The notes below the pieces were generated by a model. It saw nothing but the letters and a program-made list of their open reading frames with translations, was not told the origin of the DNA and searched no databases. The position numbers and the translations under genes are program-made. Below are positions 1-64,000 of a stretch of DNA of 64,000 nucleotides, one piece after another. The number at the start of each line of letters is the position of its first letter. Positions within the stretch are counted from its first letter, which is position 1. This stretch comes from Brevibacillus laterosporus DSM 25 (lineage in GTDB: Bacteria > Bacillota > Bacilli > Brevibacillales > Brevibacillaceae), in the NCBI RefSeq assembly GCF_002706795.1, contig NZ_CP017705.1, forward strand, positions 4,811,501 to 4,875,500, in the 5' to 3' direction.

Positions 1-3000
1 CTGTACTGTAATTTACAACGAATTTCGCCGTCTACCTCGGAAGCAAAGAGCGTCATATCTACTTTTGAAATGGAATGGACAAAGTCATATGGTGTTATTC
101 TCAACTGATCTAGCTCAAATGTGGTTTGATCCATGTTTTGTAGCACGAGCATCGTATCAAATAATGGATTCCGACTAAAATCACGAGGTAAATCTAATTT
201 ATCTACCAAAGCTTCAAATGGATAATCTTGATGTTCGAATGCACCTAATGTCATTTGCTTCACTTCAGCAATGAACTCACCTAATGTCTTACTTGCCTCA
301 GGATAGGTTCGCATCGCTAGCGTATTAATAAAGCTTCCCATAATGCGTTCAACATCAGCATGCCTTCTTCCAGCAATGGGAGAGCCAATAATAATTTCTT
401 CCTGTCCAGCATACTTTGATAAAAGAACACTATAAGCCGATAACAATACCATATACAGGGTAGCCCCTGATTTCGTTGTTACATCATAGAGTCCAGAAGT
501 TAACTGTTTTGGAATGACAAAGTCAACTCCATCCCCTTCAAAACTCTGAGTAACTGGTCTACGTGAATCTGTAGGTAGCTGAAGTACCGGTATTTCACCT
601 TTTAATGTGTTGATCCAGTAGTTTTCTTGCTTTTCAAATATCTCTGATTGGAACAGCTCGTTTTGCCAAACTGCAAAATCCTTATACTGGATGCGTAGCT
701 CAGGCAAGCTCTCACCATGATAGAGCTTCATAAACTCTTCGACAAACACAGAGATAGATACTCCATCAGAGATGATATGGTGTATATCCAAAAGGAAGAG
801 ATGCTTCTGCTCTTCTAATGCAACCAAACCAACTCGAAGCAATGGTGCAATAGATAAATCAAATGGTTTAATAAAATCAGTAACAATCTGCTCGATTTGA
901 TCTTCCTTGGAATTCATCCGAATCATTTCTACTTGAACAGATTGATGTACCTTTTGTACTGGTTCACCATCTATTGAATGGAAAGAAGTTCGTAAGGCTT
1001 CATGTCGAGTTACTATACTTTTCATTGCATCTTCAAAGCGCTGTGTGTCTAAATTTCCCTCAATGATTAGAGCACCTGGCATATTATAGCTAACGCTATC
1101 CTCATTGAGTTGGTGAAGGATATACATCCTCTTTTGAGCTGAAGAGACTGGATAGTACTCTTGAGGTGCTACTGGTTCGATTGCCGAGTACATTCCGTTT
1201 TCTGTGTTAGCAATAAAATGAGAAATGGCCGCAATTGTAGGTGTGTCAAATAATACCTTTAAGGGTAAATCAACATTGAATGCCTTAGATATTTGAGAAA
1301 TAACCGTCATTGCCTTTAGAGAATGGCCACCTAATTCAAAAAAATTATCTAAGACACTAACTTCATTTACGTTTAATACGCCCTTCCAAATCGTAGCCAG
1401 TTGGTCTTCAATGAGGGTACGTGGTGCTACAAATTCAACACCTGTACGAATGGAGCCATCAGGTTTTGGCAATTTTTTTCTCTCTACTTTACCATTGGAT
1501 GTCAAAGGGATTTCTTCCAGACGGATAAAGTAGGATGGGATCATATAAGACGGCAAAGTACTCCCTACATGTTCACGGAGTTCAGATACAGGTAAGTCAG
1601 AATCAGAAACAATGTACGCATATAGTACATTTTGCGAGGATTCATCTTTCTCGACAATAACGACAGCTTCTTTAATCATTTCATGCTGTACTAATTTTGC
1701 TTCTATTTCTCCCATCTCAATGCGATGACCCCGTATTTTTACCTGATGATCTGTCCTTCCCATATATTCCATATTTCCATCTGGCAACCATCTCGCAAGG
1801 TCTCCTGTTCGATACATTCTTTCCCCAGGTCTAAAGGGGTTTTCTATAAATTTTTCCGCGGTTAGCTCAGGTCGATTTAAATAGCCTCTGGCAACTCCAT
1901 CCCCAGCAATGTACATTTCTCCAATAGAGCCAATTGGCACTGGCTGCAAGGCTGTGTCTAATAGATAGATATTTACATTGTCGGCGGGTACACCAATTGG
2001 TACAGAGTTTTGTGAAGTATTATTCGGATCAAATACATAGAGCATGCAGCCTACTACTGTTTCCGTAGGTCCATATTCATTCATAATTTGGACATTCCCA
2101 CCAAAATTACGATCTATTTTGCTAGCGAGCTGCGTATGTAAGCTTTCGCCGCCAACAATAAATCTTCTAATATTACTATTCGTGCCATCGAATTCTTCGA
2201 TTAGTTTTAGATGTGTAGGGGTTAGTTTAATAATTCCAACTTTATTATCTGTAAGGATGTCCTGAATAACCTGTACCTTGTCTTCCCCTCTATAAATATA
2301 GATCGTATTCCCAGAAACAAGAGGGGTAAATATAGACGTGACAGTCAAATCAAACGAAATGGACGAATAAAGTGGGAAATGAACGGTCTCATTTTGTACA
2401 TACACTTTTCTAGCCCACCAAATATAATTGACAAGCCCCTGATGAGTGATCATAGCTCCCTTCGGATTTCCAGTGGAACCTGAGGTATAGATGATATAAG
2501 CTAGATCATTCATGCTGCTTTCATTTATTAGATTAGCGGCGCTTCCCTGATATAGCTCTTGATTATCTAGGAATAGAATCTCTATATTACCATCAAGTTT
2601 ATCGGAAAACTTTTGCTGCGTTAGCAAAATAGTTGTTTGACTATCCTCTAGTAAATACTGAATTCGATCTTCTGGATAATCAGGATCAATCGGTAAATAG
2701 GTAGCTCCCGATTTTAAAATGGCGAGAATCCCTACAACCAATTCCAAGGAATGCTCTGCCATAATGGAAACAACGCTATCAGCAGTAACTCCTTTCTCTC
2801 TTAAAAAATGTGCTAGTTGATTAGAGCTTTCGTTTAATTCCTGATAAGTGAGTTGTTTTTCTAGGCATACTGCTGCTACTTGGTGTGGTGTTTTGGCTGC
2901 CTGCTCTTCAAATAACTCATAGATAGTTTTGGTTCTTGGATAGTCAGAAGCCGTGTTATTATACTCTACTACTAGCTGTTGTTTTTCCTGCTTCGTCAGG

Positions 3001-4325
3001 ATTGGAATATCCTTTAGTAATACATCAGGGTGGTTAATCACCTGTGCAACAATATTTTTGAGATGATCTTGCATTCTAGTAACAAAAACTGAATCATAAA
3101 CCTTAGCATTATAGCTGAATTTAATCATCATTTCGTTCCACGGTGCTACTGCAACCACTACGTTTAAATCATAGGTAGTTTGCTCTTCTCCATTATCTAT
3201 GCGTATACGAAAACCCAAAGCTTCCTCTAGAGAATCCATGTTGTTGTCTGGATAATTTTCGAACGTGACAAGATGGTCAATGAGCTCCTGTTTTACCAAT
3301 GATTGACTTTGAATTTCATATAAAGGTGCATAGTCATATTTTGTAGATTGAATCGAATTTTCTCGGGCTCTTTTTATTACGTCATCAATAGACAGTAAGC
3401 CATTGCAATGTAAGCGAGTGGGAATGGTATTGATGAACAACCCTACCATATTTTCAATTCCTTGTATTTCTGGAGGTCTACCTGAGACAACCGATCCAAA
3501 TACAACATCGTCCGTATTTTTATATTTACTTACCAAAATGCTCCAAAGCGCATGGAATACATTACTTAACGTGGCCTGATTACGGTTCGCGATCTGTTGG
3601 AGATTTTTTGTTGTGTCCTGATCTAACGTAAAGAGGATCTCCTTAAGTTCATAGCTTTCCTTCCCAGTCTGCTTCTTGTTTTTGGGGAATTCAGAATGCA
3701 GTTCATAGCTGTCTAAATAATTTTTCCAATATTTCAATGCTTCTTCTCTATTTTGTTTCTCCAACCATTTTATATATTCGCTATATGGCTTAGTTACTTC
3801 GCGTGGAATTGATTTATTTGCTTTTAAGGTAGCATAATAACCGAGAAGCTTATGAATAAGAATCCCGAGTCCCCAACCATCGATGACGATATGATGAAGA
3901 GCCCAAACAAATTGATAGGTTTGATCATTGGTTTGGAAGATAGCAGTTCTCATTAGCACATCTTTAGTTAGATCAAAGCCTTGTTCTTTCCCACTGTTTT
4001 TATAAGTTTCAATATATTTCTTTTGTTCATCGTCAGAAAAACGCGTGATATCCTCAAAGTATACCTGCATTCTTCTCTCTTTAAACACAACTTGTCTAGC
4101 ACGTTGTAAATTTTGGTAAACAAATGCTGTACGGAGAACCTCGTAGTTTTCGATCAGTGTATTCATACTCTGCTCAAACAATGGAAGATCAAAATCGCCA
4201 TGAATAGTAGCGGTCATCTGGAGATAGTAGGCACTCGTCTGCTCATCCTTAATAGAATGAAATAACATACCTTCTTGCAATGGAGTTAAGGGATAAACTT
4301 TGGCAATATTATCTTGTTTTTTCAT
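1..4325 (-). CDS. tycC: TycC-like nonribosomal peptide synthetase, N-terminal 1.4 modules (partial)
   Basis: Elongating peptide synthetase, cut by the left window edge after about 1441 residues. Domains in order: condensation (about residues 1-435, HHIVIDG), adenylation (about 460-945, core YTSGSTGNPKG), carrier (about 995, LGGHSLKA) and the start of a second condensation domain (from about 1058, HHIISDG). Pocket residues read against GrsA give D-L-T-K-I-G-E-V-G, the Asn-type code, which matches residue 5 of tyrocidine and loloatin. The N-terminus (MKKQDNIAKVYPLTPLQEGM) closely resembles TycC of Brevibacillus brevis as I remember it. The start ATG at 4325 follows GAGGTG. It lies 104 bases downstream of tycB with a perfect inverted repeat between. 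The family's TycC has six modules and a terminal thioesterase that cyclises the decapeptide; those parts lie outside the window. Confidence 0.93.
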   Translation of the reverse strand, partial: MKKQDNIAKVYPLTPLQEGMLFHSIKDEQTSAYYLQMTATIHGDFDLPLFEQSMNTLIENYEVLRTAFVYQNLQRARQVVFKERRMQVYFEDITRFSDDEQKKYIETYKNSGKEQGFDLTKDVLMRTAIFQTNDQTYQFVWALHHIVIDGWGLGILIHKLLGYYATLKANKSIPREVTKPYSEYIKWLEKQNREEALKYWKNYLDSYELHSEFPKNKKQTGKESYELKEILFTLDQDTTKNLQQIANRNQATLSNVFHALWSILVSKYKNTDDVVFGSVVSGRPPEIQGIENMVGLFINTIPTRLHCNGLLSIDDVIKRARENSIQSTKYDYAPLYEIQSQSLVKQELIDHLVTFENYPDNNMDSLEEALGFRIRIDNGEEQTTYDLNVVVAVAPWNEMMIKFSYNAKVYDSVFVTRMQDHLKNIVAQVINHPDVLLKDIPILTKQEKQQLVVEYNNTASDYPRTKTIYELFEEQAAKTPHQVAAVCLEKQLTYQELNESSNQLAHFLREKGVTADSVVSIMAEHSLELVVGILAILKSGATYLPIDPDYPEDRIQYLLEDSQTTILLTQQKFSDKLDGNIEILFLDNQELYQGSAANLINESSMNDLAYIIYTSGSTGNPKGAMITHQGLVNYIWWARKVYVQNETVHFPLYSSISFDLTVTSIFTPLVSGNTIYIYRGEDKVQVIQDILTDNKVGIIKLTPTHLKLIEEFDGTNSNIRRFIVGGESLHTQLASKIDRNFGGNVQIMNEYGPTETVVGCMLYVFDPNNTSQNSVPIGVPADNVNIYLLDTALQPVPIGSIGEMYIAGDGVARGYLNRPELTAEKFIENPFRPGERMYRTGDLARWLPDGNMEYMGRTDHQVKIRGHRIEMGEIEAKLVQHEMIKEAVVIVEKDESSQNVLYAYIVSDSDLPVSELREHVGSTLPSYMIPSYFIRLEEIPLTSNGKVERKKLPKPDGSIRTGVEFVAPRTLIEDQLATIWKGVLNVNEVSVLDNFFELGGHSLKAMTVISQISKAFNVDLPLKVLFDTPTIAAISHFIANTENGMYSAIEPVAPQEYYPVSSAQKRMYILHQLNEDSVSYNMPGALIIEGNLDTQRFEDAMKSIVTRHEALRTSFHSIDGEPVQKVHQSVQVEMIRMNSKEDQIEQIVTDFIKPFDLSIAPLLRVGLVALEEQKHLFLLDIHHIISDGVSISVFVEEFMKLYHGESLPELRIQYKDFAVWQNELFQSEIFEKQENYWINTLKGEIPVLQLPTDSRRPVTQSFEGDGVDFVIPKQLTSGLYDVTTKSGATLYMVLLSAYSVLLSKYAGQEEIIIGSPIAGRRHADVERIMGSFINTLAMRTYPEASKTLGEFIAEVKQMTLGAFEHQDYPFEALVDKLDLPRDFSRNPLFDTMLVLQNMDQTTFELDQLRITPYDFVHSISKVDMTLFASEVDGEIRCKLQY

Positions 4326-4364
4326 TTTTGCACCTCAGCTACGTGATATGAAAAGAGAAAAATG

Positions 4365-4413
4365 TTGTTCCTCCAACGAAATCATTACGTGCGATCCTCT
4401 ATTGGAGGAACAA
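4365..4413 (-). other. Perfect 12-bp inverted repeat in the tycB-tycC gap
   Basis: TTGTTCCTCCAA at 4365-4376 and TTGGAGGAACAA at 4402-4413 form a perfect 12-bp stem with a 25-base loop in the 104-base gap between tycB and tycC. On the minus strand the stem is followed by CATTTTTCTCTTTTC, a broken U-rich tract. It could act as a partial terminator that lowers tycC expression, or as an RNA-stabilising or processing element. Confidence 0.6.
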
Positions 4414-4429
4414 TTAAATGAATCGTGCG

Positions 4430-7400
4430 TTAAATTAGCTCAAGTATGTTTTCTAAATCCTCAAACGAAAGATCATCATCACCCAAATCGCTCGGGGTTA
4501 ATTCTGCTCCTTCTTTGGACATGCAATGTTCAATTACTAGCAACAAGTGTTTTTTATATGTCTCTGCTAGTGTTGCAATTGTCTCTTCTTTGTATTGAAG
4601 GCTATTGTAGCCAATACTAATTTGCAATTTTCGTCCTTCAACAACAGATGAAATATCTAACAAAAATGGTCTTTCAGAATCTGGACTGAACAAATTGCCT
4701 GTATTTGTTTGCGAAAGTGTGAATACTCCGGTTTTTACATCAGAATCAAATTGCCCTAAATAATTAAAGCTTACTTCCGGTTGTAGACCAAACGACAGGG
4801 AAGGCCGCAACTCTTTAATCGTTAGATAACGCAGGATGTCATATCCGATCCCTTTATTTGGTATATGTCGTAAGTTTTCTTTAACTTGCTTGATTTGAAG
4901 GGAAATATCTTCTGAATTGTCCAGATCTAATACAACAGGGTATTGTGAGGTAAACCAGCCCACTGTTCTAGAAATATTCATATCATTCATAATATCTTCG
5001 CGTCCGTGTCCCTCTAGGTTAATAATCAATTGATTGGTTTTAGCCCAGTCTTTAAAGGCTAGTCCTACCGCTGTCAATAAAATATCATTAACCTCAGTGT
5101 GATACGAATGATTTACATTTCTTAATAGATTTTCAGTTTGTTCGATTGTAAGCTCTGATTTTAAAATGCGAGTGTTCTTTTGTTGATTTTCTGCCTCTTC
5201 AAAATCTCTTGGGAGCATCATAACTTTTGCTGTCTTCTCTAGCTTTTCCCAATACTCAATCTCTTTGATGCTTGATTCACTATTGGCATACTTTTGCATC
5301 TGAATAGACCAGTCTTTAAATGAATCTGTTTTATCCGGTAACGTAATTTCCTGATTTGAAAGGGCTTGAGAATAAGCGGTAGAGAAGTCTTCGAATAAAA
5401 TTCTCCATGATACACCGTCAATTACTAAATGATGAATAGCAATTAACAAATAATCCCCTTTGCTTGTTTGAAAAATCGCTACTTTCACCAATGGACCTTC
5501 TGCAAGGTCGATACTACTTTGGATGTCATTTGATAATTTTAAAATTTTATCCTCTAGGTTGACTTCTTCTTTCAAGTCAAATTTGTAAAGATCAAATAAT
5601 GTATTCTCAATGCCTTGATTCCATTGAATGATTTTGTCATCTTTACGTCTGTACACCATACGCAAAGCATCATGATGTTCTATTATTTTTTGGAATGCGA
5701 GAGCTACTGCCTCTTCGTCAAAGCCATTTTCCCCATGTAGCATGACTGCTTGATTCCATTGATGCATATCAGTAAATTGGCTTGTGAAGAACCAGTTCTG
5801 GATAGGTGTAAGCTCTATTTCACCTTCTACAACACCTTGATTACTCATTTTATTGCTAGGTGTTACGTAAGGAATAACGTGCTCAATGGCTGGATTTTGG
5901 AATAAATCTTTCATTTCCAATTTCCATCCAGCAGTAGTAAGACGTGTCAGTACTTGAATCGCCTTAATTGAGTCTCCACCTAATTCAAAAAAATTATCTC
6001 TTATTCCGATTTTCTCTATACCTAAAACGTCTTGCCAAATCTCTGTTACCAATTGCTCTAAATCGTTTCGAGGAGCGTCATATTCTTTTCCTGTATTTTG
6101 ATTTTTATCTGGTTCTGGCAATGCTTTACGATCAATCTTATCGTTTGGTGTTAACGGCATTATATCCAGCTGTACAAAATAGGATGGAATCATATAATTT
6201 GGTAATTCATCTGTTAGGTACCCTCTTATCTCTGCTACAGACAATGCTTCTTCTGAGACCAGGTAAGCACATAAATAAGAGTGACCTTGCTCATCCTCAC
6301 GTGCCAATACAGCTGCTTCCTTGATCTGATGATGTTGTAATAGAAGACTTTCGATTTCACCAAGCTCTACCCGATGACCACGTATTTTCACCTGATGATC
6401 AGCTCTACCAAGATACTCGATGGTACCGTCAGGAAGCCATCGTGCTAGATCCCCTGTTTTATACATCTTTTGACCAGGAATGAAGGGATTTTCCACAAAT
6501 TTCTCAGCGGATAGTTCCGGTCGATTCAAATACCCTCTGGCTAAACCTACACCTGCTACACACAATTCACCTACTTCACCAATGCCCTGTAGCTGGTGGC
6601 GCTGATCTAGAATATAGACCTGTGCATTTTGAATAGGAACACCTATAGGGACTGACTGAGATATGCTTTGTTCTACTGATGCCTTCCAGTACGTCGCACA
6701 AATAGAGGTTTCAGTCGGACCATATCCATTGATATAGGTCACCTTGTCTTTCCATTTATTGACCAATCCAACTGATGTAGCAGAACCTGCAGTAATAAGA
6801 ATTCGTAACGTAGAAAGATGTTCTGGTTCCAGATGAATGACATACGTGGGTGGTAAAGTAAGAACTGTAATCCTTTGTTGATTAATATATTCCTCGAATT
6901 TCACGAAATCGTTAATGGTGTCTCTTGAAATAATATCGAGCCTTGCCCCGGTTAATAAAGCCATGAACATTTCCCAAACGGAGGCATCAAATGATTGGCT
7001 AGCAAACTGGCCGATATGATCTTTTTCACTCACACCAAACTTATCTTCAAAGAACGTTTTTAGGTTTGCTATTCCAGTATGCTCTAACATCACTCCTTTT
7101 GGTCTTCCAGTTGTACCAGAGGTATAAATCACATAGGCTAAATCGGCTGGTTGGCTGATAGAAACAAGATTTGTAGTAGCAATGGTAGCCGGAAGCTCAG
7201 TAGACACATTGATGAATTCTGCGTCCGAATCTACACTGTTCATCAAATGAGACTGCACAAGTACCCATCTAGTCTGGCTATCTTCTATCATGTACCGTAT
7301 CCGATCTTCCGGATATTCTGGGTCTATCGGTAAGAAGGCTGCTCCTGATTTTAAAATCGCTAACGTACCTATCACCATGTCTAGCGATCGTTCTACCATG

Positions 7401-10400
7401 ATACCCACTAATTGATTTGGTTGTACGCCCTTTTCGCGGAGTAGCCTAGCAAGTTGATTCGCTTTAGCATTTAATTCCTGATACGTCAATTGGGACTGTT
7501 CATATACAACAGCTATTTCATGCGGATGGTTTTCTACTTGTTCTTCAAACAATTGATGGATGGTTTGATCTGATGAGAATTCGGCTGTATTGTCATTAAA
7601 TCGTACTAACAACAATTGTTTTTCCGTTTCTGTTAGCATATCAATCTCAGACAATGTAACTTCTGTGTTGGCAATAATTGTACGTATGATTTTCAGAAAA
7701 TGACCTGCAATTCTCTCAATGGTCGCTCGTGTGAACAGCTTGGTGCCATATTCAATACGGAATAAAATTTCTTCCTGTCCTTCAGTCATATGAAACGCCA
7801 TATCAAATTTTGATACACCCAGGCTATCCCCTTGTTCATATGGGCGCATCACAAGCTGATCAAAGACTCTGGATTCTACATCACCATTTTGAAGAATAAA
7901 CATAGTGTCAAAAAGTGGATTTCTACTTGGGTCTCTTTCCAATTGTAGTTTCTCTACAAGCTCTTCAAATGGATAATCCTGATTTTCATAAGCCTGTAGG
8001 GCATTCTGTTTTACTTCTTTAAGGAAGTCCTTAAATGTTATATTCCCTACTGGTTTATTTCTCATAGCTAGTGTATTAACAAACATTCCAACTACATTTT
8101 CTAAATCAGCATGTGACCTTCCCGCAATAGGAGCACCAACAATAATATCTTCTTGATCAGAATACTTGGAAAGTAGAACATTATACGCTGCTAACAAAAC
8201 CATATAACGTGTTGTACCCGCTTCAACAGCTACCCTTTGTAGACCATCAAATATCTCTTTTCCTGTTCTCATCATGAGCTGATCGCCATCGAAGCTTTGT
8301 ACAGCTGGTCTAGGATAGTCAGTCGGTAGGTTCGCTACAGGAATCTCACCAGTAAACAGGTTCAACCAATACTCTTCTTGTTTTTTTATAGCATCTGTTA
8401 GGAACATTTCATTTTGCCATGCAGAGAAGTCCTTATACGAAATAGGCAGTTGAGGTAGCTTTTTGCCCTCATAAATGTCTGCAACTTCTTTGAGAATAAT
8501 TCCAATTGATGTGCCATCTGAAGCGATATGATGAACATCAAAAAGGAAAACATGTCGCTCCTCTTCTAGTTTTACCAGACTGCTTCTGCATAGTGGAGAC
8601 ACAGCAAGATCAAATGGCCTTACAAACGAATGGAAAATCTCGCTCAATCCCTGTTCTTGGGCTTGCATATATCCCATATCAAACTCCACATGTTCCTGAA
8701 TGCTCTGAACGATTTGTTCTTGTACCACACGATAACTCGTTCTCAAGCTCTCATGTCGGTTAATCACTTCTTGCAATGCTTGTTTGAAACGAACCTTATC
8801 TAAAGCCCCTTCAATTACCATCATTCCGGGCATATTGTAACTAATACCTGCCCCCTCAAGCTGATGAAGAATGTACATTCGTTTTTGAGCAGACGATACA
8901 GGATAGTATTCTTGTTGAGGAACAGTTGGAATAGGCGTGTAGAACTGCTTATCAGATAAAGTGATATATTCTGAAAGAGTCTCAATTATCTGGGCTTCAA
9001 ACAAGACTTTTAAAGGTAGCTCAATTTGGAACGCTTTATGGACTTGTGTGATCACCGACATAGCTTTTAGTGAATCGCCACCCAATTCAAAGAAATTATC
9101 TTTAATTCCAATCTTTTCAATCCCTAAAACAGCTTGCCAAATTTCTGCTAGTGATTGTTCCAGTTTGTTTCTAGGCGCATCATATGCTTTACCCGTATCC
9201 TGATTTTTATCTGGCTCAGGTAGAGCTTTGCGATCAAGCTTATCGTTTGGAGTTAACGGCATTTTGTCTAGTTCCACAAAATATGACGGGATCATATAGT
9301 TTGGCAATTCATTTGCTACATATTCTCTTACCTCAGACACAGACAAATTTTCATCTGAAACCATATAGGCACATAAATATGATTGTCCTTGATAGTCCTC
9401 ACGTGCAAGAACGGCAGCCTCTTTTATCCCGGGATGTTGTAACAAAAGACTCTCGATTTCACCTAGCTCCACCCGATGTCCTCGTATTTTTACTTGATGG
9501 TCAATTCTCCCTAGGTATTCGATGTTTCCATCAGGCAACCATCGCGCTAAGTCTCCTGTTCTATACATTTTTTCACCAGGTACAAACGGGTTATCCACAA
9601 ATTTTTCAGCAGATAGTTCTGGTCGATTCCAATACCCTCTCGCAAGCCCTACCCCACCAACGCACATCTCTCCTACTTCGCCAATACCCTGAAGCTGAAG
9701 ACGCTGATCTACGATATAAACTTGAGCATTTTGGATAGGAATACCGATAGGAACAGTCGTTCCCCAACTCTCTTCTTCTGCCTTCCAATATGTCGCACAA
9801 ATAGAGGTTTCAGTCGGACCATATGCATTGATATAGGTCACCTTGTCTTTCCATTTATCCACTAAACCAAATGAGGTAGCAGACCCTGCAGTGATAAGGG
9901 TACGTAAGGTAGGAAGACGTTCAGGCTCAAGATGAATGACATAAGTTGGTGGTAAAGTAAGTACGGTAACACCTTGCTTGGAAACATAATTCTCAAATCT
10001 CATAAAATCAGTAATCTTCTCTTTCGAAATGATCGTTAGTCTAGCTCCTGTAGCTAGAGCCATAAACATTTCCCAAACAGAAGCATCAAATGAATTGCTA
10101 GCAAATTGGCCAATACAATCCTGTTCACTAATACCAAAGCTATTTTCAAAGAATGCTTTTAGATTAGTGATACCAGTGTGCTCTAGCATAACTCCTTTTG
10201 GTTTCCCAGTTGTACCAGACGTATAGATCACATACGCTAAATCAGTTGATTGGCTGTTAGGAAGAAGATTAGTACTAGCTATGCCAGATAAAATATGATC
10301 GGAGACATTAATATATTCAGTATCGCATGCCACCTTGTCCATCAAATGAGGTTGGGCAACCACCCATTTTGCCTGACTATCCTCTATCATGTAGCGAATA

Positions 10401-13400
10401 CGATCTTCTGGATATTCAGGATCAATTGGTAAGAAGGCTGCTCCTGATTTTAAAATGGCTAGCGTGCCTATCACCATGTCCAGTGAGCGCTCAACCATGA
10501 TGCCAACTAGTTGATTAGCTAGAACACCTTTTTGACGTAACAATCTCGCAAGCTGGTTTGCTTTTTCATTTAATTCTTGATATGTCAACTGATCTTGCTC
10601 GAACACAACAGCTACTTCATCAGGTCTCCTTTTAACCTGATGTTCAAATAGTTGTTGGATGGTTTGGTCTGATGAAAAATCGGCTTGTGTATCATTGAAC
10701 TCCTTAATCACTTGCTGTTTCTCAGCTTCTGTTAGTATATCGATTTCAGATAAGCTAATATCTGAATTCTCCACTACTGTACGGATGATTTGAAGCCAAT
10801 GGCTTGCCATTCTCTCTATTGTTTCTTGTCTGTATAAACTCGTGGAGTACTCTAAGCAGAACTTCAATTCATTTTTTTCTTCGCTTGCCTCTAAAGAAAA
10901 ATCAAATTTAGCGTGTTTCCCTTTTGGCACAAATGGCGTACATTTTATTTCGTCCAGTTCAAAAGAGTTATGCTCCGTGTTTTGTAGAATAAACATGGTG
11001 TCAAACAATGGATTTCGACTTAAATCTCTTGGGAGCTTCATTTTTTCTACTAGGTGTTCAAATGGATAATCAGCATGTTCAAATGCAAGCAAAGCATTGT
11101 TTTTTACATCGGCTAGGAATTCAGTGAATGTTTTGTTACCTACAGGCTGATTTCTCATTGCCAATGTGTTAACAAACATACCTAATAGATTTTCTGTATC
11201 TGCATGCGATCTCCCCGCTATTGGTGTCCCTATAATAACCTCTTCTTGATCAGAATATTTCGAAAGCAAAACATTGTAAATCGCTAGCAAAACCATATAG
11301 AGCGTTGTCTGCGTCTCTTTTGCAATTCGATATAAGCCATCTACCAGATCTTTTTCCATTCCAAATGTGTAACGGTCACCCTCAAAGCTTTGAATCGTAG
11401 GTCTCGGATAATCAGTCGGCAGGTTCAAGAGTGTCACTTCTCCAGAAAATGCAGACACCCAATACTCTTCTTGCTTTTTAAAGGCTTCAGATTGGAAGAA
11501 CTCTTGTTCCCAAACAGCAAAATCCTTGTATTGGATTCGAAGCTCAGGAAGTGTTTCAGCTTGATAAAACTTGGTTAATTCGTTTATAAAGATGTTTGCA
11601 GACACACCATCAGAAATAACATGATGCATATCCACAAGTAGATAATGGCGTTCTGTACTCACCTTAACTAGACCTATTCGAATTAACGGGGCTGATTCAA
11701 GAATAAACGGCTGAATAAATTCCTCAATGACCTGATCAACTTGTTCTTCTTTGGAGTCCAAATAATTTATTTTTATGTTGACATTTTGATTCACTCGTTG
11801 GACAGATTCTCCATTTACGGTAGGAAAAGAAGTCCGTAAAATTTCATGGCGATCAACTAATCTCTCCACTGCCAGTTCAAAGCGATCATATTGTAGGGGA
11901 CCATCTATTACCATCACAGTTGGGATATTGTATCCCGTACCCTCTTTCGCAAGCTGATGTAAAATGATCATTCGCTTTTGAGCAGATGATACTGGATAAA
12001 ATTCCTCAGTAGGAACTGCTGGTATAGATGTATACGTTTCGTCTACATCTCCACCGCCACTTTCCAAATATTTTGCAATAGCTTGGATCGTTGGAGTCTT
12101 AAATAGAATTCGTAATGGAATATCAACCCCACACTCTTTCTGTATGAGAGAAATAAGACTCATTGCTTTCAAAGAATGGCCACCAAGTGAAAAGAAATGA
12201 TCATGGATACCGATCTTGGGAACACCTAGTACTCCTTGCCAAATAGTAGCAAGCTTTTGTTCCAATTCAGTGGCTGGAGCTACATAGGCTACACCTGTTC
12301 CAATCGTTCCTTCAGGTTTTGGTAGCGATCTTCTATCAATCTTTCCATTAGGCGTTAGAGGGATTTGTTCTAATGACACAAAGAAAGAAGGAACCATATA
12401 ATCAGGAAGAGTTTTCCCCATATAATTGCGTAGTTCGATATCACTTACTTTCTTACTCTGAACAATGTATGCAACCAAATGCCTTGTCTGGTTTTCATCT
12501 ACTCGGTCGATTACAACCGCTTCTTTTATATTCTTATGATTGAGCAGGTGTGACTCGATTTCGCCGAGCTCGATCCGATGACCGCGTATTTTTACTTGAT
12601 GATCGATTCGACCTAAATATTCAATCGTGCCATCTGGCAACCAACGAGCTAAATCACCAGTCCGATACATCCTTTCATTTTCTTTAAAAGGATTTGTACT
12701 AAACTTTTCGGCTGTCAGCTCTGCATTATGAATATATCCTCTACCAACATTGGCACCTGAAATAAATAATTCTCCTGCAATACCGTGTGGCTGTAACTTT
12801 TGTTCTTTATCTAAAATATAAATGCTTGTGTTTGAGATCGGCTTACCAATGGACGGGATTTCCGGGATTTCATTATTCGGATCGATTGTAAATGTTGTTA
12901 CAACATGGGTTTCCGATGGGCCATAATGATTATGCAAATACACTTGATTGTTTTGTAAATAGCGTTTCAGCTCATGAGTCACCACAAGTTGTTCACCAGC
13001 TGTAATAATATGTTTCACACACGTTGGAAAAATCTTAGAAAAGCTTGCATCGTTAAAAATAAATTTTAAAAAGGCTCCAGGTAGAGACAAAATACTTATT
13101 TTTTCTCTTTCAATAAAGGTGAATAGCTTCTCGACATTACGTCTGGTGTCATCAGTAATGAGATACAACTCTCCCCCACTTAATAATGTAGAAAATATTT
13201 CTTGATAGCATACATCAAAACTGCAAGTCGTATATTGTAAGACCTTCTCCTTATATTGAATATTGGATTTTGCAAAAGTAAATTGCATCAAGTTAACCAT
13301 ATTCTTATGTTCTAGCATGACTCCTTTTGGTTTACCTGTTGTACCTGATGTGTAGATAATATAAAACAAGTCATTGGAGGTATTCTGGTTTGCAACATGA

Positions 13401-15196
13401 TCCATGCTTTCTAACATAATGCTACTATCTTGAATATCTACTATTTCTATTGGAGAAGGATTTTTATGCATTAGATGCTGCTGTGTCAGAAGGATTTGCA
13501 CACCACTATTTTCCAACATATAGCTAATTCTTTCTGCTGGATATGCCGGATCAATAGGTACAAATGCTCCACCCGACTTTAGAATTCCGAGTATGCCTAT
13601 AATCATTTCTATTGATCGATCCATCATAAGTCCGACAAGCCGGTCTGGCCCAATTCCTTTGTTTCTCAAGAATCTAGCTAGTTGGTTTGATTTGGCATCT
13701 AACTGTCTATATGTGAGATGCTTATTTTCCAAAACAACTGCAATGTGGTCAGGGGTTTTCTCTACTTGTTCTACGAATAATTCATGAATTGTTTTATCTG
13801 GATACTCAGTCTTAGTGTCATTTAACTCAACCACTACATGATGATATTCCTCTTGCGTAAGCATGGTAATATCCTTTAACGCCGCATTCGGATTATTTGC
13901 CACGCATGCTGCAATTTGTTTTAAATGTCCTTCGATTCTTTTCATAAGAGCTGTAGTAAAAACAGCGGCATTATAATCTAATCGAACATGGATTTCTTCT
14001 CTTGGTTGAACCATGATGGTTAGATCATAATTAGTTGGCTCAAACATCTCGACAGAAAGAACCGAAAATCCTACCTTTTGCATGACACTGTTCTTTTTCA
14101 ATTCTTCCACTAATGGATAATTTTCAATAACAACAATATGATCGAATAAGTCTTGTTTTAATTCAGAATGATTTTGGATCTCATACAGCGGAACATGCTC
14201 ATACTGCTGTGAACTAAGCGTTCCTTGATGGACAGCTTTTACTACTTCACTAAAAGATTGATCTGTTTTTGTATGAATACGTAAAGGAAGAGTATTAATG
14301 AATAATCCAACCATTCTTTCGATGCCAAGTAATTCAGACGGACGACCTGAAACAACTGAGCCGAAGATTACATCATTCGATGAATTATACTTTTGAAGGA
14401 CTAGTCCCCAAATGGTTTGAAAAATGATAGGTAGGGTAACATGATTATTTTGAGCGATTTGCTGTAACTGCTGTGTGAGCGTACGATCAAATGAAAAATG
14501 ATATTGCTTTGGTAAAAATTCCATTTTCTCATTGGTAGCTCCATCTTTTTGTAACACAGCTTGATGCTCATAATCTTTCATATATTTCGTCCAGTACTGG
14601 AGTGATGCTTCTTGATCTTGTTTTTCCAACCATTTAATAAAAGTACTGTAAGCTTGTACCGGCTGTAATAACAAAGGCTGGTTTTCTACTAAAGAATAAT
14701 ACATCTGTATGAGTTCATCAAAAATAATGCTGAAGCACCAACCATCCATAATAATATGATGAAAACTCCAAATGATCTGATACTCATCTGCATTCATTTG
14801 GAGGATGATCACCCTCATGAGAGGATCTTTGGTTATATCAAAGGTAGCTTCCTGATCTTTTCTTTTATATTGTTCTGCTTGTTCGTTCTTTTTCCGCTCA
14901 TCAAAGGAGCTCATATTATAAAATTGGATTGAAATTGGCCGTTCTTTCAATACGACCTGAACTGGCTTCTTCATTTTCTCATGCAAAAAAGTGGTTCGAA
15001 ATACGTCATATCTGGATACCAACATTTGTAAACTTTTCGAAAATAACTCAACATCTATTTTTCCTTGAATGTGGATTGTCATTTGTACCAAATGCGAGTT
15101 ATTATCCCCGTTTAGTAAGGAATGAAACAGCATCCCTTCTTGCATAGGAGACAGTACATACATATCCTGAACCAGTTCTCTCCTAAAAGTACTCAC
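4430..15196 (-). CDS. tycB: TycB-like three-module nonribosomal peptide synthetase (Pro, Phe, D-Phe-like)
   Basis: About 3588 residues, very close to TycB (about 3587). Domains by approximate residue: C1 12-440 (HHIIMDG), A1 455-960, T1 near 1002 (LGGHSLKA), C2 from 1069 (HHVISDG), A2 to 1990, T2 near 2037 (LGGDSLKA), C3 from 2102 (HHIASDG), A3 to 3020, T3 near 3075 (LGGDSIKA), and epimerisation domain 3132-3570 (HHLVIDGVSWR, EGHGRE). A1 has FDVCYQE, NHYGPSETHVV and ITAGE, the Pro-type pocket of GrsB/TycB. A2 reads DAWTIAAIC (Phe). A3 reads DAWTIAGIC, a Phe-like pocket with one Ala-to-Gly change. The E domain implies a D-residue is handed on from module 3. The start GTG at 15196 has GAGGGG six bases upstream; a TTG three bases earlier is less well spaced. 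The gene follows tycA by about 100 bases and is presumably co-transcribed. Confidence 0.95.
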   Translation of the reverse strand: MSTFRRELVQDMYVLSPMQEGMLFHSLLNGDNNSHLVQMTIHIQGKIDVELFSKSLQMLVSRYDVFRTTFLHEKMKKPVQVVLKERPISIQFYNMSSFDERKKNEQAEQYKRKDQEATFDITKDPLMRVIILQMNADEYQIIWSFHHIIMDGWCFSIIFDELIQMYYSLVENQPLLLQPVQAYSTFIKWLEKQDQEASLQYWTKYMKDYEHQAVLQKDGATNEKMEFLPKQYHFSFDRTLTQQLQQIAQNNHVTLPIIFQTIWGLVLQKYNSSNDVIFGSVVSGRPSELLGIERMVGLFINTLPLRIHTKTDQSFSEVVKAVHQGTLSSQQYEHVPLYEIQNHSELKQDLFDHIVVIENYPLVEELKKNSVMQKVGFSVLSVEMFEPTNYDLTIMVQPREEIHVRLDYNAAVFTTALMKRIEGHLKQIAACVANNPNAALKDITMLTQEEYHHVVVELNDTKTEYPDKTIHELFVEQVEKTPDHIAVVLENKHLTYRQLDAKSNQLARFLRNKGIGPDRLVGLMMDRSIEMIIGILGILKSGGAFVPIDPAYPAERISYMLENSGVQILLTQQHLMHKNPSPIEIVDIQDSSIMLESMDHVANQNTSNDLFYIIYTSGTTGKPKGVMLEHKNMVNLMQFTFAKSNIQYKEKVLQYTTCSFDVCYQEIFSTLLSGGELYLITDDTRRNVEKLFTFIEREKISILSLPGAFLKFIFNDASFSKIFPTCVKHIITAGEQLVVTHELKRYLQNNQVYLHNHYGPSETHVVTTFTIDPNNEIPEIPSIGKPISNTSIYILDKEQKLQPHGIAGELFISGANVGRGYIHNAELTAEKFSTNPFKENERMYRTGDLARWLPDGTIEYLGRIDHQVKIRGHRIELGEIESHLLNHKNIKEAVVIDRVDENQTRHLVAYIVQSKKVSDIELRNYMGKTLPDYMVPSFFVSLEQIPLTPNGKIDRRSLPKPEGTIGTGVAYVAPATELEQKLATIWQGVLGVPKIGIHDHFFSLGGHSLKAMSLISLIQKECGVDIPLRILFKTPTIQAIAKYLESGGGDVDETYTSIPAVPTEEFYPVSSAQKRMIILHQLAKEGTGYNIPTVMVIDGPLQYDRFELAVERLVDRHEILRTSFPTVNGESVQRVNQNVNIKINYLDSKEEQVDQVIEEFIQPFILESAPLIRIGLVKVSTERHYLLVDMHHVISDGVSANIFINELTKFYQAETLPELRIQYKDFAVWEQEFFQSEAFKKQEEYWVSAFSGEVTLLNLPTDYPRPTIQSFEGDRYTFGMEKDLVDGLYRIAKETQTTLYMVLLAIYNVLLSKYSDQEEVIIGTPIAGRSHADTENLLGMFVNTLAMRNQPVGNKTFTEFLADVKNNALLAFEHADYPFEHLVEKMKLPRDLSRNPLFDTMFILQNTEHNSFELDEIKCTPFVPKGKHAKFDFSLEASEEKNELKFCLEYSTSLYRQETIERMASHWLQIIRTVVENSDISLSEIDILTEAEKQQVIKEFNDTQADFSSDQTIQQLFEHQVKRRPDEVAVVFEQDQLTYQELNEKANQLARLLRQKGVLANQLVGIMVERSLDMVIGTLAILKSGAAFLPIDPEYPEDRIRYMIEDSQAKWVVAQPHLMDKVACDTEYINVSDHILSGIASTNLLPNSQSTDLAYVIYTSGTTGKPKGVMLEHTGITNLKAFFENSFGISEQDCIGQFASNSFDASVWEMFMALATGARLTIISKEKITDFMRFENYVSKQGVTVLTLPPTYVIHLEPERLPTLRTLITAGSATSFGLVDKWKDKVTYINAYGPTETSICATYWKAEEESWGTTVPIGIPIQNAQVYIVDQRLQLQGIGEVGEMCVGGVGLARGYWNRPELSAEKFVDNPFVPGEKMYRTGDLARWLPDGNIEYLGRIDHQVKIRGHRVELGEIESLLLQHPGIKEAAVLAREDYQGQSYLCAYMVSDENLSVSEVREYVANELPNYMIPSYFVELDKMPLTPNDKLDRKALPEPDKNQDTGKAYDAPRNKLEQSLAEIWQAVLGIEKIGIKDNFFELGGDSLKAMSVITQVHKAFQIELPLKVLFEAQIIETLSEYITLSDKQFYTPIPTVPQQEYYPVSSAQKRMYILHQLEGAGISYNMPGMMVIEGALDKVRFKQALQEVINRHESLRTSYRVVQEQIVQSIQEHVEFDMGYMQAQEQGLSEIFHSFVRPFDLAVSPLCRSSLVKLEEERHVFLFDVHHIASDGTSIGIILKEVADIYEGKKLPQLPISYKDFSAWQNEMFLTDAIKKQEEYWLNLFTGEIPVANLPTDYPRPAVQSFDGDQLMMRTGKEIFDGLQRVAVEAGTTRYMVLLAAYNVLLSKYSDQEDIIVGAPIAGRSHADLENVVGMFVNTLAMRNKPVGNITFKDFLKEVKQNALQAYENQDYPFEELVEKLQLERDPSRNPLFDTMFILQNGDVESRVFDQLVMRPYEQGDSLGVSKFDMAFHMTEGQEEILFRIEYGTKLFTRATIERIAGHFLKIIRTIIANTEVTLSEIDMLTETEKQLLLVRFNDNTAEFSSDQTIHQLFEEQVENHPHEIAVVYEQSQLTYQELNAKANQLARLLREKGVQPNQLVGIMVERSLDMVIGTLAILKSGAAFLPIDPEYPEDRIRYMIEDSQTRWVLVQSHLMNSVDSDAEFINVSTELPATIATTNLVSISQPADLAYVIYTSGTTGRPKGVMLEHTGIANLKTFFEDKFGVSEKDHIGQFASQSFDASVWEMFMALLTGARLDIISRDTINDFVKFEEYINQQRITVLTLPPTYVIHLEPEHLSTLRILITAGSATSVGLVNKWKDKVTYINGYGPTETSICATYWKASVEQSISQSVPIGVPIQNAQVYILDQRHQLQGIGEVGELCVAGVGLARGYLNRPELSAEKFVENPFIPGQKMYKTGDLARWLPDGTIEYLGRADHQVKIRGHRVELGEIESLLLQHHQIKEAAVLAREDEQGHSYLCAYLVSEEALSVAEIRGYLTDELPNYMIPSYFVQLDIMPLTPNDKIDRKALPEPDKNQNTGKEYDAPRNDLEQLVTEIWQDVLGIEKIGIRDNFFELGGDSIKAIQVLTRLTTAGWKLEMKDLFQNPAIEHVIPYVTPSNKMSNQGVVEGEIELTPIQNWFFTSQFTDMHQWNQAVMLHGENGFDEEAVALAFQKIIEHHDALRMVYRRKDDKIIQWNQGIENTLFDLYKFDLKEEVNLEDKILKLSNDIQSSIDLAEGPLVKVAIFQTSKGDYLLIAIHHLVIDGVSWRILFEDFSTAYSQALSNQEITLPDKTDSFKDWSIQMQKYANSESSIKEIEYWEKLEKTAKVMMLPRDFEEAENQQKNTRILKSELTIEQTENLLRNVNHSYHTEVNDILLTAVGLAFKDWAKTNQLIINLEGHGREDIMNDMNISRTVGWFTSQYPVVLDLDNSEDISLQIKQVKENLRHIPNKGIGYDILRYLTIKELRPSLSFGLQPEVSFNYLGQFDSDVKTGVFTLSQTNTGNLFSPDSERPFLLDISSVVEGRKLQISIGYNSLQYKEETIATLAETYKKHLLLVIEHCMSKEGAELTPSDLGDDDLSFEDLENILELI

Positions 15197-15297
15197 CAAG
15201 CACCCCTCACTTCATAATTTTTTTGCCTTTTATGCAATAATATGGAACTCCAAAGGTATAGTATCTCTGCGGTAGTAGCCATCTAGGCTCTTAGGCA

Positions 15298-18200
15298 TTA
15301 CTTCATTGATTCTTCTAGTAGATTGAAAATATCATCAACATCCTCCAGTTCAAGACCTTTAATACTAAAATCACTCGGAGTTCGTTCTGTTTCTTTCTTC
15401 TCCACACAATGTGTAATCAATCGAAGAAGATGATATTTATAGCTATCGCTAAGTTGCTTAATTGACTCTTCCTTATATTGTTGGTCACTATACGAAAAAG
15501 ATAGATTCAATCTCCCTTTCTCAATTGCTCCAGTGATGTTTAAAACCATATAACTTTCCATTTCAGGACTAATATTATTCTTCCCATCCGCACCAAGAGA
15601 ATTTCCCCGACTATAAGGCGAACGTGTAAAACCCTGACCCTCCAGATCAGAATCGAATTGTCCCAAGTAATTGAAAGTGATTTCGGGTTGTAGAGTAAAG
15701 GATAGAGAAGCCTTTACTTCCTTATCTGTTATATATTTTAAAATTTCATAGCCAATCCCTTTGTTCGGTATATTGCGCAGATTCTCTTTTACCATCTTTA
15801 TGTGATAAGACAAATCATCTGATTTATCCATTTTCAATAAAACAGGATATTGACAAGTAAACCAGCCCACTGTTCGTGCTATATGAGCTTGTTCGCTTAT
15901 GTCCTCTCGTCCATGCCCCTCTAAATTTATGAGGATTTGATCTACTTTAGCCCATTCCAAAAGAGTAAGACCCAACGCCGATAATAAAATATCATTAATT
16001 TCTGTTTGATAGGCGTGATTCACATTTTTTAACAGATGATCCGTCTCTTCTACTGACAATTCTATTTTCATATGGTGAATACTATTTTGTTTGACATAGG
16101 AATTCTCAAAATCTTTTGGCAGAGGAGTATGCTTAGCAGTGGATTCAAGCTCTTTCCAATAGGAAATTTCATGTAGTAGTTCTTTACTATTGGCATATTT
16201 CTTTACCTGCAAGGACCAGTCCTTAAACGAATCCGTTTTTTCTGGTAAAGAAATATCTTTCGATTCCAACAGTTGAGCATAAGCGATACCAATATCTTCA
16301 AATAATATTCTCCATGAGATACCATCTACTACCAAATGATGAATCGCAATAAATAGATGATCACCATTTTGGGTATGAAATACTGCAAGCTTTACTAATG
16401 GGCCTTCATTTAAATTGATTTGGCTTTGTAAACGATAGGTTTCCTCATAGATAGCTTGTTGCACATCCTGATTAGATCGTAGGTCGAATGAAAAAAAATC
16501 GTATAACGGACCTACTTTTCCACGATTTATCTGACTAACCTTCCCGTTTTCCTGCGTATATACCATCCGAAGAGCATCGTGATGATCAATAATTTTATCA
16601 AACACCTCTTGGATGAGCTTTTCATCAATTCCATTCGAATGAGAAAGCACATATGATTGGTTAAAATGATGCATGTTTGTAAATTGTTGATCAAAGAACC
16701 ATTGTTGAATGGGGGTTAATTCTACTACTCCCTCGACGATTCCTTGCTCACTTTTTTGTACGGTTCGCTTTAATAGGGGAACAAGTTCTTTGATAGTTGG
16801 ATGCTTGAGTAGATCCTTTGTCTCCAGCTTTAGCTGATGAGCATACAATCGAGCAGCTACTTGGATCGCTTTAATTGAATCTCCTCCTAAAGCATAGAAG
16901 TTATCACTAATGCCAACTCGATTATTCCCTAATACACTTTGCCAAATATCTGCAAGGATTTGTTCTATTTCAGTAGTCGGTGCTTCATATTCTGTCGTTT
17001 CAAGCGAAGAGGTATCAGGTTCAGGTAAAGCTTTTCTATCGATTTTATCATTAGGTGTTAGTGGCATTTTATCCAATCGTACAAAATAGGAAGGAATCAT
17101 ATACATGGGTAGTTCTTTAGCAATGTACTCTCTTAACTCAGTAATTGACACTTGCTCAGTTTCGACAAAATAGGCACATAAGTATGCTTGTTCAAGCGTA
17201 TCTTTCTTAGCAATGACCGCGGCCTCTTGTATCTTGTGATGCCGCAATAAAACAGTTTCTACTTCTCCTAATTCCACCCTATGTCCCCTGATTTTTACTT
17301 GTTGATCCATACGCCCTATATATTCAATCAGACCATTAGGTAGCCATTTTGCTAAATCACCTGTTTTGTACATTTTTTCACCAGGTAAAAATGGATTAGA
17401 AACAAATTTTTCAGAAGTTAATTCTGGACGATTCCAATAACCTCTCGCTAGCCCAATCCCACTAATGCATAGTTCGCCAGCTTCTCCAAAGGATACTTTT
17501 TCTAGATTTTGATTGATAATATAAATCTGTGTATTTTGAATAGGTGAACCAATTGGAATTGAATGGTTCTGTACTTCTTCTGTTTTTGCAATCCATGTGG
17601 ACGCACAAATACTCGATTCGGTTGGACCGTATGCATTGATATATGTTAGTTTATCTTTCCATTTATTCACTAGGGGAAAAGAGGTGGCTGAACCTGCTGT
17701 TATGAGTTTACGTAAATATAAAATGCGCTCTGGATCTAAATGTATAAGATACGTTGGCGGCAATGTAATAATCGATATTTCATTTCGGTTCAGATATGTT
17801 TCAAAGCTTACAAAATCGTTTATTGTATCCTTAGGAATCATATACAAGCTAGCGCCTGTTAATAATGCCATAAAAAACTCTGATACAGATGCATCAAAAG
17901 AGATGCTAGCAAATTGTCCAACTCGATCGTTAGGTGTGATTTCAAGTATTTTCTGAAAGTAGTCGATGAGGTTTGAAATTCCTTTATGCTCCAGCATCGT
18001 TCCCTTGGGATTTCCAGTTGTGCCAGATGTATAAATAACATAAGCTAAATCAGTACTCTTGTAGACCAAATTAAGATTACTATCATCTTGCATGATGATT
18101 GCTGGATCTTCAAAAGTAATAACTTGGTCATGGAAATCAGCTTCGCGGATAAGACCAACAAGAGATTTTTGAGTTAGCACGATTTTGGTTTGACTATCTT

Positions 18201-18525
18201 TTAGCATGTATTGAATTCTTTCTTGGGGATATTCGATGTCGATCGGGACATATGCTCCCCCAGCTTTTAAAATCGCTAAAATACCAATAACCATCTCTAT
18301 TGATCTTTCCATGAAAATGCCAACAATTTGATCAGTTTGAATCCCTTTTTCAATAAATAATCGTGCGAGTTGATTTGCTTTGCAGTTAAGCTCTCGATAG
18401 GTAAGTTTTTCTGGTTCCAGGATAATGGCAGGATTGTTTGGGGTCTTCTCAACTTGACTTTCAAAAAGTTGATGAATTGTCTTATCATATGGATACGGTG
18501 TTGATTGCGAATGACTATACATCAT
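15298..18525 (-). CDS. tycA: TycA/GrsA-like loading module (A-T-E), aromatic amino acid activating and epimerising
   Basis: 1075 residues with the A-T-E layout of TycA and GrsA (about 1090-1098). Adenylation core [11 protein letters not shown] is near residue 165, [11 protein letters not shown] near 408 and [17 protein letters not shown] near 495. The carrier motif LGGDSIKA is near 545. The epimerisation domain starts near 602, with [11 protein letters not shown] and EGHGRED. There is no condensation domain, so it starts the chain. The pocket reads D-A-S-T-I-A-A-I-C. GrsA and TycA have Trp at the third position (DAWTIAAIC), while here the motif is FDASVSE. A Ser there should enlarge the pocket toward para-substituted Phe such as Tyr, which would fit the D-Tyr of loloatins. 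This substrate call is inference. The ATG at 18525 follows AGGAGG at about 10 bases. Confidence 0.94.
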
Positions 18526-19157
18526 TACAGTTTAACCTCCTGTGCTCGAACAAATTCTACATGTACTTTATTTTTTCAGATATCAGTACCGGGGACATCC
18601 AAGACCTAACACCTCCTTGTATTAGTGGTATAAGATGCTCCAAACAAAAGATTTGTCTATTAGCTTTTTACATGGATCTTACTTTTTATAAAAGTAGCAC
18701 AAAAGGAAATCGAATCGTAAATATAGTAATCAAGGAGTGTATCAGGGAGGCAACAGAAGTATTTATCTAAGAGGTTATAAGTGGACTCGCCGTATAAACA
18801 AAAAGGAACATATGTATTATCAAGCAACAACCTTACTTATAATATATCGGTCAAATCGATATTACACATCAATTTTTTGTAATTTTATCATGAATTTCAA
18901 TAATAATGAATATTACAAAAAAAGATCAGCTACAGCTTTACAACACATCTGTTTCAATGTTAATAGATGTAAAAAATGTTAATCTGATAAAAAATTACAT
19001 ATGAAACTACCAGATTAACCTCATTTTACAAATATTTACCTTGAATTAAATTTACAATATCTTGCACAAAATTACAATAAACGCAATTTAATTCATAATA
19101 TTCCGACTACTATTGACGCAAATTTCATGTTGGACAACAAGTTTTTCTCTAGTTACT
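18526..19157 (-). promoter_or_regulatory. AT-rich 5' region of the tyc operon
   Basis: About 630 bases without a convincing long gene, carrying the tyc operon's leader and presumably its promoter. It is AT-rich, as expected of a region bound by transition-state regulators such as AbrB in B. brevis, though I see no defined site. It contains two inverted repeats: gttaatctg/cagattaac (18978-18986 and 19011-19019) and gaattaaatt/aatttaattc (19043-19052 and 19085-19094). A second Shine-Dalgarno sequence, AGGAGGT at 18611-18617 (minus strand), precedes a tiny reading frame. Confidence 0.5.
18576..18602 (-). CDS. Possible leader peptide upstream of tycA
   Basis: AGGAGGT (18611-18617, minus) is followed after 8 bases by TTG, opening an eight-codon frame MDVPGTDI that ends at 18576. 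A second frame from ATG at 18598 would give 13 codons. Both end before the tycA ribosome binding site. The strong Shine-Dalgarno sequence without a gene is what is seen; a regulatory leader is only a guess. Confidence 0.2.
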   Translation of the reverse strand: MDVPGTDI

Positions 19158-19194
19158 AAAAAAACCAGGCCTTCACATAGAAGGGCTGGTTTTT
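19158..19194 (-). terminator. Rho-independent terminator after the medium-chain oxidoreductase gene
   Basis: AAAAACCAG...CCTGGTTTTTTT on the minus strand, with paired CCCTTC/GAAGG inside the stem and a U-run, about 45 bases after the stop at 19240. Confidence 0.75.
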
Positions 19195-19239
19195 ACTTTA
19201 TTAAACTTAGTGCTTTTGTTTTATACATTTAATTTTTTT

Positions 19240-20256
19240 CTAACAATCAGTTACTTTTACTAATTGTTTGCCAGTATTCTCTCCAGTAAATAATCCAAGG
19301 AAAGCTTCTGGTGCCCTCTCTAGTCCTTCTACAATATTCTCTGAGTACTTGATTTTGCCTTCCTTGATCCACTGAGCCATTTGAATCATTCCTTCATCAT
19401 AACGATCTGTATATTGACTCACCAAGAATCCTCTCATTGTAGCTGTTTTTCTTAGAAGCTGTACTTGAATTCTAGGCCCAACATCTTGTTTTTCTAAATT
19501 GTAGAGAGATATCTGCCCGCAGAGAGGGATACGCGCTCCCTGATTAATCAAGCTTAAAACAGCATCTGATATAGGACCACCCACATTATCAAAGTAAACA
19601 TCTACACCATTTGGGCAAGCTTTTTCTAATGCTAATTGAATATTTGATGTTGTTTTATAATTGATAGCTGTATCAAATCCAAGCTCTTCTATTAAATAAC
19701 GAATTTTTTCATCTGAACCAGCAATCCCTACAACGTGTGCCCCTTTTATTTTTGCTATTTGCCCGACAAGCATTCCCACCGCTCCGGCAGCACCTGAAAC
19801 AACAACAGTTTCTCCTTCCTTAGGTTGACCGATGTCTAATAGGCCAAAATAAGCGGTCATTCCAGGCATTCCGAGCACACCCAAAGCAGTTGTAATCGGT
19901 GCTACATTCGTATCGATTTTTTGTACTTGCCCTGCATCAATTACTGAGTAATTTTGCCATCCTAAGAAACCAAGTACAATATCCCCCACTTGGAAGTCTG
20001 GGGATTTGGTTTCTATTACTTCTCCAATCACTCCACCTGTTATCACTTCATTTAGTGGGAATGGTGGGATATAAGATTTTTGATCATTCATTCTCCCCCT
20101 CATGTAAGGATCAACAGATAGGTAAAGCGTACGTATCAAAAGCTGATTGTCATTTACGTGAGGAATAGAGGATTTGATGAATGTGAAATTATCACTTGTT
20201 GGAATGCCGACTGGTCTACTAGAAAGTAAAATCTGATTATTTACTACCTCATTCAT
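19240..20256 (-). CDS. NADP-dependent medium-chain reductase (YfmJ/CurA type, zinc-free)
   Basis: 338 residues of the medium-chain dehydrogenase/reductase superfamily, leukotriene B4 12-hydroxydehydrogenase / prostaglandin reductase branch. This branch includes YfmJ of B. subtilis and CurA of E. coli, which reduce alpha,beta-unsaturated ketones or aldehydes using NADPH. An N-terminal GroES-like part carries VDPYMRGRM, typical of the branch. The nucleotide-binding loop is VVSGAAGAVGMLVGQIAKIK near residue 150, and DVYFDNVGG near 218 is another family signature. No catalytic zinc ligands are evident. The gene is divergent from the TetR gene at 20434, which probably controls it. The start ATG follows GGGAGGATAT. 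Confidence 0.88.
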   Translation of the reverse strand: MNEVVNNQILLSSRPVGIPTSDNFTFIKSSIPHVNDNQLLIRTLYLSVDPYMRGRMNDQKSYIPPFPLNEVITGGVIGEVIETKSPDFQVGDIVLGFLGWQNYSVIDAGQVQKIDTNVAPITTALGVLGMPGMTAYFGLLDIGQPKEGETVVVSGAAGAVGMLVGQIAKIKGAHVVGIAGSDEKIRYLIEELGFDTAINYKTTSNIQLALEKACPNGVDVYFDNVGGPISDAVLSLINQGARIPLCGQISLYNLEKQDVGPRIQVQLLRKTATMRGFLVSQYTDRYDEGMIQMAQWIKEGKIKYSENIVEGLERAPEAFLGLFTGENTGKQLVKVTDC

Positions 20257-20433
20257 TTGTAATATCCTCCCTAATTTTTACTATAACTTTATCTTTGCAA
20301 GTCTATATTATCATACAAAATAAATTAATTAAACTTTTTTCGTTTATTTCGTTCAGTTAAATGCTAGTTGTATGTTTATTTTGTGAGTTTGAGTTATAAT
20401 GTAGTTTGATGTTTTAGATTGGGAGGCATTGTA

Positions 20434-21111
20434 GTGACAAACACCCGAGGCAGATCACGAAAAAATGAGCAAGAGATGAAAAAAGAGTTGATTATTAGGC
20501 TACTTCCCTTTCTTAAAAAGCAAGGGATTAGCTCTTTGAAAATGGAAGATATAGCAAAATATATGGATATTAGTAAAGCAACAATGTATAAATATTTTTC
20601 TTCTAGAAACGAAATCTTGGAATCGACAGTAGAAGTTTACGTAGAATATATCCTTCAGAACTTTAATGAGTTATCTGATAACCAATCAACTTCTTTCGTA
20701 CGCCGTTTTCAAAAGGTTTTTGAAAACTCGGTTGTATTAGCTATTTTTTTATCAGATTTATTATTACAAGATCTAAAAAGTATGTATCCCCATTTATACC
20801 AGCGAATTGTTGAGGCGCAAAAAGTTCGTAACGATCATATCAAAACGTTTTATGAAGCGGGTCATAGAGAAGGTGTGTTTCTTTCGGTTAATCCTTCATT
20901 ATTAATCGCGCAGGACGAACTGCTATTGCCAAGTTTACTTAGTCCCGTTTTTTTGGTACAGAATCATATGACACTAGAACAAGCCTTATTTGATTACTAT
21001 CAGATGAAAAAGCATCAGCTACTCAAACCCGAAGTTATTCCTGATGTAGATGACTCAGTCATTCCCATACAGGTAGGGCAATGTATTCAAAAAATAACGT
21101 GGACAGAGTAG
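20434..21111 (+). CDS. TetR/AcrR-family transcriptional regulator
   Basis: About 225 residues. The N-terminal TetR helix-turn-helix is visible: GISSLKMEDIAKYMDISKAT, then MYKYFSSRNEILESTVEVYV. The C-terminal two thirds is a helical ligand-binding region without a recognisable family signature. I chose GTG at 20434 because GGGAGG lies seven bases upstream; a TTG at 20419 has no ribosome binding site. It is divergent from the YfmJ-like reductase, with 177 bases between the two genes, so it most likely regulates that gene in response to an electrophile or ketone. Another possible target is the CYP102 gene downstream, which is less likely given the terminator between them. Confidence 0.85.
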   Translation: MTNTRGRSRKNEQEMKKELIIRLLPFLKKQGISSLKMEDIAKYMDISKATMYKYFSSRNEILESTVEVYVEYILQNFNELSDNQSTSFVRRFQKVFENSVVLAIFLSDLLLQDLKSMYPHLYQRIVEAQKVRNDHIKTFYEAGHREGVFLSVNPSLLIAQDELLLPSLLSPVFLVQNHMTLEQALFDYYQMKKHQLLKPEVIPDVDDSVIPIQVGQCIQKITWTE

Positions 21112-21226
21112 CATATGCAAATAGCTCGAGCTAAATGGCATGGCAGACTAACGATGTTGAAGTGACACTCTTTCTATTTAGGATATTTGTTGGCCTTTAC
21201 AATAGTAGAAACTATTCTTCTCACAT

Positions 21227-21284
21227 ACACAAAAAACCAGTCAAACGCACAATGATAACGTATTGGACTGGTTTTTGTGTGTAT
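21227..21284 (+). terminator. Terminator after the TetR gene
   Basis: ACACAAAAAACCAGTC at 21227-21242 pairs with GACTGGTTTTTGTGT at 21266-21280. It is a long stem with runs of A and T, so it may work in both directions and also stop CYP102 transcripts coming from the right. Confidence 0.7.
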
Positions 21285-21344
21285 ATGTATTGTTATTATT
21301 TGTTGAATAGCATAGTTAGTTAGGTTTCTCTCCCGTTTTGAATA

Positions 21345-21453
21345 TGACTACTAGAAGAGGTAATCAACGTTCAGAATTTTTGTCCACATGTGTCTGTAAA
21401 AAGCCTCGAAAAGACTACACTCCTAACCCAAAGACCACTATAATAATCGGTGT
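21345..21453 (-). pseudogene. Decayed start of the missing CYP102 NADPH-binding domain
   Basis: Directly after the CYP102 stop, reading the minus strand from 21453 gives TPIIIVVFGLGV, a stop, then SFRGFLQTHVDKNSER. This lines up with the segment of P450 BM3 reductase that reads TPLIMVGPGTGVAPFRGFVQ. The reading frame is shifted relative to the upstream gene and has an amber codon where Ala-Pro is expected. Sequence similarity stops soon after. This is the leftover of the domain that binds NADPH. Confidence 0.7.
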
Positions 21454-21455
21454 TG

Positions 21456-24155
21456 TTAGTCCTTCGGGTAGTTGAAATCAGCCAAGTAGTTATAGTCAAT
21501 TCCGGGATGTTCTCCACATTCACTAACAGCAGAACCAGCTCCAGCTCCTACCGTAATACTAGCCTGATGGGGATTGATTCTAGGAGAACTCGATATCGCA
21601 TAATATCTAGGCTTAAGAGGGGGTAACAGCTCCAAAAACCTTTCGAAAGGCATCTCGCAAGCTTCATATTTTTCAAGTAGTTCTAGCATCGAAATGCCTT
21701 TCTTTCCTATCTGCTCTTCGTAGATAGCCTCATCTAACAACTCCTCTAATTCACGTTTATGTGGAGGACAAACCGTGTAAGCTGCAAGCTCACGTAACTG
21801 TTCACGAGTGGCGATTGCCTGTACTTCTACATTTTGACTGAGCAAATCATGAAGACTCACTGGCCGATCCAGTGGAAGATGCGTTGTGTTTCGTCCGCTT
21901 GCCTTCAAAATCAAGTGATCGTTCCCGTTCAATCCAAAGCGTCGCAGAATTCGATTGACATTTTCTTTACTATTTCTCGGTAATACACCAATATAATCAC
22001 CTTCCTGATAGGTAAGCCCATCTGGTAGAGTGATTTCTACATGTCGAGTACTCAGCCCACAATCAGCCCTCTCAAGCTCACGGTTCTCTTTTACATATGC
22101 GTAGACAGCATCGTACTCTAGAGCGAGTGGAACATCTAACAAGTCGTTGACAAACTGAATGGTAAGGGTGTCTCGGTCTTTTTCCTCATTGTTTCCTTGT
22201 AGCGTAAAAGCCTTCATGATGTCAGGCCACATACGTTCCTGCCATTCTTCTAGTTGATTTTCGAAGTCTCCGCTGGTGTCAGCTTCACCACGCGACGAGA
22301 GTCTCCTAGCTCCCTTTAAAGTAAGCTGCTCATCGATAAATCTTGGGACGTTTTGATAAGTATTTGCCCAATTGCGGTCCCCACATCCGAAAACTACATA
22401 ATTAACACCTTGAAGTTCACCTTCCTCTGCTCCCTCCAACCATTGTACGAACTTACGTGCATTATTCGGAGGCTTTCCATTATAAGAAGCGGTAACGATG
22501 AGTACGGCCCCTTCCTTCGGTAATTTCCCTAGCCAATCATCAAGTGGTGCAATCTCACTACTGACACCGAGTAAACCCGCGATACTGGAAAGCTCTCGTG
22601 CGGTACGTTCTGCTGTACCTAGATTAGATCCATAAAGCACCAGCAAAGATGCATGGTCGACCTTTGATATGGATTTTTTCATCTGATCCCAGCGCCTTGT
22701 TGTCCCTTTCGTGTTTGTATCTCCTACTTCATTCTCTTCAATAGCTTGGTCTAGCTTTTGTTTATTTCGCCGTTTAACACATATTTGAAATTCGTCTGGT
22801 TTTAGCGTTAACGTTTGCTGGATGTTCAACTGATAGTTCGTATGATCAATGAATTCAAAATGCTGGAGGATCATTCCCAGTACTAAAGTTGCCTCATGAA
22901 GTGCAAATTGCATCCCAATGCAAGCTCGCTGCCCATTTCCAAAAGGTTTATAGGCATGATGAGGAACTTTATCAGGATCTTCAAACCGCTCGGGACGGAA
23001 TTCATCAGCATCATCTCCCCATGCATCTTTATCTCGATGAAGCTGGGGCAAGAGTAATGCAATAACTTCTCCTTTTTTTATTGGATACTTCCCTCCAATG
23101 ATCGTATCTTCTTTAGCGGTAAGTTCAAATCCGGGGGCTGTTGGCCATAAACGTAACGATTCCTGCAAAATCATACGAATGTATGTAAGCTGTAGGACTT
23201 GCTGATACGAAGGAGATGAGCTGGTTAATACCTTATCCACTTCCTGATACGCTTTTTTTCGTGCCTCTGGATTTTTTAACAAAAAATAGAGAGCAAATGA
23301 CAATAAACCGCTTGTTGTTTCATGCCCTGCAATTAAAAACGTGATGATTTGATACCGTATATTTTTATCATCCAGCGTCTCTCCTGTTTGCGGGTCCTTC
23401 CCGTTGAGCATGCGTGAGAGCAAATCGATTTCACCTTGATCGCCATTCGCTTTTCGCTCCTCGATTATTTTGTCTACTAATGAAAACATCGTTTGAATAT
23501 CGTAGGTAAACTGACGTTTTGTTCCCACCATAAGCATGTTTTGAATCTTCAATCTTCCACTTTGATGCATAGCCTCCTCAAGAGCGCGGACCATACTGAC
23601 AATAAAAGGGCTATGTGTTTCTCTGTAAAAACTGTTAAAGCGATAATTGAAACCGCATAATCCAATAGTATCCAATGTAAGCCGGGTCATGTCGCCTGGT
23701 ACATCAATACTTTCATTAGGATTAAGACGCGCCCATTTTTGAATCAGCTGCAAGGCAATGTCCACCATCATGGAATGGTATCCTTTCATTGCTTGTTGGC
23801 TAAAAGTAGGAAGAAGGATATTATGAGCCTTTTGCCAATTTGGCTCGTCAGTCCTACTTGTAAATAATCCATCTCCACCAAAGGCACGTACATTTTCCAA
23901 ATCACCTGTAATATTTTTAAAGAAACGCGACTCGTCACAAATCTCAGCCACTAGTTCATGCCCAGAAACAACTAAACTAGAATTGCCAGGGAGTGTTAAT
24001 CGATATATCGGACCAAACTCTTCTGCAAGTTTACAAAGCGAGAGGGTCGGTTTATCTTTGTCTATTAAGGGTAGATTACCAAGCGGACCATACGTTTTGG
24101 GTTGCGGAATATATCCTACTTCTCTCATTACAAACATCCTTTCAGATAAATTCAT
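21456..24155 (-). CDS. CYP102-type P450-reductase fusion, C-terminally truncated (probably non-functional electron transfer)
   Basis: 899 residues, against about 1050 for P450 BM3 and its B. subtilis homologues CYP102A2/A3. The heme domain (about 1-455) has the oxygen-binding helix AGHETTSG and the cysteine loop [10 protein letters not shown]. The FMN flavodoxin-like domain begins near 500 ([20 protein letters not shown]). A partial FAD domain follows, with [10 protein letters not shown] near 860. The protein ends in [11 protein letters not shown], where the family continues for about 150 residues with the NADPH-binding part; a decayed piece of that remains just downstream. The full enzyme hydroxylates fatty acids in the cytoplasm. 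This version could bind substrate but should not accept electrons from NADPH on its own. It lies 43 bases after a TetR gene, the usual CYP102 arrangement (BM3R1, FatR). Confidence 0.88.
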
Positions 24156-24198
24156 GAGAAAGTTTAGTTGCCTTGCTATGCATCATCAAGCCTGCTTA

Positions 24199-24768
24199 TT
24201 ATTTCCCTGCTTTAAAACCGTGGTATAGCGTATCTAAAAGAAGTGCCGCAGCCGATTTTTTGGCAATGTTACCTTCTTGAACCTGCTGCCAGGTCATAAA
24301 AAGAAGAGAGTACAGAACATTCAAAATCCATTCGCTATTCATATCCTGACGGAGATACCCTTTGCGCTGCAATAACTGGATTGTATGCCGTACAGGTTCT
24401 TTTACCTTTTCCTCGGCCACAATCATCTCTTGACTGTAATATAGCGTAGACTCATGAGCAAGAAAATAGATCTTATCCCCTAGCGGAATCAGCGCCTCAA
24501 CTAATTCTGTAATATAGAATTCGATTTTTTCCTCGTCTAATGGGATTCGGCTTATCGTCTCTCTTACCACCTGAGAAGCTCTTAACCCCAGTTGTAGCAT
24601 CAGCTGTTCCCTATTTTCGACGTATCGGTGTAGGGTGGCAATGCCAATACTGGCGTAGTCGGCAATTTCATTCAAAGATGCTGTCGGCCTTTCGACTAGT
24701 AATTCCGTAGCAGCATCCAAAATGGCATGAAGCCTTGCTTCCTTTGTTGCTGATTTGGCATTATTCAT
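24199..24768 (-). CDS. TetR-family repressor next to CYP102
   Basis: 189 residues. The helix-turn-helix reads TASLNEIADYASIGIATLHRYVENREQL at about residues 28-56. The rest is a helical ligand domain. It sits 43 bases upstream of the CYP102 gene on the same strand. That order is shared with B. megaterium BM3R1 and B. subtilis FatR, which repress their own operon until fatty acids bind. The start ATG at 24768 follows GAGGGATG. Autoregulation by fatty acids is inferred from the neighbourhood. Confidence 0.85.
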   Translation of the reverse strand: MNNAKSATKEARLHAILDAATELLVERPTASLNEIADYASIGIATLHRYVENREQLMLQLGLRASQVVRETISRIPLDEEKIEFYITELVEALIPLGDKIYFLAHESTLYYSQEMIVAEEKVKEPVRHTIQLLQRKGYLRQDMNSEWILNVLYSLLFMTWQQVQEGNIAKKSAAALLLDTLYHGFKAGK

Positions 24769-25525
24769 CGTTTACATCCCTCTTTTCCTTTCATCAGTTC
24801 ATAATTTTGATAGTTAAAACTATCAATTGATAGAATTCTACACCAATTAAGAAATAAATTCAACTTTTCAGACAAATAGAATAGGTACCAATATAAAGAA
24901 GCTGTTGTCCTAATAAGCCTTGCTTGTGAATGTAGATACCGTCTTCTCCTTGGTTGCTTAGTGCTACAGATTTTTACCTTCAACCATAAGATTCATGATT
25001 TTATTTTCACAAGATAAACGAGACAATAAGTTTGCTTTTTTCTTTATAATGGCGAATTTCTCGGTACAGGAACATTTGTTCCTATTGATAATCATCTGTT
25101 AACTCCTACTCCTCAATCCAGACATACTAACTCCCTCTAAGCTTATAGCTATTGGCTTTTCGCGTTATTTATGGTTGCTTACAGCAAATTCACGGAATAT
25201 AAAAAATGTTTTATTTTACCATTTTTACAATAGAACAAAATGAGTATTTTCGCTCAAATCATTGGAAATAAAATTATTAAATTACATTTTTTCTCTTTGG
25301 AACCATTAAAGCACTTATCAAAAAGCTAGAAAAATGCTGTTTTCCCCTCACAAGAACGTACGTTCCCTTTAATTACTCACGTCCTGTAATTATAAGAATT
25401 TTTCTGCTTTCGCTTGTTTTTTTATAATTGTGAGTCTCTTTGTCTGCTAATTTATGTGCTCGATCAACATCTATAAATCATCCTTTCATCACTTATAAAA
25501 CTTTAGTGCAAAGCTATGTAGAAAC
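24769..25525. other. Non-coding AT-rich interval
   Basis: About 760 bases with no supportable gene. It should hold the promoter of the TetR-CYP102 operon near 24780-24900. The only reading frame of note, on the minus strand at 24765-24983, has no family resemblance and ends over the TetR start. Confidence 0.4.
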
Positions 25526-25558
25526 ATAAAAACAGGCCACTTTTTAGCGACCTGTTTC
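25526..25558 (-). terminator. Terminator of the SRPBCC-ArsR operon
   Basis: On the minus strand AAACAGGTCGC, a loop of As, then GTGGCCTGTTTTT, with a U-run, about 15 bases after the ArsR stop. Confidence 0.75.
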
Positions 25559-25570
25559 CTTACCAACAAC

Positions 25571-25894
25571 TCATTTATCTGCTTCCACATAACGCTTCAA
25601 TGCAGACAATTTATTTTCCCAAAATCGTTCATAGTATTCGAGCCACTTCTTTAATTCAAGTAACGGATCTGCTTGAAGTCGATACCTTGTTTCACGTCCC
25701 ACTTTTGTTTCTGTGAGTAACCCAGCTTCTGTCAAAATGCGTAAATGTTTAGAAACAGCCGTTCGGGTTATGGGGAAATGGCTACTGATTGCAGTGACAG
25801 ACAGCTCTTCATCACCTAACAATTCTAATAGCTGCCGTCGCGTTGGATCAGAAATTGCTTGAAACACATCATACTTATGAGCTGGTACACTCAT
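25571..25894 (-). CDS. ArsR-family winged-helix regulator (SdpR-like)
   Basis: 107 residues. The winged-helix core is FQAISDPTRRQLLELLGDEE followed by SVTAISSHFPITRTAVSKHL and LTEAGLLTETKVGRETRYRL. No cysteine metal-site motif is present, so it is not a classic arsenic sensor. It lies one base downstream of an SRPBCC gene on the same strand, a common pairing in Bacillales in which the small repressor controls the operon. The upstream promoter has two tandem dyads that are plausible autorepression sites. Confidence 0.88.
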   Translation of the reverse strand: MSVPAHKYDVFQAISDPTRRQLLELLGDEELSVTAISSHFPITRTAVSKHLRILTEAGLLTETKVGRETRYRLQADPLLELKKWLEYYERFWENKLSALKRYVEADK

Positions 25895-25895
25895 A

Positions 25896-26324
25896 TTAAG
25901 CCTCGACGTGAGTGCTTAATGCTTTCAGTAAACCAACCCAACCATTTGCCATTCTGTCTCGTACCACCATATGTGTTTCACCGAACTCTGTGATTGTATC
26001 TGGGTCCCAACCACTGTGGATCAGCGTAAATTCGGTTTTGTCATCCTCTAATTTAGTTAGTTCAAAAGTAACGGTCCAATCTTTTCCCCATGTAAAGGAA
26101 AGACGATTAGGCGGTTCAAGCTCCACTACTTTACAAGGAGACATGCCAAAAGGACCCGCATTCAATTGGAACTCATAGCCTTCGATCGGCTTAAAATCAT
26201 TAGGCATAAACCACGCGGTAATTCCTTCTGAAGTAGCAACAGCATCCCATACTCTTTCAATTGATGCGTTACAAACTATCGTTTGGCGAATATCTGGAAT
26301 CTTGTTTGAATGATTTGTTCCCAT
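25896..26324 (-). CDS. SRPBCC/AHSA1-domain protein
   Basis: 142 residues, a single START-like Activator-of-Hsp90 (AHSA1, SRPBCC) fold. Visible family features are IERVWDAVATSEGITAWFMP at the N-terminus, RLSFTWGKDWTVTFEL in the middle and the typical C-terminal RDRMANGWVGLLKALSTHVE. These proteins form a hydrophobic cavity and the ligand is usually unknown. I chose ATG at 26324 because GGAGGG lies just upstream; an in-frame earlier start at 26345 lacks one. It is the first gene of the two-gene operon with the ArsR regulator. Confidence 0.85.
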   Translation of the reverse strand: MGTNHSNKIPDIRQTIVCNASIERVWDAVATSEGITAWFMPNDFKPIEGYEFQLNAGPFGMSPCKVVELEPPNRLSFTWGKDWTVTFELTKLEDDKTEFTLIHSGWDPDTITEFGETHMVVRDRMANGWVGLLKALSTHVEA

Positions 26325-26506
26325 CTGTTTCCCTCCAACAATCAATTATTTACATGCTATCAGTCGACACGAAATTGTAAAGATGACTATAACCGTTTTT
26401 TCTCATAAGACGAAGGGCTTCCACATAATGTCTTATTTTGTTCCATTCGTGCCAAACTATCCCGAATTACTAGTCACAAGGAGACAAATAGATAACCAGT
26501 TAATAC

Positions 26507-26560
26507 GACACCTTTTGGTTTCGCTTTATGATTATATGACACCTTTTGGTTTCATGTCAA
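26507..26560 (-). promoter_or_regulatory. Promoter with two tandem operator dyads for the SRPBCC-ArsR operon
   Basis: On the minus strand TTGACA (26555-26560), an 18-base spacer, then TATAAT (26531-26536) form a near-consensus housekeeping promoter. A 16-base sequence, GAAACCAAAAGGTGTC on the minus strand, occurs exactly twice, at 26538-26553 and 26507-26522. Each copy is an imperfect dyad (GAAACC/GGTGTC). The first fills the -35/-10 spacer and the second covers the expected transcription start. The copies are 31 bases apart, about three helical turns. This is the layout of a repressor site, and the ArsR protein of the operon is the obvious candidate. Confidence 0.75.
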
Positions 26561-26606
26561 ACGAAACCCAGTATCTCATGATTTCTGTCCCCATTGCTCA
26601 CCTTGA

Positions 26607-27680
26607 CTATGAGAATGAATATCCTTCAACCACTCTACCATTACGTCCCTTCGTTGTTACAGCTCTAGACAGTGAGTTAAGAATTGCTTCCTCTGTCGCA
26701 TCACTTGCAGCAGTGAATAATTGATTCATCACTGGATGATCTTCTCGTAGCTGAATCCGATTCTCCACAATGTGTTCACTGTGATGAGGAATCTTATGCG
26801 CGGTTGAAAAGGCAATCACTATATCTCCACTACCATGACCATAATAGCTACCCGTTCTGCCAAGTCCAATGGCACAACGTTTGGCCATCCGCAACAATTG
26901 ACGCTCATTAACGGGAGCATCTGTAGCAAGAACAATGATGATCGATCCATCCGACGTATGTTCAATAGCTTCAGATGGAAGCTCTACATCTACTAGATGT
27001 TCTTTATATTTATCTATTTGAAATTCATCTTTTTTTCCAAAATTACTTAACACGAGTACCCCAACTGTATAGTTTTTTCCATCTACCTGGATGAACCGCG
27101 AAGAACTGCCTATCCCTCCTTTATATCCAAAGCAAACCATACCTTTTCCAGCCCCTATAGCTCCCTCTTCCGCTTGGTCTTCAGTCGCAACCTTGATCGC
27201 ATGTCTAGCATCTTCTGGTTGAACAACACATCTACGGATTGTATTTAGATAACCATCATTACACTCGCCAACGACCAAGTTGATCGTTCCTGTTGTATCT
27301 CCAATCTCAGGATTTTGTCCTAGCATTTCCTGTAGGGTACCTTGCGTAACAGCCGGTACCGAAAACGTATTGGTGAGCATGATTGGGGATTCCAGCACTC
27401 CTAATTCATTTACCTGCACAAGACCTGTAGTTTTGCCAAATCCGTTGATCACATAACTAGCTGCTATCACTTTTTCCAAAAATAGATTACCCCCATGAGG
27501 TAGAATGGCAGTAACACCGGTACATGCATAGTCTTGCTTCCCGTCATCTAGAGGTCGATCTATAGTTACATGACCGACTCTTACACCTCTAACATCCGTT
27601 ATGCAATTTTTCTTTCCAGTTGGTAACGTCCCAATCAGTATTCCTAACTCACGGACTTTTTTTCTTGTCGCTTGGTTCAT
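26607..27680 (-). CDS. P1-family peptidase (DmpA/BapA type aminopeptidase)
   Basis: 357 residues of the P1 (DmpA) family. These are N-terminal-nucleophile hydrolases that self-cleave before a serine to form alpha and beta chains, and they act as D-aminopeptidases, beta-aminopeptidases or amidases. Seen here are ITDVRGVRVGHVT at the N-terminus, FGKTTGLVQVNELGVLESPI near residue 90, and the likely self-cleavage stretch FGYKGGIGSSSR near 185-196 (Gly-Ser). APVNERQLLRMAKRCAIGLGRTGS near 255-280 is also typical. The start ATG at 27680 has GGGGAGA upstream. It is a single gene, about 250 bases from its neighbour. Its substrate cannot be read from the sequence. Confidence 0.87.
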   Translation of the reverse strand: MNQATRKKVRELGILIGTLPTGKKNCITDVRGVRVGHVTIDRPLDDGKQDYACTGVTAILPHGGNLFLEKVIAASYVINGFGKTTGLVQVNELGVLESPIMLTNTFSVPAVTQGTLQEMLGQNPEIGDTTGTINLVVGECNDGYLNTIRRCVVQPEDARHAIKVATEDQAEEGAIGAGKGMVCFGYKGGIGSSSRFIQVDGKNYTVGVLVLSNFGKKDEFQIDKYKEHLVDVELPSEAIEHTSDGSIIIVLATDAPVNERQLLRMAKRCAIGLGRTGSYYGHGSGDIVIAFSTAHKIPHHSEHIVENRIQLREDHPVMNQLFTAASDATEEAILNSLSRAVTTKGRNGRVVEGYSFS

Positions 27681-27911
27681 TTATGTAACATCTCCCCATC
27701 ATTCAATTATGTTTCATTATTCATACAGATTACTACATAATTATAAATCGCTCTATTATTGATAGGCTTAGATCATCCCGAGTTCATAAAGGCTCAAAAT
27801 TTGAAACCACTCCACATAAAAAAGTTCGTTATGAGTTCAGGATATTTGTAATCAATCCCTCCTTCATCAACGAACCTTACAAACATCTACTAAAATCATT
27901 ACAAAACAATA

Positions 27912-28400
27912 TTAGACATACAGATCAAACATGTTCACTTCGTATCCACGTAATTGTAAATAAGTAAATAGCTGTGAACGATGGTGAAAAATATGCGTGA
28001 CGCTCTCCGTAAACCAGTGGGCCTGAGTAGATGCATGCTCATGATAAAAAGGTGTTGTCTTCTTGTTTAAAAACTCATCCTCTGACATAGATAACAGATA
28101 AGAAGTACACAGTTGATATCCTTGCTCCATGGCTTGTGTTAAGGAATTCGCCTTATCCAATGTGTTGTACTTTTGTTCAACCTGTCTAATCGTATCTTCA
28201 TCTTTCTCCTGCATGATTAAAAGGTCTACCTCCGGAATTGCTACTAGATGACAAGCTAATTCGTGTAGAGTACGCATGTTTGAAGCAGGTCTATACACCC
28301 AATCCTCCTCTTTCACTTTCTGTAGGAGTAAAATCGTACTACTCATACCCACTTTCATTTGATGAAATAGTTCATCGCGTAACTTCATGACATTAGACAT
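27912..28400 (-). CDS. DinB-family protein
   Basis: 162 residues, a four-helix DinB/YfiT-like protein. Metal-binding histidines expected of the family are seen in TLHELACHLVAIPE (near residue 46) and HIFHHRSQLFTYLQLRGYEV (near 136-155). Members are often thiol transferases or putative metal-dependent hydrolases in low-GC Gram-positives. The substrate is unknown. It sits alone between the P1 peptidase and a WYL regulator. Confidence 0.8.
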   Translation of the reverse strand: MSNVMKLRDELFHQMKVGMSSTILLLQKVKEEDWVYRPASNMRTLHELACHLVAIPEVDLLIMQEKDEDTIRQVEQKYNTLDKANSLTQAMEQGYQLCTSYLLSMSEDEFLNKKTTPFYHEHASTQAHWFTESVTHIFHHRSQLFTYLQLRGYEVNMFDLYV

Positions 28401-28500
28401 GCTTCCTCATCCCCTCATACTCTTTGATTCTTCCTTTCTCGATTCTAACAGCTATTAGTGACAAATCCTGTCATGGTTTAACACATTAAGGAAGTAGCTT

Positions 28501-29517
28501 TTACCGATAATGCTCCACCATTTTATTAGCCTTCTCCCTCACATAAGAAATAAGTTCTTGCGGCTCCTTGACCACCACCTCTATGCCTAAATTCCAAACG
28601 AGCTCAGCGAAGAACCGAATTTCAGCACGTGGAATCCTTGTATCTATCCAGCCTGTCCCATCAGTACGCTCTTCAACCACACGTACCAAATCCAATATTG
28701 ATTTTGCTTGTCGTGTACCATCTCTCGTCAGTTCAACGACAAAAGGAACGAGATTTCTCCCGATCTGTTCACTGTATGTAAGCCAATCCATGATGGAGTC
28801 ATATAACAGCTTTTCATTATCTAAGCTATGCTTTACCGAACCCTCCTTTTCACAATCGATTTGCCAGTGAGCCTGTTTTAAAGCACCTAATTCAGTAGAA
28901 CTTTTCTCCACATATTTAATCCGATCTGCCCGAAACAATCGATACGCTTGTCGTTGAAAACAATAAGCTGGGCAATACCAAAATCCATTATAGCTATATA
29001 GGCCGATAGGTTGAATCCTTCGCTCGGCGATACCCTTTTTGCCATCGTATTGAATGGTAAGAATTGATTGGTCAATAGCCGCTTCTAATAGAACTTCTAA
29101 ATGGAGAGAGGATTGAGCGTACCTAGGATTCCAGAAGACAATTCGGTCTTGCATCTGATCAATTCGTTTTTTTACATCTTCTGGTAAATAGTGATAAAAC
29201 TTTTTTAATGCTGATTTCGTTTCTGATTGAAAGGGTAGAGAGTCAAAAAATTGCAACGATTGATAAGCAAAAAACATAGCAACTGCTTCGGTTTCTTTAA
29301 AGAAAATAGGCGGGAGCATCCGATCCTGTAATAAATAATAGCCACCGCCTGCTCCTACCTCTGAATAGACAGGAACTCCTAACACGCTTAATTCATTCAA
29401 GTCACGTAAAATCGTGCGATACGAAACTTTGAATTCCTCAGCCAATTCCCGAGCCGTGAATTTTCGTTTTGCATTAATTGTCATCATGATTTCAATCAAA
29501 CGTTGCGTTTTTGACAT
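28501..29517 (-). CDS. HTH-11/WYL-domain transcriptional regulator (YafY-like)
   Basis: About 338 residues. It has an N-terminal HTH_11 domain (SKTQRLIEIMMTINAKRKFT, then ARELAEEFKVSYRTILRDLN) and a central WYL domain (FWYCPAYCFQRQAYRLFRAD, near residue 190). A C-terminal WCX-like extension follows. WYL domains bind nucleic acid or small ligands, and members regulate varied stress or metabolic genes. The start ATG at 29517 follows a GGGGG tract; the frame remains open another 17 codons upstream without a better ribosome binding site. No obvious partner gene is adjacent except the DinB gene about 100 bases downstream, so the target is unknown. Confidence 0.82.
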   Translation of the reverse strand: MSKTQRLIEIMMTINAKRKFTARELAEEFKVSYRTILRDLNELSVLGVPVYSEVGAGGGYYLLQDRMLPPIFFKETEAVAMFFAYQSLQFFDSLPFQSETKSALKKFYHYLPEDVKKRIDQMQDRIVFWNPRYAQSSLHLEVLLEAAIDQSILTIQYDGKKGIAERRIQPIGLYSYNGFWYCPAYCFQRQAYRLFRADRIKYVEKSSTELGALKQAHWQIDCEKEGSVKHSLDNEKLLYDSIMDWLTYSEQIGRNLVPFVVELTRDGTRQAKSILDLVRVVEERTDGTGWIDTRIPRAEIRFFAELVWNLGIEVVVKEPQELISYVREKANKMVEHYR

Positions 29518-29598
29518 TCTTTTTTTCCCCCGTATGATATATCTATTTCTTTTTCTAGAGTATATCAAACTTCCAAAAAGGCAAACGTAAGGCGAAAT

Positions 29599-29805
29599 CT
29601 ATTTGCTTTTTTGCTTTCTTGCTCGGTATTCGTTTACCAAGACACTCATTATGGTTGAATCATGATATTCATGATCATAAAAAAGAAAGTCACGCTGAAT
29701 ACCATCCTGAACAAAGCCTAGCTTTTCGTAGACATATGTGGCACGTACGTTAAACCAAAATACATTTAATTCAATACATCTCAGGACAATCTCATGAACA
29801 AGCAA
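29599..29805 (-). pseudogene. C-terminal fragment of a GNAT (RimJ/RimL-type) acetyltransferase
   Basis: 68 codons matching only the C-terminal part of ribosomal-protein-type N-acetyltransferases: RCIELNVFWFNVRATYVYEKLGFVQDG, then RDFLFYDHEYHDSTIMSVL. The family's acetyl-CoA loop and the N-terminal half are missing, and upstream sequence belongs to a different broken gene on the other strand. It looks like a deletion remnant. Confidence 0.7.
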
Positions 29806-30082
29806 AATTACCTTCTATACGAAAACTAGCTGATTTACTTGGTATTAGTACCACGCCTGTAGAACAAGCCTACCAGCAGCTTGTCTCAGAGGGTTTTGTT
29901 GTTAGCAAACCAAAACAAGGCTATTACGTACAATCATTATCTGAGATATATGTTCAAAGGGTAATGGGCTATAAAAAGTTTCTAAAGGCGGGTTTGACTC
30001 ATCTAAATTACAAGTCAAAAGCGAAGAAGAATTGGTTCAGCTAGCAAAAAAGGCAGATATTCAACTAGCCTCTGCATCTTGA
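29785..30082 (+). pseudogene. Remnant of a GntR/MocR-type regulator
   Basis: Plus-strand sequence reads KLPSIRKLADLLGISTTPVE, then QAYQQLVSEGFVVSKPKQGYYV, a typical GntR-family winged helix. After about 80 codons the frame breaks. A few bases later another frame reads SEEELVQLAKKADIQLASAS and stops, which could be the tail of a MocR aminotransferase-like domain. The large middle part is missing and no start codon is evident. It abuts the broken GNAT fragment on the opposite strand. Confidence 0.65.
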
Positions 30083-30170
30083 ATTCCCCTTTAATTCATA
30101 TGATTCTATATTGTATAAAAATTGAAAATAATCATAAATTCGTTTATCATTTGGTATAGGAGTGATGATA

Positions 30171-30833
30171 ATGACTAACCTTATCGTAGAAAACAGGTGG
30201 GGGCTTCTCATTGTTGCCGAAATAACATTTTGGCTACTATTTCTTTCTTTTTTATTATTTCGTTACTTACTTCAAAAGTCGTATGCTTCAAAGATTTCAT
30301 TTACCCTCCTTTTGTTAAATGAAATTTGGATTATTGGACTGGGTATCATTGATTACATGCAAACTGGTGTATTTTCTATTTACCAAATTGTGATCGCAGT
30401 CCTCCTTTTATATGCAGTTACATACGGGAAACAAGATGCAAGAAAGGTTGACATGTTCATTCGAAAAAAAATAGCAAAATGGAAAGGTCAACCATGGCCA
30501 ACACTACCAGAGGATATTGCTTATCTTGAAAATCAGCTCTATGGTTGGGAGCACACGAAGAAGGAACTTATCGGTTTCGCCAAACATGGAATCCTCTTTG
30601 CAGTTGTACATCTGTCTGTATTTATTTATCTCTGGGTTGTAAACCGAGATGTTATGCCATCTGAACTTTCTTTATTAGATAAAGGAAGGTGGCTGATCGC
30701 TACTTTTACAAGTATAAAACAAGTAAAGGCTGCAAGTGGTATCTGGTCAACCATTCTATTTATTGATGGTCTTATTACTTCTTCTTATATCTTTTCCCCA
30801 AAGCAGCCTGCAAAAAAGAATGAGAAAATCTGA
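30171..30833 (+). CDS. Integral membrane protein of unknown function
   Basis: About 220 residues, not recognised. Hydrophobic segments lie near residues 12-35, 42-62, 70-85, 140-158 and 190-205 (approximate), giving four or five membrane passes. A charged cytoplasmic-looking stretch, GKQDARKVDMFIRKKIAKWK, sits near the middle and the tail is lysine-rich. The start ATG at 30171 has TAGGAG eight bases upstream; GTG at 30162 and ATG at 30165 are in frame but too close to it. It stands alone, with a bidirectional terminator about 100 bases after its end. It resembles small Bacillales integral membrane proteins without assigned role. Confidence 0.65.
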   Translation: MTNLIVENRWGLLIVAEITFWLLFLSFLLFRYLLQKSYASKISFTLLLLNEIWIIGLGIIDYMQTGVFSIYQIVIAVLLLYAVTYGKQDARKVDMFIRKKIAKWKGQPWPTLPEDIAYLENQLYGWEHTKKELIGFAKHGILFAVVHLSVFIYLWVVNRDVMPSELSLLDKGRWLIATFTSIKQVKAASGIWSTILFIDGLITSSYIFSPKQPAKKNEKI

Positions 30834-30936
30834 AAAATTCATGGTTTGATCAGTCAGACTAAATTGAATACTACCGCATCTACGTTTAAGACAAAAATAT
30901 TTATAGTAGACGGAAAATTCTATACATACGTGTAAA

Positions 30937-30982
30937 AAAGCTATTCCCAGGTAGATCATCTCCTGTTGGAATAGCTTTTTTA
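30937..30982 (+). terminator. Bidirectional terminator after the membrane protein gene
   Basis: AAAAAAGCTATTCC pairs with GGAATAGCTTTTTT around a 20-base loop. A/T runs on both sides allow function on either strand. Confidence 0.75.
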
Positions 30983-31036
30983 TATTTTGTGTACGCTTTG
31001 AGCTATCGTTTTCTCTGTTTCATAAGCAGGTCCAGT

Positions 31037-31234
31037 CTAAGCAGGTATACCTCTTTTAGAATCAATATAGTTTGCCATTTCTGCAACAGTTGCATAGGAG
31101 AACATATCTGATTGTGTAGTATGATTTGGTTGTGACAACGGAGCAATTTTAACCTGAGTATAGATCGTCCAGCTATCTTTAGGAGTTCCGTCCTCTTCGT
31201 AATCCTGACTTGTTACCGTTAGTTTTAGATCAAT
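31037..31234 (-). pseudogene. Short reading-frame remnant without a start codon
   Basis: 65 codons on the minus strand that look protein-like (SWTIYTQVKIAPLSQPNHTT, then SYATVAEMANYIDSKRGIPA) but are closed upstream by TGA with no start or ribosome binding site. I do not recognise the family. It is probably the tail of a deleted gene. Confidence 0.35.
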
Positions 31235-31271
31235 TCAATATTACCTTCATAAGTACATACTTGTCTAAGCA

Positions 31272-31323
31272 AAAAAATAGCGTGAAGCCACTCTTTAATC
31301 GAGTTCGTTTCACGCTGTTTTTA
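31272..31323 (-). terminator. Terminator downstream of the eight-gene HMGR-P450 operon
   Basis: AGCGTGAA at 31279-31286 pairs with TTCACGCT at 31309-31316. The minus strand continues into ATTTTTTTGC. It lies about 180 bases after the P450 stop and is the first good terminator in that direction. Confidence 0.65.
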
Positions 31324-31500
31324 TATGATTACCTTTTTTTGTTCTTTTGTTAAACCTCTAACCTTAGATCAGTACTTTTTATTTATTTTACCTTAGGGCA
31401 CCCTTCATCAGTATTCGTTTATCCACTTTTCAAATCAATGTTAGTTGATACTTTGACTCGAAAAAAGGATAAACTTCGTACCCCTCTCTATCATACTATT

Positions 31501-32814
31501 TTACATTCGCTTGTTTACAACCATCTGTAAGGCTTTTGGGGACAAGGTTATCGAAGTGTTTATATCTAACTTTTCTTGATTAACCACTGATAGCTCGTAG
31601 CGTTGTAAAATGGTCGCTAAAATCAACACGGCCTCCGCCATCGCGAATCTCTGACCAATACACATGCGTGGTCCACCACCAAATGGAAAGTAAACAAACA
31701 TCGGTAATTTTTTCTCAAGACCATCTGCCCAACGCTCTGGTCGAAATGCCAATGGATCTTCAAAATAACGGGAATCACGATGCATTACATACTGACTAAC
31801 TAACACAATCGAATTCTTCGGAATCATATATTCGCCAATTTCAATGTCTTCAGCAGCCTGACGAAGCAATATATAAGCCGGAGAAAGAAGGCGTAAGGTC
31901 TCATTTACCACCATACCCGTATACTTTAGTTTCGGTATATCCTGGATGTCTGGCAAACGACCATGAAGCACTTCACGGATTTCAGCTACCATTTTGTCTG
32001 TTGCATCAGGATTTTCAGACAGAAGATAAAAAGCAAACGCCAGCGCTGCACTCGTTGTCTCATGACCTGCAATGATCAAGGTCATCACTTCATCGCGAAT
32101 TTGACGATCATCAAGTCCTTCTCCATTTTCATCACGCACACAAAGAAGCATACCTAACAAGTCATCTCCATAAATGCCTGATGATCTTCGTGCAGAAATT
32201 AACTGCAAAATCATGTCATCCATCTCTTTAGCACAGCGCTTATAGTTACTATAGCCTGGAAGTGGTATAGGGAACATGACTGCTTTAGAGTAATACCCTA
32301 GAATCGTCTGTAAAGCCTTAATAAGTTTGCCTTCGTCAATTGTATTGTTATGTCCAAACAGAGTCCTCATTACGACGTCGAGTGCCAAATTGAGCATGTC
32401 GATTTTAATTTCACGTTTTTCACCTTCTTTCCAGTTCTCGATGTAACGAGTAGTTACTTCAATGATGGTTTTTCCGTAACTTTCAATCCGCTTCTGGTGG
32501 AATTCCGGGGCCATCATCCGACGGTTCCGCAACCAGTGCTCTCCGTTAGCAGTGAACAAACCCTCACCCAATATATTCTTGATAAGTTTTGCTTGTAGTC
32601 GTTCATTTTTTATAAAACTTGACTGTTTTTTGATAAAAGCTTCTTCTATGAGCTCCGGCTTGTTCAACTGATAAATACGTTCGTTGAGCAACGGATAGTA
32701 CACGACGTCTCCATACTCGTCTGCGTTTTCCTTGACGAAATCTAGGATATTACTCAGGGTACGGAACACATTGTAAAGAGGTTTGTTTGGCCCAGGTGGA
32801 AGTGTAAGAGTCAT
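31501..32814 (-). CDS. Cytochrome P450, last gene of the isoprenoid-like operon
   Basis: About 437 residues, a normal bacterial P450 length. The proline-rich start LTLPPGP, oxygen-binding helix [10 protein letters not shown] (near residue 245), ExxR motif NETLRL and cysteine loop FPFGGGPRMCIGQRFAMAEA (near 375-395) are all intact. The sequence resembles CYP102/CYP4-like fatty-chain hydroxylases more than macrolide P450s, which is a soft impression. I start it at ATG 32814 because GGAGG lies just upstream. It begins 10 bases after the ligase stop, so it is co-translated with the operon. No ferredoxin or reductase gene is adjacent. A likely role is late oxidation of the operon's product. Confidence 0.9.
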   Translation of the reverse strand: MTLTLPPGPNKPLYNVFRTLSNILDFVKENADEYGDVVYYPLLNERIYQLNKPELIEEAFIKKQSSFIKNERLQAKLIKNILGEGLFTANGEHWLRNRRMMAPEFHQKRIESYGKTIIEVTTRYIENWKEGEKREIKIDMLNLALDVVMRTLFGHNNTIDEGKLIKALQTILGYYSKAVMFPIPLPGYSNYKRCAKEMDDMILQLISARRSSGIYGDDLLGMLLCVRDENGEGLDDRQIRDEVMTLIIAGHETTSAALAFAFYLLSENPDATDKMVAEIREVLHGRLPDIQDIPKLKYTGMVVNETLRLLSPAYILLRQAAEDIEIGEYMIPKNSIVLVSQYVMHRDSRYFEDPLAFRPERWADGLEKKLPMFVYFPFGGGPRMCIGQRFAMAEAVLILATILQRYELSVVNQEKLDINTSITLSPKALQMVVNKRM

Positions 32815-32824
32815 ATTGTCCTCC

Positions 32825-34423
32825 TCAAACGGAAATCGTTTGTTGCTCAAATTTTCCTTGTTCCAATGCCTTGTTCAAAAGACTATAATCGATTTTTGCA
32901 TTGTGCCTCTTATCTACCGGAATCTGATTCATATAGATAATGGAGTCGATCTGTGCCCATTCTAGCAATTTAGCCAATTCAGCGGTCATGTACCTCTTGC
33001 TACTCCTTTCAACAATTAATACACGACGACCGCGATATTGGGTTAATGCAGTACGCCCAATCGATTCGTCAAACGACAGGACACTTTCCACAGCAAACGG
33101 GTACAAAACCCCTCTTTCATCTCGAATACGTGCAGCAACTCGTCCCAAAAGCCAAAGTCTTCCCAATTGGTCGAAATACCCAGCATCCCCCGTTCGATGC
33201 CAGACTGCACCATCTACTCGAAATTTCGTCTCATCATCTCCTCTTCCGTGCAAATACCCGGAAAGTACATGTGGTCCTGTAACAACAATTTCGCCAGCCT
33301 CCTCATGAGTCAGGCAGATATTTTCAAATTCGGCGCTAGAAAAAGATCCCATCGGCTTACCCCACTGCTGACGAATAATACGCACTTGAATTTCTGGAAC
33401 AGGGGTTCCTACTAAAAGACCTTTTCCTGATTTGATTGATGTAAGGTCAGAAGTATGGATCTCGTTCCAACCTACTTCTGCAATGGGTTCGGCTTCGGTT
33501 GAGCCATATACAGCCATTATGCGAGCATTAGGCGCAATCCTTTGTAAACGTGACATGAGCCGTGGGAATACTGGTCCACCACCACTGAAGATATATGTAA
33601 GCTCAGGTAGAACGATGCCATGTTTTTCACAATACCCCAACAGCTGTTCAAAAAACGCAGGTGAGGCTACAATTCTCTGGGCATGGTATTTCTCGATCTG
33701 AGCGATGACGGGACCAGGTTCAATTGCTCCCGGTCGGCGTAGATCCCCATTTGGAATAATACTCATCATTCCAGCACCGAGATTACACAGGGCAAAAATA
33801 GGTAGCGTTGTCATATCGATTGCACCAGATTGCATATCGAGACTGTGCCGAAGTACTTCGTATTGCGCAACTAAAAACCCATGGGTTCGCACTGTAGCCT
33901 TTGGCTCTCCGGTGCTACCGCTGGTAAAGGTGATGAGAGCGGGCGTATCATGATAACATGTATGATAATCACTGTACGGTGTTGCATTGGTTTGTGTGGT
34001 CAAAGAAATGGCTCCAGGCAATTTCTTTCCAATTACAAATTTATGTGGAATCTTCCGAATAGCTGGAGATAATAGCCTCAACAGTTGGGCTTTTGGACTT
34101 GCGATCAGTGCTTTAGGTGGGTTCAGTGTACAGCATCGTTCGATATGATTTTTACCAGCAGATGGATCAAGGAACATCGCAATCAACCCAAGCCTAAAAA
34201 CCGCTACCAAGGTTATATACAACTCAATCGACATTGGATAAAAGAGTAGAACCGTATCACCCGCCTTCAACCCCTGTTTTTTAAAAATACCTGCCACTTG
34301 AGCAGAGCGTTTGTCCAGGTCGGCAAAAGTTAGTTGACGGGTCTCTCTTTCTGGCATATCCTGTATCGCGATCGCATTTGGGCGATTTTGAATATGGGGT
34401 TTCACAATTTCAAAGATATTCAT
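32825..34423 (-). CDS. OleC-like adenylate-forming ligase
   Basis: 532 residues of the AMP-binding superfamily. The P-loop-like motif is ITFTSGSTGEPKATVRTHG (near residue 155-172), with VYGSTEAEPI (near 295) and WHRTGDAGYFDQLGRLWLLGR (near 410-430). The C-terminal lysine motif reads PVDKRHNAKIDY. RHNAKI with this spacing is typical of OleC, the beta-lactone synthetase of long-chain olefin synthesis, and of related proteins. It therefore activates a carboxylic or beta-hydroxy acid, either to an acyl-AMP or a beta-lactone. OleA, OleB and OleD are not present here. It overlaps the upstream GNAT-like gene by four bases, so translation is coupled. The substrate is unknown. Confidence 0.82.
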   Translation of the reverse strand: MNIFEIVKPHIQNRPNAIAIQDMPERETRQLTFADLDKRSAQVAGIFKKQGLKAGDTVLLFYPMSIELYITLVAVFRLGLIAMFLDPSAGKNHIERCCTLNPPKALIASPKAQLLRLLSPAIRKIPHKFVIGKKLPGAISLTTQTNATPYSDYHTCYHDTPALITFTSGSTGEPKATVRTHGFLVAQYEVLRHSLDMQSGAIDMTTLPIFALCNLGAGMMSIIPNGDLRRPGAIEPGPVIAQIEKYHAQRIVASPAFFEQLLGYCEKHGIVLPELTYIFSGGGPVFPRLMSRLQRIAPNARIMAVYGSTEAEPIAEVGWNEIHTSDLTSIKSGKGLLVGTPVPEIQVRIIRQQWGKPMGSFSSAEFENICLTHEEAGEIVVTGPHVLSGYLHGRGDDETKFRVDGAVWHRTGDAGYFDQLGRLWLLGRVAARIRDERGVLYPFAVESVLSFDESIGRTALTQYRGRRVLIVERSSKRYMTAELAKLLEWAQIDSIIYMNQIPVDKRHNAKIDYSLLNKALEQGKFEQQTISV

Positions 34424-35448
34424 GCTTCCCTCTCCAATTTCTTAGCAAATAGGGTATAATCGCGAAGGATGTATCCTTCATTCGAGTTGAACCTAGTTGA
34501 TCGGTTTTTTTCGATCATTAGCGCATTTATGGCACGTTTGTAACCTAGCTTCTGAGCTAAATCGTAGACTGCCTTTACGAGGAAGGAACCTATTTTATAC
34601 CCTTGATATTTTGGATCAACGGCCAACGTCTTCAGAATTACTTGATTGATTGTTCTGCCCAATTGGGATTGCATCACATCTGGTAAGGTGAACATAAAGC
34701 CAACCAGTCGATCGCCATGTTCGGCCAACAAAACAAGTTCCGGTTGAATATAAGGAACAATCCTTTTGTATTGTTTTAAGAACTCATCTTCACTGATCTC
34801 GGTGTACAAAAAATTTTGCTGGAAAGCTCGTGTCGAAAGTTCATAGATTCGTTTTAACTCCTCGTCCATTCGGGTCAAATCCAACTGACGGACACTAATA
34901 CCAAGTCCACTCATATGCTGTGTCAGTTGCTTGTACCGTTTTTTCTCAAGCTCCAGCGCCTCTTCCCCCAAATCTCTATGATCGAGATCAACGATACGAG
35001 AAATGTAGTGAGCTAGCGGATCAAAGCCATCTTGTGTAAAATGATCTGCCCATTCCACTGGTGTATTCGGCTCAAGGAAGAATGGAAGATCTCCTTTTGT
35101 TTTCGTAACCAACCGGTGCATTTTCCAAGTACTTCCATCCATTGGACCAATAGCGATCGTACACCCCTTTTTTTCTAATTCTCTAGAAGACAATTGAAGT
35201 AATTCAACAGCTGCAGCACTATTTCGAGCTGCATAGTGTCCTATCACACCTACTTGATGATCTTGATATGGTGGTACGTGTGACCACCATAGGGAACAAC
35301 GTGCAGCTACGCCTTCATTGTCTAGTATCATCCAGTGAGCATCAGCATTCGATTCATTCAAAGTATCGATCCGATTTGCAGAAGGGCCAGCTAATGAGCA
35401 GAACTCTTCCTTCATCTCGATACTTGTAACCCGCACTGCTTTAAACAT
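34420..35448 (-). CDS. GNAT-like acyltransferase, two-lobed
   Basis: 342 residues. The C-terminal half has a GNAT acetyl-CoA signature: KTLAVDPKYQGYKIGSFLVK near residue 265-285, with LVGFMFTLPD before it. The N-terminal half looks like a second, degenerate GNAT lobe (ARCSLWWSHVPPYQ; AAVELLQLSSRELEKKGCTI), as in two-domain acyltransferases. Together with the operon's lipid-type enzymes it could acylate a lipid head group or an amine, but no substrate can be read. The start ATG at 35448 follows GGGAGG. It is 33 bases downstream of the kinase-like gene. Confidence 0.7.
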   Translation of the reverse strand: MFKAVRVTSIEMKEEFCSLAGPSANRIDTLNESNADAHWMILDNEGVAARCSLWWSHVPPYQDHQVGVIGHYAARNSAAAVELLQLSSRELEKKGCTIAIGPMDGSTWKMHRLVTKTKGDLPFFLEPNTPVEWADHFTQDGFDPLAHYISRIVDLDHRDLGEEALELEKKRYKQLTQHMSGLGISVRQLDLTRMDEELKRIYELSTRAFQQNFLYTEISEDEFLKQYKRIVPYIQPELVLLAEHGDRLVGFMFTLPDVMQSQLGRTINQVILKTLAVDPKYQGYKIGSFLVKAVYDLAQKLGYKRAINALMIEKNRSTRFNSNEGYILRDYTLFAKKLEREA

Positions 35449-35481
35449 ATCGAGTGTTCCTCCCTACTCTTTCATTGTTCA

Positions 35482-36801
35482 TTAAAAAAACAGAATTCCA
35501 ATAACAGAGCCAACCGTTGCACAGATTGGTTGAATTAACACCTCTGCCTTTGATCTTTTAAAAACAAAGAGATAATAAATACCAGTAGCCATGAGCATAC
35601 TCACAGCTGCCCAGATCGAATGGATAACCACTTCGCTGGACAGACCTGAACGAAGCACCAAGGCAGCCAATGTCAGCCCCCAATTCTTCAGAATGTTTAA
35701 AAGGAGGTAAATTAACAGATATTTTTTCTGAGACGACTGAAAGATTTCCGTGAGACTAAAACATACAGATTGAACCAACAGACCGATCAAGAAGGCGAAG
35801 AAGAAAACTTCACTCTGAGTCTGCTGATACAAAAATAGCCATACGAAGCTCATCGTATACGTAGCGATGAATAATCCTATTTTTTTGCTAGAAAACAGTT
35901 CATTTGAACTTTTCAAAATAATGGGCGATGACAAAGAATGTAATAGCAAGACCAATAGAAAGTCTGCTCCCCCAATAGCCCAGCTGACATACGAAATCAA
36001 TGATATTCCCAGCACTGCCTGTGGACACACCACCTTAGTTCTTCTGCATGCTTCTAGTAAGATAAACAGTAAGAGAGCTAAGGAAAGCGCCAACAGTAAG
36101 TGGGCATTGTCTTTAGCAATGAGAAACTTGAGCATCATGAAGCTGACGATCGGTACCACCAAATTATCCTTCCCACCCCAAGAAACAGACTCAACTAGGG
36201 TGGCTAATAGCGACACTGTAATGGAGATCATTAAATTGGCCGTTCCGTCCATCGGAAAAAACAGAAATAAGATGATGTGAGTCGACAAAAAGGCAACTAA
36301 AAAGAAGGCAAAGGATCCTTCTATACTTTTCACTCCCTCGGGAACCACGTACCTCACCTGACCATAACGAACGCCGACAAGAGCGGCGATCGCATCAGCT
36401 AATGTGAGAATGATGAGAGAAATGCTGTACAGCACCCTTTCTTCCGGTTCTGTAAAAAGGAGAAGAATGGCAATACTCATAACGAAATACATCTCGCCAA
36501 ATGAATAACGCGAAACATCGGATAAAATTTTTCCTGGTCCATCCTTTAGTCGAGTAACTCGGAAAAGAAGTAGGACAATTGCGACTAGCCCTAACACAAC
36601 CAACACCGGCCAGTCTTGACCAAAAAGCCACGGAGCAATTAATGCGAATGTACCGCAACTCATATGAAAAAGCTTCCGGACCCATTCTGGATCAGGTTGA
36701 AATCTGACTTGGTAAAAACGCAGGCCAGCAATCAGCAAGGCTATGGCAGCAAGCAGCAGCACAATACCAAACCAAGGATGTAAGGGAATAACACCACTCA
36801 T
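35482..36801 (-). CDS. Phytol/dolichol kinase-like polytopic membrane protein
   Basis: 439 residues, strongly hydrophobic, about a dozen membrane segments. The N-terminal half has the SEC59/VTE5 (CTP-dependent dolichol/phytol kinase, CDP-diglyceride synthetase-like) pattern: PEWVRKLFHMSCGTFAL near residue 38, LTLADAIAALVGVRYGQVRY near 130-150, KSIEGSFAFF near 158, and ESVSWGGKDNLVVPI near 203. The C-terminal half is an additional membrane region I cannot assign. Known members phosphorylate prenyl alcohols, so a polyprenol or isoprenoid alcohol substrate is plausible. The start ATG overlaps the stop of the DUF3419 gene by four bases. Confidence 0.78.
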   Translation of the reverse strand: MSGVIPLHPWFGIVLLLAAIALLIAGLRFYQVRFQPDPEWVRKLFHMSCGTFALIAPWLFGQDWPVLVVLGLVAIVLLLFRVTRLKDGPGKILSDVSRYSFGEMYFVMSIAILLLFTEPEERVLYSISLIILTLADAIAALVGVRYGQVRYVVPEGVKSIEGSFAFFLVAFLSTHIILFLFFPMDGTANLMISITVSLLATLVESVSWGGKDNLVVPIVSFMMLKFLIAKDNAHLLLALSLALLLFILLEACRRTKVVCPQAVLGISLISYVSWAIGGADFLLVLLLHSLSSPIILKSSNELFSSKKIGLFIATYTMSFVWLFLYQQTQSEVFFFAFLIGLLVQSVCFSLTEIFQSSQKKYLLIYLLLNILKNWGLTLAALVLRSGLSSEVVIHSIWAAVSMLMATGIYYLFVFKRSKAEVLIQPICATVGSVIGILFF

Positions 36802-37940
36802 ATGATTTCCTCCAGAACAAACGCACTATAAAAGAAGGCTTTATCCTGCTTAAAAAGATCTTGGCTCAAGTTCGTAAGCGGACGAAGCGACTCTTCCATG
36901 CGCGTTGGACGACTTCGAGGAACGAGCATATTCCAGTAAGCCAATCGTCCTTTTTTCCGCCCTGCTCGTACTAAAAGCTCCAGTAAATTTTCATATTGGT
37001 CTTCAGACATATATTCAAAAATGTCACTAAGGTTGTACTTGTCAATTGCGTTCTTGCCCACATCATTTAAATATTCTTCGACCGATAAGCAGTGCCATTC
37101 AATACGATGTAGATTGTTACGTATTGCATCAAAATTTTCAGGTCTCAATGCATAAGGTAGTGCATTGCTATGGTGGCCTAGTAGAATCCATTGGAGATAA
37201 GGATTTTGCATGGGATCCAGCTCAGTTAAGGCATATTGGGCTCTTTGTAGAATCCTTGTTGCCACGCTACCCTCTACGTAACGGAAAAAACGGGTATCCC
37301 TACCCAGCCTCCCCATGACAAAACGTGAAAAAAAGAATTGGAACATCAATCTCCATCGTAGTGTATCCCATTCCTTTTGATAAAACGTTCGACGCTCCTC
37401 TAGCGTCCGATGCTGAAGAAGTTTTTCCACTCGATAGCGCGAGTGTACAAAAGGTAATACCGAGTTGCGAAACATTGAAAAATATTGTTCAAATTTCCCG
37501 ATACTTCCGATTCCAGACTCTATAGCAGCAGATTGAGAATCCCAATAGCTCTTTACTGCTGGTGTGAGCTGATTTCGACATTTTTGATACAGTTCATTGC
37601 GCCGGTTACTTGGGATTGAGCCCATTAGCTCCAACAGCTCAGTATGTGTTAAAGCTGAATAGGCAGCGACGCGTAATTCTAAGCAGGCAAGCTGTGCATG
37701 GCTCAAATCTAGGGCAACAACACGCTCTGGCGACTTGCTTACCATCGCTAGAGCATTGTCGCCAGAAGAAGAGATAGCCAGACAGTTATCTCCAGGCTGG
37801 ATATCAAGTGCATTCAGGAGGATGTCAGCATCCTCCCAGCACTGGGCATAACGGATTAAGGAAAAATCAACTTCGCTAACTAGTTTAGGATGCGCTTCTA
37901 TCGGTACTTGTGGGGCGAGATTTCCAACACTATTAGGCAC
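36798..37940 (-). CDS. DUF3419 / BtaA-like 3-amino-3-carboxypropyl transferase
   Basis: 380 residues of DUF3419. Its characterised member BtaA transfers the 3-amino-3-carboxypropyl group of S-adenosylmethionine to diacylglycerol, the first step of betaine lipid synthesis. Seen are IRYAQCWEDADILLNALDIQ (near residue 28), the SAM-binding-like AISSSGDNALAMV (near 55), VVALDLSHAQLACLELRVAA (near 73-92), GSIGKFEQYFSMFR and FFSRFVMGRLGRD (near 205). The start is GTG at 37940 with GGAGGAGG upstream, overlapping the dikinase stop by eight bases. No BtaB-like N-methyltransferase is in the operon, so a full betaine head group is not supported. The acceptor may be a prenyl lipid. Confidence 0.82.
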   Translation of the reverse strand: MPNSVGNLAPQVPIEAHPKLVSEVDFSLIRYAQCWEDADILLNALDIQPGDNCLAISSSGDNALAMVSKSPERVVALDLSHAQLACLELRVAAYSALTHTELLELMGSIPSNRRNELYQKCRNQLTPAVKSYWDSQSAAIESGIGSIGKFEQYFSMFRNSVLPFVHSRYRVEKLLQHRTLEERRTFYQKEWDTLRWRLMFQFFFSRFVMGRLGRDTRFFRYVEGSVATRILQRAQYALTELDPMQNPYLQWILLGHHSNALPYALRPENFDAIRNNLHRIEWHCLSVEEYLNDVGKNAIDKYNLSDIFEYMSEDQYENLLELLVRAGRKKGRLAYWNMLVPRSRPTRMEESLRPLTNLSQDLFKQDKAFFYSAFVLEEII

Positions 37941-40611
37941 TGATCGATCCCTCCTCCGGGGTTATCTTACGAATTACCCCCGTGCTTCCGTCAAATTCAA
38001 CCCAATCTCCTGTTTTCAGCCATCGAGTCAGACCGGTTACAGAAACGATCCCAGGAATACCAATTTCGCGGCAAACAATTGATACATGGGATAAAAGACT
38101 TCCTCGTTCAACCAATAATCCAGCTGCTGAAGAGAAAAGCACGATCCAGCCTGGATCGGTTCGCTCAGCTACTAGGATTTCCCCTGGCAGTAACGTCACC
38201 CCACGAGGATCGGTAACGACTCGAACCGGACCGCGAACAACACCTGCCGCACAACCAATTCCTTTCATCACATCGCCAGTCAATGGTTCTTTCGGAGCCT
38301 TCGCTTTAAACGTATTTCCCTTATAGATAACGCCATACGTTTCAAATCGATCCTCAGGCACATCCATTTCATGATACTTCTCAAATTCAGCTTTTCGCAG
38401 TGCTACCAGACCCTTTAGGTTACTGCATGTCGCAGTTCCGTCTGCCATACCTAGCAGTTCCCCTACCTCCAGATAGAAAACATCGCGGGGATCGTCAAGC
38501 AGATCAAGTGCATAAAAGCGACGCCCCATCTCCAGAAAGATGGAACGGCAGCGGCCAAAGACCCGTGTTCGTTCGAATCGTAGGTTTTCCCGATCACGAA
38601 CGCGCAACCGCGCATTTTTAAGTACCCAGCGAAAAAGAACACGACGAAACAGGTTGAAGCCGATTGATTTGAATGCTTGCTCTTCTGCCATGCGGCGTAT
38701 TTCTTCTTCGCTCGGTCCCATCTTAGTTGGGGAGGAACGCATTGCAAGATAACCAATAGAGCGCAACAACGGCAACGGATTGTCAAACAGATTTATGCTT
38801 TCCAGTTTGAGTTCATCTAAACACCGATCTCCAAACTTGTCCAAATAAGCCTCGTACTCTTCTTTGAATTCCGGGAACCTATCCATTTCCTTCATGATCT
38901 CTGCTAGAGAGCCATTGCAGAGGATGTCGATGAATTTGGCATCTTGATGCGTTACCTTCATCAGCTTTTTCATACGCATTGCTGGTTCTGCGCTGATAAT
39001 TCCCCCTTCTGCTGCGAGCAGTGAATTCTGTAAGGTGGAATCCTCATCATTGCACCATTTCGTAGTCAGCTTGCGCAGCAAGCCGTAGTAGATCATTGCT
39101 CCGAAGTCGTTGATCAACGGGGCATCCCAACGAGTCAGGAGCTGACCTTGTAGCTTCAGATAGTAGTTGGCTAGCTCGACTGTACTGTATTGATGTAAAT
39201 CTGGGCGAGTAATACCAAGTGCATTGTTTAAACGTTGGTAAAAAACATCAATCGTCTTCGGTAAACGTCTGAAGTTGCCAATCAGCTTGACAATTGATTT
39301 ACCTAGGCGCATTGCGTCCTTGAGCTTGTCTTGCATGCTCACCTGCTGCTGGTCATTATCAGTAAGTTGCTGGGGAAGAGCTTCCTTAACGCCCATCATC
39401 TGTTCCATAAAATTTCGATTCATCTGATAACCAGGAAGCAATGCCAGACACCGGTACCAATTCAGCAGATTGTAATACACCCGTCCATTTACAAGACCAA
39501 TCATGCAACGGAACACAGATTCCCGATTAACGATTTCCTCACCAGAGACCCCCATTATTCGGCAGAATGACTTGTAAACCTCAGCATAAGCATGACGTGC
39601 AAATGAATATGTCAAAGGGGTAGTAATACCGCCATAGCTTTCTGAAATATTGCTGTTGTCCCATAGGTTAAACTCATCATCAGGGTCAATCATGTCAGCT
39701 AGGTTGGTAATTGGACGGGATTGCAGTAGGTAAAGCTTTCCATCCTGGATTGCCCACTCAATATCCTGAGGACGTCCGAAATAACGTTCACATCGGTGAG
39801 CTAGCTCTGCAACTGAACGCACCAACTCATCCGTAAGAGCTGGCTGATTCACCTTCTCTTTTGCTACATCTACGCTCTCCACTCCTTCATCACATTCCAT
39901 AGAGAAACGATGAGCAATAAGTTTGGTGGCTATTTCACGCTCCACGATCTCCCCACTTCGATTCACTTTGAACGTGTCTGCATCGCATTCCCCTGACACA
40001 ATCGCTGTACCCAGCCCATACAAGGCTCCCACAATGGCAATCTTTCTTTGCCCTGTCAGGGAGTCTGCACTGAATGCAACTCCTGCTGTTTCCGAGTCAA
40101 CCATTCGCTGTACAAGGACGGCTGGTGGCTCAGGCAGTAGGCTAAGTCCCTTCTCTTTGCGATAAGTCAAGATACGTTGGCTGAAGCCAGATCGCCAGAC
40201 CTGAAGAACCTTAGCTGACACATCCTCAGGTTTGACAAACAAGTAACTTTCTAGCTGACCAGCAAAGGAGTGTTCAGTTCCATCCTCATCTAATGCCGAA
40301 GAACGGACGGCAAGCAGTTCCCCATTTGCACTGAGTAACTCAACTTCTTTTTTTAGCATAGCCTCCACATTGGAATCTAAAGTGATATCTCTTAAAACCC
40401 GCGTGACTGCTTCTTCGGATTGAAGGACCGCTATCTTTAGCTCCTCCATAAGACTTTTTGGTACACTCGCAATAAAAGCATCTGGAGTAACAACGAACCA
40501 CTCGGGAATAACCATTCCTGCCTGTCCCAGCAGAGCGAGGGCACGAGCTTTTCCGCCCATCTTTTGCAGTTCATGCGCCTCTATATGGTTCATTTGAAGA
40601 ATATAAGTCAT
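37933..40611 (-). CDS. PEP synthase / rifampin phosphotransferase-like dikinase
   Basis: 892 residues. An N-terminal ATP-grasp domain (about 1-310) has KMGGKARALALLGQAG, GELLAVRSSALDEDGTEHSF and RPQDIEWAIQDGKLYLLQSR. A long, unassigned middle (about 320-770) follows. The C-terminal swivelling phosphohistidine domain reads DPGWIVLFSSAAGLLVERGS, then LLSHVSIVCREIGIPGIVSV, with the catalytic His. This architecture is that of rifampin phosphotransferase and of YvkC-type proteins, which move the beta-phosphate of ATP through His to an alcohol. The middle is unlike what I recall of the rifampin-binding lid, so the acceptor is unknown; an operon intermediate with a hydroxyl group is the natural guess. 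The start ATG at 40611 follows AAAGGAGG. It is 21 bases downstream of the UbiA gene. Confidence 0.85.
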   Translation of the reverse strand: MTYILQMNHIEAHELQKMGGKARALALLGQAGMVIPEWFVVTPDAFIASVPKSLMEELKIAVLQSEEAVTRVLRDITLDSNVEAMLKKEVELLSANGELLAVRSSALDEDGTEHSFAGQLESYLFVKPEDVSAKVLQVWRSGFSQRILTYRKEKGLSLLPEPPAVLVQRMVDSETAGVAFSADSLTGQRKIAIVGALYGLGTAIVSGECDADTFKVNRSGEIVEREIATKLIAHRFSMECDEGVESVDVAKEKVNQPALTDELVRSVAELAHRCERYFGRPQDIEWAIQDGKLYLLQSRPITNLADMIDPDDEFNLWDNSNISESYGGITTPLTYSFARHAYAEVYKSFCRIMGVSGEEIVNRESVFRCMIGLVNGRVYYNLLNWYRCLALLPGYQMNRNFMEQMMGVKEALPQQLTDNDQQQVSMQDKLKDAMRLGKSIVKLIGNFRRLPKTIDVFYQRLNNALGITRPDLHQYSTVELANYYLKLQGQLLTRWDAPLINDFGAMIYYGLLRKLTTKWCNDEDSTLQNSLLAAEGGIISAEPAMRMKKLMKVTHQDAKFIDILCNGSLAEIMKEMDRFPEFKEEYEAYLDKFGDRCLDELKLESINLFDNPLPLLRSIGYLAMRSSPTKMGPSEEEIRRMAEEQAFKSIGFNLFRRVLFRWVLKNARLRVRDRENLRFERTRVFGRCRSIFLEMGRRFYALDLLDDPRDVFYLEVGELLGMADGTATCSNLKGLVALRKAEFEKYHEMDVPEDRFETYGVIYKGNTFKAKAPKEPLTGDVMKGIGCAAGVVRGPVRVVTDPRGVTLLPGEILVAERTDPGWIVLFSSAAGLLVERGSLLSHVSIVCREIGIPGIVSVTGLTRWLKTGDWVEFDGSTGVIRKITPEEGSISA

Positions 40612-40632
40612 GTGCTTTAACCTCCTTTTCCA

Positions 40633-41559
40633 TTAAAGTAAAAGTGGGACAAGTCCCAAACTAAGATACAGTAAGATAATGAGTAACCCCGAAACTTTTT
40701 CAATTGCCTGTGCTACTTTGGTTGTCATAGACCTAAGAAAAGCCAAGGCCATCAGAACTGCGATCAGCACGTTCAATAGAGTGCACCACATCACAATTTG
40801 GCCAGCATCCACCTGTACGGAAGCCATCAAAACCACGCAAGACGTGAGAAGGACGACAGACACCCAAATCCAAGTTGCCTTTTTGTAGCCCCAAAGGAAG
40901 CTATAAGTCTCAACACCATACTCCTCATCCTCTGGGATTCGTATTTTGCGCCCGATCTCCAGAATGATTCCGTTTCCGTAGCTAGCTAGTAAAAGCCAAG
41001 AAAGCCCAGAAGGAATTGAGACCGAAGCTGTAACCCAATCGCAAGCCACAATATACATCACGATCATCGGCATCATTACCATATGGGACAGCAAATAGAT
41101 AATCGGATGAGCTTTCAACCATTCCTTGACAAAGAATTCCTTACTCATCAAAGCCAGATAGCCCCACGCAAGCACTAACCAAGGAATGAGCTTTGGAGAC
41201 AACCAATATGCCATGCCTAACTGAACCAGTCCTATTAAAACGCCAAGTATCCCTAGTTGTTTTAGGGTCACAACTCCACGCGGAACAGCCCGATACGAAC
41301 GAAATCGGGAGTCTTCTTCAAAGTCCTTAAATTCGTCTGCAATGCGCAATAGCAAAAAGAACAAAAAAGTCGACAGGAAACCAATAACAAGCGACTTGAT
41401 ACTAGGTAATGCCCCGTTTCTTAGGATCGAAGAGTATAGCATCGTAGAAATGCTGAATACAGCAACCACAATTCCATTTTGAACAATGGGAAATCTCTCT
41501 CGCTGATAAATCCACCAACGTTTTGACCAAGAGAGTTGTTGATATGTCACATTAGACAT
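40633..41559 (-). CDS. UbiA-family membrane prenyltransferase
   Basis: 308 residues, about eight or nine membrane helices. The first Asp-rich motif is LRIADEFKDFEED (near residue 82-94), an NDxxDxxxD variant that begins with Ala. The second is RKIRIPEDEEYGVETYS (near 203-220). Both loops bind the Mg-prenyl diphosphate in UbiA enzymes. The aromatic, glyceryl or other acceptor cannot be read from sequence. Its start overlaps the HMG-CoA reductase stop by eight bases, a sign of translational coupling. In the operon it is the step that would attach an isoprenoid chain. Confidence 0.87.
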   Translation of the reverse strand: MSNVTYQQLSWSKRWWIYQRERFPIVQNGIVVAVFSISTMLYSSILRNGALPSIKSLVIGFLSTFLFFLLLRIADEFKDFEEDSRFRSYRAVPRGVVTLKQLGILGVLIGLVQLGMAYWLSPKLIPWLVLAWGYLALMSKEFFVKEWLKAHPIIYLLSHMVMMPMIVMYIVACDWVTASVSIPSGLSWLLLASYGNGIILEIGRKIRIPEDEEYGVETYSFLWGYKKATWIWVSVVLLTSCVVLMASVQVDAGQIVMWCTLLNVLIAVLMALAFLRSMTTKVAQAIEKVSGLLIILLYLSLGLVPLLL

Positions 41560-42847
41560 ATTGTTTCACCATCCCAGGAATTGTGCCATCATTGCCACGA
41601 GATCGCTTATGGTGGGCCCTAGTAAAATCATCAGCAGCCAATGCAGCGATAATAGACAGCTCGCCAGCTAAGACTAGGCCGGCACATATCTCCGCAAGCG
41701 CATGTGCATGCCCAGCGCCTGAAAGTCCCATGATTTCAAGGCATGCCTTCTGACTCGGCAATCCCGTACCTCCACCCACTGTACCAACAATAACATTCGG
41801 TAAAGTTATCGATGCATAAAGGTCTCCATTCGATGTCAGTTCAAATCGTGTAATTCCAACGGCCGATTCTGATACACAAGCAACGTCTTGTCCAGTTGCT
41901 AGATATAGAGCTGTCAACCCATTAGCCACATGACCTTGGGAACCTATCATGCCTTGCAGGACTCCACCTACAAATGCCATTTTCCAATATTTTTCCATAT
42001 GCTCAGGAGTAGTGTGAAAGCGTGAGCGAACCAATTTCGCTGGTAACACTACTTCGGCACAAACTTTTTTCCCCCTCACAGTCATGAAGGATTTTGCTGA
42101 AGCCTTCTTGTCTCCCGAAAAGTTAGCTTCAACAAAGCTATGCTGGAACGGAACTGGTGAATGTTGTCGAATATAGTTACAGATTTCTTGCGTTGCGATC
42201 GTTACCATGTTTTGTCCAGATGCGTCGCCGGTTGAAAATTCAAAAATGAGGTATACATAATTACCTTCGATCATGTGATCCATTCTAATGCACTGCCCGA
42301 AGCTTGTCGTGCTCTCAGCCACTACTCGTAAGTTATCAAATTCGGAAACTGCCCAGTTTGCAAAGCGGCTTGCTTCCACTACGCTCTCAAAGATAAAACC
42401 AGGAGTACGGCCAACTGCTTCTTTCAGAATCACGGCTCTGCAACCACCTGCTTCACTAATAACCTGTGCACCGCGGTGATAAGAAGCAACAAGTGCAGCC
42501 TCTGTAGTTGCCAAAGGAATATAATAATCTCCTTGTGCATAGAGACCTTTGATCCGTAGAGGGCCGGCCAAGCCTACCGGAATGTTGATTGTGCCGATAA
42601 GATTCTCAATATTTTTTTGATACAATTCAAGTTGGCTTAATGCTTGACTACCCAGTAATTGTTCTTTGGCATCAACTCCAACTGACAGTAAATCCCACCT
42701 AGCCTCTATTGCCCTTGCCGAAACTCTTGCTCCCCCAGGTACACGTTTTGGAAGAGGAGTGTCCTTGGAACTAAAATCCTGATATCGATCGTCATCAACA
42801 CTTCGTAACATGTGATTATCTACTTCTTTACTTGTTGGAAACTTCAT
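41552..42847 (-). CDS. HMG-CoA reductase-like enzyme (class I motifs), first gene of the operon
   Basis: 431 residues. Catalytic regions of class I 3-hydroxy-3-methylglutaryl-CoA reductase are present: ENLIGTINIPVGLAGPLRIK (near residue 80), TTEAALVAS (Glu, near 115), NFSGDKKASAKSF (Lys, near 243), GQDVACVSESAVGI (Asp, near 320), GTVGGGTGLPSQ (near 355) and the C-terminal FTRAHHKRSRGN (His). The usual GDAMGMN is GDASGQN here and TTEGALVAS is TTEAALVAS, so substrate or cofactor preference may differ. The canonical reaction reduces HMG-CoA to mevalonate with NADPH. Bacillales normally make isoprenoids by the MEP route, and no other mevalonate gene lies in the window. The start ATG follows AAAGGAG. 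Confidence 0.9.
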   Translation of the reverse strand: MKFPTSKEVDNHMLRSVDDDRYQDFSSKDTPLPKRVPGGARVSARAIEARWDLLSVGVDAKEQLLGSQALSQLELYQKNIENLIGTINIPVGLAGPLRIKGLYAQGDYYIPLATTEAALVASYHRGAQVISEAGGCRAVILKEAVGRTPGFIFESVVEASRFANWAVSEFDNLRVVAESTTSFGQCIRMDHMIEGNYVYLIFEFSTGDASGQNMVTIATQEICNYIRQHSPVPFQHSFVEANFSGDKKASAKSFMTVRGKKVCAEVVLPAKLVRSRFHTTPEHMEKYWKMAFVGGVLQGMIGSQGHVANGLTALYLATGQDVACVSESAVGITRFELTSNGDLYASITLPNVIVGTVGGGTGLPSQKACLEIMGLSGAGHAHALAEICAGLVLAGELSIIAALAADDFTRAHHKRSRGNDGTIPGMVKQYV

Positions 42848-43589
42848 CGTTTTATCTCCTTTGCAATATGGTACTGGTACAGTTCAAGAATCATGTAAAC
42901 AAGCCTTTCTCAATCTTTTTTTGTGACTGAGAAGGTTGCTGGATTTTTGGCGACCTAAAATTTTTAATATTAGCAAAATTTTCACCAAAAGAATCTACCA
43001 GTACCAAGTACAATTTGTACTACTATCCAAATGAATACAAATTCTTTTTTCTATTTGTGTTTATGATATTCAAAATGGTTTTTTAGTCTTTGCCTAAGTG
43101 GACTCATAGCTTAGCAAATTCCTCGAAATCCCAATTAAGAAATTTCTATCAATTCACCCGATAACATACTGCTATTTAAACCTGTTAAACGGACCTGACT
43201 CACTCAAAAATTACACCTTAATCTACTAGCTATGGGTAAATCCGATTCTAACAAAAATCATTTTTCTTACTAAGAAAAGGTTTTTCAAAAAAATTAAACA
43301 AGCTGTTTTTATTAGAAATGCTACTACTCCTCCTCTCTATAGTGATCTATCCTGTATACTTAAAATTACCCTTGCTGAATATTAGCACAATATGTCAAAA
43401 AATACAACTTATTGAAATAACCTGTTGCTCAATATAGTGAGAGTTCATTTCTTGTTTCTGAGAAAAACGTTACACCTTAAATGTAAATCAAGTTTCTTTT
43501 TACATAATATATATTTTTTACAATTTATTGACATTTAGTAACATTCTTTACCACTTTTGATAAAAATCGATTACGATTAACAAATACCA
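42848..43589 (-). promoter_or_regulatory. Long AT-rich leader and promoter region of the HMGR operon
   Basis: About 740 bases without a supportable gene. It must contain the operon promoter, but I could not settle on one -35/-10 pair. It holds a pair of inverted 11-base repeats and a 15-base palindrome in the first 175 bases. The remainder is AT-rich and featureless. Confidence 0.5.
42869..43021. promoter_or_regulatory. Candidate operators: two inverted TACCAGTACCA copies and a palindrome
   Basis: TGGTACTGGTA at 42869-42879 and its exact reverse complement TACCAGTACCA at 42996-43006 lie 22 and about 150 bases upstream of the HMG-CoA reductase start. Immediately next to the second copy is the perfect palindrome AGTACAATTTGTACT (43007-43021). 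Repeated GTAC-containing dyads this close to the first gene of an operon suggest binding sites for a dimeric regulator. No regulator gene is in the operon. Confidence 0.45.
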
Positions 43590-43787
43590 GTGCTATCAAT
43601 GCAGATGTATGTAACAGCTGAGCTATCTTGGCTGAAGATCCGACGCCACTATTTCACTTTAAAATCAAATATGTTAGATTACGTACAACCGTTCGAGCTT
43701 ACACCTTATTTTAGTAAAAAACTCGTTGATGGCTTAGAAGAGATTCTTGACATAGAATGGAAAAAGATGTTGCGAAGAAGGAATTGA
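43590..43787 (+). CDS. Small hypothetical protein or fragment
   Basis: 65 codons, ending in KKLVDGLEEILDIEWKKMLRRRN. No recognised family and no good ribosome binding site. The C-terminal part is amphipathic and looks protein-like, so it may be the tail of a broken gene rather than an expressed peptide. Confidence 0.25.
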   Translation: MLSMQMYVTAELSWLKIRRHYFTLKSNMLDYVQPFELTPYFSKKLVDGLEEILDIEWKKMLRRRN

Positions 43788-43822
43788 AGAATTACAGAGA
43801 GAGGATGGAGACTGATATGTTC

Positions 43823-43856
43823 AAAAAAACAGGTTATCTTTTGCTAGATAACCTGT
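43823..43856 (-). terminator. Terminator of the siderophore permease operon
   Basis: ACAGGTTATC and GATAACCTGT form a perfect 10-bp stem with an 8-base loop, followed by TTTTTTTG on the minus strand. It lies within 10 bases of the second permease stop. Confidence 0.88.
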
Positions 43857-43864
43857 CAGTATGA

Positions 43865-44886
43865 CTATGACTTCGATTTCATTAACAAATAGATAAAATA
43901 AGGAGCTCCTAAAGCAGAAACAACAATCCCTACTGGTAATTCCGAAGGCGCCAAGATATTACGTCCAATTGTATCTGCAGTGAGTAAAAGAAGTGCCCCA
44001 AGTAGAGCAGCCGTTGGAATTAAAATCTGATGCTTCGGCCCTACGATTTTTTTAGCCAGATGCGGAGCAACCAATCCGAGGAACGAAATCCCCCCCCAAC
44101 TGCCACGCAGGCACCTGCTAAAGCAACAGCCGTTAACAGCAATACTCTACGTTCCCTCTCCACAGCGGTTCCTAAACTCACAGCAATATCATCGCCAAGG
44201 TGTAACACGTTTAAATAGCGTGCTTTATACATGGTAAAAGGAATAAGAAAAACAATCCACGGAAGCGTAGCTAATACATACGTCCAATTTGTACTCCAAA
44301 TGCTACCCGACAACCAAACCATAGCCTTCATAAAATCTGTATCGTTCATTTTAAGCTGAAACACAATTAATAATGCACCCAGTATAGCGTTCAAAGCAAT
44401 CCCAACCAAAATGAGGCGTGTCGGGGTTACACCATTTTTCCAGGCAAATAGATAAATCAGAAAGGCAGAGAGAGAAGCTCCGGCTAATGCTACTAATGGC
44501 AAAATAAAGATGGACATGGTACTAATAGCTGTCATCGAACCACTAAATAGATAAATATAGATGACGACAAACAAGCCTGCCCCAGAGTTTATCCCTATAA
44601 TGCCTGGTTCGGCCAGTTCGTTTTGTGAGACACTTTGTAAAATGGCTCCAGAACTAGCAAGACCAGCTCCGATTAACAAGGCAATAACCATCCGTGGTAG
44701 TCGGAACTCGAATAAGATCAGATTGTTATCCGCCGTTCCAAATCCAAACAAAGTTGATATGACATCCAAAGGCTCAATGCGAATGACTCCTAAATGTAAA
44801 CTGACAAAAAAAGCTACGATTATCAGTGATGTGATCAATCCAAGGACTAACCAGGGGCTTTTTCTTCCTTTGTGTAATACTTGCAT
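43865..44886 (-). pseudogene. FecCD-family siderophore permease 2, frameshifted in a run of eight G/C
   Basis: Two adjoining frames together encode a full FecCD permease of about 340 residues. The first runs from 44886 to just past VALAGACVAVGGG. The second resumes as ISFLGLVAPHLAKKIVGPKH and continues to 43865. The break lies at 44090-44097, where the minus strand reads GTT, eight G, ATT. Nine G would restore VGGGISFLG in frame. The protein would be an integral membrane subunit of an Fe-siderophore ABC importer. Its start overlaps the stop of permease 1 by one base. The frameshift may be a sequencing error, a true mutation or a phase-variable tract. Confidence 0.85.
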
Positions 44887-45941
44887 TATAGGCCCCTCCC
44901 TTCGCGTCTAGCCAAATACAGAAAGAACGGCGCTCCTAGAATGGCAGTGACAGCTCCTACTGGTGTTTCAAAAGGTGCATTTACTAAACGAGCACCAATA
45001 TCGGATATGATGAGTAACAGTGCACCTAGTAGAGCAGAGCACGGAATAATCCATCGATAATCTACGCCTACTAAAGAACGTGTTACATGTGGAATGACAA
45101 GCCCAATAAATCCAATAAAACCAGCCACCGATACAGATGCCCCCGTAAGAAGTAACACAACCAATATACAAATCACTTTTATAAGAAAATTTCGTTGACC
45201 TAAGCCTTTAGAAACATCTTCTCCTAGGCTAAGAATCGTTATCGAACGTGCTAATAGTAGAGCAATCGGAAACCCTATTGCACCTACGATACATAACAAA
45301 CCAACACTGGCCCAAGGTGTATTTGCTACCCCACCTGCAAACCAAAAGCTAATATCCTTAGCTACATTAAAATGAATGGCAATAGCAGAAGAAAGTGAAG
45401 TAAGTAACGCTCCAACTGCTGCCCCAGCGAGTGCTAGTTTTACGGGAGTTAGTCCACTCTTAGACAACGATCCAACAGCAAATACGAGACCAGCACCTAA
45501 TCCTGCTCCCAAGAAGGAAAATACCATCATGCTCATGTTTGACAGACCTGGAAAAAAAGCGAATGCAATCGCAATCGCAAACCCCGCTCCATTCGTTACA
45601 CCCATAATGGACGGATCCCCTAGCGGATTTCGAGTCATACCTTGCATAATAGCTCCCGATACAGCTAAAAAAGCCCCTACTAAACCTGCTGCTATTGATC
45701 TAGGCAAGCGCAATTCTTGAATAATCTGATGGGAGGTTAGGTCTGGATCAAAAGAGAAAATGCTTGACCAAACCGTCAAAAAATCAATATCTGCTGCTCC
45801 CAAAGAAATAGAAGCCACCATTCCAAAGGCAAGTGCTATTAACAAACCGATAATCATTATAAGAGCAACTGCGGGTCTCGATTTTTGTTTCAACTGTTTC
45901 GTTGCCCCACCCTGCTCATTGTGTGATTCGTGGGATACCAT
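44886..45941 (-). CDS. FecCD-family iron-siderophore ABC permease 1
   Basis: 351 residues with about nine or ten membrane helices. Family features are RLPRSIAAGLVGAFLAVSGA, then MQGMTRNPLGDPSIMGVTNGAG (near residue 80-120) and GFIGFIGLVIPHVTRSLVGV (near 275). It forms the membrane channel, as a heterodimer with permease 2, of a cell-surface siderophore importer such as the YfiZ-YfhA type of B. subtilis. No binding protein or ATPase gene lies beside it, so the pair probably works with components coded elsewhere. A Fur-like box lies about 175 bases upstream, consistent with iron repression. Confidence 0.9.
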   Translation of the reverse strand: MVSHESHNEQGGATKQLKQKSRPAVALIMIIGLLIALAFGMVASISLGAADIDFLTVWSSIFSFDPDLTSHQIIQELRLPRSIAAGLVGAFLAVSGAIMQGMTRNPLGDPSIMGVTNGAGFAIAIAFAFFPGLSNMSMMVFSFLGAGLGAGLVFAVGSLSKSGLTPVKLALAGAAVGALLTSLSSAIAIHFNVAKDISFWFAGGVANTPWASVGLLCIVGAIGFPIALLLARSITILSLGEDVSKGLGQRNFLIKVICILVVLLLTGASVSVAGFIGFIGLVIPHVTRSLVGVDYRWIIPCSALLGALLLIISDIGARLVNAPFETPVGAVTAILGAPFFLYLARREGRGL

Positions 45942-46114
45942 TCTCTATCATTCCTTTGTCAAATTCATCCTGTTAAACATCTATTTCTATGAATTATCTG
46001 TCTTGAAAAAAGATGCATCTGCCCCTAGTCGTATGTATCATGGATTTCTTATAAAAATAAACAAGCATCTTTTTCAGTACCGCATCCATGAAAAAGTGCC
46101 TCTTTTTACATAAC

Positions 46115-46129
46115 TGATTATCATTCTCA
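46115..46129. promoter_or_regulatory. Fur-box-like operator
   Basis: TGATTATCATTCTCA matches 13 of 15 positions of the 7-1-7 Fur consensus TGATAATNATTATCA. It lies upstream of the siderophore permease pair, where iron-dependent repression is expected. Confidence 0.65.
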
Positions 46130-46261
46130 AACGATAGTATCATATCTTTTATTACTTTTACATAGAAAAAATGAGGACTAATCGAAGACCACAAACGATT
46201 TGACAATTCCCCTTACAAGTCAAACAACCTCAAGACAAGAAAATGTAGGATTCTTTCTATA

Positions 46262-46314
46262 TAAAAAAGCATCCCACTTTATCCATTTTATTGGGATATT
46301 CGTGGAATGCTTTA
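46262..46314 (-). terminator. Terminator of the ABC exporter gene
   Basis: On the minus strand AAAGCATTCCAC pairs with GTGGGATGCTTT, followed by TTTTAT, about 25 bases after the stop at 46337. Confidence 0.7.
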
Positions 46315-46336
46315 TCAGTGACACGTAAACATGATT

Positions 46337-48103
46337 CTATCTTACCAGTGTAGAAAATTGCGCTTCATGCAATCTACTATATACCCCTTTGGCTGCAAGT
46401 AACTCCTGGTGATTTCCCTGCTCTGTAATTCCGTCTTTTGTCACGACCACGATACGATCAGCATTTTTAATCGTTGCTAAACGGTGAGCGATTACAAGTG
46501 TCGTTCTTCCTTCAGATAGCTTTTCGAGTGATTTCTGGATAGCCAGTTCTGTCTCTGTATCCAAAGCAGATGTCGCTTCATCCAAAATGAGGATAGGTGG
46601 GTTCTTTAAGAACATGCGCGCAATAGCGAGACGTTGTTTTTGCCCACCTGACAGCATGACACCTCTCTCACCAATAATCGTTTCCAATCCATCCTTTTGA
46701 GAGTGAATGAATTCTTCCAATTTAGCATGTCGGGCAGCATTCCAGATTTCCTCATCGCTAGCTTGTAAATTCCCGTACTGGATATTCTCTCGAAGTGTAC
46801 CTGAGAACAAGAAAACATCCTGCTGGACAATCCCGATCTGTTTACGTAAGGATTCTAGCTTCAAATCTCGAATATCTAATCCATCAATGGTAATTCGCCC
46901 TGCGGTAACATCATAAAAACGCGGCAATAAGCTACACAATGTTGTTTTTCCAGCACCAGATGGACCGACAAATGCTACTGTTTCACCTGCACGGATTGTT
47001 AAATTGATACTGTTTAGGATATTTTCTTTATTTTGATAGCCAAAAGTAACATCATGGTATTCAATGTTTCCTTGTAAATGATCTACAGCGATTGCATTTG
47101 TAGAGTCAGCTACGTCTGGAGCAGTATCTAAAAGTTCCACATAGCGTTTGAAGCCAGCAATTCCTTTTGGATAAAGTTCAATAACTGCATTGATTTTTTC
47201 AATTGGTTTAAACAATATATTTGTGAGTAACACAAACCCAACAAATTCACCTGCTGTAAGATGACCTTTAAGGACAAACCAAGTTCCACAGATCAATACA
47301 AACAGTGTCACCAGTCGCATAAGTAAGTAACTAATTGACATATTCATAGCCATGATCTTGTAAGAAAGTAATTTCGTCAAACGAAAACGTCCATTATTAA
47401 TAGCAAATTGTGCTTTCTCATACTCTTCATTACCAAATGCTTGTACCACTCGAATGCCACCAATGTTATTCTCTACTCTCGCATTAAAGTCTGCGATATC
47501 GGTAAACATTCTTCTGAAAGCATACGTCATTTTTTTGTTAAAGAATACCGTTAACCAGATCAAAAAAGGAATAACGAGAAATGTGAGCAATGCTAACTGC
47601 CAATTAATATACAGCATTACCCCAAATGCACCGCATAGAGTCATTACAGCAATGAACAAATCCTCTGGTCCATGGTGAGCGATTTCTCCAATTTCCATAA
47701 GATCATTCGACATGCGAGACATTAAGTGTCCCGTCTTATTATTGTCAAAAAAGCGGAACGACAGCTTCTGGATATGGTCAAACAGCTTTTTACGCATATC
47801 CGTTTCAATATTAATACCAAGCATATGTCCCCAATACGTAACAACATAATTAAGAGCTGTGTTTAGAACATAAATACCTAACAAAGCAAAGCAAGCTCCA
47901 ACAATTAACGACCAATCTTGCCCAGGAAGTAGTTTATCGACAAATTGATTAACTGCCAATGGAAATACTAATTCTAGCAATCCTGCAATAATGGCACATG
48001 TAAAATCTAAAATGAATAAACCTTTATAAGGGCGATAATAGGAAAAAAACCGACGTAACACGAATTTATCACTCTTTTCTCTCTTGTCTACTAGTGAAAA
48101 CAT
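46337..48103 (-). CDS. ABC exporter, fused membrane and ATPase half-transporter
   Basis: 588 residues, the usual size of homodimeric exporters of the Sav1866/MsbA type. Six membrane helices lie in about residues 20-310. The ATPase domain (about 345-588) has Walker A GPSGAGKTT, the signature LSGGQKQRLAIARM, Walker B PPILILDEATSALD and the H-loop VIAHRLAT. Such proteins export lipids, drugs or peptides. The substrate cannot be read. The gene is transcribed toward its own terminator, with no ribosome binding site clearly visible before ATG 48103. Its neighbours are iron-import and methionine genes, so the context does not help. It need not serve the tyrocidine-like peptide. Confidence 0.85.
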   Translation of the reverse strand: MFSLVDKREKSDKFVLRRFFSYYRPYKGLFILDFTCAIIAGLLELVFPLAVNQFVDKLLPGQDWSLIVGACFALLGIYVLNTALNYVVTYWGHMLGINIETDMRKKLFDHIQKLSFRFFDNNKTGHLMSRMSNDLMEIGEIAHHGPEDLFIAVMTLCGAFGVMLYINWQLALLTFLVIPFLIWLTVFFNKKMTYAFRRMFTDIADFNARVENNIGGIRVVQAFGNEEYEKAQFAINNGRFRLTKLLSYKIMAMNMSISYLLMRLVTLFVLICGTWFVLKGHLTAGEFVGFVLLTNILFKPIEKINAVIELYPKGIAGFKRYVELLDTAPDVADSTNAIAVDHLQGNIEYHDVTFGYQNKENILNSINLTIRAGETVAFVGPSGAGKTTLCSLLPRFYDVTAGRITIDGLDIRDLKLESLRKQIGIVQQDVFLFSGTLRENIQYGNLQASDEEIWNAARHAKLEEFIHSQKDGLETIIGERGVMLSGGQKQRLAIARMFLKNPPILILDEATSALDTETELAIQKSLEKLSEGRTTLVIAHRLATIKNADRIVVVTKDGITEQGNHQELLAAKGVYSRLHEAQFSTLVR

Positions 48104-48363
48104 TACTGCTAAGTATAAACGATCAAAAACTGAAAGTGAATATCTTTCTCATTTAGAAGTGTACTGTAAAAATTCTTACTTCTTTTGTTCCCTTCTTCTA
48201 TTATTTATCTACTGACACGTGATACGTTACCAACTAACTACCAAGCTTTAGTAATAACTGGTTGCAGATGTAGTTATCGTTGAAGGTAGATCAAGATTAC
48301 CCTGTGCATTTTACTGAAAACTGGTAAAGCATATTGGTTTTTAATCGGTGCTGTTTAAATAGG

Positions 48364-48418
48364 AACGGCAGCATTCCAGTAATTAGGAACCCCCTCCCTA
48401 ACTAGAAATGCTGCCCGT
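48364..48418 (-). terminator. Long hairpin after the thioesterase remnant
   Basis: GGCAGCATT and AATGCTGCC close a 50-base imperfect stem that continues as CCAGTAATTAGG/CCCTAACTAG. There is only a weak U-tract, so it may be a weak terminator for metE transcripts. Confidence 0.35.
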
Positions 48419-48447
48419 CGTCTAACCTGTTTCGTTTCAGTTCCCTG

Positions 48448-48609
48448 CTATGCTTGCTCATACTGTCGTTGCTCTTCTTCTGTTTCCGGGATGATCGGTG
48501 GAGCTAACCTAGGTTTTCCCTTATCATCTAGAGCAATAAGCGTAAGTTAAGCACGTGATGTTACTCTTCTTCCCCCCGTTATTAAATTCTCAGATTCTAC
48601 TTCAACGTA
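48448..48609 (-). pseudogene. C-terminal remnant of an acyl-CoA thioesterase (YkhA-like)
   Basis: Directly against the metE stop, the minus strand reads VEVESENLITGGRRVTSRA, then an in-frame TAA, then LTLIALDDKGKPRLAPPIIP and ETEEEQRQYEQA. That is the tail of the hot-dog-fold acyl-CoA thioesterases of Bacillales. The first two thirds are absent and the remaining part has a stop where Tyr is usual. Confidence 0.8.
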
Positions 48610-50904
48610 CTAAGGAATAGCCGTTATCGTATTTCTGACCAACCGAGTAGCTGTCACCATATTTTCTAAAGAAGCAATCGTCTCCGTACGACCTCTCGTC
48701 TTTAACCCGCAATCAGGATTAATCCAAAATTGTCTGGATTCAAGGACCTGTAGAGCATTCTCAATCATTTTCACTATCTCTTCCACAGTTGGAACGCGGG
48801 GACTATGAATATCATAGACACCTAGACCAATACCTTTTAGATAGGAGTGATTATGGAAGGAATGGATTAGTTCACCATGGCTCCGCGATGTTTCTATCGA
48901 AATAACATCAGCATCCAGATCGCTAATAGAATCTATAAAGTCATGAAACTCGCAGTAACACATATGAGTATGAATTTGAGTAGTGTCTTTTACAGAAGAA
49001 GTGGTTAACCGGAATGCTTTTACTGCCCAATCTAAATACGCTTCCCACTCCGTTTTCTTTAACGGTAGCCCTTCACGTAATGCTGGTTCATCGACTTGAA
49101 TCATAGTGATCCCACTTGCTTCCAACGCCTCTACTTCCTGTTGTAAGGCTAGTGCGATCTGATAGGTTACCTGCTGTCTGGAAATATCGTCACGCACGAA
49201 GGACCAATTTAATATAGTGACTGGACCTGTGATCATTCCTTTGACCGGTTTAGATGTTAGAGATTGAGCATAGATGCTCTCCTTGACTGTCATTGGTTCA
49301 ATAAACTCTACATCTCCATAAATTACAGGCGGTTTCACACAACGAGAACCATAGGATTGCACCCATCCATTCTTAGTAAATGCAAATCCCCCTAGTTTTT
49401 CACCAAAAAATTCCACCATATCCGTCCGTTCAAATTCCCCATGAACCAACACATCAAGCCCAACTTTCTCTTGTATGTCAATCCATTCACGGATTTCTGC
49501 TTGTAAAAATTTTTCATATTGTTCTGCCGACCATTCGCCCTTCCGCCATTTATTTCTCGCCTGACGAACCTCTGTTGTTTGTGGAAAACTACCAATCGTT
49601 GTAGTCGGGAGAATCGGTAAATGCAAGAGGTTTTGTTGTTGTTGTCGCCGTTGTTCATAATCAGATGCACGCCCTATCTGATCTAAATCCAAGCTGGCCA
49701 CAGCCTCATGTACACGAGGGCGATTTCTAGCTACAGAGTTCGCTACTCGTTCTATAATTGCTTGATTCTCAGCGAAAATCTCTATAACGCTTTCCTCACC
49801 GTTTCGCAACCAATCTGTAACATGCTTGATTTCAATTAGTTTTTCATCTGCAAACGCCAATGAATCTTTAACCAGTGGATCAAGCTGTGTCTCTTGGTTT
49901 AAACTAATCGGAACATGGAGCAAACTACTAGATGGCTGAATCCAGATACGTGATGCATCCACGTGACTTCTGATTTTTGAGAGAAGATTTATCTTATGGG
50001 TCAGATTGGCGCGCCAAATATTCCTGCCATCAATGATACCGGCTCCAAGTACTTTGTCTTGTGGAAATCCACTTGTAGTGATCTGTTCAAAGTTACGTCC
50101 CGCATCATGGACAAAATCTAACCCAATTCCTGCAACAGGTAAATGGATTACTTCCTTGTAGAATGTAACAGAACCAAAATAGGTTTGTAGCATGATTTGT
50201 AGTTGTGGAACAGCCTCATGAAGTTGTTCATAGATGTAGGAGATCGTCTTCATTTCGTCTTCGGATAAAGATGTTACGAGAATCGGCTCATCCATTTGAA
50301 CCCATTCCACGCCTTCCTGCGCTAATTCAGTCAGTACTTGCACATAAAGAGGGATGAGCTGCAAGATAATAGCTGGTATCTGCAAAGGATCAAACCCTTT
50401 GGATAGCTTAATAAAAGTATAAGGTCCCACCATGACAGGTTTTCCGTTAATTCCTAGCTTGTCTTTCGCCTCTTTATAAGCAAGAAGCGGCTTATTTTCT
50501 GTAAGAACGGGTTTGATATCCTGAAATTCCGGCACAATGTAGTGATAATTGGTATTAAACCATTTGGTCATTTCGCAAGCAACCGCTTGTTGGTTACCAC
50601 GAGCCATAGCAAAATAGGTGGACAAAGGTACTGCCCCACCAGCATATTCATAGCGTTTTGGAACATAACCGAACATCACAGCCATATCTAACATGTGATC
50701 ATACATGGTGAAGTCATTGACCGGTATCAGGTCAATACCTATTTCCTTCTGCTTTTGTAAATGCTGGAGTCTACCTTGCTCCATTTGAGCAAGAAACTCC
50801 TTCTCTTTAATTGTTCCAGCCCAAAATGCTTCTAATCCCTTTTTCCATTCGCGATTCTCACCAATGCGTGGATATCCTAAACTGCTGCTTATTCCTTTGC
50901 TCAT
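48610..50904 (-). CDS. metE: Cobalamin-independent methionine synthase MetE
   Basis: 764 residues, full family length. The enzyme transfers the methyl group of 5-methyltetrahydropteroyl-triglutamate to homocysteine, the last step of methionine synthesis. The N-terminal barrel begins SSLGYPRIGENREWKKGLEAF. The C-terminal catalytic barrel has TTTIGSFPQTTEVRQAR (near residue 430), HGEFERTDMVEFFGE, and the zinc ligands in HTHMCYCEF (near 640) and a final Cys in NPDCGLKTRG (near 725). The start ATG at 50904 follows AGGAGGG. It is preceded by a cobalamin riboswitch and a terminator, so it is expected to be shut off when vitamin B12 is plentiful. A thioesterase remnant abuts its 3' end. Confidence 0.96.
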   Translation of the reverse strand: MSKGISSSLGYPRIGENREWKKGLEAFWAGTIKEKEFLAQMEQGRLQHLQKQKEIGIDLIPVNDFTMYDHMLDMAVMFGYVPKRYEYAGGAVPLSTYFAMARGNQQAVACEMTKWFNTNYHYIVPEFQDIKPVLTENKPLLAYKEAKDKLGINGKPVMVGPYTFIKLSKGFDPLQIPAIILQLIPLYVQVLTELAQEGVEWVQMDEPILVTSLSEDEMKTISYIYEQLHEAVPQLQIMLQTYFGSVTFYKEVIHLPVAGIGLDFVHDAGRNFEQITTSGFPQDKVLGAGIIDGRNIWRANLTHKINLLSKIRSHVDASRIWIQPSSSLLHVPISLNQETQLDPLVKDSLAFADEKLIEIKHVTDWLRNGEESVIEIFAENQAIIERVANSVARNRPRVHEAVASLDLDQIGRASDYEQRRQQQQNLLHLPILPTTTIGSFPQTTEVRQARNKWRKGEWSAEQYEKFLQAEIREWIDIQEKVGLDVLVHGEFERTDMVEFFGEKLGGFAFTKNGWVQSYGSRCVKPPVIYGDVEFIEPMTVKESIYAQSLTSKPVKGMITGPVTILNWSFVRDDISRQQVTYQIALALQQEVEALEASGITMIQVDEPALREGLPLKKTEWEAYLDWAVKAFRLTTSSVKDTTQIHTHMCYCEFHDFIDSISDLDADVISIETSRSHGELIHSFHNHSYLKGIGLGVYDIHSPRVPTVEEIVKMIENALQVLESRQFWINPDCGLKTRGRTETIASLENMVTATRLVRNTITAIP

Positions 50905-50954
50905 GCTTGTTCGCCCTCCTAGACAGGTTATTTTTCGTTAAAGAACCAACTCAA

Positions 50955-51001
50955 ACAAAAAAAGCATCTCTTCCAATCAAAAGATGGTTAGAGATGCTTG
51001 A
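50955..51001 (-). terminator. Riboswitch-controlled terminator before metE
   Basis: AAGCATCTCT and AGAGATGCTT form a 10-bp stem followed on the minus strand by TTTTTTTGTTTG. It lies between the cobalamin aptamer and the metE start and is the expected expression platform. Confidence 0.85.
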
Positions 51002-51081
51002 ACAAGCAGTGAATATACGTATACAACTGCCACAGCTATCCTAACACCTCCCTATCTCCCGTAGGTCACACAGTGTTGTCG

Positions 51082-51253
51082 AAATAGGCAGGTCTCCTGA
51101 CTCAAGAATCATCATCAGCACATACCTTCCCAATCCTACTGGATCAGTGGTATTTTTGCACTAACTCCTCTTTTACAGTGGCGGGACCGTGACGGATTTA
51201 CACCGTGCTTCCCTTTTCATCCTTGATACTGATCGTTCAAAGAACCTATTTCC
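51082..51253 (-). ncRNA. Cobalamin (B12) riboswitch upstream of metE
   Basis: On the minus strand the conserved parts appear in order: P1 AAATAGG, GGGAAGCACGGTGTAAATCC, GTCACGGTCCCGCCACTGTAA, then GAGTCAGGAGACCTGCC and the closing CCTATTT. These are the adenosylcobalamin aptamer hallmarks (the core around GTGNAANTCC, CGCCACTGT and the B12 box AGGAGACCTGCC). Binding of the cofactor would favour the terminator downstream and silence the B12-independent methionine synthase. The fit of ligand and target gene is textbook. Confidence 0.93.
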
Positions 51254-51568
51254 ACATATTTAATTCAATAATATTAATACGAAAAACATAAACGACCATA
51301 CCCTTTATCTAGGTATGTTTGCTATCATAATACAACTTCACGCAAAATTCCATATCTTTATTCAATTGCGTTTTTTCTTACCTTAGGGGACTTGTGTTAC
51401 TTACATGCTGACCGTATTCGCACGCACCTTGTACCAGCATCCCCCCATCTTGCCCAAAATTAGGCTGCAAAATATGAATTCATTCTCTTTTTACCTATGT
51501 TTCCAGTTCTACTCTTCTTGTCCAATTGATAAGCATATAAGGACATCTACTGGAAAGGAGGCAATCAT
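51254..51568. promoter_or_regulatory. Divergent promoter region between metE and cotJ
   Basis: About 315 AT-rich bases. It should carry the metE riboswitch promoter on the minus strand and the cotJ promoter on the plus strand. CATATAAG at about 51534 is weakly similar to a mother-cell SigE -10 element, too weak to assert. No gene is seen. Confidence 0.35.
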
Positions 51569-51784
51569 ATGAGTCGAAACCGCAAGGCATACTATCCTTT
51601 CATCGGTCCATGTGATCCTTGTCCGCCACAAAGGGTTGTAACCTATGAGACACCGCCACAACTCTATTTGGGATTTCAACCCCCGAATTTACCCCAATTT
51701 GATCCGTACAAAGCTCTTTGTCTAGGAACCCTTTGGCCTGCTCTGTATGCGCCATATGAAAATCCGTACAAAGGGGGAAAATAA
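51569..51784 (+). CDS. cotJA: Spore coat-associated protein CotJA
   Basis: 71 residues, the CotJA family. The C-terminal signature [20 protein letters not shown] is diagnostic, and the N-terminal half is Pro/Tyr-rich. CotJA is made in the mother cell during sporulation and joins CotJC in the inner coat. First gene of cotJABC. The ATG follows AAAGGAGG. Confidence 0.93.
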
Positions 51785-51786
51785 AA

Positions 51787-52068
51787 GTGAGCGATCATGG
51801 TACTCAAGCGGATGAACAACAGCAACAATTTTATGAGCTGCTTCATCAAATTCAGGTGCTAGACTTTGTTCTAGTGGAATTAAACTTATATCTTGACACC
51901 CACCCTACTGACATGGCAGCCATTAAGCAATTCAACGATACTGCTCAGCAAAGTATGACACTGAAGCGCCAATTCGAATCTTCATTCGGACCTCTGATGA
52001 ATTTTGGCAATAGCTTTGCGCAATACCCATGGTCGTGGAAAGATGTACCTTGGCCTTGGCAGGTGTAA
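51787..52068 (+). CDS. cotJB: Spore coat protein CotJB
   Basis: 93 residues starting with GTG. The family pattern [27 protein letters not shown] (positions about 16-42) and the Trp-rich tail [13 protein letters not shown] are characteristic. It helps assembly of the CotJ coat components. It starts two bases after the cotJA stop, with AAGGGGG as ribosome binding site. Confidence 0.93.
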
Positions 52069-52084
52069 GAAAGGGGGATTTTGA

Positions 52085-52654
52085 ATGTGGATCTATGAGA
52101 AAAAGTTACAGTATCCTGTTCGCGTAAGCAAATGTGATCCTCAAATGGCAAAGTATTTGATGGAACAATATGGTGGAGCTGATGGAGAATTAGCAGCTGC
52201 TCTACGATATATGAATCAGCGCTATACAGTTCCTGACAAGGTCATTGGGCTACTAAACGATATTTCCACAGAAGAATTTGCCCACCTCGAAATGATTGCA
52301 ACAATGGTATATAAGCTAACGAAGGATGCTACTCCTGAACAACTAGAAGAAGCAGGTCTTGGCGCACATTACGCAAGCCACGATAAGGCTCTGTTTTTTC
52401 ATGATGCAGCCGGTGTTCCTTTCACGGCTACATATTTTCAAGCAAAGGGTGATCCAATTGCAGACTTGTATGAGGATATTGCTGCTGAAGAAAAGGCAAG
52501 GGCTACATATCAATGGTTGATTAATATGACTGATGATGTCGACCTAATCGATAGCCTTTCTTTTCTTCGCGAACGTGAAATTGTGCATTCTCAACGGTTC
52601 CGTGAAGCAGTGGAGATTTTAAAAGCAGATCGTGAACAACAGAAGATTTTTTAA
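52085..52654 (+). CDS. cotJC: CotJC, manganese-catalase-type spore coat protein
   Basis: 189 residues of the CotJC/YjqC group, related to dimanganese catalases. Metal-ligand motifs visible are the Glu in GELAAALRYMNQRYT, STEEFAHLEMIATMVYKL near residue 66 (E and ExxH), AAEEKARATYQWL near 140 and REIVHSQRFREAVE near 170 (ExxH). Deposited in the inner coat, it may protect the spore from peroxide. Third gene of the operon, 16 bases after cotJB, and followed by a strong terminator. Confidence 0.94.
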   Translation: MWIYEKKLQYPVRVSKCDPQMAKYLMEQYGGADGELAAALRYMNQRYTVPDKVIGLLNDISTEEFAHLEMIATMVYKLTKDATPEQLEEAGLGAHYASHDKALFFHDAAGVPFTATYFQAKGDPIADLYEDIAAEEKARATYQWLINMTDDVDLIDSLSFLREREIVHSQRFREAVEILKADREQQKIF

Positions 52655-52701
52655 CTAAGTAGCCAACAATATGAGAAAGCTCTACAAAAGAATACGAAAG
52701 G

Positions 52702-52746
52702 CGACTTGACCAAATTTCTAGTTAGAGATTTGGTCAAATGTTTTTC
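52702..52746 (+). terminator. Terminator of cotJABC
   Basis: TTGACCAAAT (52706-52715) pairs perfectly with ATTTGGTCAA (52728-52737), followed by ATGTTTTTC. Confidence 0.88.
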
Positions 52747-52893
52747 TACGCTCTATTTCCTCTGTGCACGTATCCAACCCTATGAAAAATTTTCATTTCT
52801 CGAAATAACAGAAATATCTTAATTCATACTTTACAGATCGGAATTATAGGAATATAATGAGGCTACATTTTACAATTGATTAGGAGGATCATT

Positions 52894-54639
52894 ATGAGTA
52901 GAGCTTTTATACATTCATTCTTCACATTTCTGTTAGGGGCTTTCTTATTAGTCGGTTGCAATAGCGAGGGAGCACCCCCATCCACCTCTAATGCCCCAAC
53001 CAGTGAACAGGCAGATGCCCAGGCTCAAACATTGCAAGTTCAAAACGCAGGTGACGTGGTTATCGCTGCTACAGACAAATCAAAATCGCCTGTATCGGCT
53101 AAAAATAGAAAAGACACGGTTGTAGTAGCTTTAACAGAACCAGGCGGGGTTTTTAATCCATATTTTTATCACAATGGTTATGATGGGAACGTTACCTCCG
53201 TGATGTTTTCCCCACTTGTTGATATTGATAGGAATGGGAAACCAGCTCCAAAATTAGCAGAAAAGTGGGACATTTCCGCCGATCAGCTTACATATACCTT
53301 TCACCTGCGTAAAAATCTGAAATTTAGTAATGGAGAGCCCTTGACTGCTGATGATGTCGCCTTCACTCTAACTATTTTGCATGATAAAACGTATGACGGG
53401 GAAACAGAAATCGCTGAAGCGCACATTAAAGGCGGGAGTGCATATAAAGAAGGTAAAACAAAAACCATTGAGGGAATTAAAGTAATCGATCCACAAACAA
53501 TCGAGATTACCACAGAGAAAGTAAACGCTCGTTCTCTTCTCCTACTTGGTGGTCACGTTTTGTCCAAAGCCTATTATGGAAAAGGTTATGAACCAGGTAA
53601 GCTTGACTACCTACGTACATTGCATACAAAACCGGTCGGAGCTGGCCCTTACAAGTTTGAAAAGTTTATCCCCGGTCAAGAAGTGAGATTTGTGGCCAAT
53701 GAGTATTATTACGAGGGTAAACCTGCCATTACCCATTTTATTTATAAAACAACCGATGGCGATACAACTCAGTTTTTCCAAACGGGCGAGACTGACTATG
53801 GCTCCTTCCCTGCTAATGCTGATAATCTGGAGCTTTTAAAAAGTCTCGGTTTTGCAAACATCAATATTTATACTTCGACTGCCTATAGTTATCTATCGTT
53901 TAACCATAGCAAACCTTATTTAAAAGACAAACGTGTTAGACAGGCGCTAATCTATGGGCTTGATCGTCAACAAATCGTGGATGCTGCCTATCAGGGTTAT
54001 GCACAAATAGCTAATGTGCCTGTAGCCCCTGTATCCTGGGCGTATACTGAAGATGTGAATCCCTATGCTTATGATGTGAATAAGGCTAAACAACTACTGG
54101 ATGAAGCTGGGTGGAAAGAAGGCTCAGATGGCATCCGGGAAAAGGACGGGAAAAAACTAGTTCTTCATTACTTGACTACGAAAAGTAAAGTAAGTGATGT
54201 GCTCATTCCCATCGCGAAGGAAAATTACAAATTAATCGGTATTCAACTAGAAGCAGAATTAATGGATTACCCAGCACTTGTAGCAAGAACAGATAAAGGT
54301 GATCACGATCTTGCTTCCTTTTCTACTACGATGCTAGGAGATCCATCTGATGGTGTTGTTCAGTTCTCTTCTACGGGTGGAGGTAGCTTTACAAATACAC
54401 ATGGTTATTCCAATCCTAAGGTGGATGAACTGCTTGCAAAAAGTGTAGGTACGCTTGATATTGAAAAACGCAAAGAAGCTTATAAGGAACTTTATCAAGC
54501 ATTAAGCGACGATCCTCCGTTTATTTTCCTGAATTATCGAAAAATTTTATCAGGTCATAATGCACGAGTGGAAGGATTTGAACCCAACGGTTACACCGGT
54601 ATAAGCTCAAGCCTACCTAACCTGAAAATTGTGGAATAA
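52894..54639 (+). CDS. Oligopeptide ABC transporter substrate-binding lipoprotein (AppA/OppA family)
   Basis: About 581 residues. A signal peptide ends in a lipobox, GAFLLVGCNS, with the lipidated Cys near residue 22, anchoring it outside the membrane. The body is a family 5 solute-binding protein: LAEKWDISADQLTYTFHLRK, then GEPLTADDVAFTLTIL, and further on VRQALIYGLDRQQIVDAAY. It captures peptides, or possibly nickel or other cargo, for the permease that follows. The start ATG at 52894 has AGGAGG seven bases upstream. It is the first gene of a five-gene import operon, separated from the permeases by a hairpin that may leave it more abundant than the rest. Confidence 0.92.
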   Translation: MSRAFIHSFFTFLLGAFLLVGCNSEGAPPSTSNAPTSEQADAQAQTLQVQNAGDVVIAATDKSKSPVSAKNRKDTVVVALTEPGGVFNPYFYHNGYDGNVTSVMFSPLVDIDRNGKPAPKLAEKWDISADQLTYTFHLRKNLKFSNGEPLTADDVAFTLTILHDKTYDGETEIAEAHIKGGSAYKEGKTKTIEGIKVIDPQTIEITTEKVNARSLLLLGGHVLSKAYYGKGYEPGKLDYLRTLHTKPVGAGPYKFEKFIPGQEVRFVANEYYYEGKPAITHFIYKTTDGDTTQFFQTGETDYGSFPANADNLELLKSLGFANINIYTSTAYSYLSFNHSKPYLKDKRVRQALIYGLDRQQIVDAAYQGYAQIANVPVAPVSWAYTEDVNPYAYDVNKAKQLLDEAGWKEGSDGIREKDGKKLVLHYLTTKSKVSDVLIPIAKENYKLIGIQLEAELMDYPALVARTDKGDHDLASFSTTMLGDPSDGVVQFSSTGGGSFTNTHGYSNPKVDELLAKSVGTLDIEKRKEAYKELYQALSDDPPFIFLNYRKILSGHNARVEGFEPNGYTGISSSLPNLKIVE

Positions 54640-54653
54640 GAGGACAATCGAAC

Positions 54654-54690
54654 ATGCTCAGTTCCTATGTACTAGGTAGGGACTGAGCAT
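54654..54690 (+). terminator. Hairpin between binding protein and permease genes (attenuator)
   Basis: ATGCTCAGTTCCTA (54654-54667) pairs with TAGGGACTGAGCAT (54677-54690) with one G-T pair. There is no long U-run, so it is more likely a partial terminator or mRNA-stabilising stem that raises binding-protein dosage. Confidence 0.55.
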
Positions 54691-54756
54691 CTTCCTTAGT
54701 CATATCAAATGAAAGTTACCATTCCATCTACGTTTTAGCTAGGAGGCGCTCTGTCA

Positions 54757-55713
54757 ATGAAAACCTACATGTTCAAGAGACTGATGATTATGATTCCAAC
54801 TTTGATTGGCTCTTCGCTCTTAATCTTTTTTCTCTTTGCGCTTACCCCGGGTGATTATGTGGATACCAATCCTAAGCTAAGTCCCGAGAGAAAAATTGAG
54901 CTAAAAGCGTTATACGGTTTAGATAAACCCATTATAGAGCGTTATTTTGTTTGGGCGGGCAATGTATTACAAGGAGATTTGGGATATTCCCTTCAATATC
55001 AGCAGCCTGTAACAACCATTTTAGGACAATATATATGGAGTTCTTTCTTAATCGCGTTCACCTCCACTACATTGACTTGGATCATTGCCATCTCGATTGG
55101 TGTTTTTTCCGCAACTAGACAATATTCTTTGTTTGATTCGCTTGTAACAATCGGCGTTTTTGCCGCTATGGCCTTACCAGCATTTTTCGTAGGTTTACTT
55201 GCTATTAAAATATTTGCAGTTGACCTTGCATTATTGCCGCCTGGAGGAATTCTTACAACTGGTAGCAATGCAACGGGTATGGCCTATGTTATTGAGGTTG
55301 CTAAACACATGATTTTGCCTGTTACAGTATTAACCATGTTGAGTGTTGGCTCCCTAACTCGGTATTTCCGTACCAATATATTAGAAGTGATTCGTCAGGA
55401 CTTTATTCGAACAGCTCGCGCTAAAGGCTTAAAAGAAAAAGTGATTACCTACAAGCATGCTCTTCGCAATGCTTTGCTGCCTGCCATTACCCTGCTCGGC
55501 TTTGAACTCCCCGCCCTTTTTGGAGGAGCAATTATTACGGAAAAAATTTTTAACTGGCCCGGAGTTGGTCAGGTGTATATGCAAGCGTTATCACTTAGAG
55601 ATTATCCCTTACTAATGGGATTTACCATGTTCATCGCGTTACTTACCATTATCAGTAATTTGCTGGCTGATTTGTTATATGGTGTTGTCGACCCGCGGGT
55701 GAGACTAAAATAG
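54757..55713 (+). CDS. Peptide ABC transporter permease 1 (OppB/DppB family)
   Basis: 318 residues with six membrane helices, starting MKTYMFKRLMIMIPTLIGSS. The cytoplasmic coupling loop lies in RTARAKGLKEKVITYKHALRNALLPAITLL (about residues 220-250), the EAA motif of binding-protein-dependent permeases. It ends DLLYGVVDPRVRLK, typical of OppB/DppB. It forms the transmembrane pore with the next gene product. The ATG follows AGGAGGCG. Confidence 0.93.
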   Translation: MKTYMFKRLMIMIPTLIGSSLLIFFLFALTPGDYVDTNPKLSPERKIELKALYGLDKPIIERYFVWAGNVLQGDLGYSLQYQQPVTTILGQYIWSSFLIAFTSTTLTWIIAISIGVFSATRQYSLFDSLVTIGVFAAMALPAFFVGLLAIKIFAVDLALLPPGGILTTGSNATGMAYVIEVAKHMILPVTVLTMLSVGSLTRYFRTNILEVIRQDFIRTARAKGLKEKVITYKHALRNALLPAITLLGFELPALFGGAIITEKIFNWPGVGQVYMQALSLRDYPLLMGFTMFIALLTIISNLLADLLYGVVDPRVRLK

Positions 55714-55724
55714 GAGGAGCAAGC

Positions 55725-56651
55725 ATGAATACTATTGTTAAAAATGACTTAGAGACTGGCATCCAGACTGCCTCTTATTCTAAGTCCTCACTATGGGGAC
55801 AATCCTTCAAAAAATTACAGAAGAACAAAATAGCGATTATAGGGCTTTGTTTTCTCGTCATCATCTTTCTTTTTTGTTTTCTAGGACCACTGCTATCCCC
55901 TTATACATTAGGAAAAATTAATGCAGCACTGATCAACAAGCCACCAAGCATGTCCCATTGGCTAGGAACGGATGCTCTGGGTCGGGATATTTTAACTCGG
56001 CTTATGCAAGCTGGTCGAATTTCTTTAACTGTCGGTCTCGCTTCCATGGTTCTCTCTGTCTTTCTTGGAACCTTGCTTGGTGTTCTAGCTGGATATTTTC
56101 GTGGGTGGATCGACACAATCATCATGCGTGTCTCAGATATCCTGATGACAATTCCTGAATTACCGATGCTGTTTATCTTAGCAGCTGTATTATCTGAGTG
56201 GAAGGTTCCTTCTAATTACCGCTTATATATTGTCATGATTATGCTTAGTATCGTTGGCTGGGCCGGTTTAGCGCGCCTCGTTCGCAGTCAAATTCTGAGT
56301 CTACGCGAACAGGAGTATATTCAAGCAGCTAAAGTTTTAGGTCTTCGCAATAGTCGAATTTTATTTCGCCACCTACTTCCCAACATTTTTCCTTTGTTGA
56401 TTGTTGTAGCAACATTGCGGGTTGGTGGGGCAATCTTGAGTGAGTCAACGCTTAGTTATTTTGGACTTGGCATCGTCCCCCCTACAGCAACATGGGGTAA
56501 CATGATTGATTCCGCTAACACCTTAATTGATTTTCAAAAAAGACCGTGGCTCTGGATTCCGCCTGGCTTAGCCATTTTTGTAACAGTCATCTCCATTAAT
56601 TTACTAGGAGATGGATTGCGCGATGCTTTAGACCCGAAAATGAAAAAGTAG
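55725..56651 (+). CDS. Peptide ABC transporter permease 2 (OppC/DppC family)
   Basis: 308 residues. A cytoplasmic N-terminus is followed by six membrane segments. HWLGTDALGRDILTRLMQAGR near residue 80 and the coupling loop EYIQAAKVLGLRNSRILFRH, then LLPNIFPLL (near 195-225) identify OppC/DppC. It ends NLLGDGLRDALDPKMKK. It starts 11 bases after permease 1, with AGGAGG upstream. Confidence 0.93.
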   Translation: MNTIVKNDLETGIQTASYSKSSLWGQSFKKLQKNKIAIIGLCFLVIIFLFCFLGPLLSPYTLGKINAALINKPPSMSHWLGTDALGRDILTRLMQAGRISLTVGLASMVLSVFLGTLLGVLAGYFRGWIDTIIMRVSDILMTIPELPMLFILAAVLSEWKVPSNYRLYIVMIMLSIVGWAGLARLVRSQILSLREQEYIQAAKVLGLRNSRILFRHLLPNIFPLLIVVATLRVGGAILSESTLSYFGLGIVPPTATWGNMIDSANTLIDFQKRPWLWIPPGLAIFVTVISINLLGDGLRDALDPKMKK

Positions 56652-56662
56652 GTGGCCGACAT

Positions 56663-57745
56663 ATGAATGGTTCAAAACAGCCTTTTAACTCCAATCCGAT
56701 GGAACATCGTGAAGAACAAATCCATATTTCTGAAGCAGAAAATGTAAATATACACACTGGTGAGGAACAAGAGACAGTCTTAGATGTCAAACATCTGTCT
56801 ACCTATTTTCATACTGATGAAGGGATTGTCAAAGCCGTTCATGATGTTAGCTTTCAAATGAAGGAGGGCCAAATCGTCTGTATTGTTGGTGAATCTGGAT
56901 GCGGTAAGAGTGTTACAGCGATGTCTCTTATGGGTCTTATATCTGGACCTATGGGTACGATCGTCAATGGTGAAGTCTGGTTTGATCATAGGGATTTATT
57001 GAAGATTTCTGCTAAAGACATGCAACAGTTACGCGGAAATGAATTAGCGATGATTTTTCAGGAACCTATGACTTCTTTGAATCCTGTATTACCCATCGGA
57101 GAACAAATCATGGAACCATTAATCGAGCATCTTCACGTTAGCAAAAAAGATGCGTTCGAAAAAGCAATCGATTTGATTTCCTTAGTAGGGATTGCACGGC
57201 CAGAAGAAATTGCTCGTTCTTACCCCCATCAATTAAGTGGTGGTATGCTCCAGCGAATCATGATTGCCATTGCTCTTAGCTGTAATCCGCGTCTACTGAT
57301 TGCTGACGAGCCTACTACGGCACTAGATGTAACGATTCAAGCCCAAATATTAGATTTATTACGTAAAATTAAACAACAATCAAACACCTCTATCCTCCTG
57401 ATAACGCATGATTTAGGCGTCGTTGCAGAAATGGCTGATTATGTAATTGTTATGTACGCAGGCAAAGTGATAGAAGAAGGTCCTGTTATTGATTTATTTC
57501 TCCAACCGAAGCATCCCTATACACAGGGATTATTACGTTCCAAACCAGTGATGAACCAACGGACCAATCGACTTTATTCAATACCAGGTCAAGTTCCCAA
57601 TCCAATTGGATTAGGCGATTCCTGTTACTTTGCCGAGCGTTGTGAGCATCGTAAGCCACAATGTCTAAAGAAACAGCCTCATCTATCCCCCGTATCCGAT
57701 AGACAGAAAGTAGCCTGCTGGTTGTATGAGGAGGAGCAAGCATGA
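56663..57745 (+). CDS. Peptide ABC transporter ATPase 1 (OppD/DppD family)
   Basis: 360 residues, about 35 longer at the N-terminus than usual. That polar tail ([20 protein letters not shown]) is not conserved and a later start is possible. Walker A is [10 protein letters not shown], the signature [15 protein letters not shown], Walker [13 protein letters not shown] and the switch [10 protein letters not shown]-terminal Cys cluster ([14 protein letters not shown]) matches the [4Fe-4S]-type or oligopeptide-transporter C-terminal domain of the family. It energises import through the two permeases. It overlaps the next gene by four bases. Confidence 0.92.
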
Positions 57746-58707
57746 AAGAGTTATTACTTGATGTACAACATTTAAAAAAATATTTTCCTTTAGCCGACGG
57801 TTCCTTTCCATCTAGTAAAGGGCAAATAAAAGCAGTTGATGACCTCTCCTTTTCGATCAGAAAGGGGGAAGCATTCGGGCTGGTCGGAGAATCGGGAAGT
57901 GGAAAAAGCACGGCGGGACGAACGATTCTGCGAATGCTCGAGAAGACTTCAGGAGATGTCTACTATAATGGCATTGATCTATCTACCCTCTCACCTAAAG
58001 AGCTAAGAAAGATGCGCCCTGCGATGCAATTTATTTTTCAGGACCCATACAGCTCACTTAATCCTCGTATTCGGATTGGAGATGCAATCGGAGAAGCGCT
58101 GCTTGATCATGGATTGGTAGCCAAGCGCAACCTACGTGAACGTGTACAACAAGTAATGGACTTGTGCGGTCTTGCCCCTTATCACTATGACCGATTTCCT
58201 CATGAGTTTTCTGGTGGTCAACGACAACGCATTGGCATTGCTCGCGCGATTATTTTACAGCCTGATTTTATCGTTGCGGATGAGCCTGTATCAGCACTCG
58301 ACGTTTCCATCCAGGCGCAAATTATCAATTTATTTCAGGATTTACAGGAAAAGCACTCACTTACCTATCTATTTATTTCGCATGATTTAAGCGTGGTGGA
58401 ACACCTTTGTACAACGATTGGGGTGATGTACTTAGGCTCCTTTATGGAAGTGGCCCCGCGCGACGAATTATTTGCACATCCCCAACATCCCTATACTCAA
58501 GCACTTCTATCGGCTGTGCCTGTTCCAAATCCCACAGTCAGACGAGAGAGAATCGTGTTGCAAGGTGAAATTCCCAGTCCAGCAAATCCGCCATCCGGGT
58601 GCAAATTTCATACAAGATGCCCATATGCAACCTCATTGTGCTCCGAGCAAGCGCCCCTTTATCGGGAAATTGGAACCAATCATTATGTCGCGTGCCATTT
58701 CGTGTAA
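57742..58707 (+). CDS. Peptide ABC transporter ATPase 2 (OppF/DppF family)
   Basis: 321 residues. Walker A GESGSGKSTAGRTIL, Q-loop FQDPYSSLNPRIRIGDAI, signature FSGGQRQRIGIARAI, Walker B FIVADEPVSALD and ISHDLSVVEHL are intact. The C-terminal oligopeptide-transporter extension has CKFHTRCPYATSLC. It pairs with the previous ATPase as a heterodimer. Last gene of the operon; a strong terminator follows at 58901. Confidence 0.93.
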   Translation: MKELLLDVQHLKKYFPLADGSFPSSKGQIKAVDDLSFSIRKGEAFGLVGESGSGKSTAGRTILRMLEKTSGDVYYNGIDLSTLSPKELRKMRPAMQFIFQDPYSSLNPRIRIGDAIGEALLDHGLVAKRNLRERVQQVMDLCGLAPYHYDRFPHEFSGGQRQRIGIARAIILQPDFIVADEPVSALDVSIQAQIINLFQDLQEKHSLTYLFISHDLSVVEHLCTTIGVMYLGSFMEVAPRDELFAHPQHPYTQALLSAVPVPNPTVRRERIVLQGEIPSPANPPSGCKFHTRCPYATSLCSEQAPLYREIGTNHYVACHFV

Positions 58708-58752
58708 TAGCAATAATCACCAAAAGGTGCTATCTAGTTAACCAAAGCGAAA

Positions 58753-58789
58753 GCAGGCCTGATTTGAAAGGAGGTGACATCAGGCCTGC
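58753..58789. repeat. Perfect 11-bp inverted repeat with a ribosome-binding-site sequence in its loop
   Basis: GCAGGCCTGAT (58753-58763) and ATCAGGCCTGC (58779-58789) flank the 15-base loop TTGAAAGGAGGTGAC. The loop is an almost ideal Shine-Dalgarno sequence. The frame that follows (GGDIRPAGVSAAYGISYISF and onward to 58868) is protein-like but has no good start. Confidence 0.5.
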
Positions 58790-58900
58790 TGGCGTAAGCG
58801 CAGCTTATGGTATTTCGTACATTAGTTTCAAGAGCGCAGGATTTTTTCCAGCCATTGTCCAAGCCTAAAATAGTGGTCGAAATTATATATTACTCAACGT

Positions 58901-58949
58901 AACGAAATCCGCCGTTCGATGTGGTTGGCGGATTTCGTTGGGAGTTTTT
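58901..58949 (+). terminator. Strong terminator after the peptide importer operon
   Basis: AACGAAATCCGCC (58901-58913) and GGCGGATTTCGTT (58927-58939) form a perfect 13-bp stem, followed by GGGAGTTTTT. Confidence 0.9.
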
Positions 58950-59463
58950 CCGCTCACTAGAACCATAACTCATGCAGAAGTGTTATTCCGTTACCCTTTG
59001 AGTTGTTGACCTCTACCAATACTTGTGCTTCGTATGCATCTGTCAGTGAAATCACAGTCAGAATCAAAACTCGTGACTGTACATGTTCGCTGTCAAGATT
59101 TTAAAACTCTTTTCCTCATTACTAATTTCTCTTGCTTTCTCCTGCCAATGCTACCCCTCCTCTGATAATTGCAGGGTCGTGCATCATCATATCCACTTCA
59201 TATACAGAGATATTAAAGACTGACTATATCCACGAAAATCTTGAAATATAACGAATACGGAATGAAAGTAAGGGTCTACAATAAGTCGCTAACCTGTCCA
59301 ACAAGCGTATAATCTATTGTTGCCGGTCCTCACGTCACAGGAATGGACATGGGTGCCTGCTTCGTACAATACTAACGCCGCTTTGTACAATCGATAAAGT
59401 TAAACCTATTCCATACGTTTCTATAAGATTCATTTGCCAATAAGGCTCTTCACAACATTTCCG
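58950..59463 (-). other. Interval with short broken reading frames, no supportable gene
   Basis: About 510 bases. On the minus strand two short frames look coding-like but lack starts or are closed by stops: one ending VNNSKGNGITLLHELWF and one reading VYEVDMMMHDPAIIRGGVAL. I recognise neither family. They may be remnants. Confidence 0.35.
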
Positions 59464-60066
59464 TTAGCTTCTTTTTCTTACTACAAGTTGAATGACATGG
59501 GCTAAACCGGTATGCGCCTTTCCTTCCACTCGCTCTTGTTCTCCATAGAAGAAATGGATCACCTCAAGACCTTCGCACCAAGTAAGAATTTCTTGTGGTT
59601 CGTAAAGCATAGTAAGATCTGTGGGTCCACCTGTACCATAATGTAATTGGTCTTTGGAGTACACCTCAAGCATAATAATCCCTTCAGGCTTTATAGCATT
59701 TTTCATTTTATTAAAAATCATTTTCTGATCATCCCTATGAAAATGTCCAAATACCATTATTGCCGCATCATATTCCTCGTTTGATACGTTATCTACCAAT
59801 AGGTCTTTTTTTTTGGTATGCACATCAACGGCGTACTTCTGAGCTAGTTTTTTCGTTTTTTGTAGACCACTCTCAGCATAGTCAATTGCTGTCACTTCAT
59901 GATCTCTTTTTGCTAAAAAAACAGCATTCCTACCTTCCCCCTCTGCAAATGCTATAACTTTTTGACATTTTTCTAATCGAAAGGCTTGTTGTTGAATAAA
60001 TACGTTAGGTTCTTCCCCATACATATATTCCTCCGAATTAAAACGCTCATGCCATATATTTTCCAT
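59464..60066 (-). CDS. Class I SAM-dependent methyltransferase (TehB-like)
   Basis: 200 residues. The Rossmann methyltransferase fold is visible: glycine-rich motif I KVIAFAEGEGRNAVFLAKRD (near residue 32-50), acidic motif TAIDYAESGLQKTKKLAQKY, and AAIMVFGHFHRDDQ (near 105). The order and the length match TehB-type or small-molecule methyltransferases; the acceptor is unknown. I start at ATG 60066, nine bases after AGGAGG, rather than the earlier in-frame TTG. It stands alone. Confidence 0.82.
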   Translation of the reverse strand: MENIWHERFNSEEYMYGEEPNVFIQQQAFRLEKCQKVIAFAEGEGRNAVFLAKRDHEVTAIDYAESGLQKTKKLAQKYAVDVHTKKKDLLVDNVSNEEYDAAIMVFGHFHRDDQKMIFNKMKNAIKPEGIIMLEVYSKDQLHYGTGGPTDLTMLYEPQEILTWCEGLEVIHFFYGEQERVEGKAHTGLAHVIQLVVRKRS

Positions 60067-60291
60067 ACTCACTAGCCTCCTGTAATTCATTTATGCTTTC
60101 ACTAAACTTATCTATTTCCTTACAACTTCTGTTAAAGAATTCATTCAATCAATTCCTGCATGGGATGATCGGTTTTCAATCATTGTCCCTCAAATCCAGA
60201 TATTAAAGACATTTTATATCTGTAATAAAACAAAAAAAGCTATTTATACACAGCGAACCGTACACCTCCTTTCAACATAAAGTGGCTCGTC

Positions 60292-60696
60292 TTACATTTG
60301 TGTTTGCTTTTGCTTTTGGGCCAAATCCGCTAATTTCATTTTTTTGAGATGCGACTCCATCTTCTCTTCCGCTTCCCTCATTACAGCTTGAATCAAGCAT
60401 TCGTCGCCGTGGAGAAAATCGCACTCAAATAAGGAGCTAGTGCCTTCAATCGCGTGGATAATATCCAAAAATGTTATATCGTCTTTTTTGCGGGATAACC
60501 GATAGCCTCCGTTGGCTCCTGAAATCGATTCGATCATACCTGCTTTCACGAGCCTCGTTAAAATTTTGGACAAATAGGTTGGTGAAACACCTTGGGATTC
60601 CGCCAACTGTTGGACGCCTACCGGCTTGACCGGAGAAGCGGCAACCAGCATGAGCATGGTGTGCAGAGCATAATTTGTTGCTTTTGTGAATCTCAT
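60292..60696 (-). CDS. Rrf2-family transcriptional regulator
   Basis: 134 residues. The N-terminal winged helix is typical: MRFTKATNYALHTMLMLVAA, then GVSPTYLSKILTRLVKAGMIE and SGANGGYRLSRKKDDITFLD. Two Cys (CDFLHGDEC) near 92-100 leave open an Fe-S or thiol-sensing role, though the three-Cys pattern of IscR is absent. Family members regulate iron-sulphur, cysteine or nitrosative stress genes. No adjacent target is evident. Confidence 0.87.
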   Translation of the reverse strand: MRFTKATNYALHTMLMLVAASPVKPVGVQQLAESQGVSPTYLSKILTRLVKAGMIESISGANGGYRLSRKKDDITFLDIIHAIEGTSSLFECDFLHGDECLIQAVMREAEEKMESHLKKMKLADLAQKQKQTQM

Positions 60697-60885
60697 GGTT
60701 GCACCTCAATTAAAGATTTATTGTATCTATAATATCCTTGAAATCGCTGATGTGTCAAGTTGTACCCTTTTATAAAAAACTTCCCATTAACTGAGAACCT
60801 TCATTAAAATAATAAAGTTCCAGATTTGCATTTGTAAATGGAACATCGATCGTTGTGAGAGTCATATTGTCTAAAATATAAGGTT

Positions 60886-60925
60886 AAAAATCAAGCTCTC
60901 TCTTCACTGAGAGGGCTTGATTTTC
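60886..60925 (-). terminator. Terminator of the ger operon
   Basis: AAAATCAAGC...GCTTGATTTT with a CTCTC/GAGAG core and TTTTTAACC on the minus strand, about 130 bases after the gerC-type stop. Confidence 0.75.
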
Positions 60926-61057
60926 TTCATTTCATGACTTGCTTTTCCTCATAACTTCACTTAGGGGCTTTTTTCAAATCCGCTCACCCACCCTGTCCAT
61001 AAACGGTGGCAGTTCATTGGCCACGGCAGAGTAATAACGGAACTTTTCCGGCGTTGA

Positions 61058-62176
61058 TTAAGTGACGGACCCCACACCAATGATTTTTACATTTACCTTT
61101 ATATTAACTCTCGCTTTCTGAAAATTGTCCAGCCAGCTCTCCTTCACCTTTTTCCAATGCGGATAGGCGTAGGCCCGTGCATACATGCCGAATCCGGCTG
61201 GATCAAGTTTCGCCTTTTGTAATTTGCGAATCAGGGCGGCAAATTTCTGTTCCAAATTCTCCTCAATCATTTTTTCCAACCCCTCCGGAGATTTCACGAT
61301 TTTGAACGGGAATAATCGCTCTGAAACATAGGCGGTGGAGTGAACATTCACATCAAATATGAAACGGTCCTTTTCATACCGGGCTCGCGTTGTGGTCTCG
61401 ATGCCCTGAAGATTGATGCTAATCTGTTTCGTGTCCACTTTATCAATGTCTTGTCCTGGAGCATTCGGAAGATGTAACGTAAAAGGAAATTCACCCTTTG
61501 TTCTTTTTCTCAATATATAAATCAGCTTGGTTTCATCTGAATCAACTACCATTTTTACGCGAGAAGCTTTATCCAATAACGCAGTGCCGGACAAGACAAG
61601 CTCTGTTTCCTTGCGAAGGGCTGTAATGCTTGGCGTAATGCCATTTTCCTTCAGTTGGCGATGGAACTCCTGTATTGTGGTCTTGGTCGTCTCATTCCGG
61701 AACAGGCCTGTTTCGACGAGATTTGACAAATACAATGGCAAGCGCGGTTTGTTTTTGGGTGTAAAACGAATCAGTTCGTCAATCGGACCATCATAATAGA
61801 CGACACGCGCCGTGACAGTGCTTTTTGTATCCCGATAGAACGGATCGAGTAGCGTTGACCAATTTTTCTGCTTGGCGAGTTTATTTCCGATAACCACGAT
61901 CTGTGTCTTGCCTGCCGTGGTCAAGCCCAGCGACCGTTTATCGAAGCCTTCGCGTGAATGGCGCAATGTTGTCGAATGGACCTCAAACTCTTCTTCTTTA
62001 TCTTTCGCCTCCTTCGAGAAGACCGGACTGGAGATCGCGAACACCAGATTTCCGTCATTATCCAGATCCATTCCGATAAGCAACGACAGAGTCATATTCT
62101 CGATCGTTGTATAGTTGCAGCCAGAAACCGGAAATAATGCGATCAGCAGAATTGCGATTGTGATTATCCGGCGCAT
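61058..62176 (-). CDS. Ger(x)C-family spore germination lipoprotein (C subunit)
   Basis: 372 residues. The signal peptide ends in lipobox FPVSGC with the lipidated Cys near residue 20. LSLLIGMDLD and AFSS-type N-terminal sequence, then KTQIVVIGNKLAKQ, are family features, as is the C-terminal half with the long amphipathic part KMIEENLEQKFAALIRKLQK. GerC-type lipoproteins form the third part of germinant receptors in the spore inner membrane. It overlaps the B gene by one base. The substrate nutrient is unknown. Confidence 0.9.
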   Translation of the reverse strand: MRRIITIAILLIALFPVSGCNYTTIENMTLSLLIGMDLDNDGNLVFAISSPVFSKEAKDKEEEFEVHSTTLRHSREGFDKRSLGLTTAGKTQIVVIGNKLAKQKNWSTLLDPFYRDTKSTVTARVVYYDGPIDELIRFTPKNKPRLPLYLSNLVETGLFRNETTKTTIQEFHRQLKENGITPSITALRKETELVLSGTALLDKASRVKMVVDSDETKLIYILRKRTKGEFPFTLHLPNAPGQDIDKVDTKQISINLQGIETTTRARYEKDRFIFDVNVHSTAYVSERLFPFKIVKSPEGLEKMIEENLEQKFAALIRKLQKAKLDPAGFGMYARAYAYPHWKKVKESWLDNFQKARVNIKVNVKIIGVGSVT

Positions 62177-63279
62177 TAACGACTCGCCTCCTTAGGCGTT
62201 ATCTTCTGGTAAATCTTGATGGATAGATATAGTAGAACAGGCAGGAGATAAGAAACTATCAGGCCGGAATAGCTTGCCCACTGATTCCAGCGTAACGATT
62301 CAAACCAGGAAGGCTTCAGCCACGAGGCAAACAAGATTGTACTGATGCAGATTACGAGCACATACGGGCCATGGCTCTTTGTACCGAACAGGCTTGCTCC
62401 GCTGACAGAGGCGCCATATATAAATGGAATCAGTGAGGTGGAGATGACAAATAGATACATAGCCAGGAAAATGATGTCGAACCTTTCCAGAAAGCGGAAT
62501 TCGATGAGCTTCAGCAAGTTCAAAACCGGTTGATTGTAATCAAAAATCTCGTCCGGACTGAAAAAAATAAAGCAGACGAGCGTGCTGAACACATAAATAA
62601 GCATAGTCAACGTATTGCCCAGCACGATACCGTGGACTGCCAGATCTTTGCGGCGCAGGTACGGATAGATGATAAATAAAATTTCAAATCCGAGATAAGC
62701 TTTCGTCGTTGTCGGCATCGCCTGCAGGATGGGACTCCAGCCTTCTTTGAAAACCGGAAGCAGATGAATTAAATAGCCTTCACGCAATGGTATTAGCAGC
62801 ACTGGAGCCATCCATAAGGTCAAGAAGAACACAATCTCACAATATCTAGCGATAGCAAGAATATGCTTCCTCGCTGTAATATAGGCGGGAATAACGACCA
62901 ACAGCAAAATAAACGGAATAGGCGTCATAGTCAGGAACCATGCCTTTGTATACAACATGGTGGAGATGAATGTGGACCATGCCGAAAATGCAAAATGCAA
63001 CGCAATCAACGCAATAATGAACTTGCTGATAGCTTTACCAAAGAGCCGCCCCAACAATTCAAAAAAGGTATCTTCCGGGTATTGCCGCATTACAACAACC
63101 ATAATTACGCTGAAAACCAGATTAACCAGCCACGACAGCACCAGCGCAATCCAGCCGTCGGTCGAGGCTATCTCCGCAAGCTGACGTGGAAGGGACAAGA
63201 CGCTGGTCGCCACTTGAATGCCGTGAATCAGCAAGGTGTACTGCATAAAACTGATGGAGTATATGCGGTTTCCATTCAA
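62176..63279 (-). CDS. GerAB/GRKB-type spore germination permease (B subunit)
   Basis: 367 residues, about ten membrane helices. It resembles amino-acid permeases of the APC superfamily and the GerAB subunit, which binds the germinant. Typical stretches are GIQVATSVLSLPRQLAEIAS (near residue 20) and WIALVLSWLVNLVFSVIMVV (near 45). It overlaps the A gene by four bases and the C gene by one, so the three are coupled in one operon. Confidence 0.92.
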   Translation of the reverse strand: MNGNRIYSISFMQYTLLIHGIQVATSVLSLPRQLAEIASTDGWIALVLSWLVNLVFSVIMVVVMRQYPEDTFFELLGRLFGKAISKFIIALIALHFAFSAWSTFISTMLYTKAWFLTMTPIPFILLLVVIPAYITARKHILAIARYCEIVFFLTLWMAPVLLIPLREGYLIHLLPVFKEGWSPILQAMPTTTKAYLGFEILFIIYPYLRRKDLAVHGIVLGNTLTMLIYVFSTLVCFIFFSPDEIFDYNQPVLNLLKLIEFRFLERFDIIFLAMYLFVISTSLIPFIYGASVSGASLFGTKSHGPYVLVICISTILFASWLKPSWFESLRWNQWASYSGLIVSYLLPVLLYLSIKIYQKITPKEASR

Positions 63280-64000
63280 GATGAACTGTCTCCTTCCGGT
63301 TTATTATCCCCTTGCCGCTGTAACTGTTGAGGATGCGTTCCAGCAGGACGCGTCTTCATCAACCAGAGTGGGAAGCGTATGAACGTATCCTTCAGATCGG
63401 CAAAACGGATAGGAGCTAACGGGGTACCGTAGGAGACACCGAGTGATGTCAGCGAAGTCAAATGAGAGACGAGGAGCATGCCACCGCATACGATGCCAAT
63501 AAAACCATATAGAAAGGCAATCAGCATCATCGGAAAGCGCAGGAAGCGAATCGCAGTTCCCATATCGTAATTAGGCATGATGAAGGATGCGATTGCCGTA
63601 GAGGCAACGACGATAACCATGATATTGCTGACAATTCCCGCTTGGACGGCGGTCTGCCCGATAATAATACCCCCAACGAGTCCGACAGTTTGTCCGATCG
63701 GGGCCGGTAGCCGGATTCCCGCCTCCCTCATCATCTCCAATGTTACTTCCATAATGATAGCCTCCAGAAACGGATGGAACGGAACCCTTTCCCTTGATTC
63801 TGCGACGGATAGGATTAACTGAATGGGAATGACCTCGTAATTGAACGTAATGAAAGAAATGTAGATCGCTGGCAAAAACAGAGCAATAAAAAAAGCAAAG
63901 AAACGTAGCAAGCGGATGAAGGAAGCATAGATCCAGCGCATGCTGTAATCATCCACGCTTTGAAAGAACGAGACGAACGACACCGGCCCGACAAGCACAC
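63276..64000 (-). CDS. GerA-family germinant receptor A subunit (C-terminal part, partial)
   Basis: About 241 residues at the right edge; the rest lies outside. Membrane helices alternate with the family motif SRERVPFHPFLEAIIMEVTL, then MMREAGIRLPAPIGQTVGLV and GGIIIGQTAVQAGIVSNIMV, characteristic of GerAA/GerKA. The tail is Gln- and Ser-rich (QQLQRQGDNKPEGDSSS). With the next two genes it makes the receptor complex that triggers germination. Confidence 0.95.
   Translation of the reverse strand, partial: VLVGPVSFVSFFQSVDDYSMRWIYASFIRLLRFFAFFIALFLPAIYISFITFNYEVIPIQLILSVAESRERVPFHPFLEAIIMEVTLEMMREAGIRLPAPIGQTVGLVGGIIIGQTAVQAGIVSNIMVIVVASTAIASFIMPNYDMGTAIRFLRFPMMLIAFLYGFIGIVCGGMLLVSHLTSLTSLGVSYGTPLAPIRFADLKDTFIRFPLWLMKTRPAGTHPQQLQRQGDNKPEGDSSS

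Follow-up and report, generated by a model that had tools for sequence, protein, structure and literature searches.

HMG-CoA reductase (HMGR) is the enzyme blocked by statin drugs, and the phytol salvage/tocopherol route uses VTE5, VTE6 and a UbiA-type prenyltransferase. Among other lipid and phosphotransfer enzymes, BtaA is named in the excerpted text of PMC10491745 as an aminocarboxypropyl transferase for betaine lipid, and that of PMC4844700 gives the reaction of rifampin phosphotransferase (RPH) as rifampin plus ATP to phospho-rifampin, AMP and Pi. Relatives of such proteins adjoin each other in the window analysed here, a stretch of 64,000 nucleotides from Brevibacillus laterosporus DSM 25. 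In agreement with the initial annotation, which recognised no described pathway with this gene set, our search of the open-licence literature (subscription papers lying outside its scope) retrieved no precedent: no description, product, name or model of the cluster was found. Within the excerpted parts of two papers, the terms DUF3419, dikinase and phosphoenolpyruvate are absent from PMC9235831, and the words Brevibacillus, Vibrio and orphan from PMC13001223.

Eight minus-strand ORFs, their families checked by Pfam/HMM profiles, lie where they had initially been placed (Table 1), and the ORF coordinates reproduce the tight spacing described for them (overlaps of 4-8 bases, gaps of 10-33). The HMGR and UbiA genes overlap by 8 bases, as do those for the dikinase (PPS) and the BtaA-like protein, while overlaps of 4 bases join BtaA to the kinase-like gene (DK) and GNAT to OleC; gaps of 21 and 33 bases separate UbiA from PPS and DK from GNAT, respectively. 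The OleC/P450 junction is a gap of 10 bases with the internal ATG start (32814) or an overlap of 26 with the TTG start (32850). The terminator previously claimed about 180 bases past the last gene is visible by eye 185-222 bases beyond the last stop, its stem (31316-31309 with 31286-31279, likewise read by eye) being followed by ATTTTTTT; our terminator scan does not list this hairpin because its loop limit was 8.

Table 1. Features of the operon, in window coordinates.
Feature	Position	Strand	Evidence
HMG-CoA-reductase-family enzyme, class I type	41552..42847	-	PF00368, 384 bits
UbiA-superfamily membrane transferase	40633..41559	-	PF01040, 52.7 bits
Dikinase-type phosphotransferase (PPS)	37933..40611	-	PPDK_N 17-305 and PEP-utilizers 809-878 (Pfam)
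Predicted DUF3419/BtaA-like SAM aminocarboxypropyl transferase	36798..37940	-	PF11899, 243 bits
Membrane polyprenol/phytol-kinase-like protein (SEC59/VTE5/VTE6-like)	35482..36801	-	Conserved residues, 37 sequences
Tandem-GNAT acyltransferase	34420..35448	-	Acetyltransf_1 (Pfam) and Foldseek of model
OleC-like adenylate-forming ligase	32825..34423	-	PF00501 (AMP-binding), 174 bits
Cytochrome P450, lineage-specific accessory, likely start 32814	31501..32850	-	PF00067, 309 bits
Candidate intrinsic terminator: 8-bp stem, 22-base loop, T run	31279..31316	-	Read by eye

Rather than being scattered across genomes, most of these genes stay together. Among 47 related loci with enough flanking sequence, 25, spanning 13 phyla (phylum taken from the record title), hold all seven genes other than the P450, and 37 hold those for UbiA, dikinase, DUF3419, GNAT and OleC-like proteins. 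These counts unite HMM gene ordering, which on its own missed some genes of GC-rich loci because its overlap filter was greedy, with tblastn matches above 80 bits, a threshold that also admits weaker relatives (e.g. the HMGR of L017 and the PPS, UbiA and OleC of L041), and many of the genomes sampled are possibly incomplete bins from metagenomes. The genes occur in two main orders, and since the same order recurs at unrelated loci, the set is not a chance grouping; on a Roseinatronobacter plasmid record the seven are consecutive, the HMGR gene being clipped by the record start. The seven-gene cluster is thus well supported as a co-inherited unit, and the pathway has probably spread widely by horizontal transfer. 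Of the dedicated eight-gene pathway initially proposed, seven genes stood, including the joint occurrence of the UbiA transferase, the lipid-alcohol-kinase-like protein and the BtaA-like enzyme; the P450, envisaged as its integral last step, adjoins the cluster at only 2/47 loci, including that of B. laterosporus, and does not belong to the conserved unit.

Membership nonetheless varies. Eight of the 47 loci carry UbiA, PPS, BtaA, GNAT and OleC without HMGR or kinase; L131 and L132 have HMGR-UbiA-PPS-GNAT-OleC and no BtaA, adjoining or genome-wide, at the cut-off used; and in the small-genome relatives L124 and L138 the kinase is present and no HMGR was found at the cut-off used. HMGR, kinase and BtaA therefore cannot all be required for making one fixed product. 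ORF clustering at 80 loci, which listed only families in at least 3 loci (four Pfam-scanned, some others judged by eye), gave no eighth conserved gene: no further family exceeded 10 loci. The one that reached this number runs antisense to the UbiA gene and overlaps it in the example L027, and is apparently a spurious reading frame. Besides, cyanobacterial loci carry accessory genes for one radical SAM protein and two proteins without a Pfam match. We claim no gene fusion at L011, where a long ORF (5287-7740) contained two tblastn matches in different frames. In an empty-site comparison, the right flank had no close match in G001 and G002, genus members lacking HMGR, and the insertion ends could therefore not be set.

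The reductase resembles the class I HMGR of the mevalonate pathway in family and in its catalytic residues: the equivalents of Glu559, Lys691, Asp767 and His866 (in what we take to be human HMGR numbering) are each kept in 35/35 aligned cluster proteins, i.e. 34 of 38 cluster ORFs plus the window protein, four shorter or weaker ORFs being left out. It differs at Ser684, presumably a contact to HMG, which is Glu in all 35 and also in 4/4 HMGRs encoded away from the cluster in the same genomes. This position is Ser in all five solved chains aligned and in a Streptomyces HMGR whose gene lies inside a mevalonate cluster; in solitary Vibrio and Photobacterium 'HMG-CoA reductases', which fall inside the cluster clade in a tree read without its support values, it is Asp. 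Conservation in 35/35 proteins extends to the equivalents of Arg590, Asp690, Lys691 and Lys692, so that HMG-CoA or a close analogue may still be the substrate. The enzyme further differs from its mevalonate counterpart in being clustered with other enzymes and in its genomic company: among 39 HMGR-carrying genomes, mevalonate-diphosphate decarboxylase (MVD) exceeded the cut-off in only one, which was not the window genome, the HMGS_C domain of HMG-CoA synthase (HMGS) was present in two, and Dxr of the MEP pathway was matched in 37. The window genome's own HMGS sits in an ACP-KS-HMGS-ECH polyketide-type cassette beside a PfaD-type protein. On these counts we rejected mevalonate supply for the family as a whole, and with it the initial view of this gene as an isoprenoid-supply step. 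That the reductase would act outside the mevalonate pathway is well supported by these comparisons, and the label "HMG-CoA reductase" is probably a misnomer here.

The kinase-like protein belongs to a long form, extended at the C-terminus by a further membrane part. E39, R42, K43, H46, G50, D136, K158, E161, G162 and S163 are invariant in 37 sequences, and the conserved motifs (E..RK..H, DA..A..G, G.KS.EGS, G.DN) match what we take to be the polyprenol/phytol kinase signature. The window protein had no Pfam match at E 0.001; 8/37 family members weakly matched DUF92 at E 0.1 (best E 5e-4) and some CTP_transf_1. On the motifs, a lipid-alcohol kinase is proposed. Its score exceeded 250 bits in 43/43 cluster-HMGR genomes versus 3/19 others (Fisher P 3.5e-12, a count that ignores shared ancestry and whose HMGR-positive genomes had been sampled via BtaA loci), with the two genes on different contigs in 4 of the 43. 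A 'strict pair' of the two is weakened by the kinase without HMGR in those 3/19 genomes and the two small-genome relatives. Like the phytol/tocopherol route, the operon combines an alcohol-kinase-like protein with a UbiA transferase (motifs LRIADEFKD...D and E.GRK.R.P..EE.GV.TY); unlike it, it has a dikinase instead of VTE6, lacks aromatic-ring genes and occurs in non-photosynthetic bacteria.

That dikinase was initially described as PEP-synthase-like. The dikinase part of this description stands, but the protein has the domain content of rifampin phosphotransferase: Pfam found only PPDK_N and PEP-utilizers and not the PEP/pyruvate barrel of PEP synthase. An N-terminal ATP-grasp, a middle (acceptor) part and a C-terminal phosphohistidine swivel with the conserved motif GSLLSH make up an RPH-type architecture of similar length (892 versus 867 aa), and the best solved relatives, matching residues 3-308 and 576-881, are 5fbs, 5hv1 and 5hv2, which we take to be rifampin phosphotransferase entries. 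Since RPH phosphorylates rifampin, such a layout is able to phosphorylate an organic acceptor. However, RPH models score the dikinase at 215-314 bits versus cut-offs of 999-1700, and its gene sits in a biosynthetic cluster.

As for the remaining enzymes, the BtaA-like protein shows full-length homology to a Rhizobium DUF3419 protein (23% identity, E 1e-25) whose gene adjoins a SAM methyltransferase gene; one BtaA family comparison took in 40/67 BtaA sequences. Its model weakly resembles SAM methyltransferases, the aminocarboxypropyl transferase 8zhv/8zhu being among the matches (E 0.08-0.09). It thereby recalls the betaine-lipid (DGTS) BtaA/BtaB pathway, from which the operon differs by having no methyltransferase and six other conserved enzymes. 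The GNAT model (pLDDT 92.6) retrieved tandem GNATs foremost in Foldseek (e.g. 7q3a), and also mycothiol synthase 2c27 and 4v36 L-PGS. The ligase was initially called OleC-like, and so it is by its adenylate-forming family and its conserved C-terminal motif P.D.RHNAK, of which we take RHNAK to be the OleC motif, yet it falls far below OleC cut-offs (243-257 bits versus 850-900 for OleC models) and scores 412 bits with NF006754, whose cut-off is 478; OleA, OleB and OleD are absent from the eight window genes.

We give an even chance to the reading that this operon represents, in Brevibacillus, a hitherto undescribed pathway whose product is a lipid with an amino-acid head group. The data support co-inheritance of the gene set, the absence of the mevalonate pathway, a changed pocket in HMGR, co-occurrence of HMGR with the kinase and the lack of a PEP domain in the dikinase; we infer substrates, step order and product, whose chain may be isoprenoid, acyl or both. 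The OleC-like ligase would activate a carboxylic acid to an acyl-CoA or acyl-AMP, and the HMGR-family enzyme, retuned from HMG-CoA, would convert the acyl-CoA to an alcohol using NADPH. The SEC59/VTE5-like kinase would then phosphorylate the alcohol, the RPH-type dikinase would add a second phosphate or phosphorylate another hydroxyl, and UbiA would transfer the chain from the diphosphate to an acceptor. On a hydroxyl, the BtaA-like enzyme could place the 3-amino-3-carboxypropyl group of SAM, giving a homoserine ether whose amine would be acylated by the tandem GNAT; in B. laterosporus, the P450 may finally oxidise the product. Somewhat more tentatively, at slightly under even chances, we suggest that the reductases with Glu or Asp at the Ser684 position form a second, previously unrecognised bacterial branch of the HMGR family that has left the mevalonate pathway and reduces acyl-CoA by four electrons within a pan-bacterial amino-lipid pathway, with the solitary Vibrio and Photobacterium enzymes as offshoots.

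Among the alternatives, all of them unlikely, a betaine-lipid variant has the best chance. Here BtaA would act on diacylglycerol and the other genes would supply or modify an unusual diglyceride, yielding a homoserine glycerolipid. Homology to the Rhizobium protein with its neighbouring methyltransferase gene points this way, and an N-acylating GNAT would fit a homoserine ether; against it, that homology amounts to only 23% identity, no methyltransferase (BtaB) is among the eight window genes, and two genomes hold the remaining genes without an adjoining BtaA. A methyltransferase-like family, judged by eye, was seen at 3/80 loci. A β-lactone or other small specialised metabolite, with the OleC-like enzyme closing a 3-hydroxy acid, the HMGR-like enzyme handling the 3-hydroxyacyl-CoA and the others decorating, appears rather improbable: the ligase does have OleC models among its nearest families, and a patchy distribution (BtaA in 15/292 genomes of the Calothrix phylum at E 1e-60) suits specialised metabolism, but the low OleC scores and the absence of OleA, OleB and OleD from the window genes speak against it.

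Least probable of all, in our estimate, is a true HMG-CoA reductase whose operon builds a prenyl chain from mevalonate, for use in a lipid or a meroterpenoid, which is close to the initial annotation. The reductase retains its catalytic residues and most of those that bind HMG, the operon encodes UbiA together with a prenol-kinase-like protein, and leucine breakdown could hypothetically supply HMG-CoA. Weighing against this are the scarcity of MVD and the HMGS domain alongside near-ubiquitous Dxr, the uniform change of Ser684 to Glu, and the fact that none of the eight window genes encodes a mevalonate kinase or a synthase of prenyl diphosphates.

Returning to the amino-acid-headed lipid, the retention of seven genes across 13 phyla, as judged from record titles, implies that the compound made is subject to broad selection. 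If the proposal is true, one of the best-studied enzyme families would gain a reaction that lies outside isoprenoid supply, and the orphan HMG-CoA reductases of MEP-pathway bacteria would have a testable role. Our results also suggest that names such as 'hydroxymethylglutaryl-CoA reductase' and 'PEP synthase' are misleading in cluster-bearing genomes.

The cluster that encodes an HMG-CoA reductase (HMGR), UbiA, a dikinase (PPS), a BtaA-like DUF3419 protein, a SEC59/VTE5-like kinase, a GNAT protein and an OleC-like ligase is a real, conserved and undescribed gene set. An ORF check in the window confirmed the eight ORFs, P450 included, and the overlaps and gaps of the initial annotation, and the terminator after the operon was evident by eye, while missing from the terminator scan list. 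A DUF3419-protein scan of genome contigs kept 80 of 116 confirmed relatives, and 47 loci were well flanked (6.5 kb or more before the DUF3419 gene and 4.5 kb or more after it). All seven core genes were present at 25 of these 47 loci, and UbiA, PPS, BtaA, GNAT and OleC together at 37; singly, HMGR occurred at 30, the kinase at 31 and P450 at two, and three had BtaA with no other core gene. Since the sample was picked by BtaA, its presence itself gives no weight. According to record titles (for metagenome bins, the depositors' own), the complete loci span 13 phyla: Firmicutes, Proteobacteria, the Geobacter/Desulfobulbus group, Planctomycetes, Verrucomicrobia, Lentisphaerae, Chloroflexi, the Deinococcus group (Trueperaceae), Acidobacteria, Bacteroidetes/Rhodothermales, Gemmatimonadetes, Rokubacteria and Nitrospirae; Cyanobacteria, Acidimicrobiia and Armatimonadota loci held four to six core genes. 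The two dominant gene orders, HMGR-UbiA-PPS-BtaA-kinase-GNAT-OleC (12 loci; 13 counting the one with P450) and GNAT-OleC-HMGR-UbiA-PPS-BtaA-kinase (nine loci), are related by a cyclic shift. Besides, a Calothrix-phylum set of 292 genomes had BtaA in 15 (E <= 1e-60), HMGR in 11 (E <= 1e-30) and both in seven (hypergeometric P 5.8e-8, shared ancestry ignored); without the previously known genomes G113, G099 and G102, the counts were 12, nine and five of 289 (P 5.7e-6, shared ancestry likewise ignored). Two variant clusters (L131, L132) read HMGR-UbiA-PPS-GNAT-OleC, with no BtaA or kinase on the stretch examined, and in HMGR-less cyanobacterial clusters the genes upstream of UbiA encode a radical SAM protein and two Pfam-less proteins. 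Searches of an open-licence full-text library on the cluster or its parts turned up no description of the gene set; the term 'DUF3419' occurs there in papers on algae, on plant betaine lipids and on a smut fungus.

The window covers positions 4,811,501-4,875,500 of a 5.4-Mb single-contig genome. The closest named relative of its DUF3419 protein, at 89% identity, is from Brevibacillus laterosporus, with the eight genes in the same order, and the next-best relatives (66% identity and below) come from cyanobacteria and other phyla. A search of four other genus members detected the HMGR gene in two (88% identity) and not in the remaining two; 30 other family members gave no HMGR match better than E 9e-8. 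The operon has a GC content of 44.4%, as against 38.2% in the left 30 kb and 41.3% on the right side. Together with the phyla of the next DUF3419 relatives, this difference suggests that the operon was horizontally acquired, though flank comparison placed no insertion boundary.

Features around the operon and at related loci (L-numbers)
Feature	Sequence	Coordinates	Strand
Two large non-ribosomal peptide synthetases, 3589 and 1075 aa	window	4430-18525	-
BM3-like fused P450-flavodoxin-FAD reductase, ~7 kb past the operon	window	21456-24155	-
Peptidase family S58 protein	window	26607-27680	-
FecCD/Fhu-like permease gene (family assigned by eye), broken across two reading frames	window	43866-44886	-
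Permease ORF, stopping early; C-terminal part runs on in another frame	window	44041-44886	-
PAP2-phosphatase-like ORF (by eye), preceding P450 in the sole other cluster with P450	L034	17617-18285	
Accessory ORF, HMGR-less cyanobacterial cluster	L068	3554-4711	
Accessory ORF, HMGR-less cyanobacterial cluster	L055	4453-5481	
Accessory ORF, HMGR-less cyanobacterial cluster	L057	4178-4663	
Solitary HMGR-like gene, Vibrio/Photobacterium plasmid record	L112	8938-10200	
Solitary HMGR-like gene, Vibrio/Photobacterium plasmid record	L113	match from 9001	
Solitary HMGR-like gene, Vibrio/Photobacterium plasmid record	L114	match from 9001	

The HMGR-family enzyme very probably has its role outside the mevalonate pathway. 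Among 39 genomes with a cluster HMGR searched for pathway markers (L063, a fortieth, left out), mevalonate-diphosphate decarboxylase exceeded the cut-off in one (a Lentisphaerae bin; it did so in 2 of 14 control genomes) and gave sub-threshold matches of 19-23 bits in four more, while the MEP-pathway marker Dxr was matched in 37 (36 over the cut-off). The C-terminal domain of HMG-CoA synthase occurred in two, one being the window genome, where it lies in an ACP-KS-HMGS-enoyl-CoA-hydratase cassette adjoining a PfaD-family protein, which we would read as the polyketide beta-branching type. An ordinary mevalonate pathway using the product was therefore not seen in 38 of the 39 genomes.

In an alignment of 35 cluster HMGRs, made up of the window protein plus 34 of the 38 cluster ORFs, the catalytic Glu, Lys, Asp and His and the equivalents of Arg590, Asp690 and Lys692 (human numbering) are kept, and the Ser of the SGN..DKK motif (Ser684) is Glu in all 35. 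The five solved chains in the comparison (6hr7, 1dq8, 2q1l, 8ecg, 7uli) have Ser here, as does a Streptomyces plasmid HMGR inside a mevalonate cluster. Glu also occurs in four cyanobacterial genomes with HMGR and BtaA on different contigs, and in the distant HMGRs of L085 and L117, with no cluster gene within the 4-11 kb examined. Seven distant HMGRs of the Calothrix phylum have Asp (six) or Glu (one), and five of them (L126, L131, L132, L135, L136) share their stretch with PPS, UbiA, GNAT or OleC genes. As exceptions, the Alteromonas protein has Ala at this position and the Sinorhizobium one another motif. Three Vibrio/Photobacterium HMGR-like genes carry Asp and nest inside the cluster clade (FastTree, topology alone); no cluster gene was detected in about 9 kb around them.

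HMGR presence implies the kinase, and kinase presence does not imply HMGR; this agrees with a route in which an alcohol is made by reduction and then phosphorylated. All 39 HMGR genomes had a kinase-family match above 300 bits. Four of 23 further cluster genomes carried a cluster-type HMGR elsewhere (59-60% identity), and in each the kinase scored above 250 bits, one of these matches lying in contig-end pieces. Three of the remaining 19 exceeded 250 bits, all with short forms, which also occur in three HMGR-positive genomes (G067, G070, G082); several of the 19 gave only about 85-117 bits, and two carry remote HMGR relatives. L124 and L138 had kinase matches of 225-228 bits (own profile) and no HMGR at E 1e-30; both are compact UbiA-PPS-BtaA-kinase-GNAT-OleC runs in Calothrix-phylum genomes of 2.0-2.3 Mb.

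The dikinase has Pfam domains for the N-terminal ATP-grasp and the C-terminal swivel only, and over residues 3-308 and 576-881 matches 5fbs, 5hv1 and 5hv2, deposited as phosphoenolpyruvate synthase, which we take to be structures of rifampin phosphotransferase. The acceptor on rifampin is a hydroxyl. From rifampin and ATP, rifampin phosphotransferase yields phospho-rifampin together with AMP and Pi (PMC4844700). A Rhizobium DUF3419 protein whose gene adjoins a methyltransferase gene is distantly homologous to the window's DUF3419 protein and shares 49 of the 118 positions that 40 cluster proteins conserve; the predicted structure of the window protein (pLDDT 92.3) weakly resembles SAM methyltransferases, with one match at E <0.001. 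The predicted GNAT structure (pLDDT 92.6) is a tandem GNAT. The window ligase scores below the OleC cut-offs.

In the chemistry we propose, the ligase would activate an acid, the HMGR-family enzyme would reduce a thioester to an alcohol, the kinase and dikinase would act as two phosphotransferases, UbiA as a membrane transferase using a diphosphate, the BtaA-like enzyme in an amino-acid donor step from SAM, and GNAT as an N-acyltransferase. That HMGR, kinase and BtaA membership varies suggests a group of related products, for which UbiA, PPS, GNAT and OleC would form the shared machinery.
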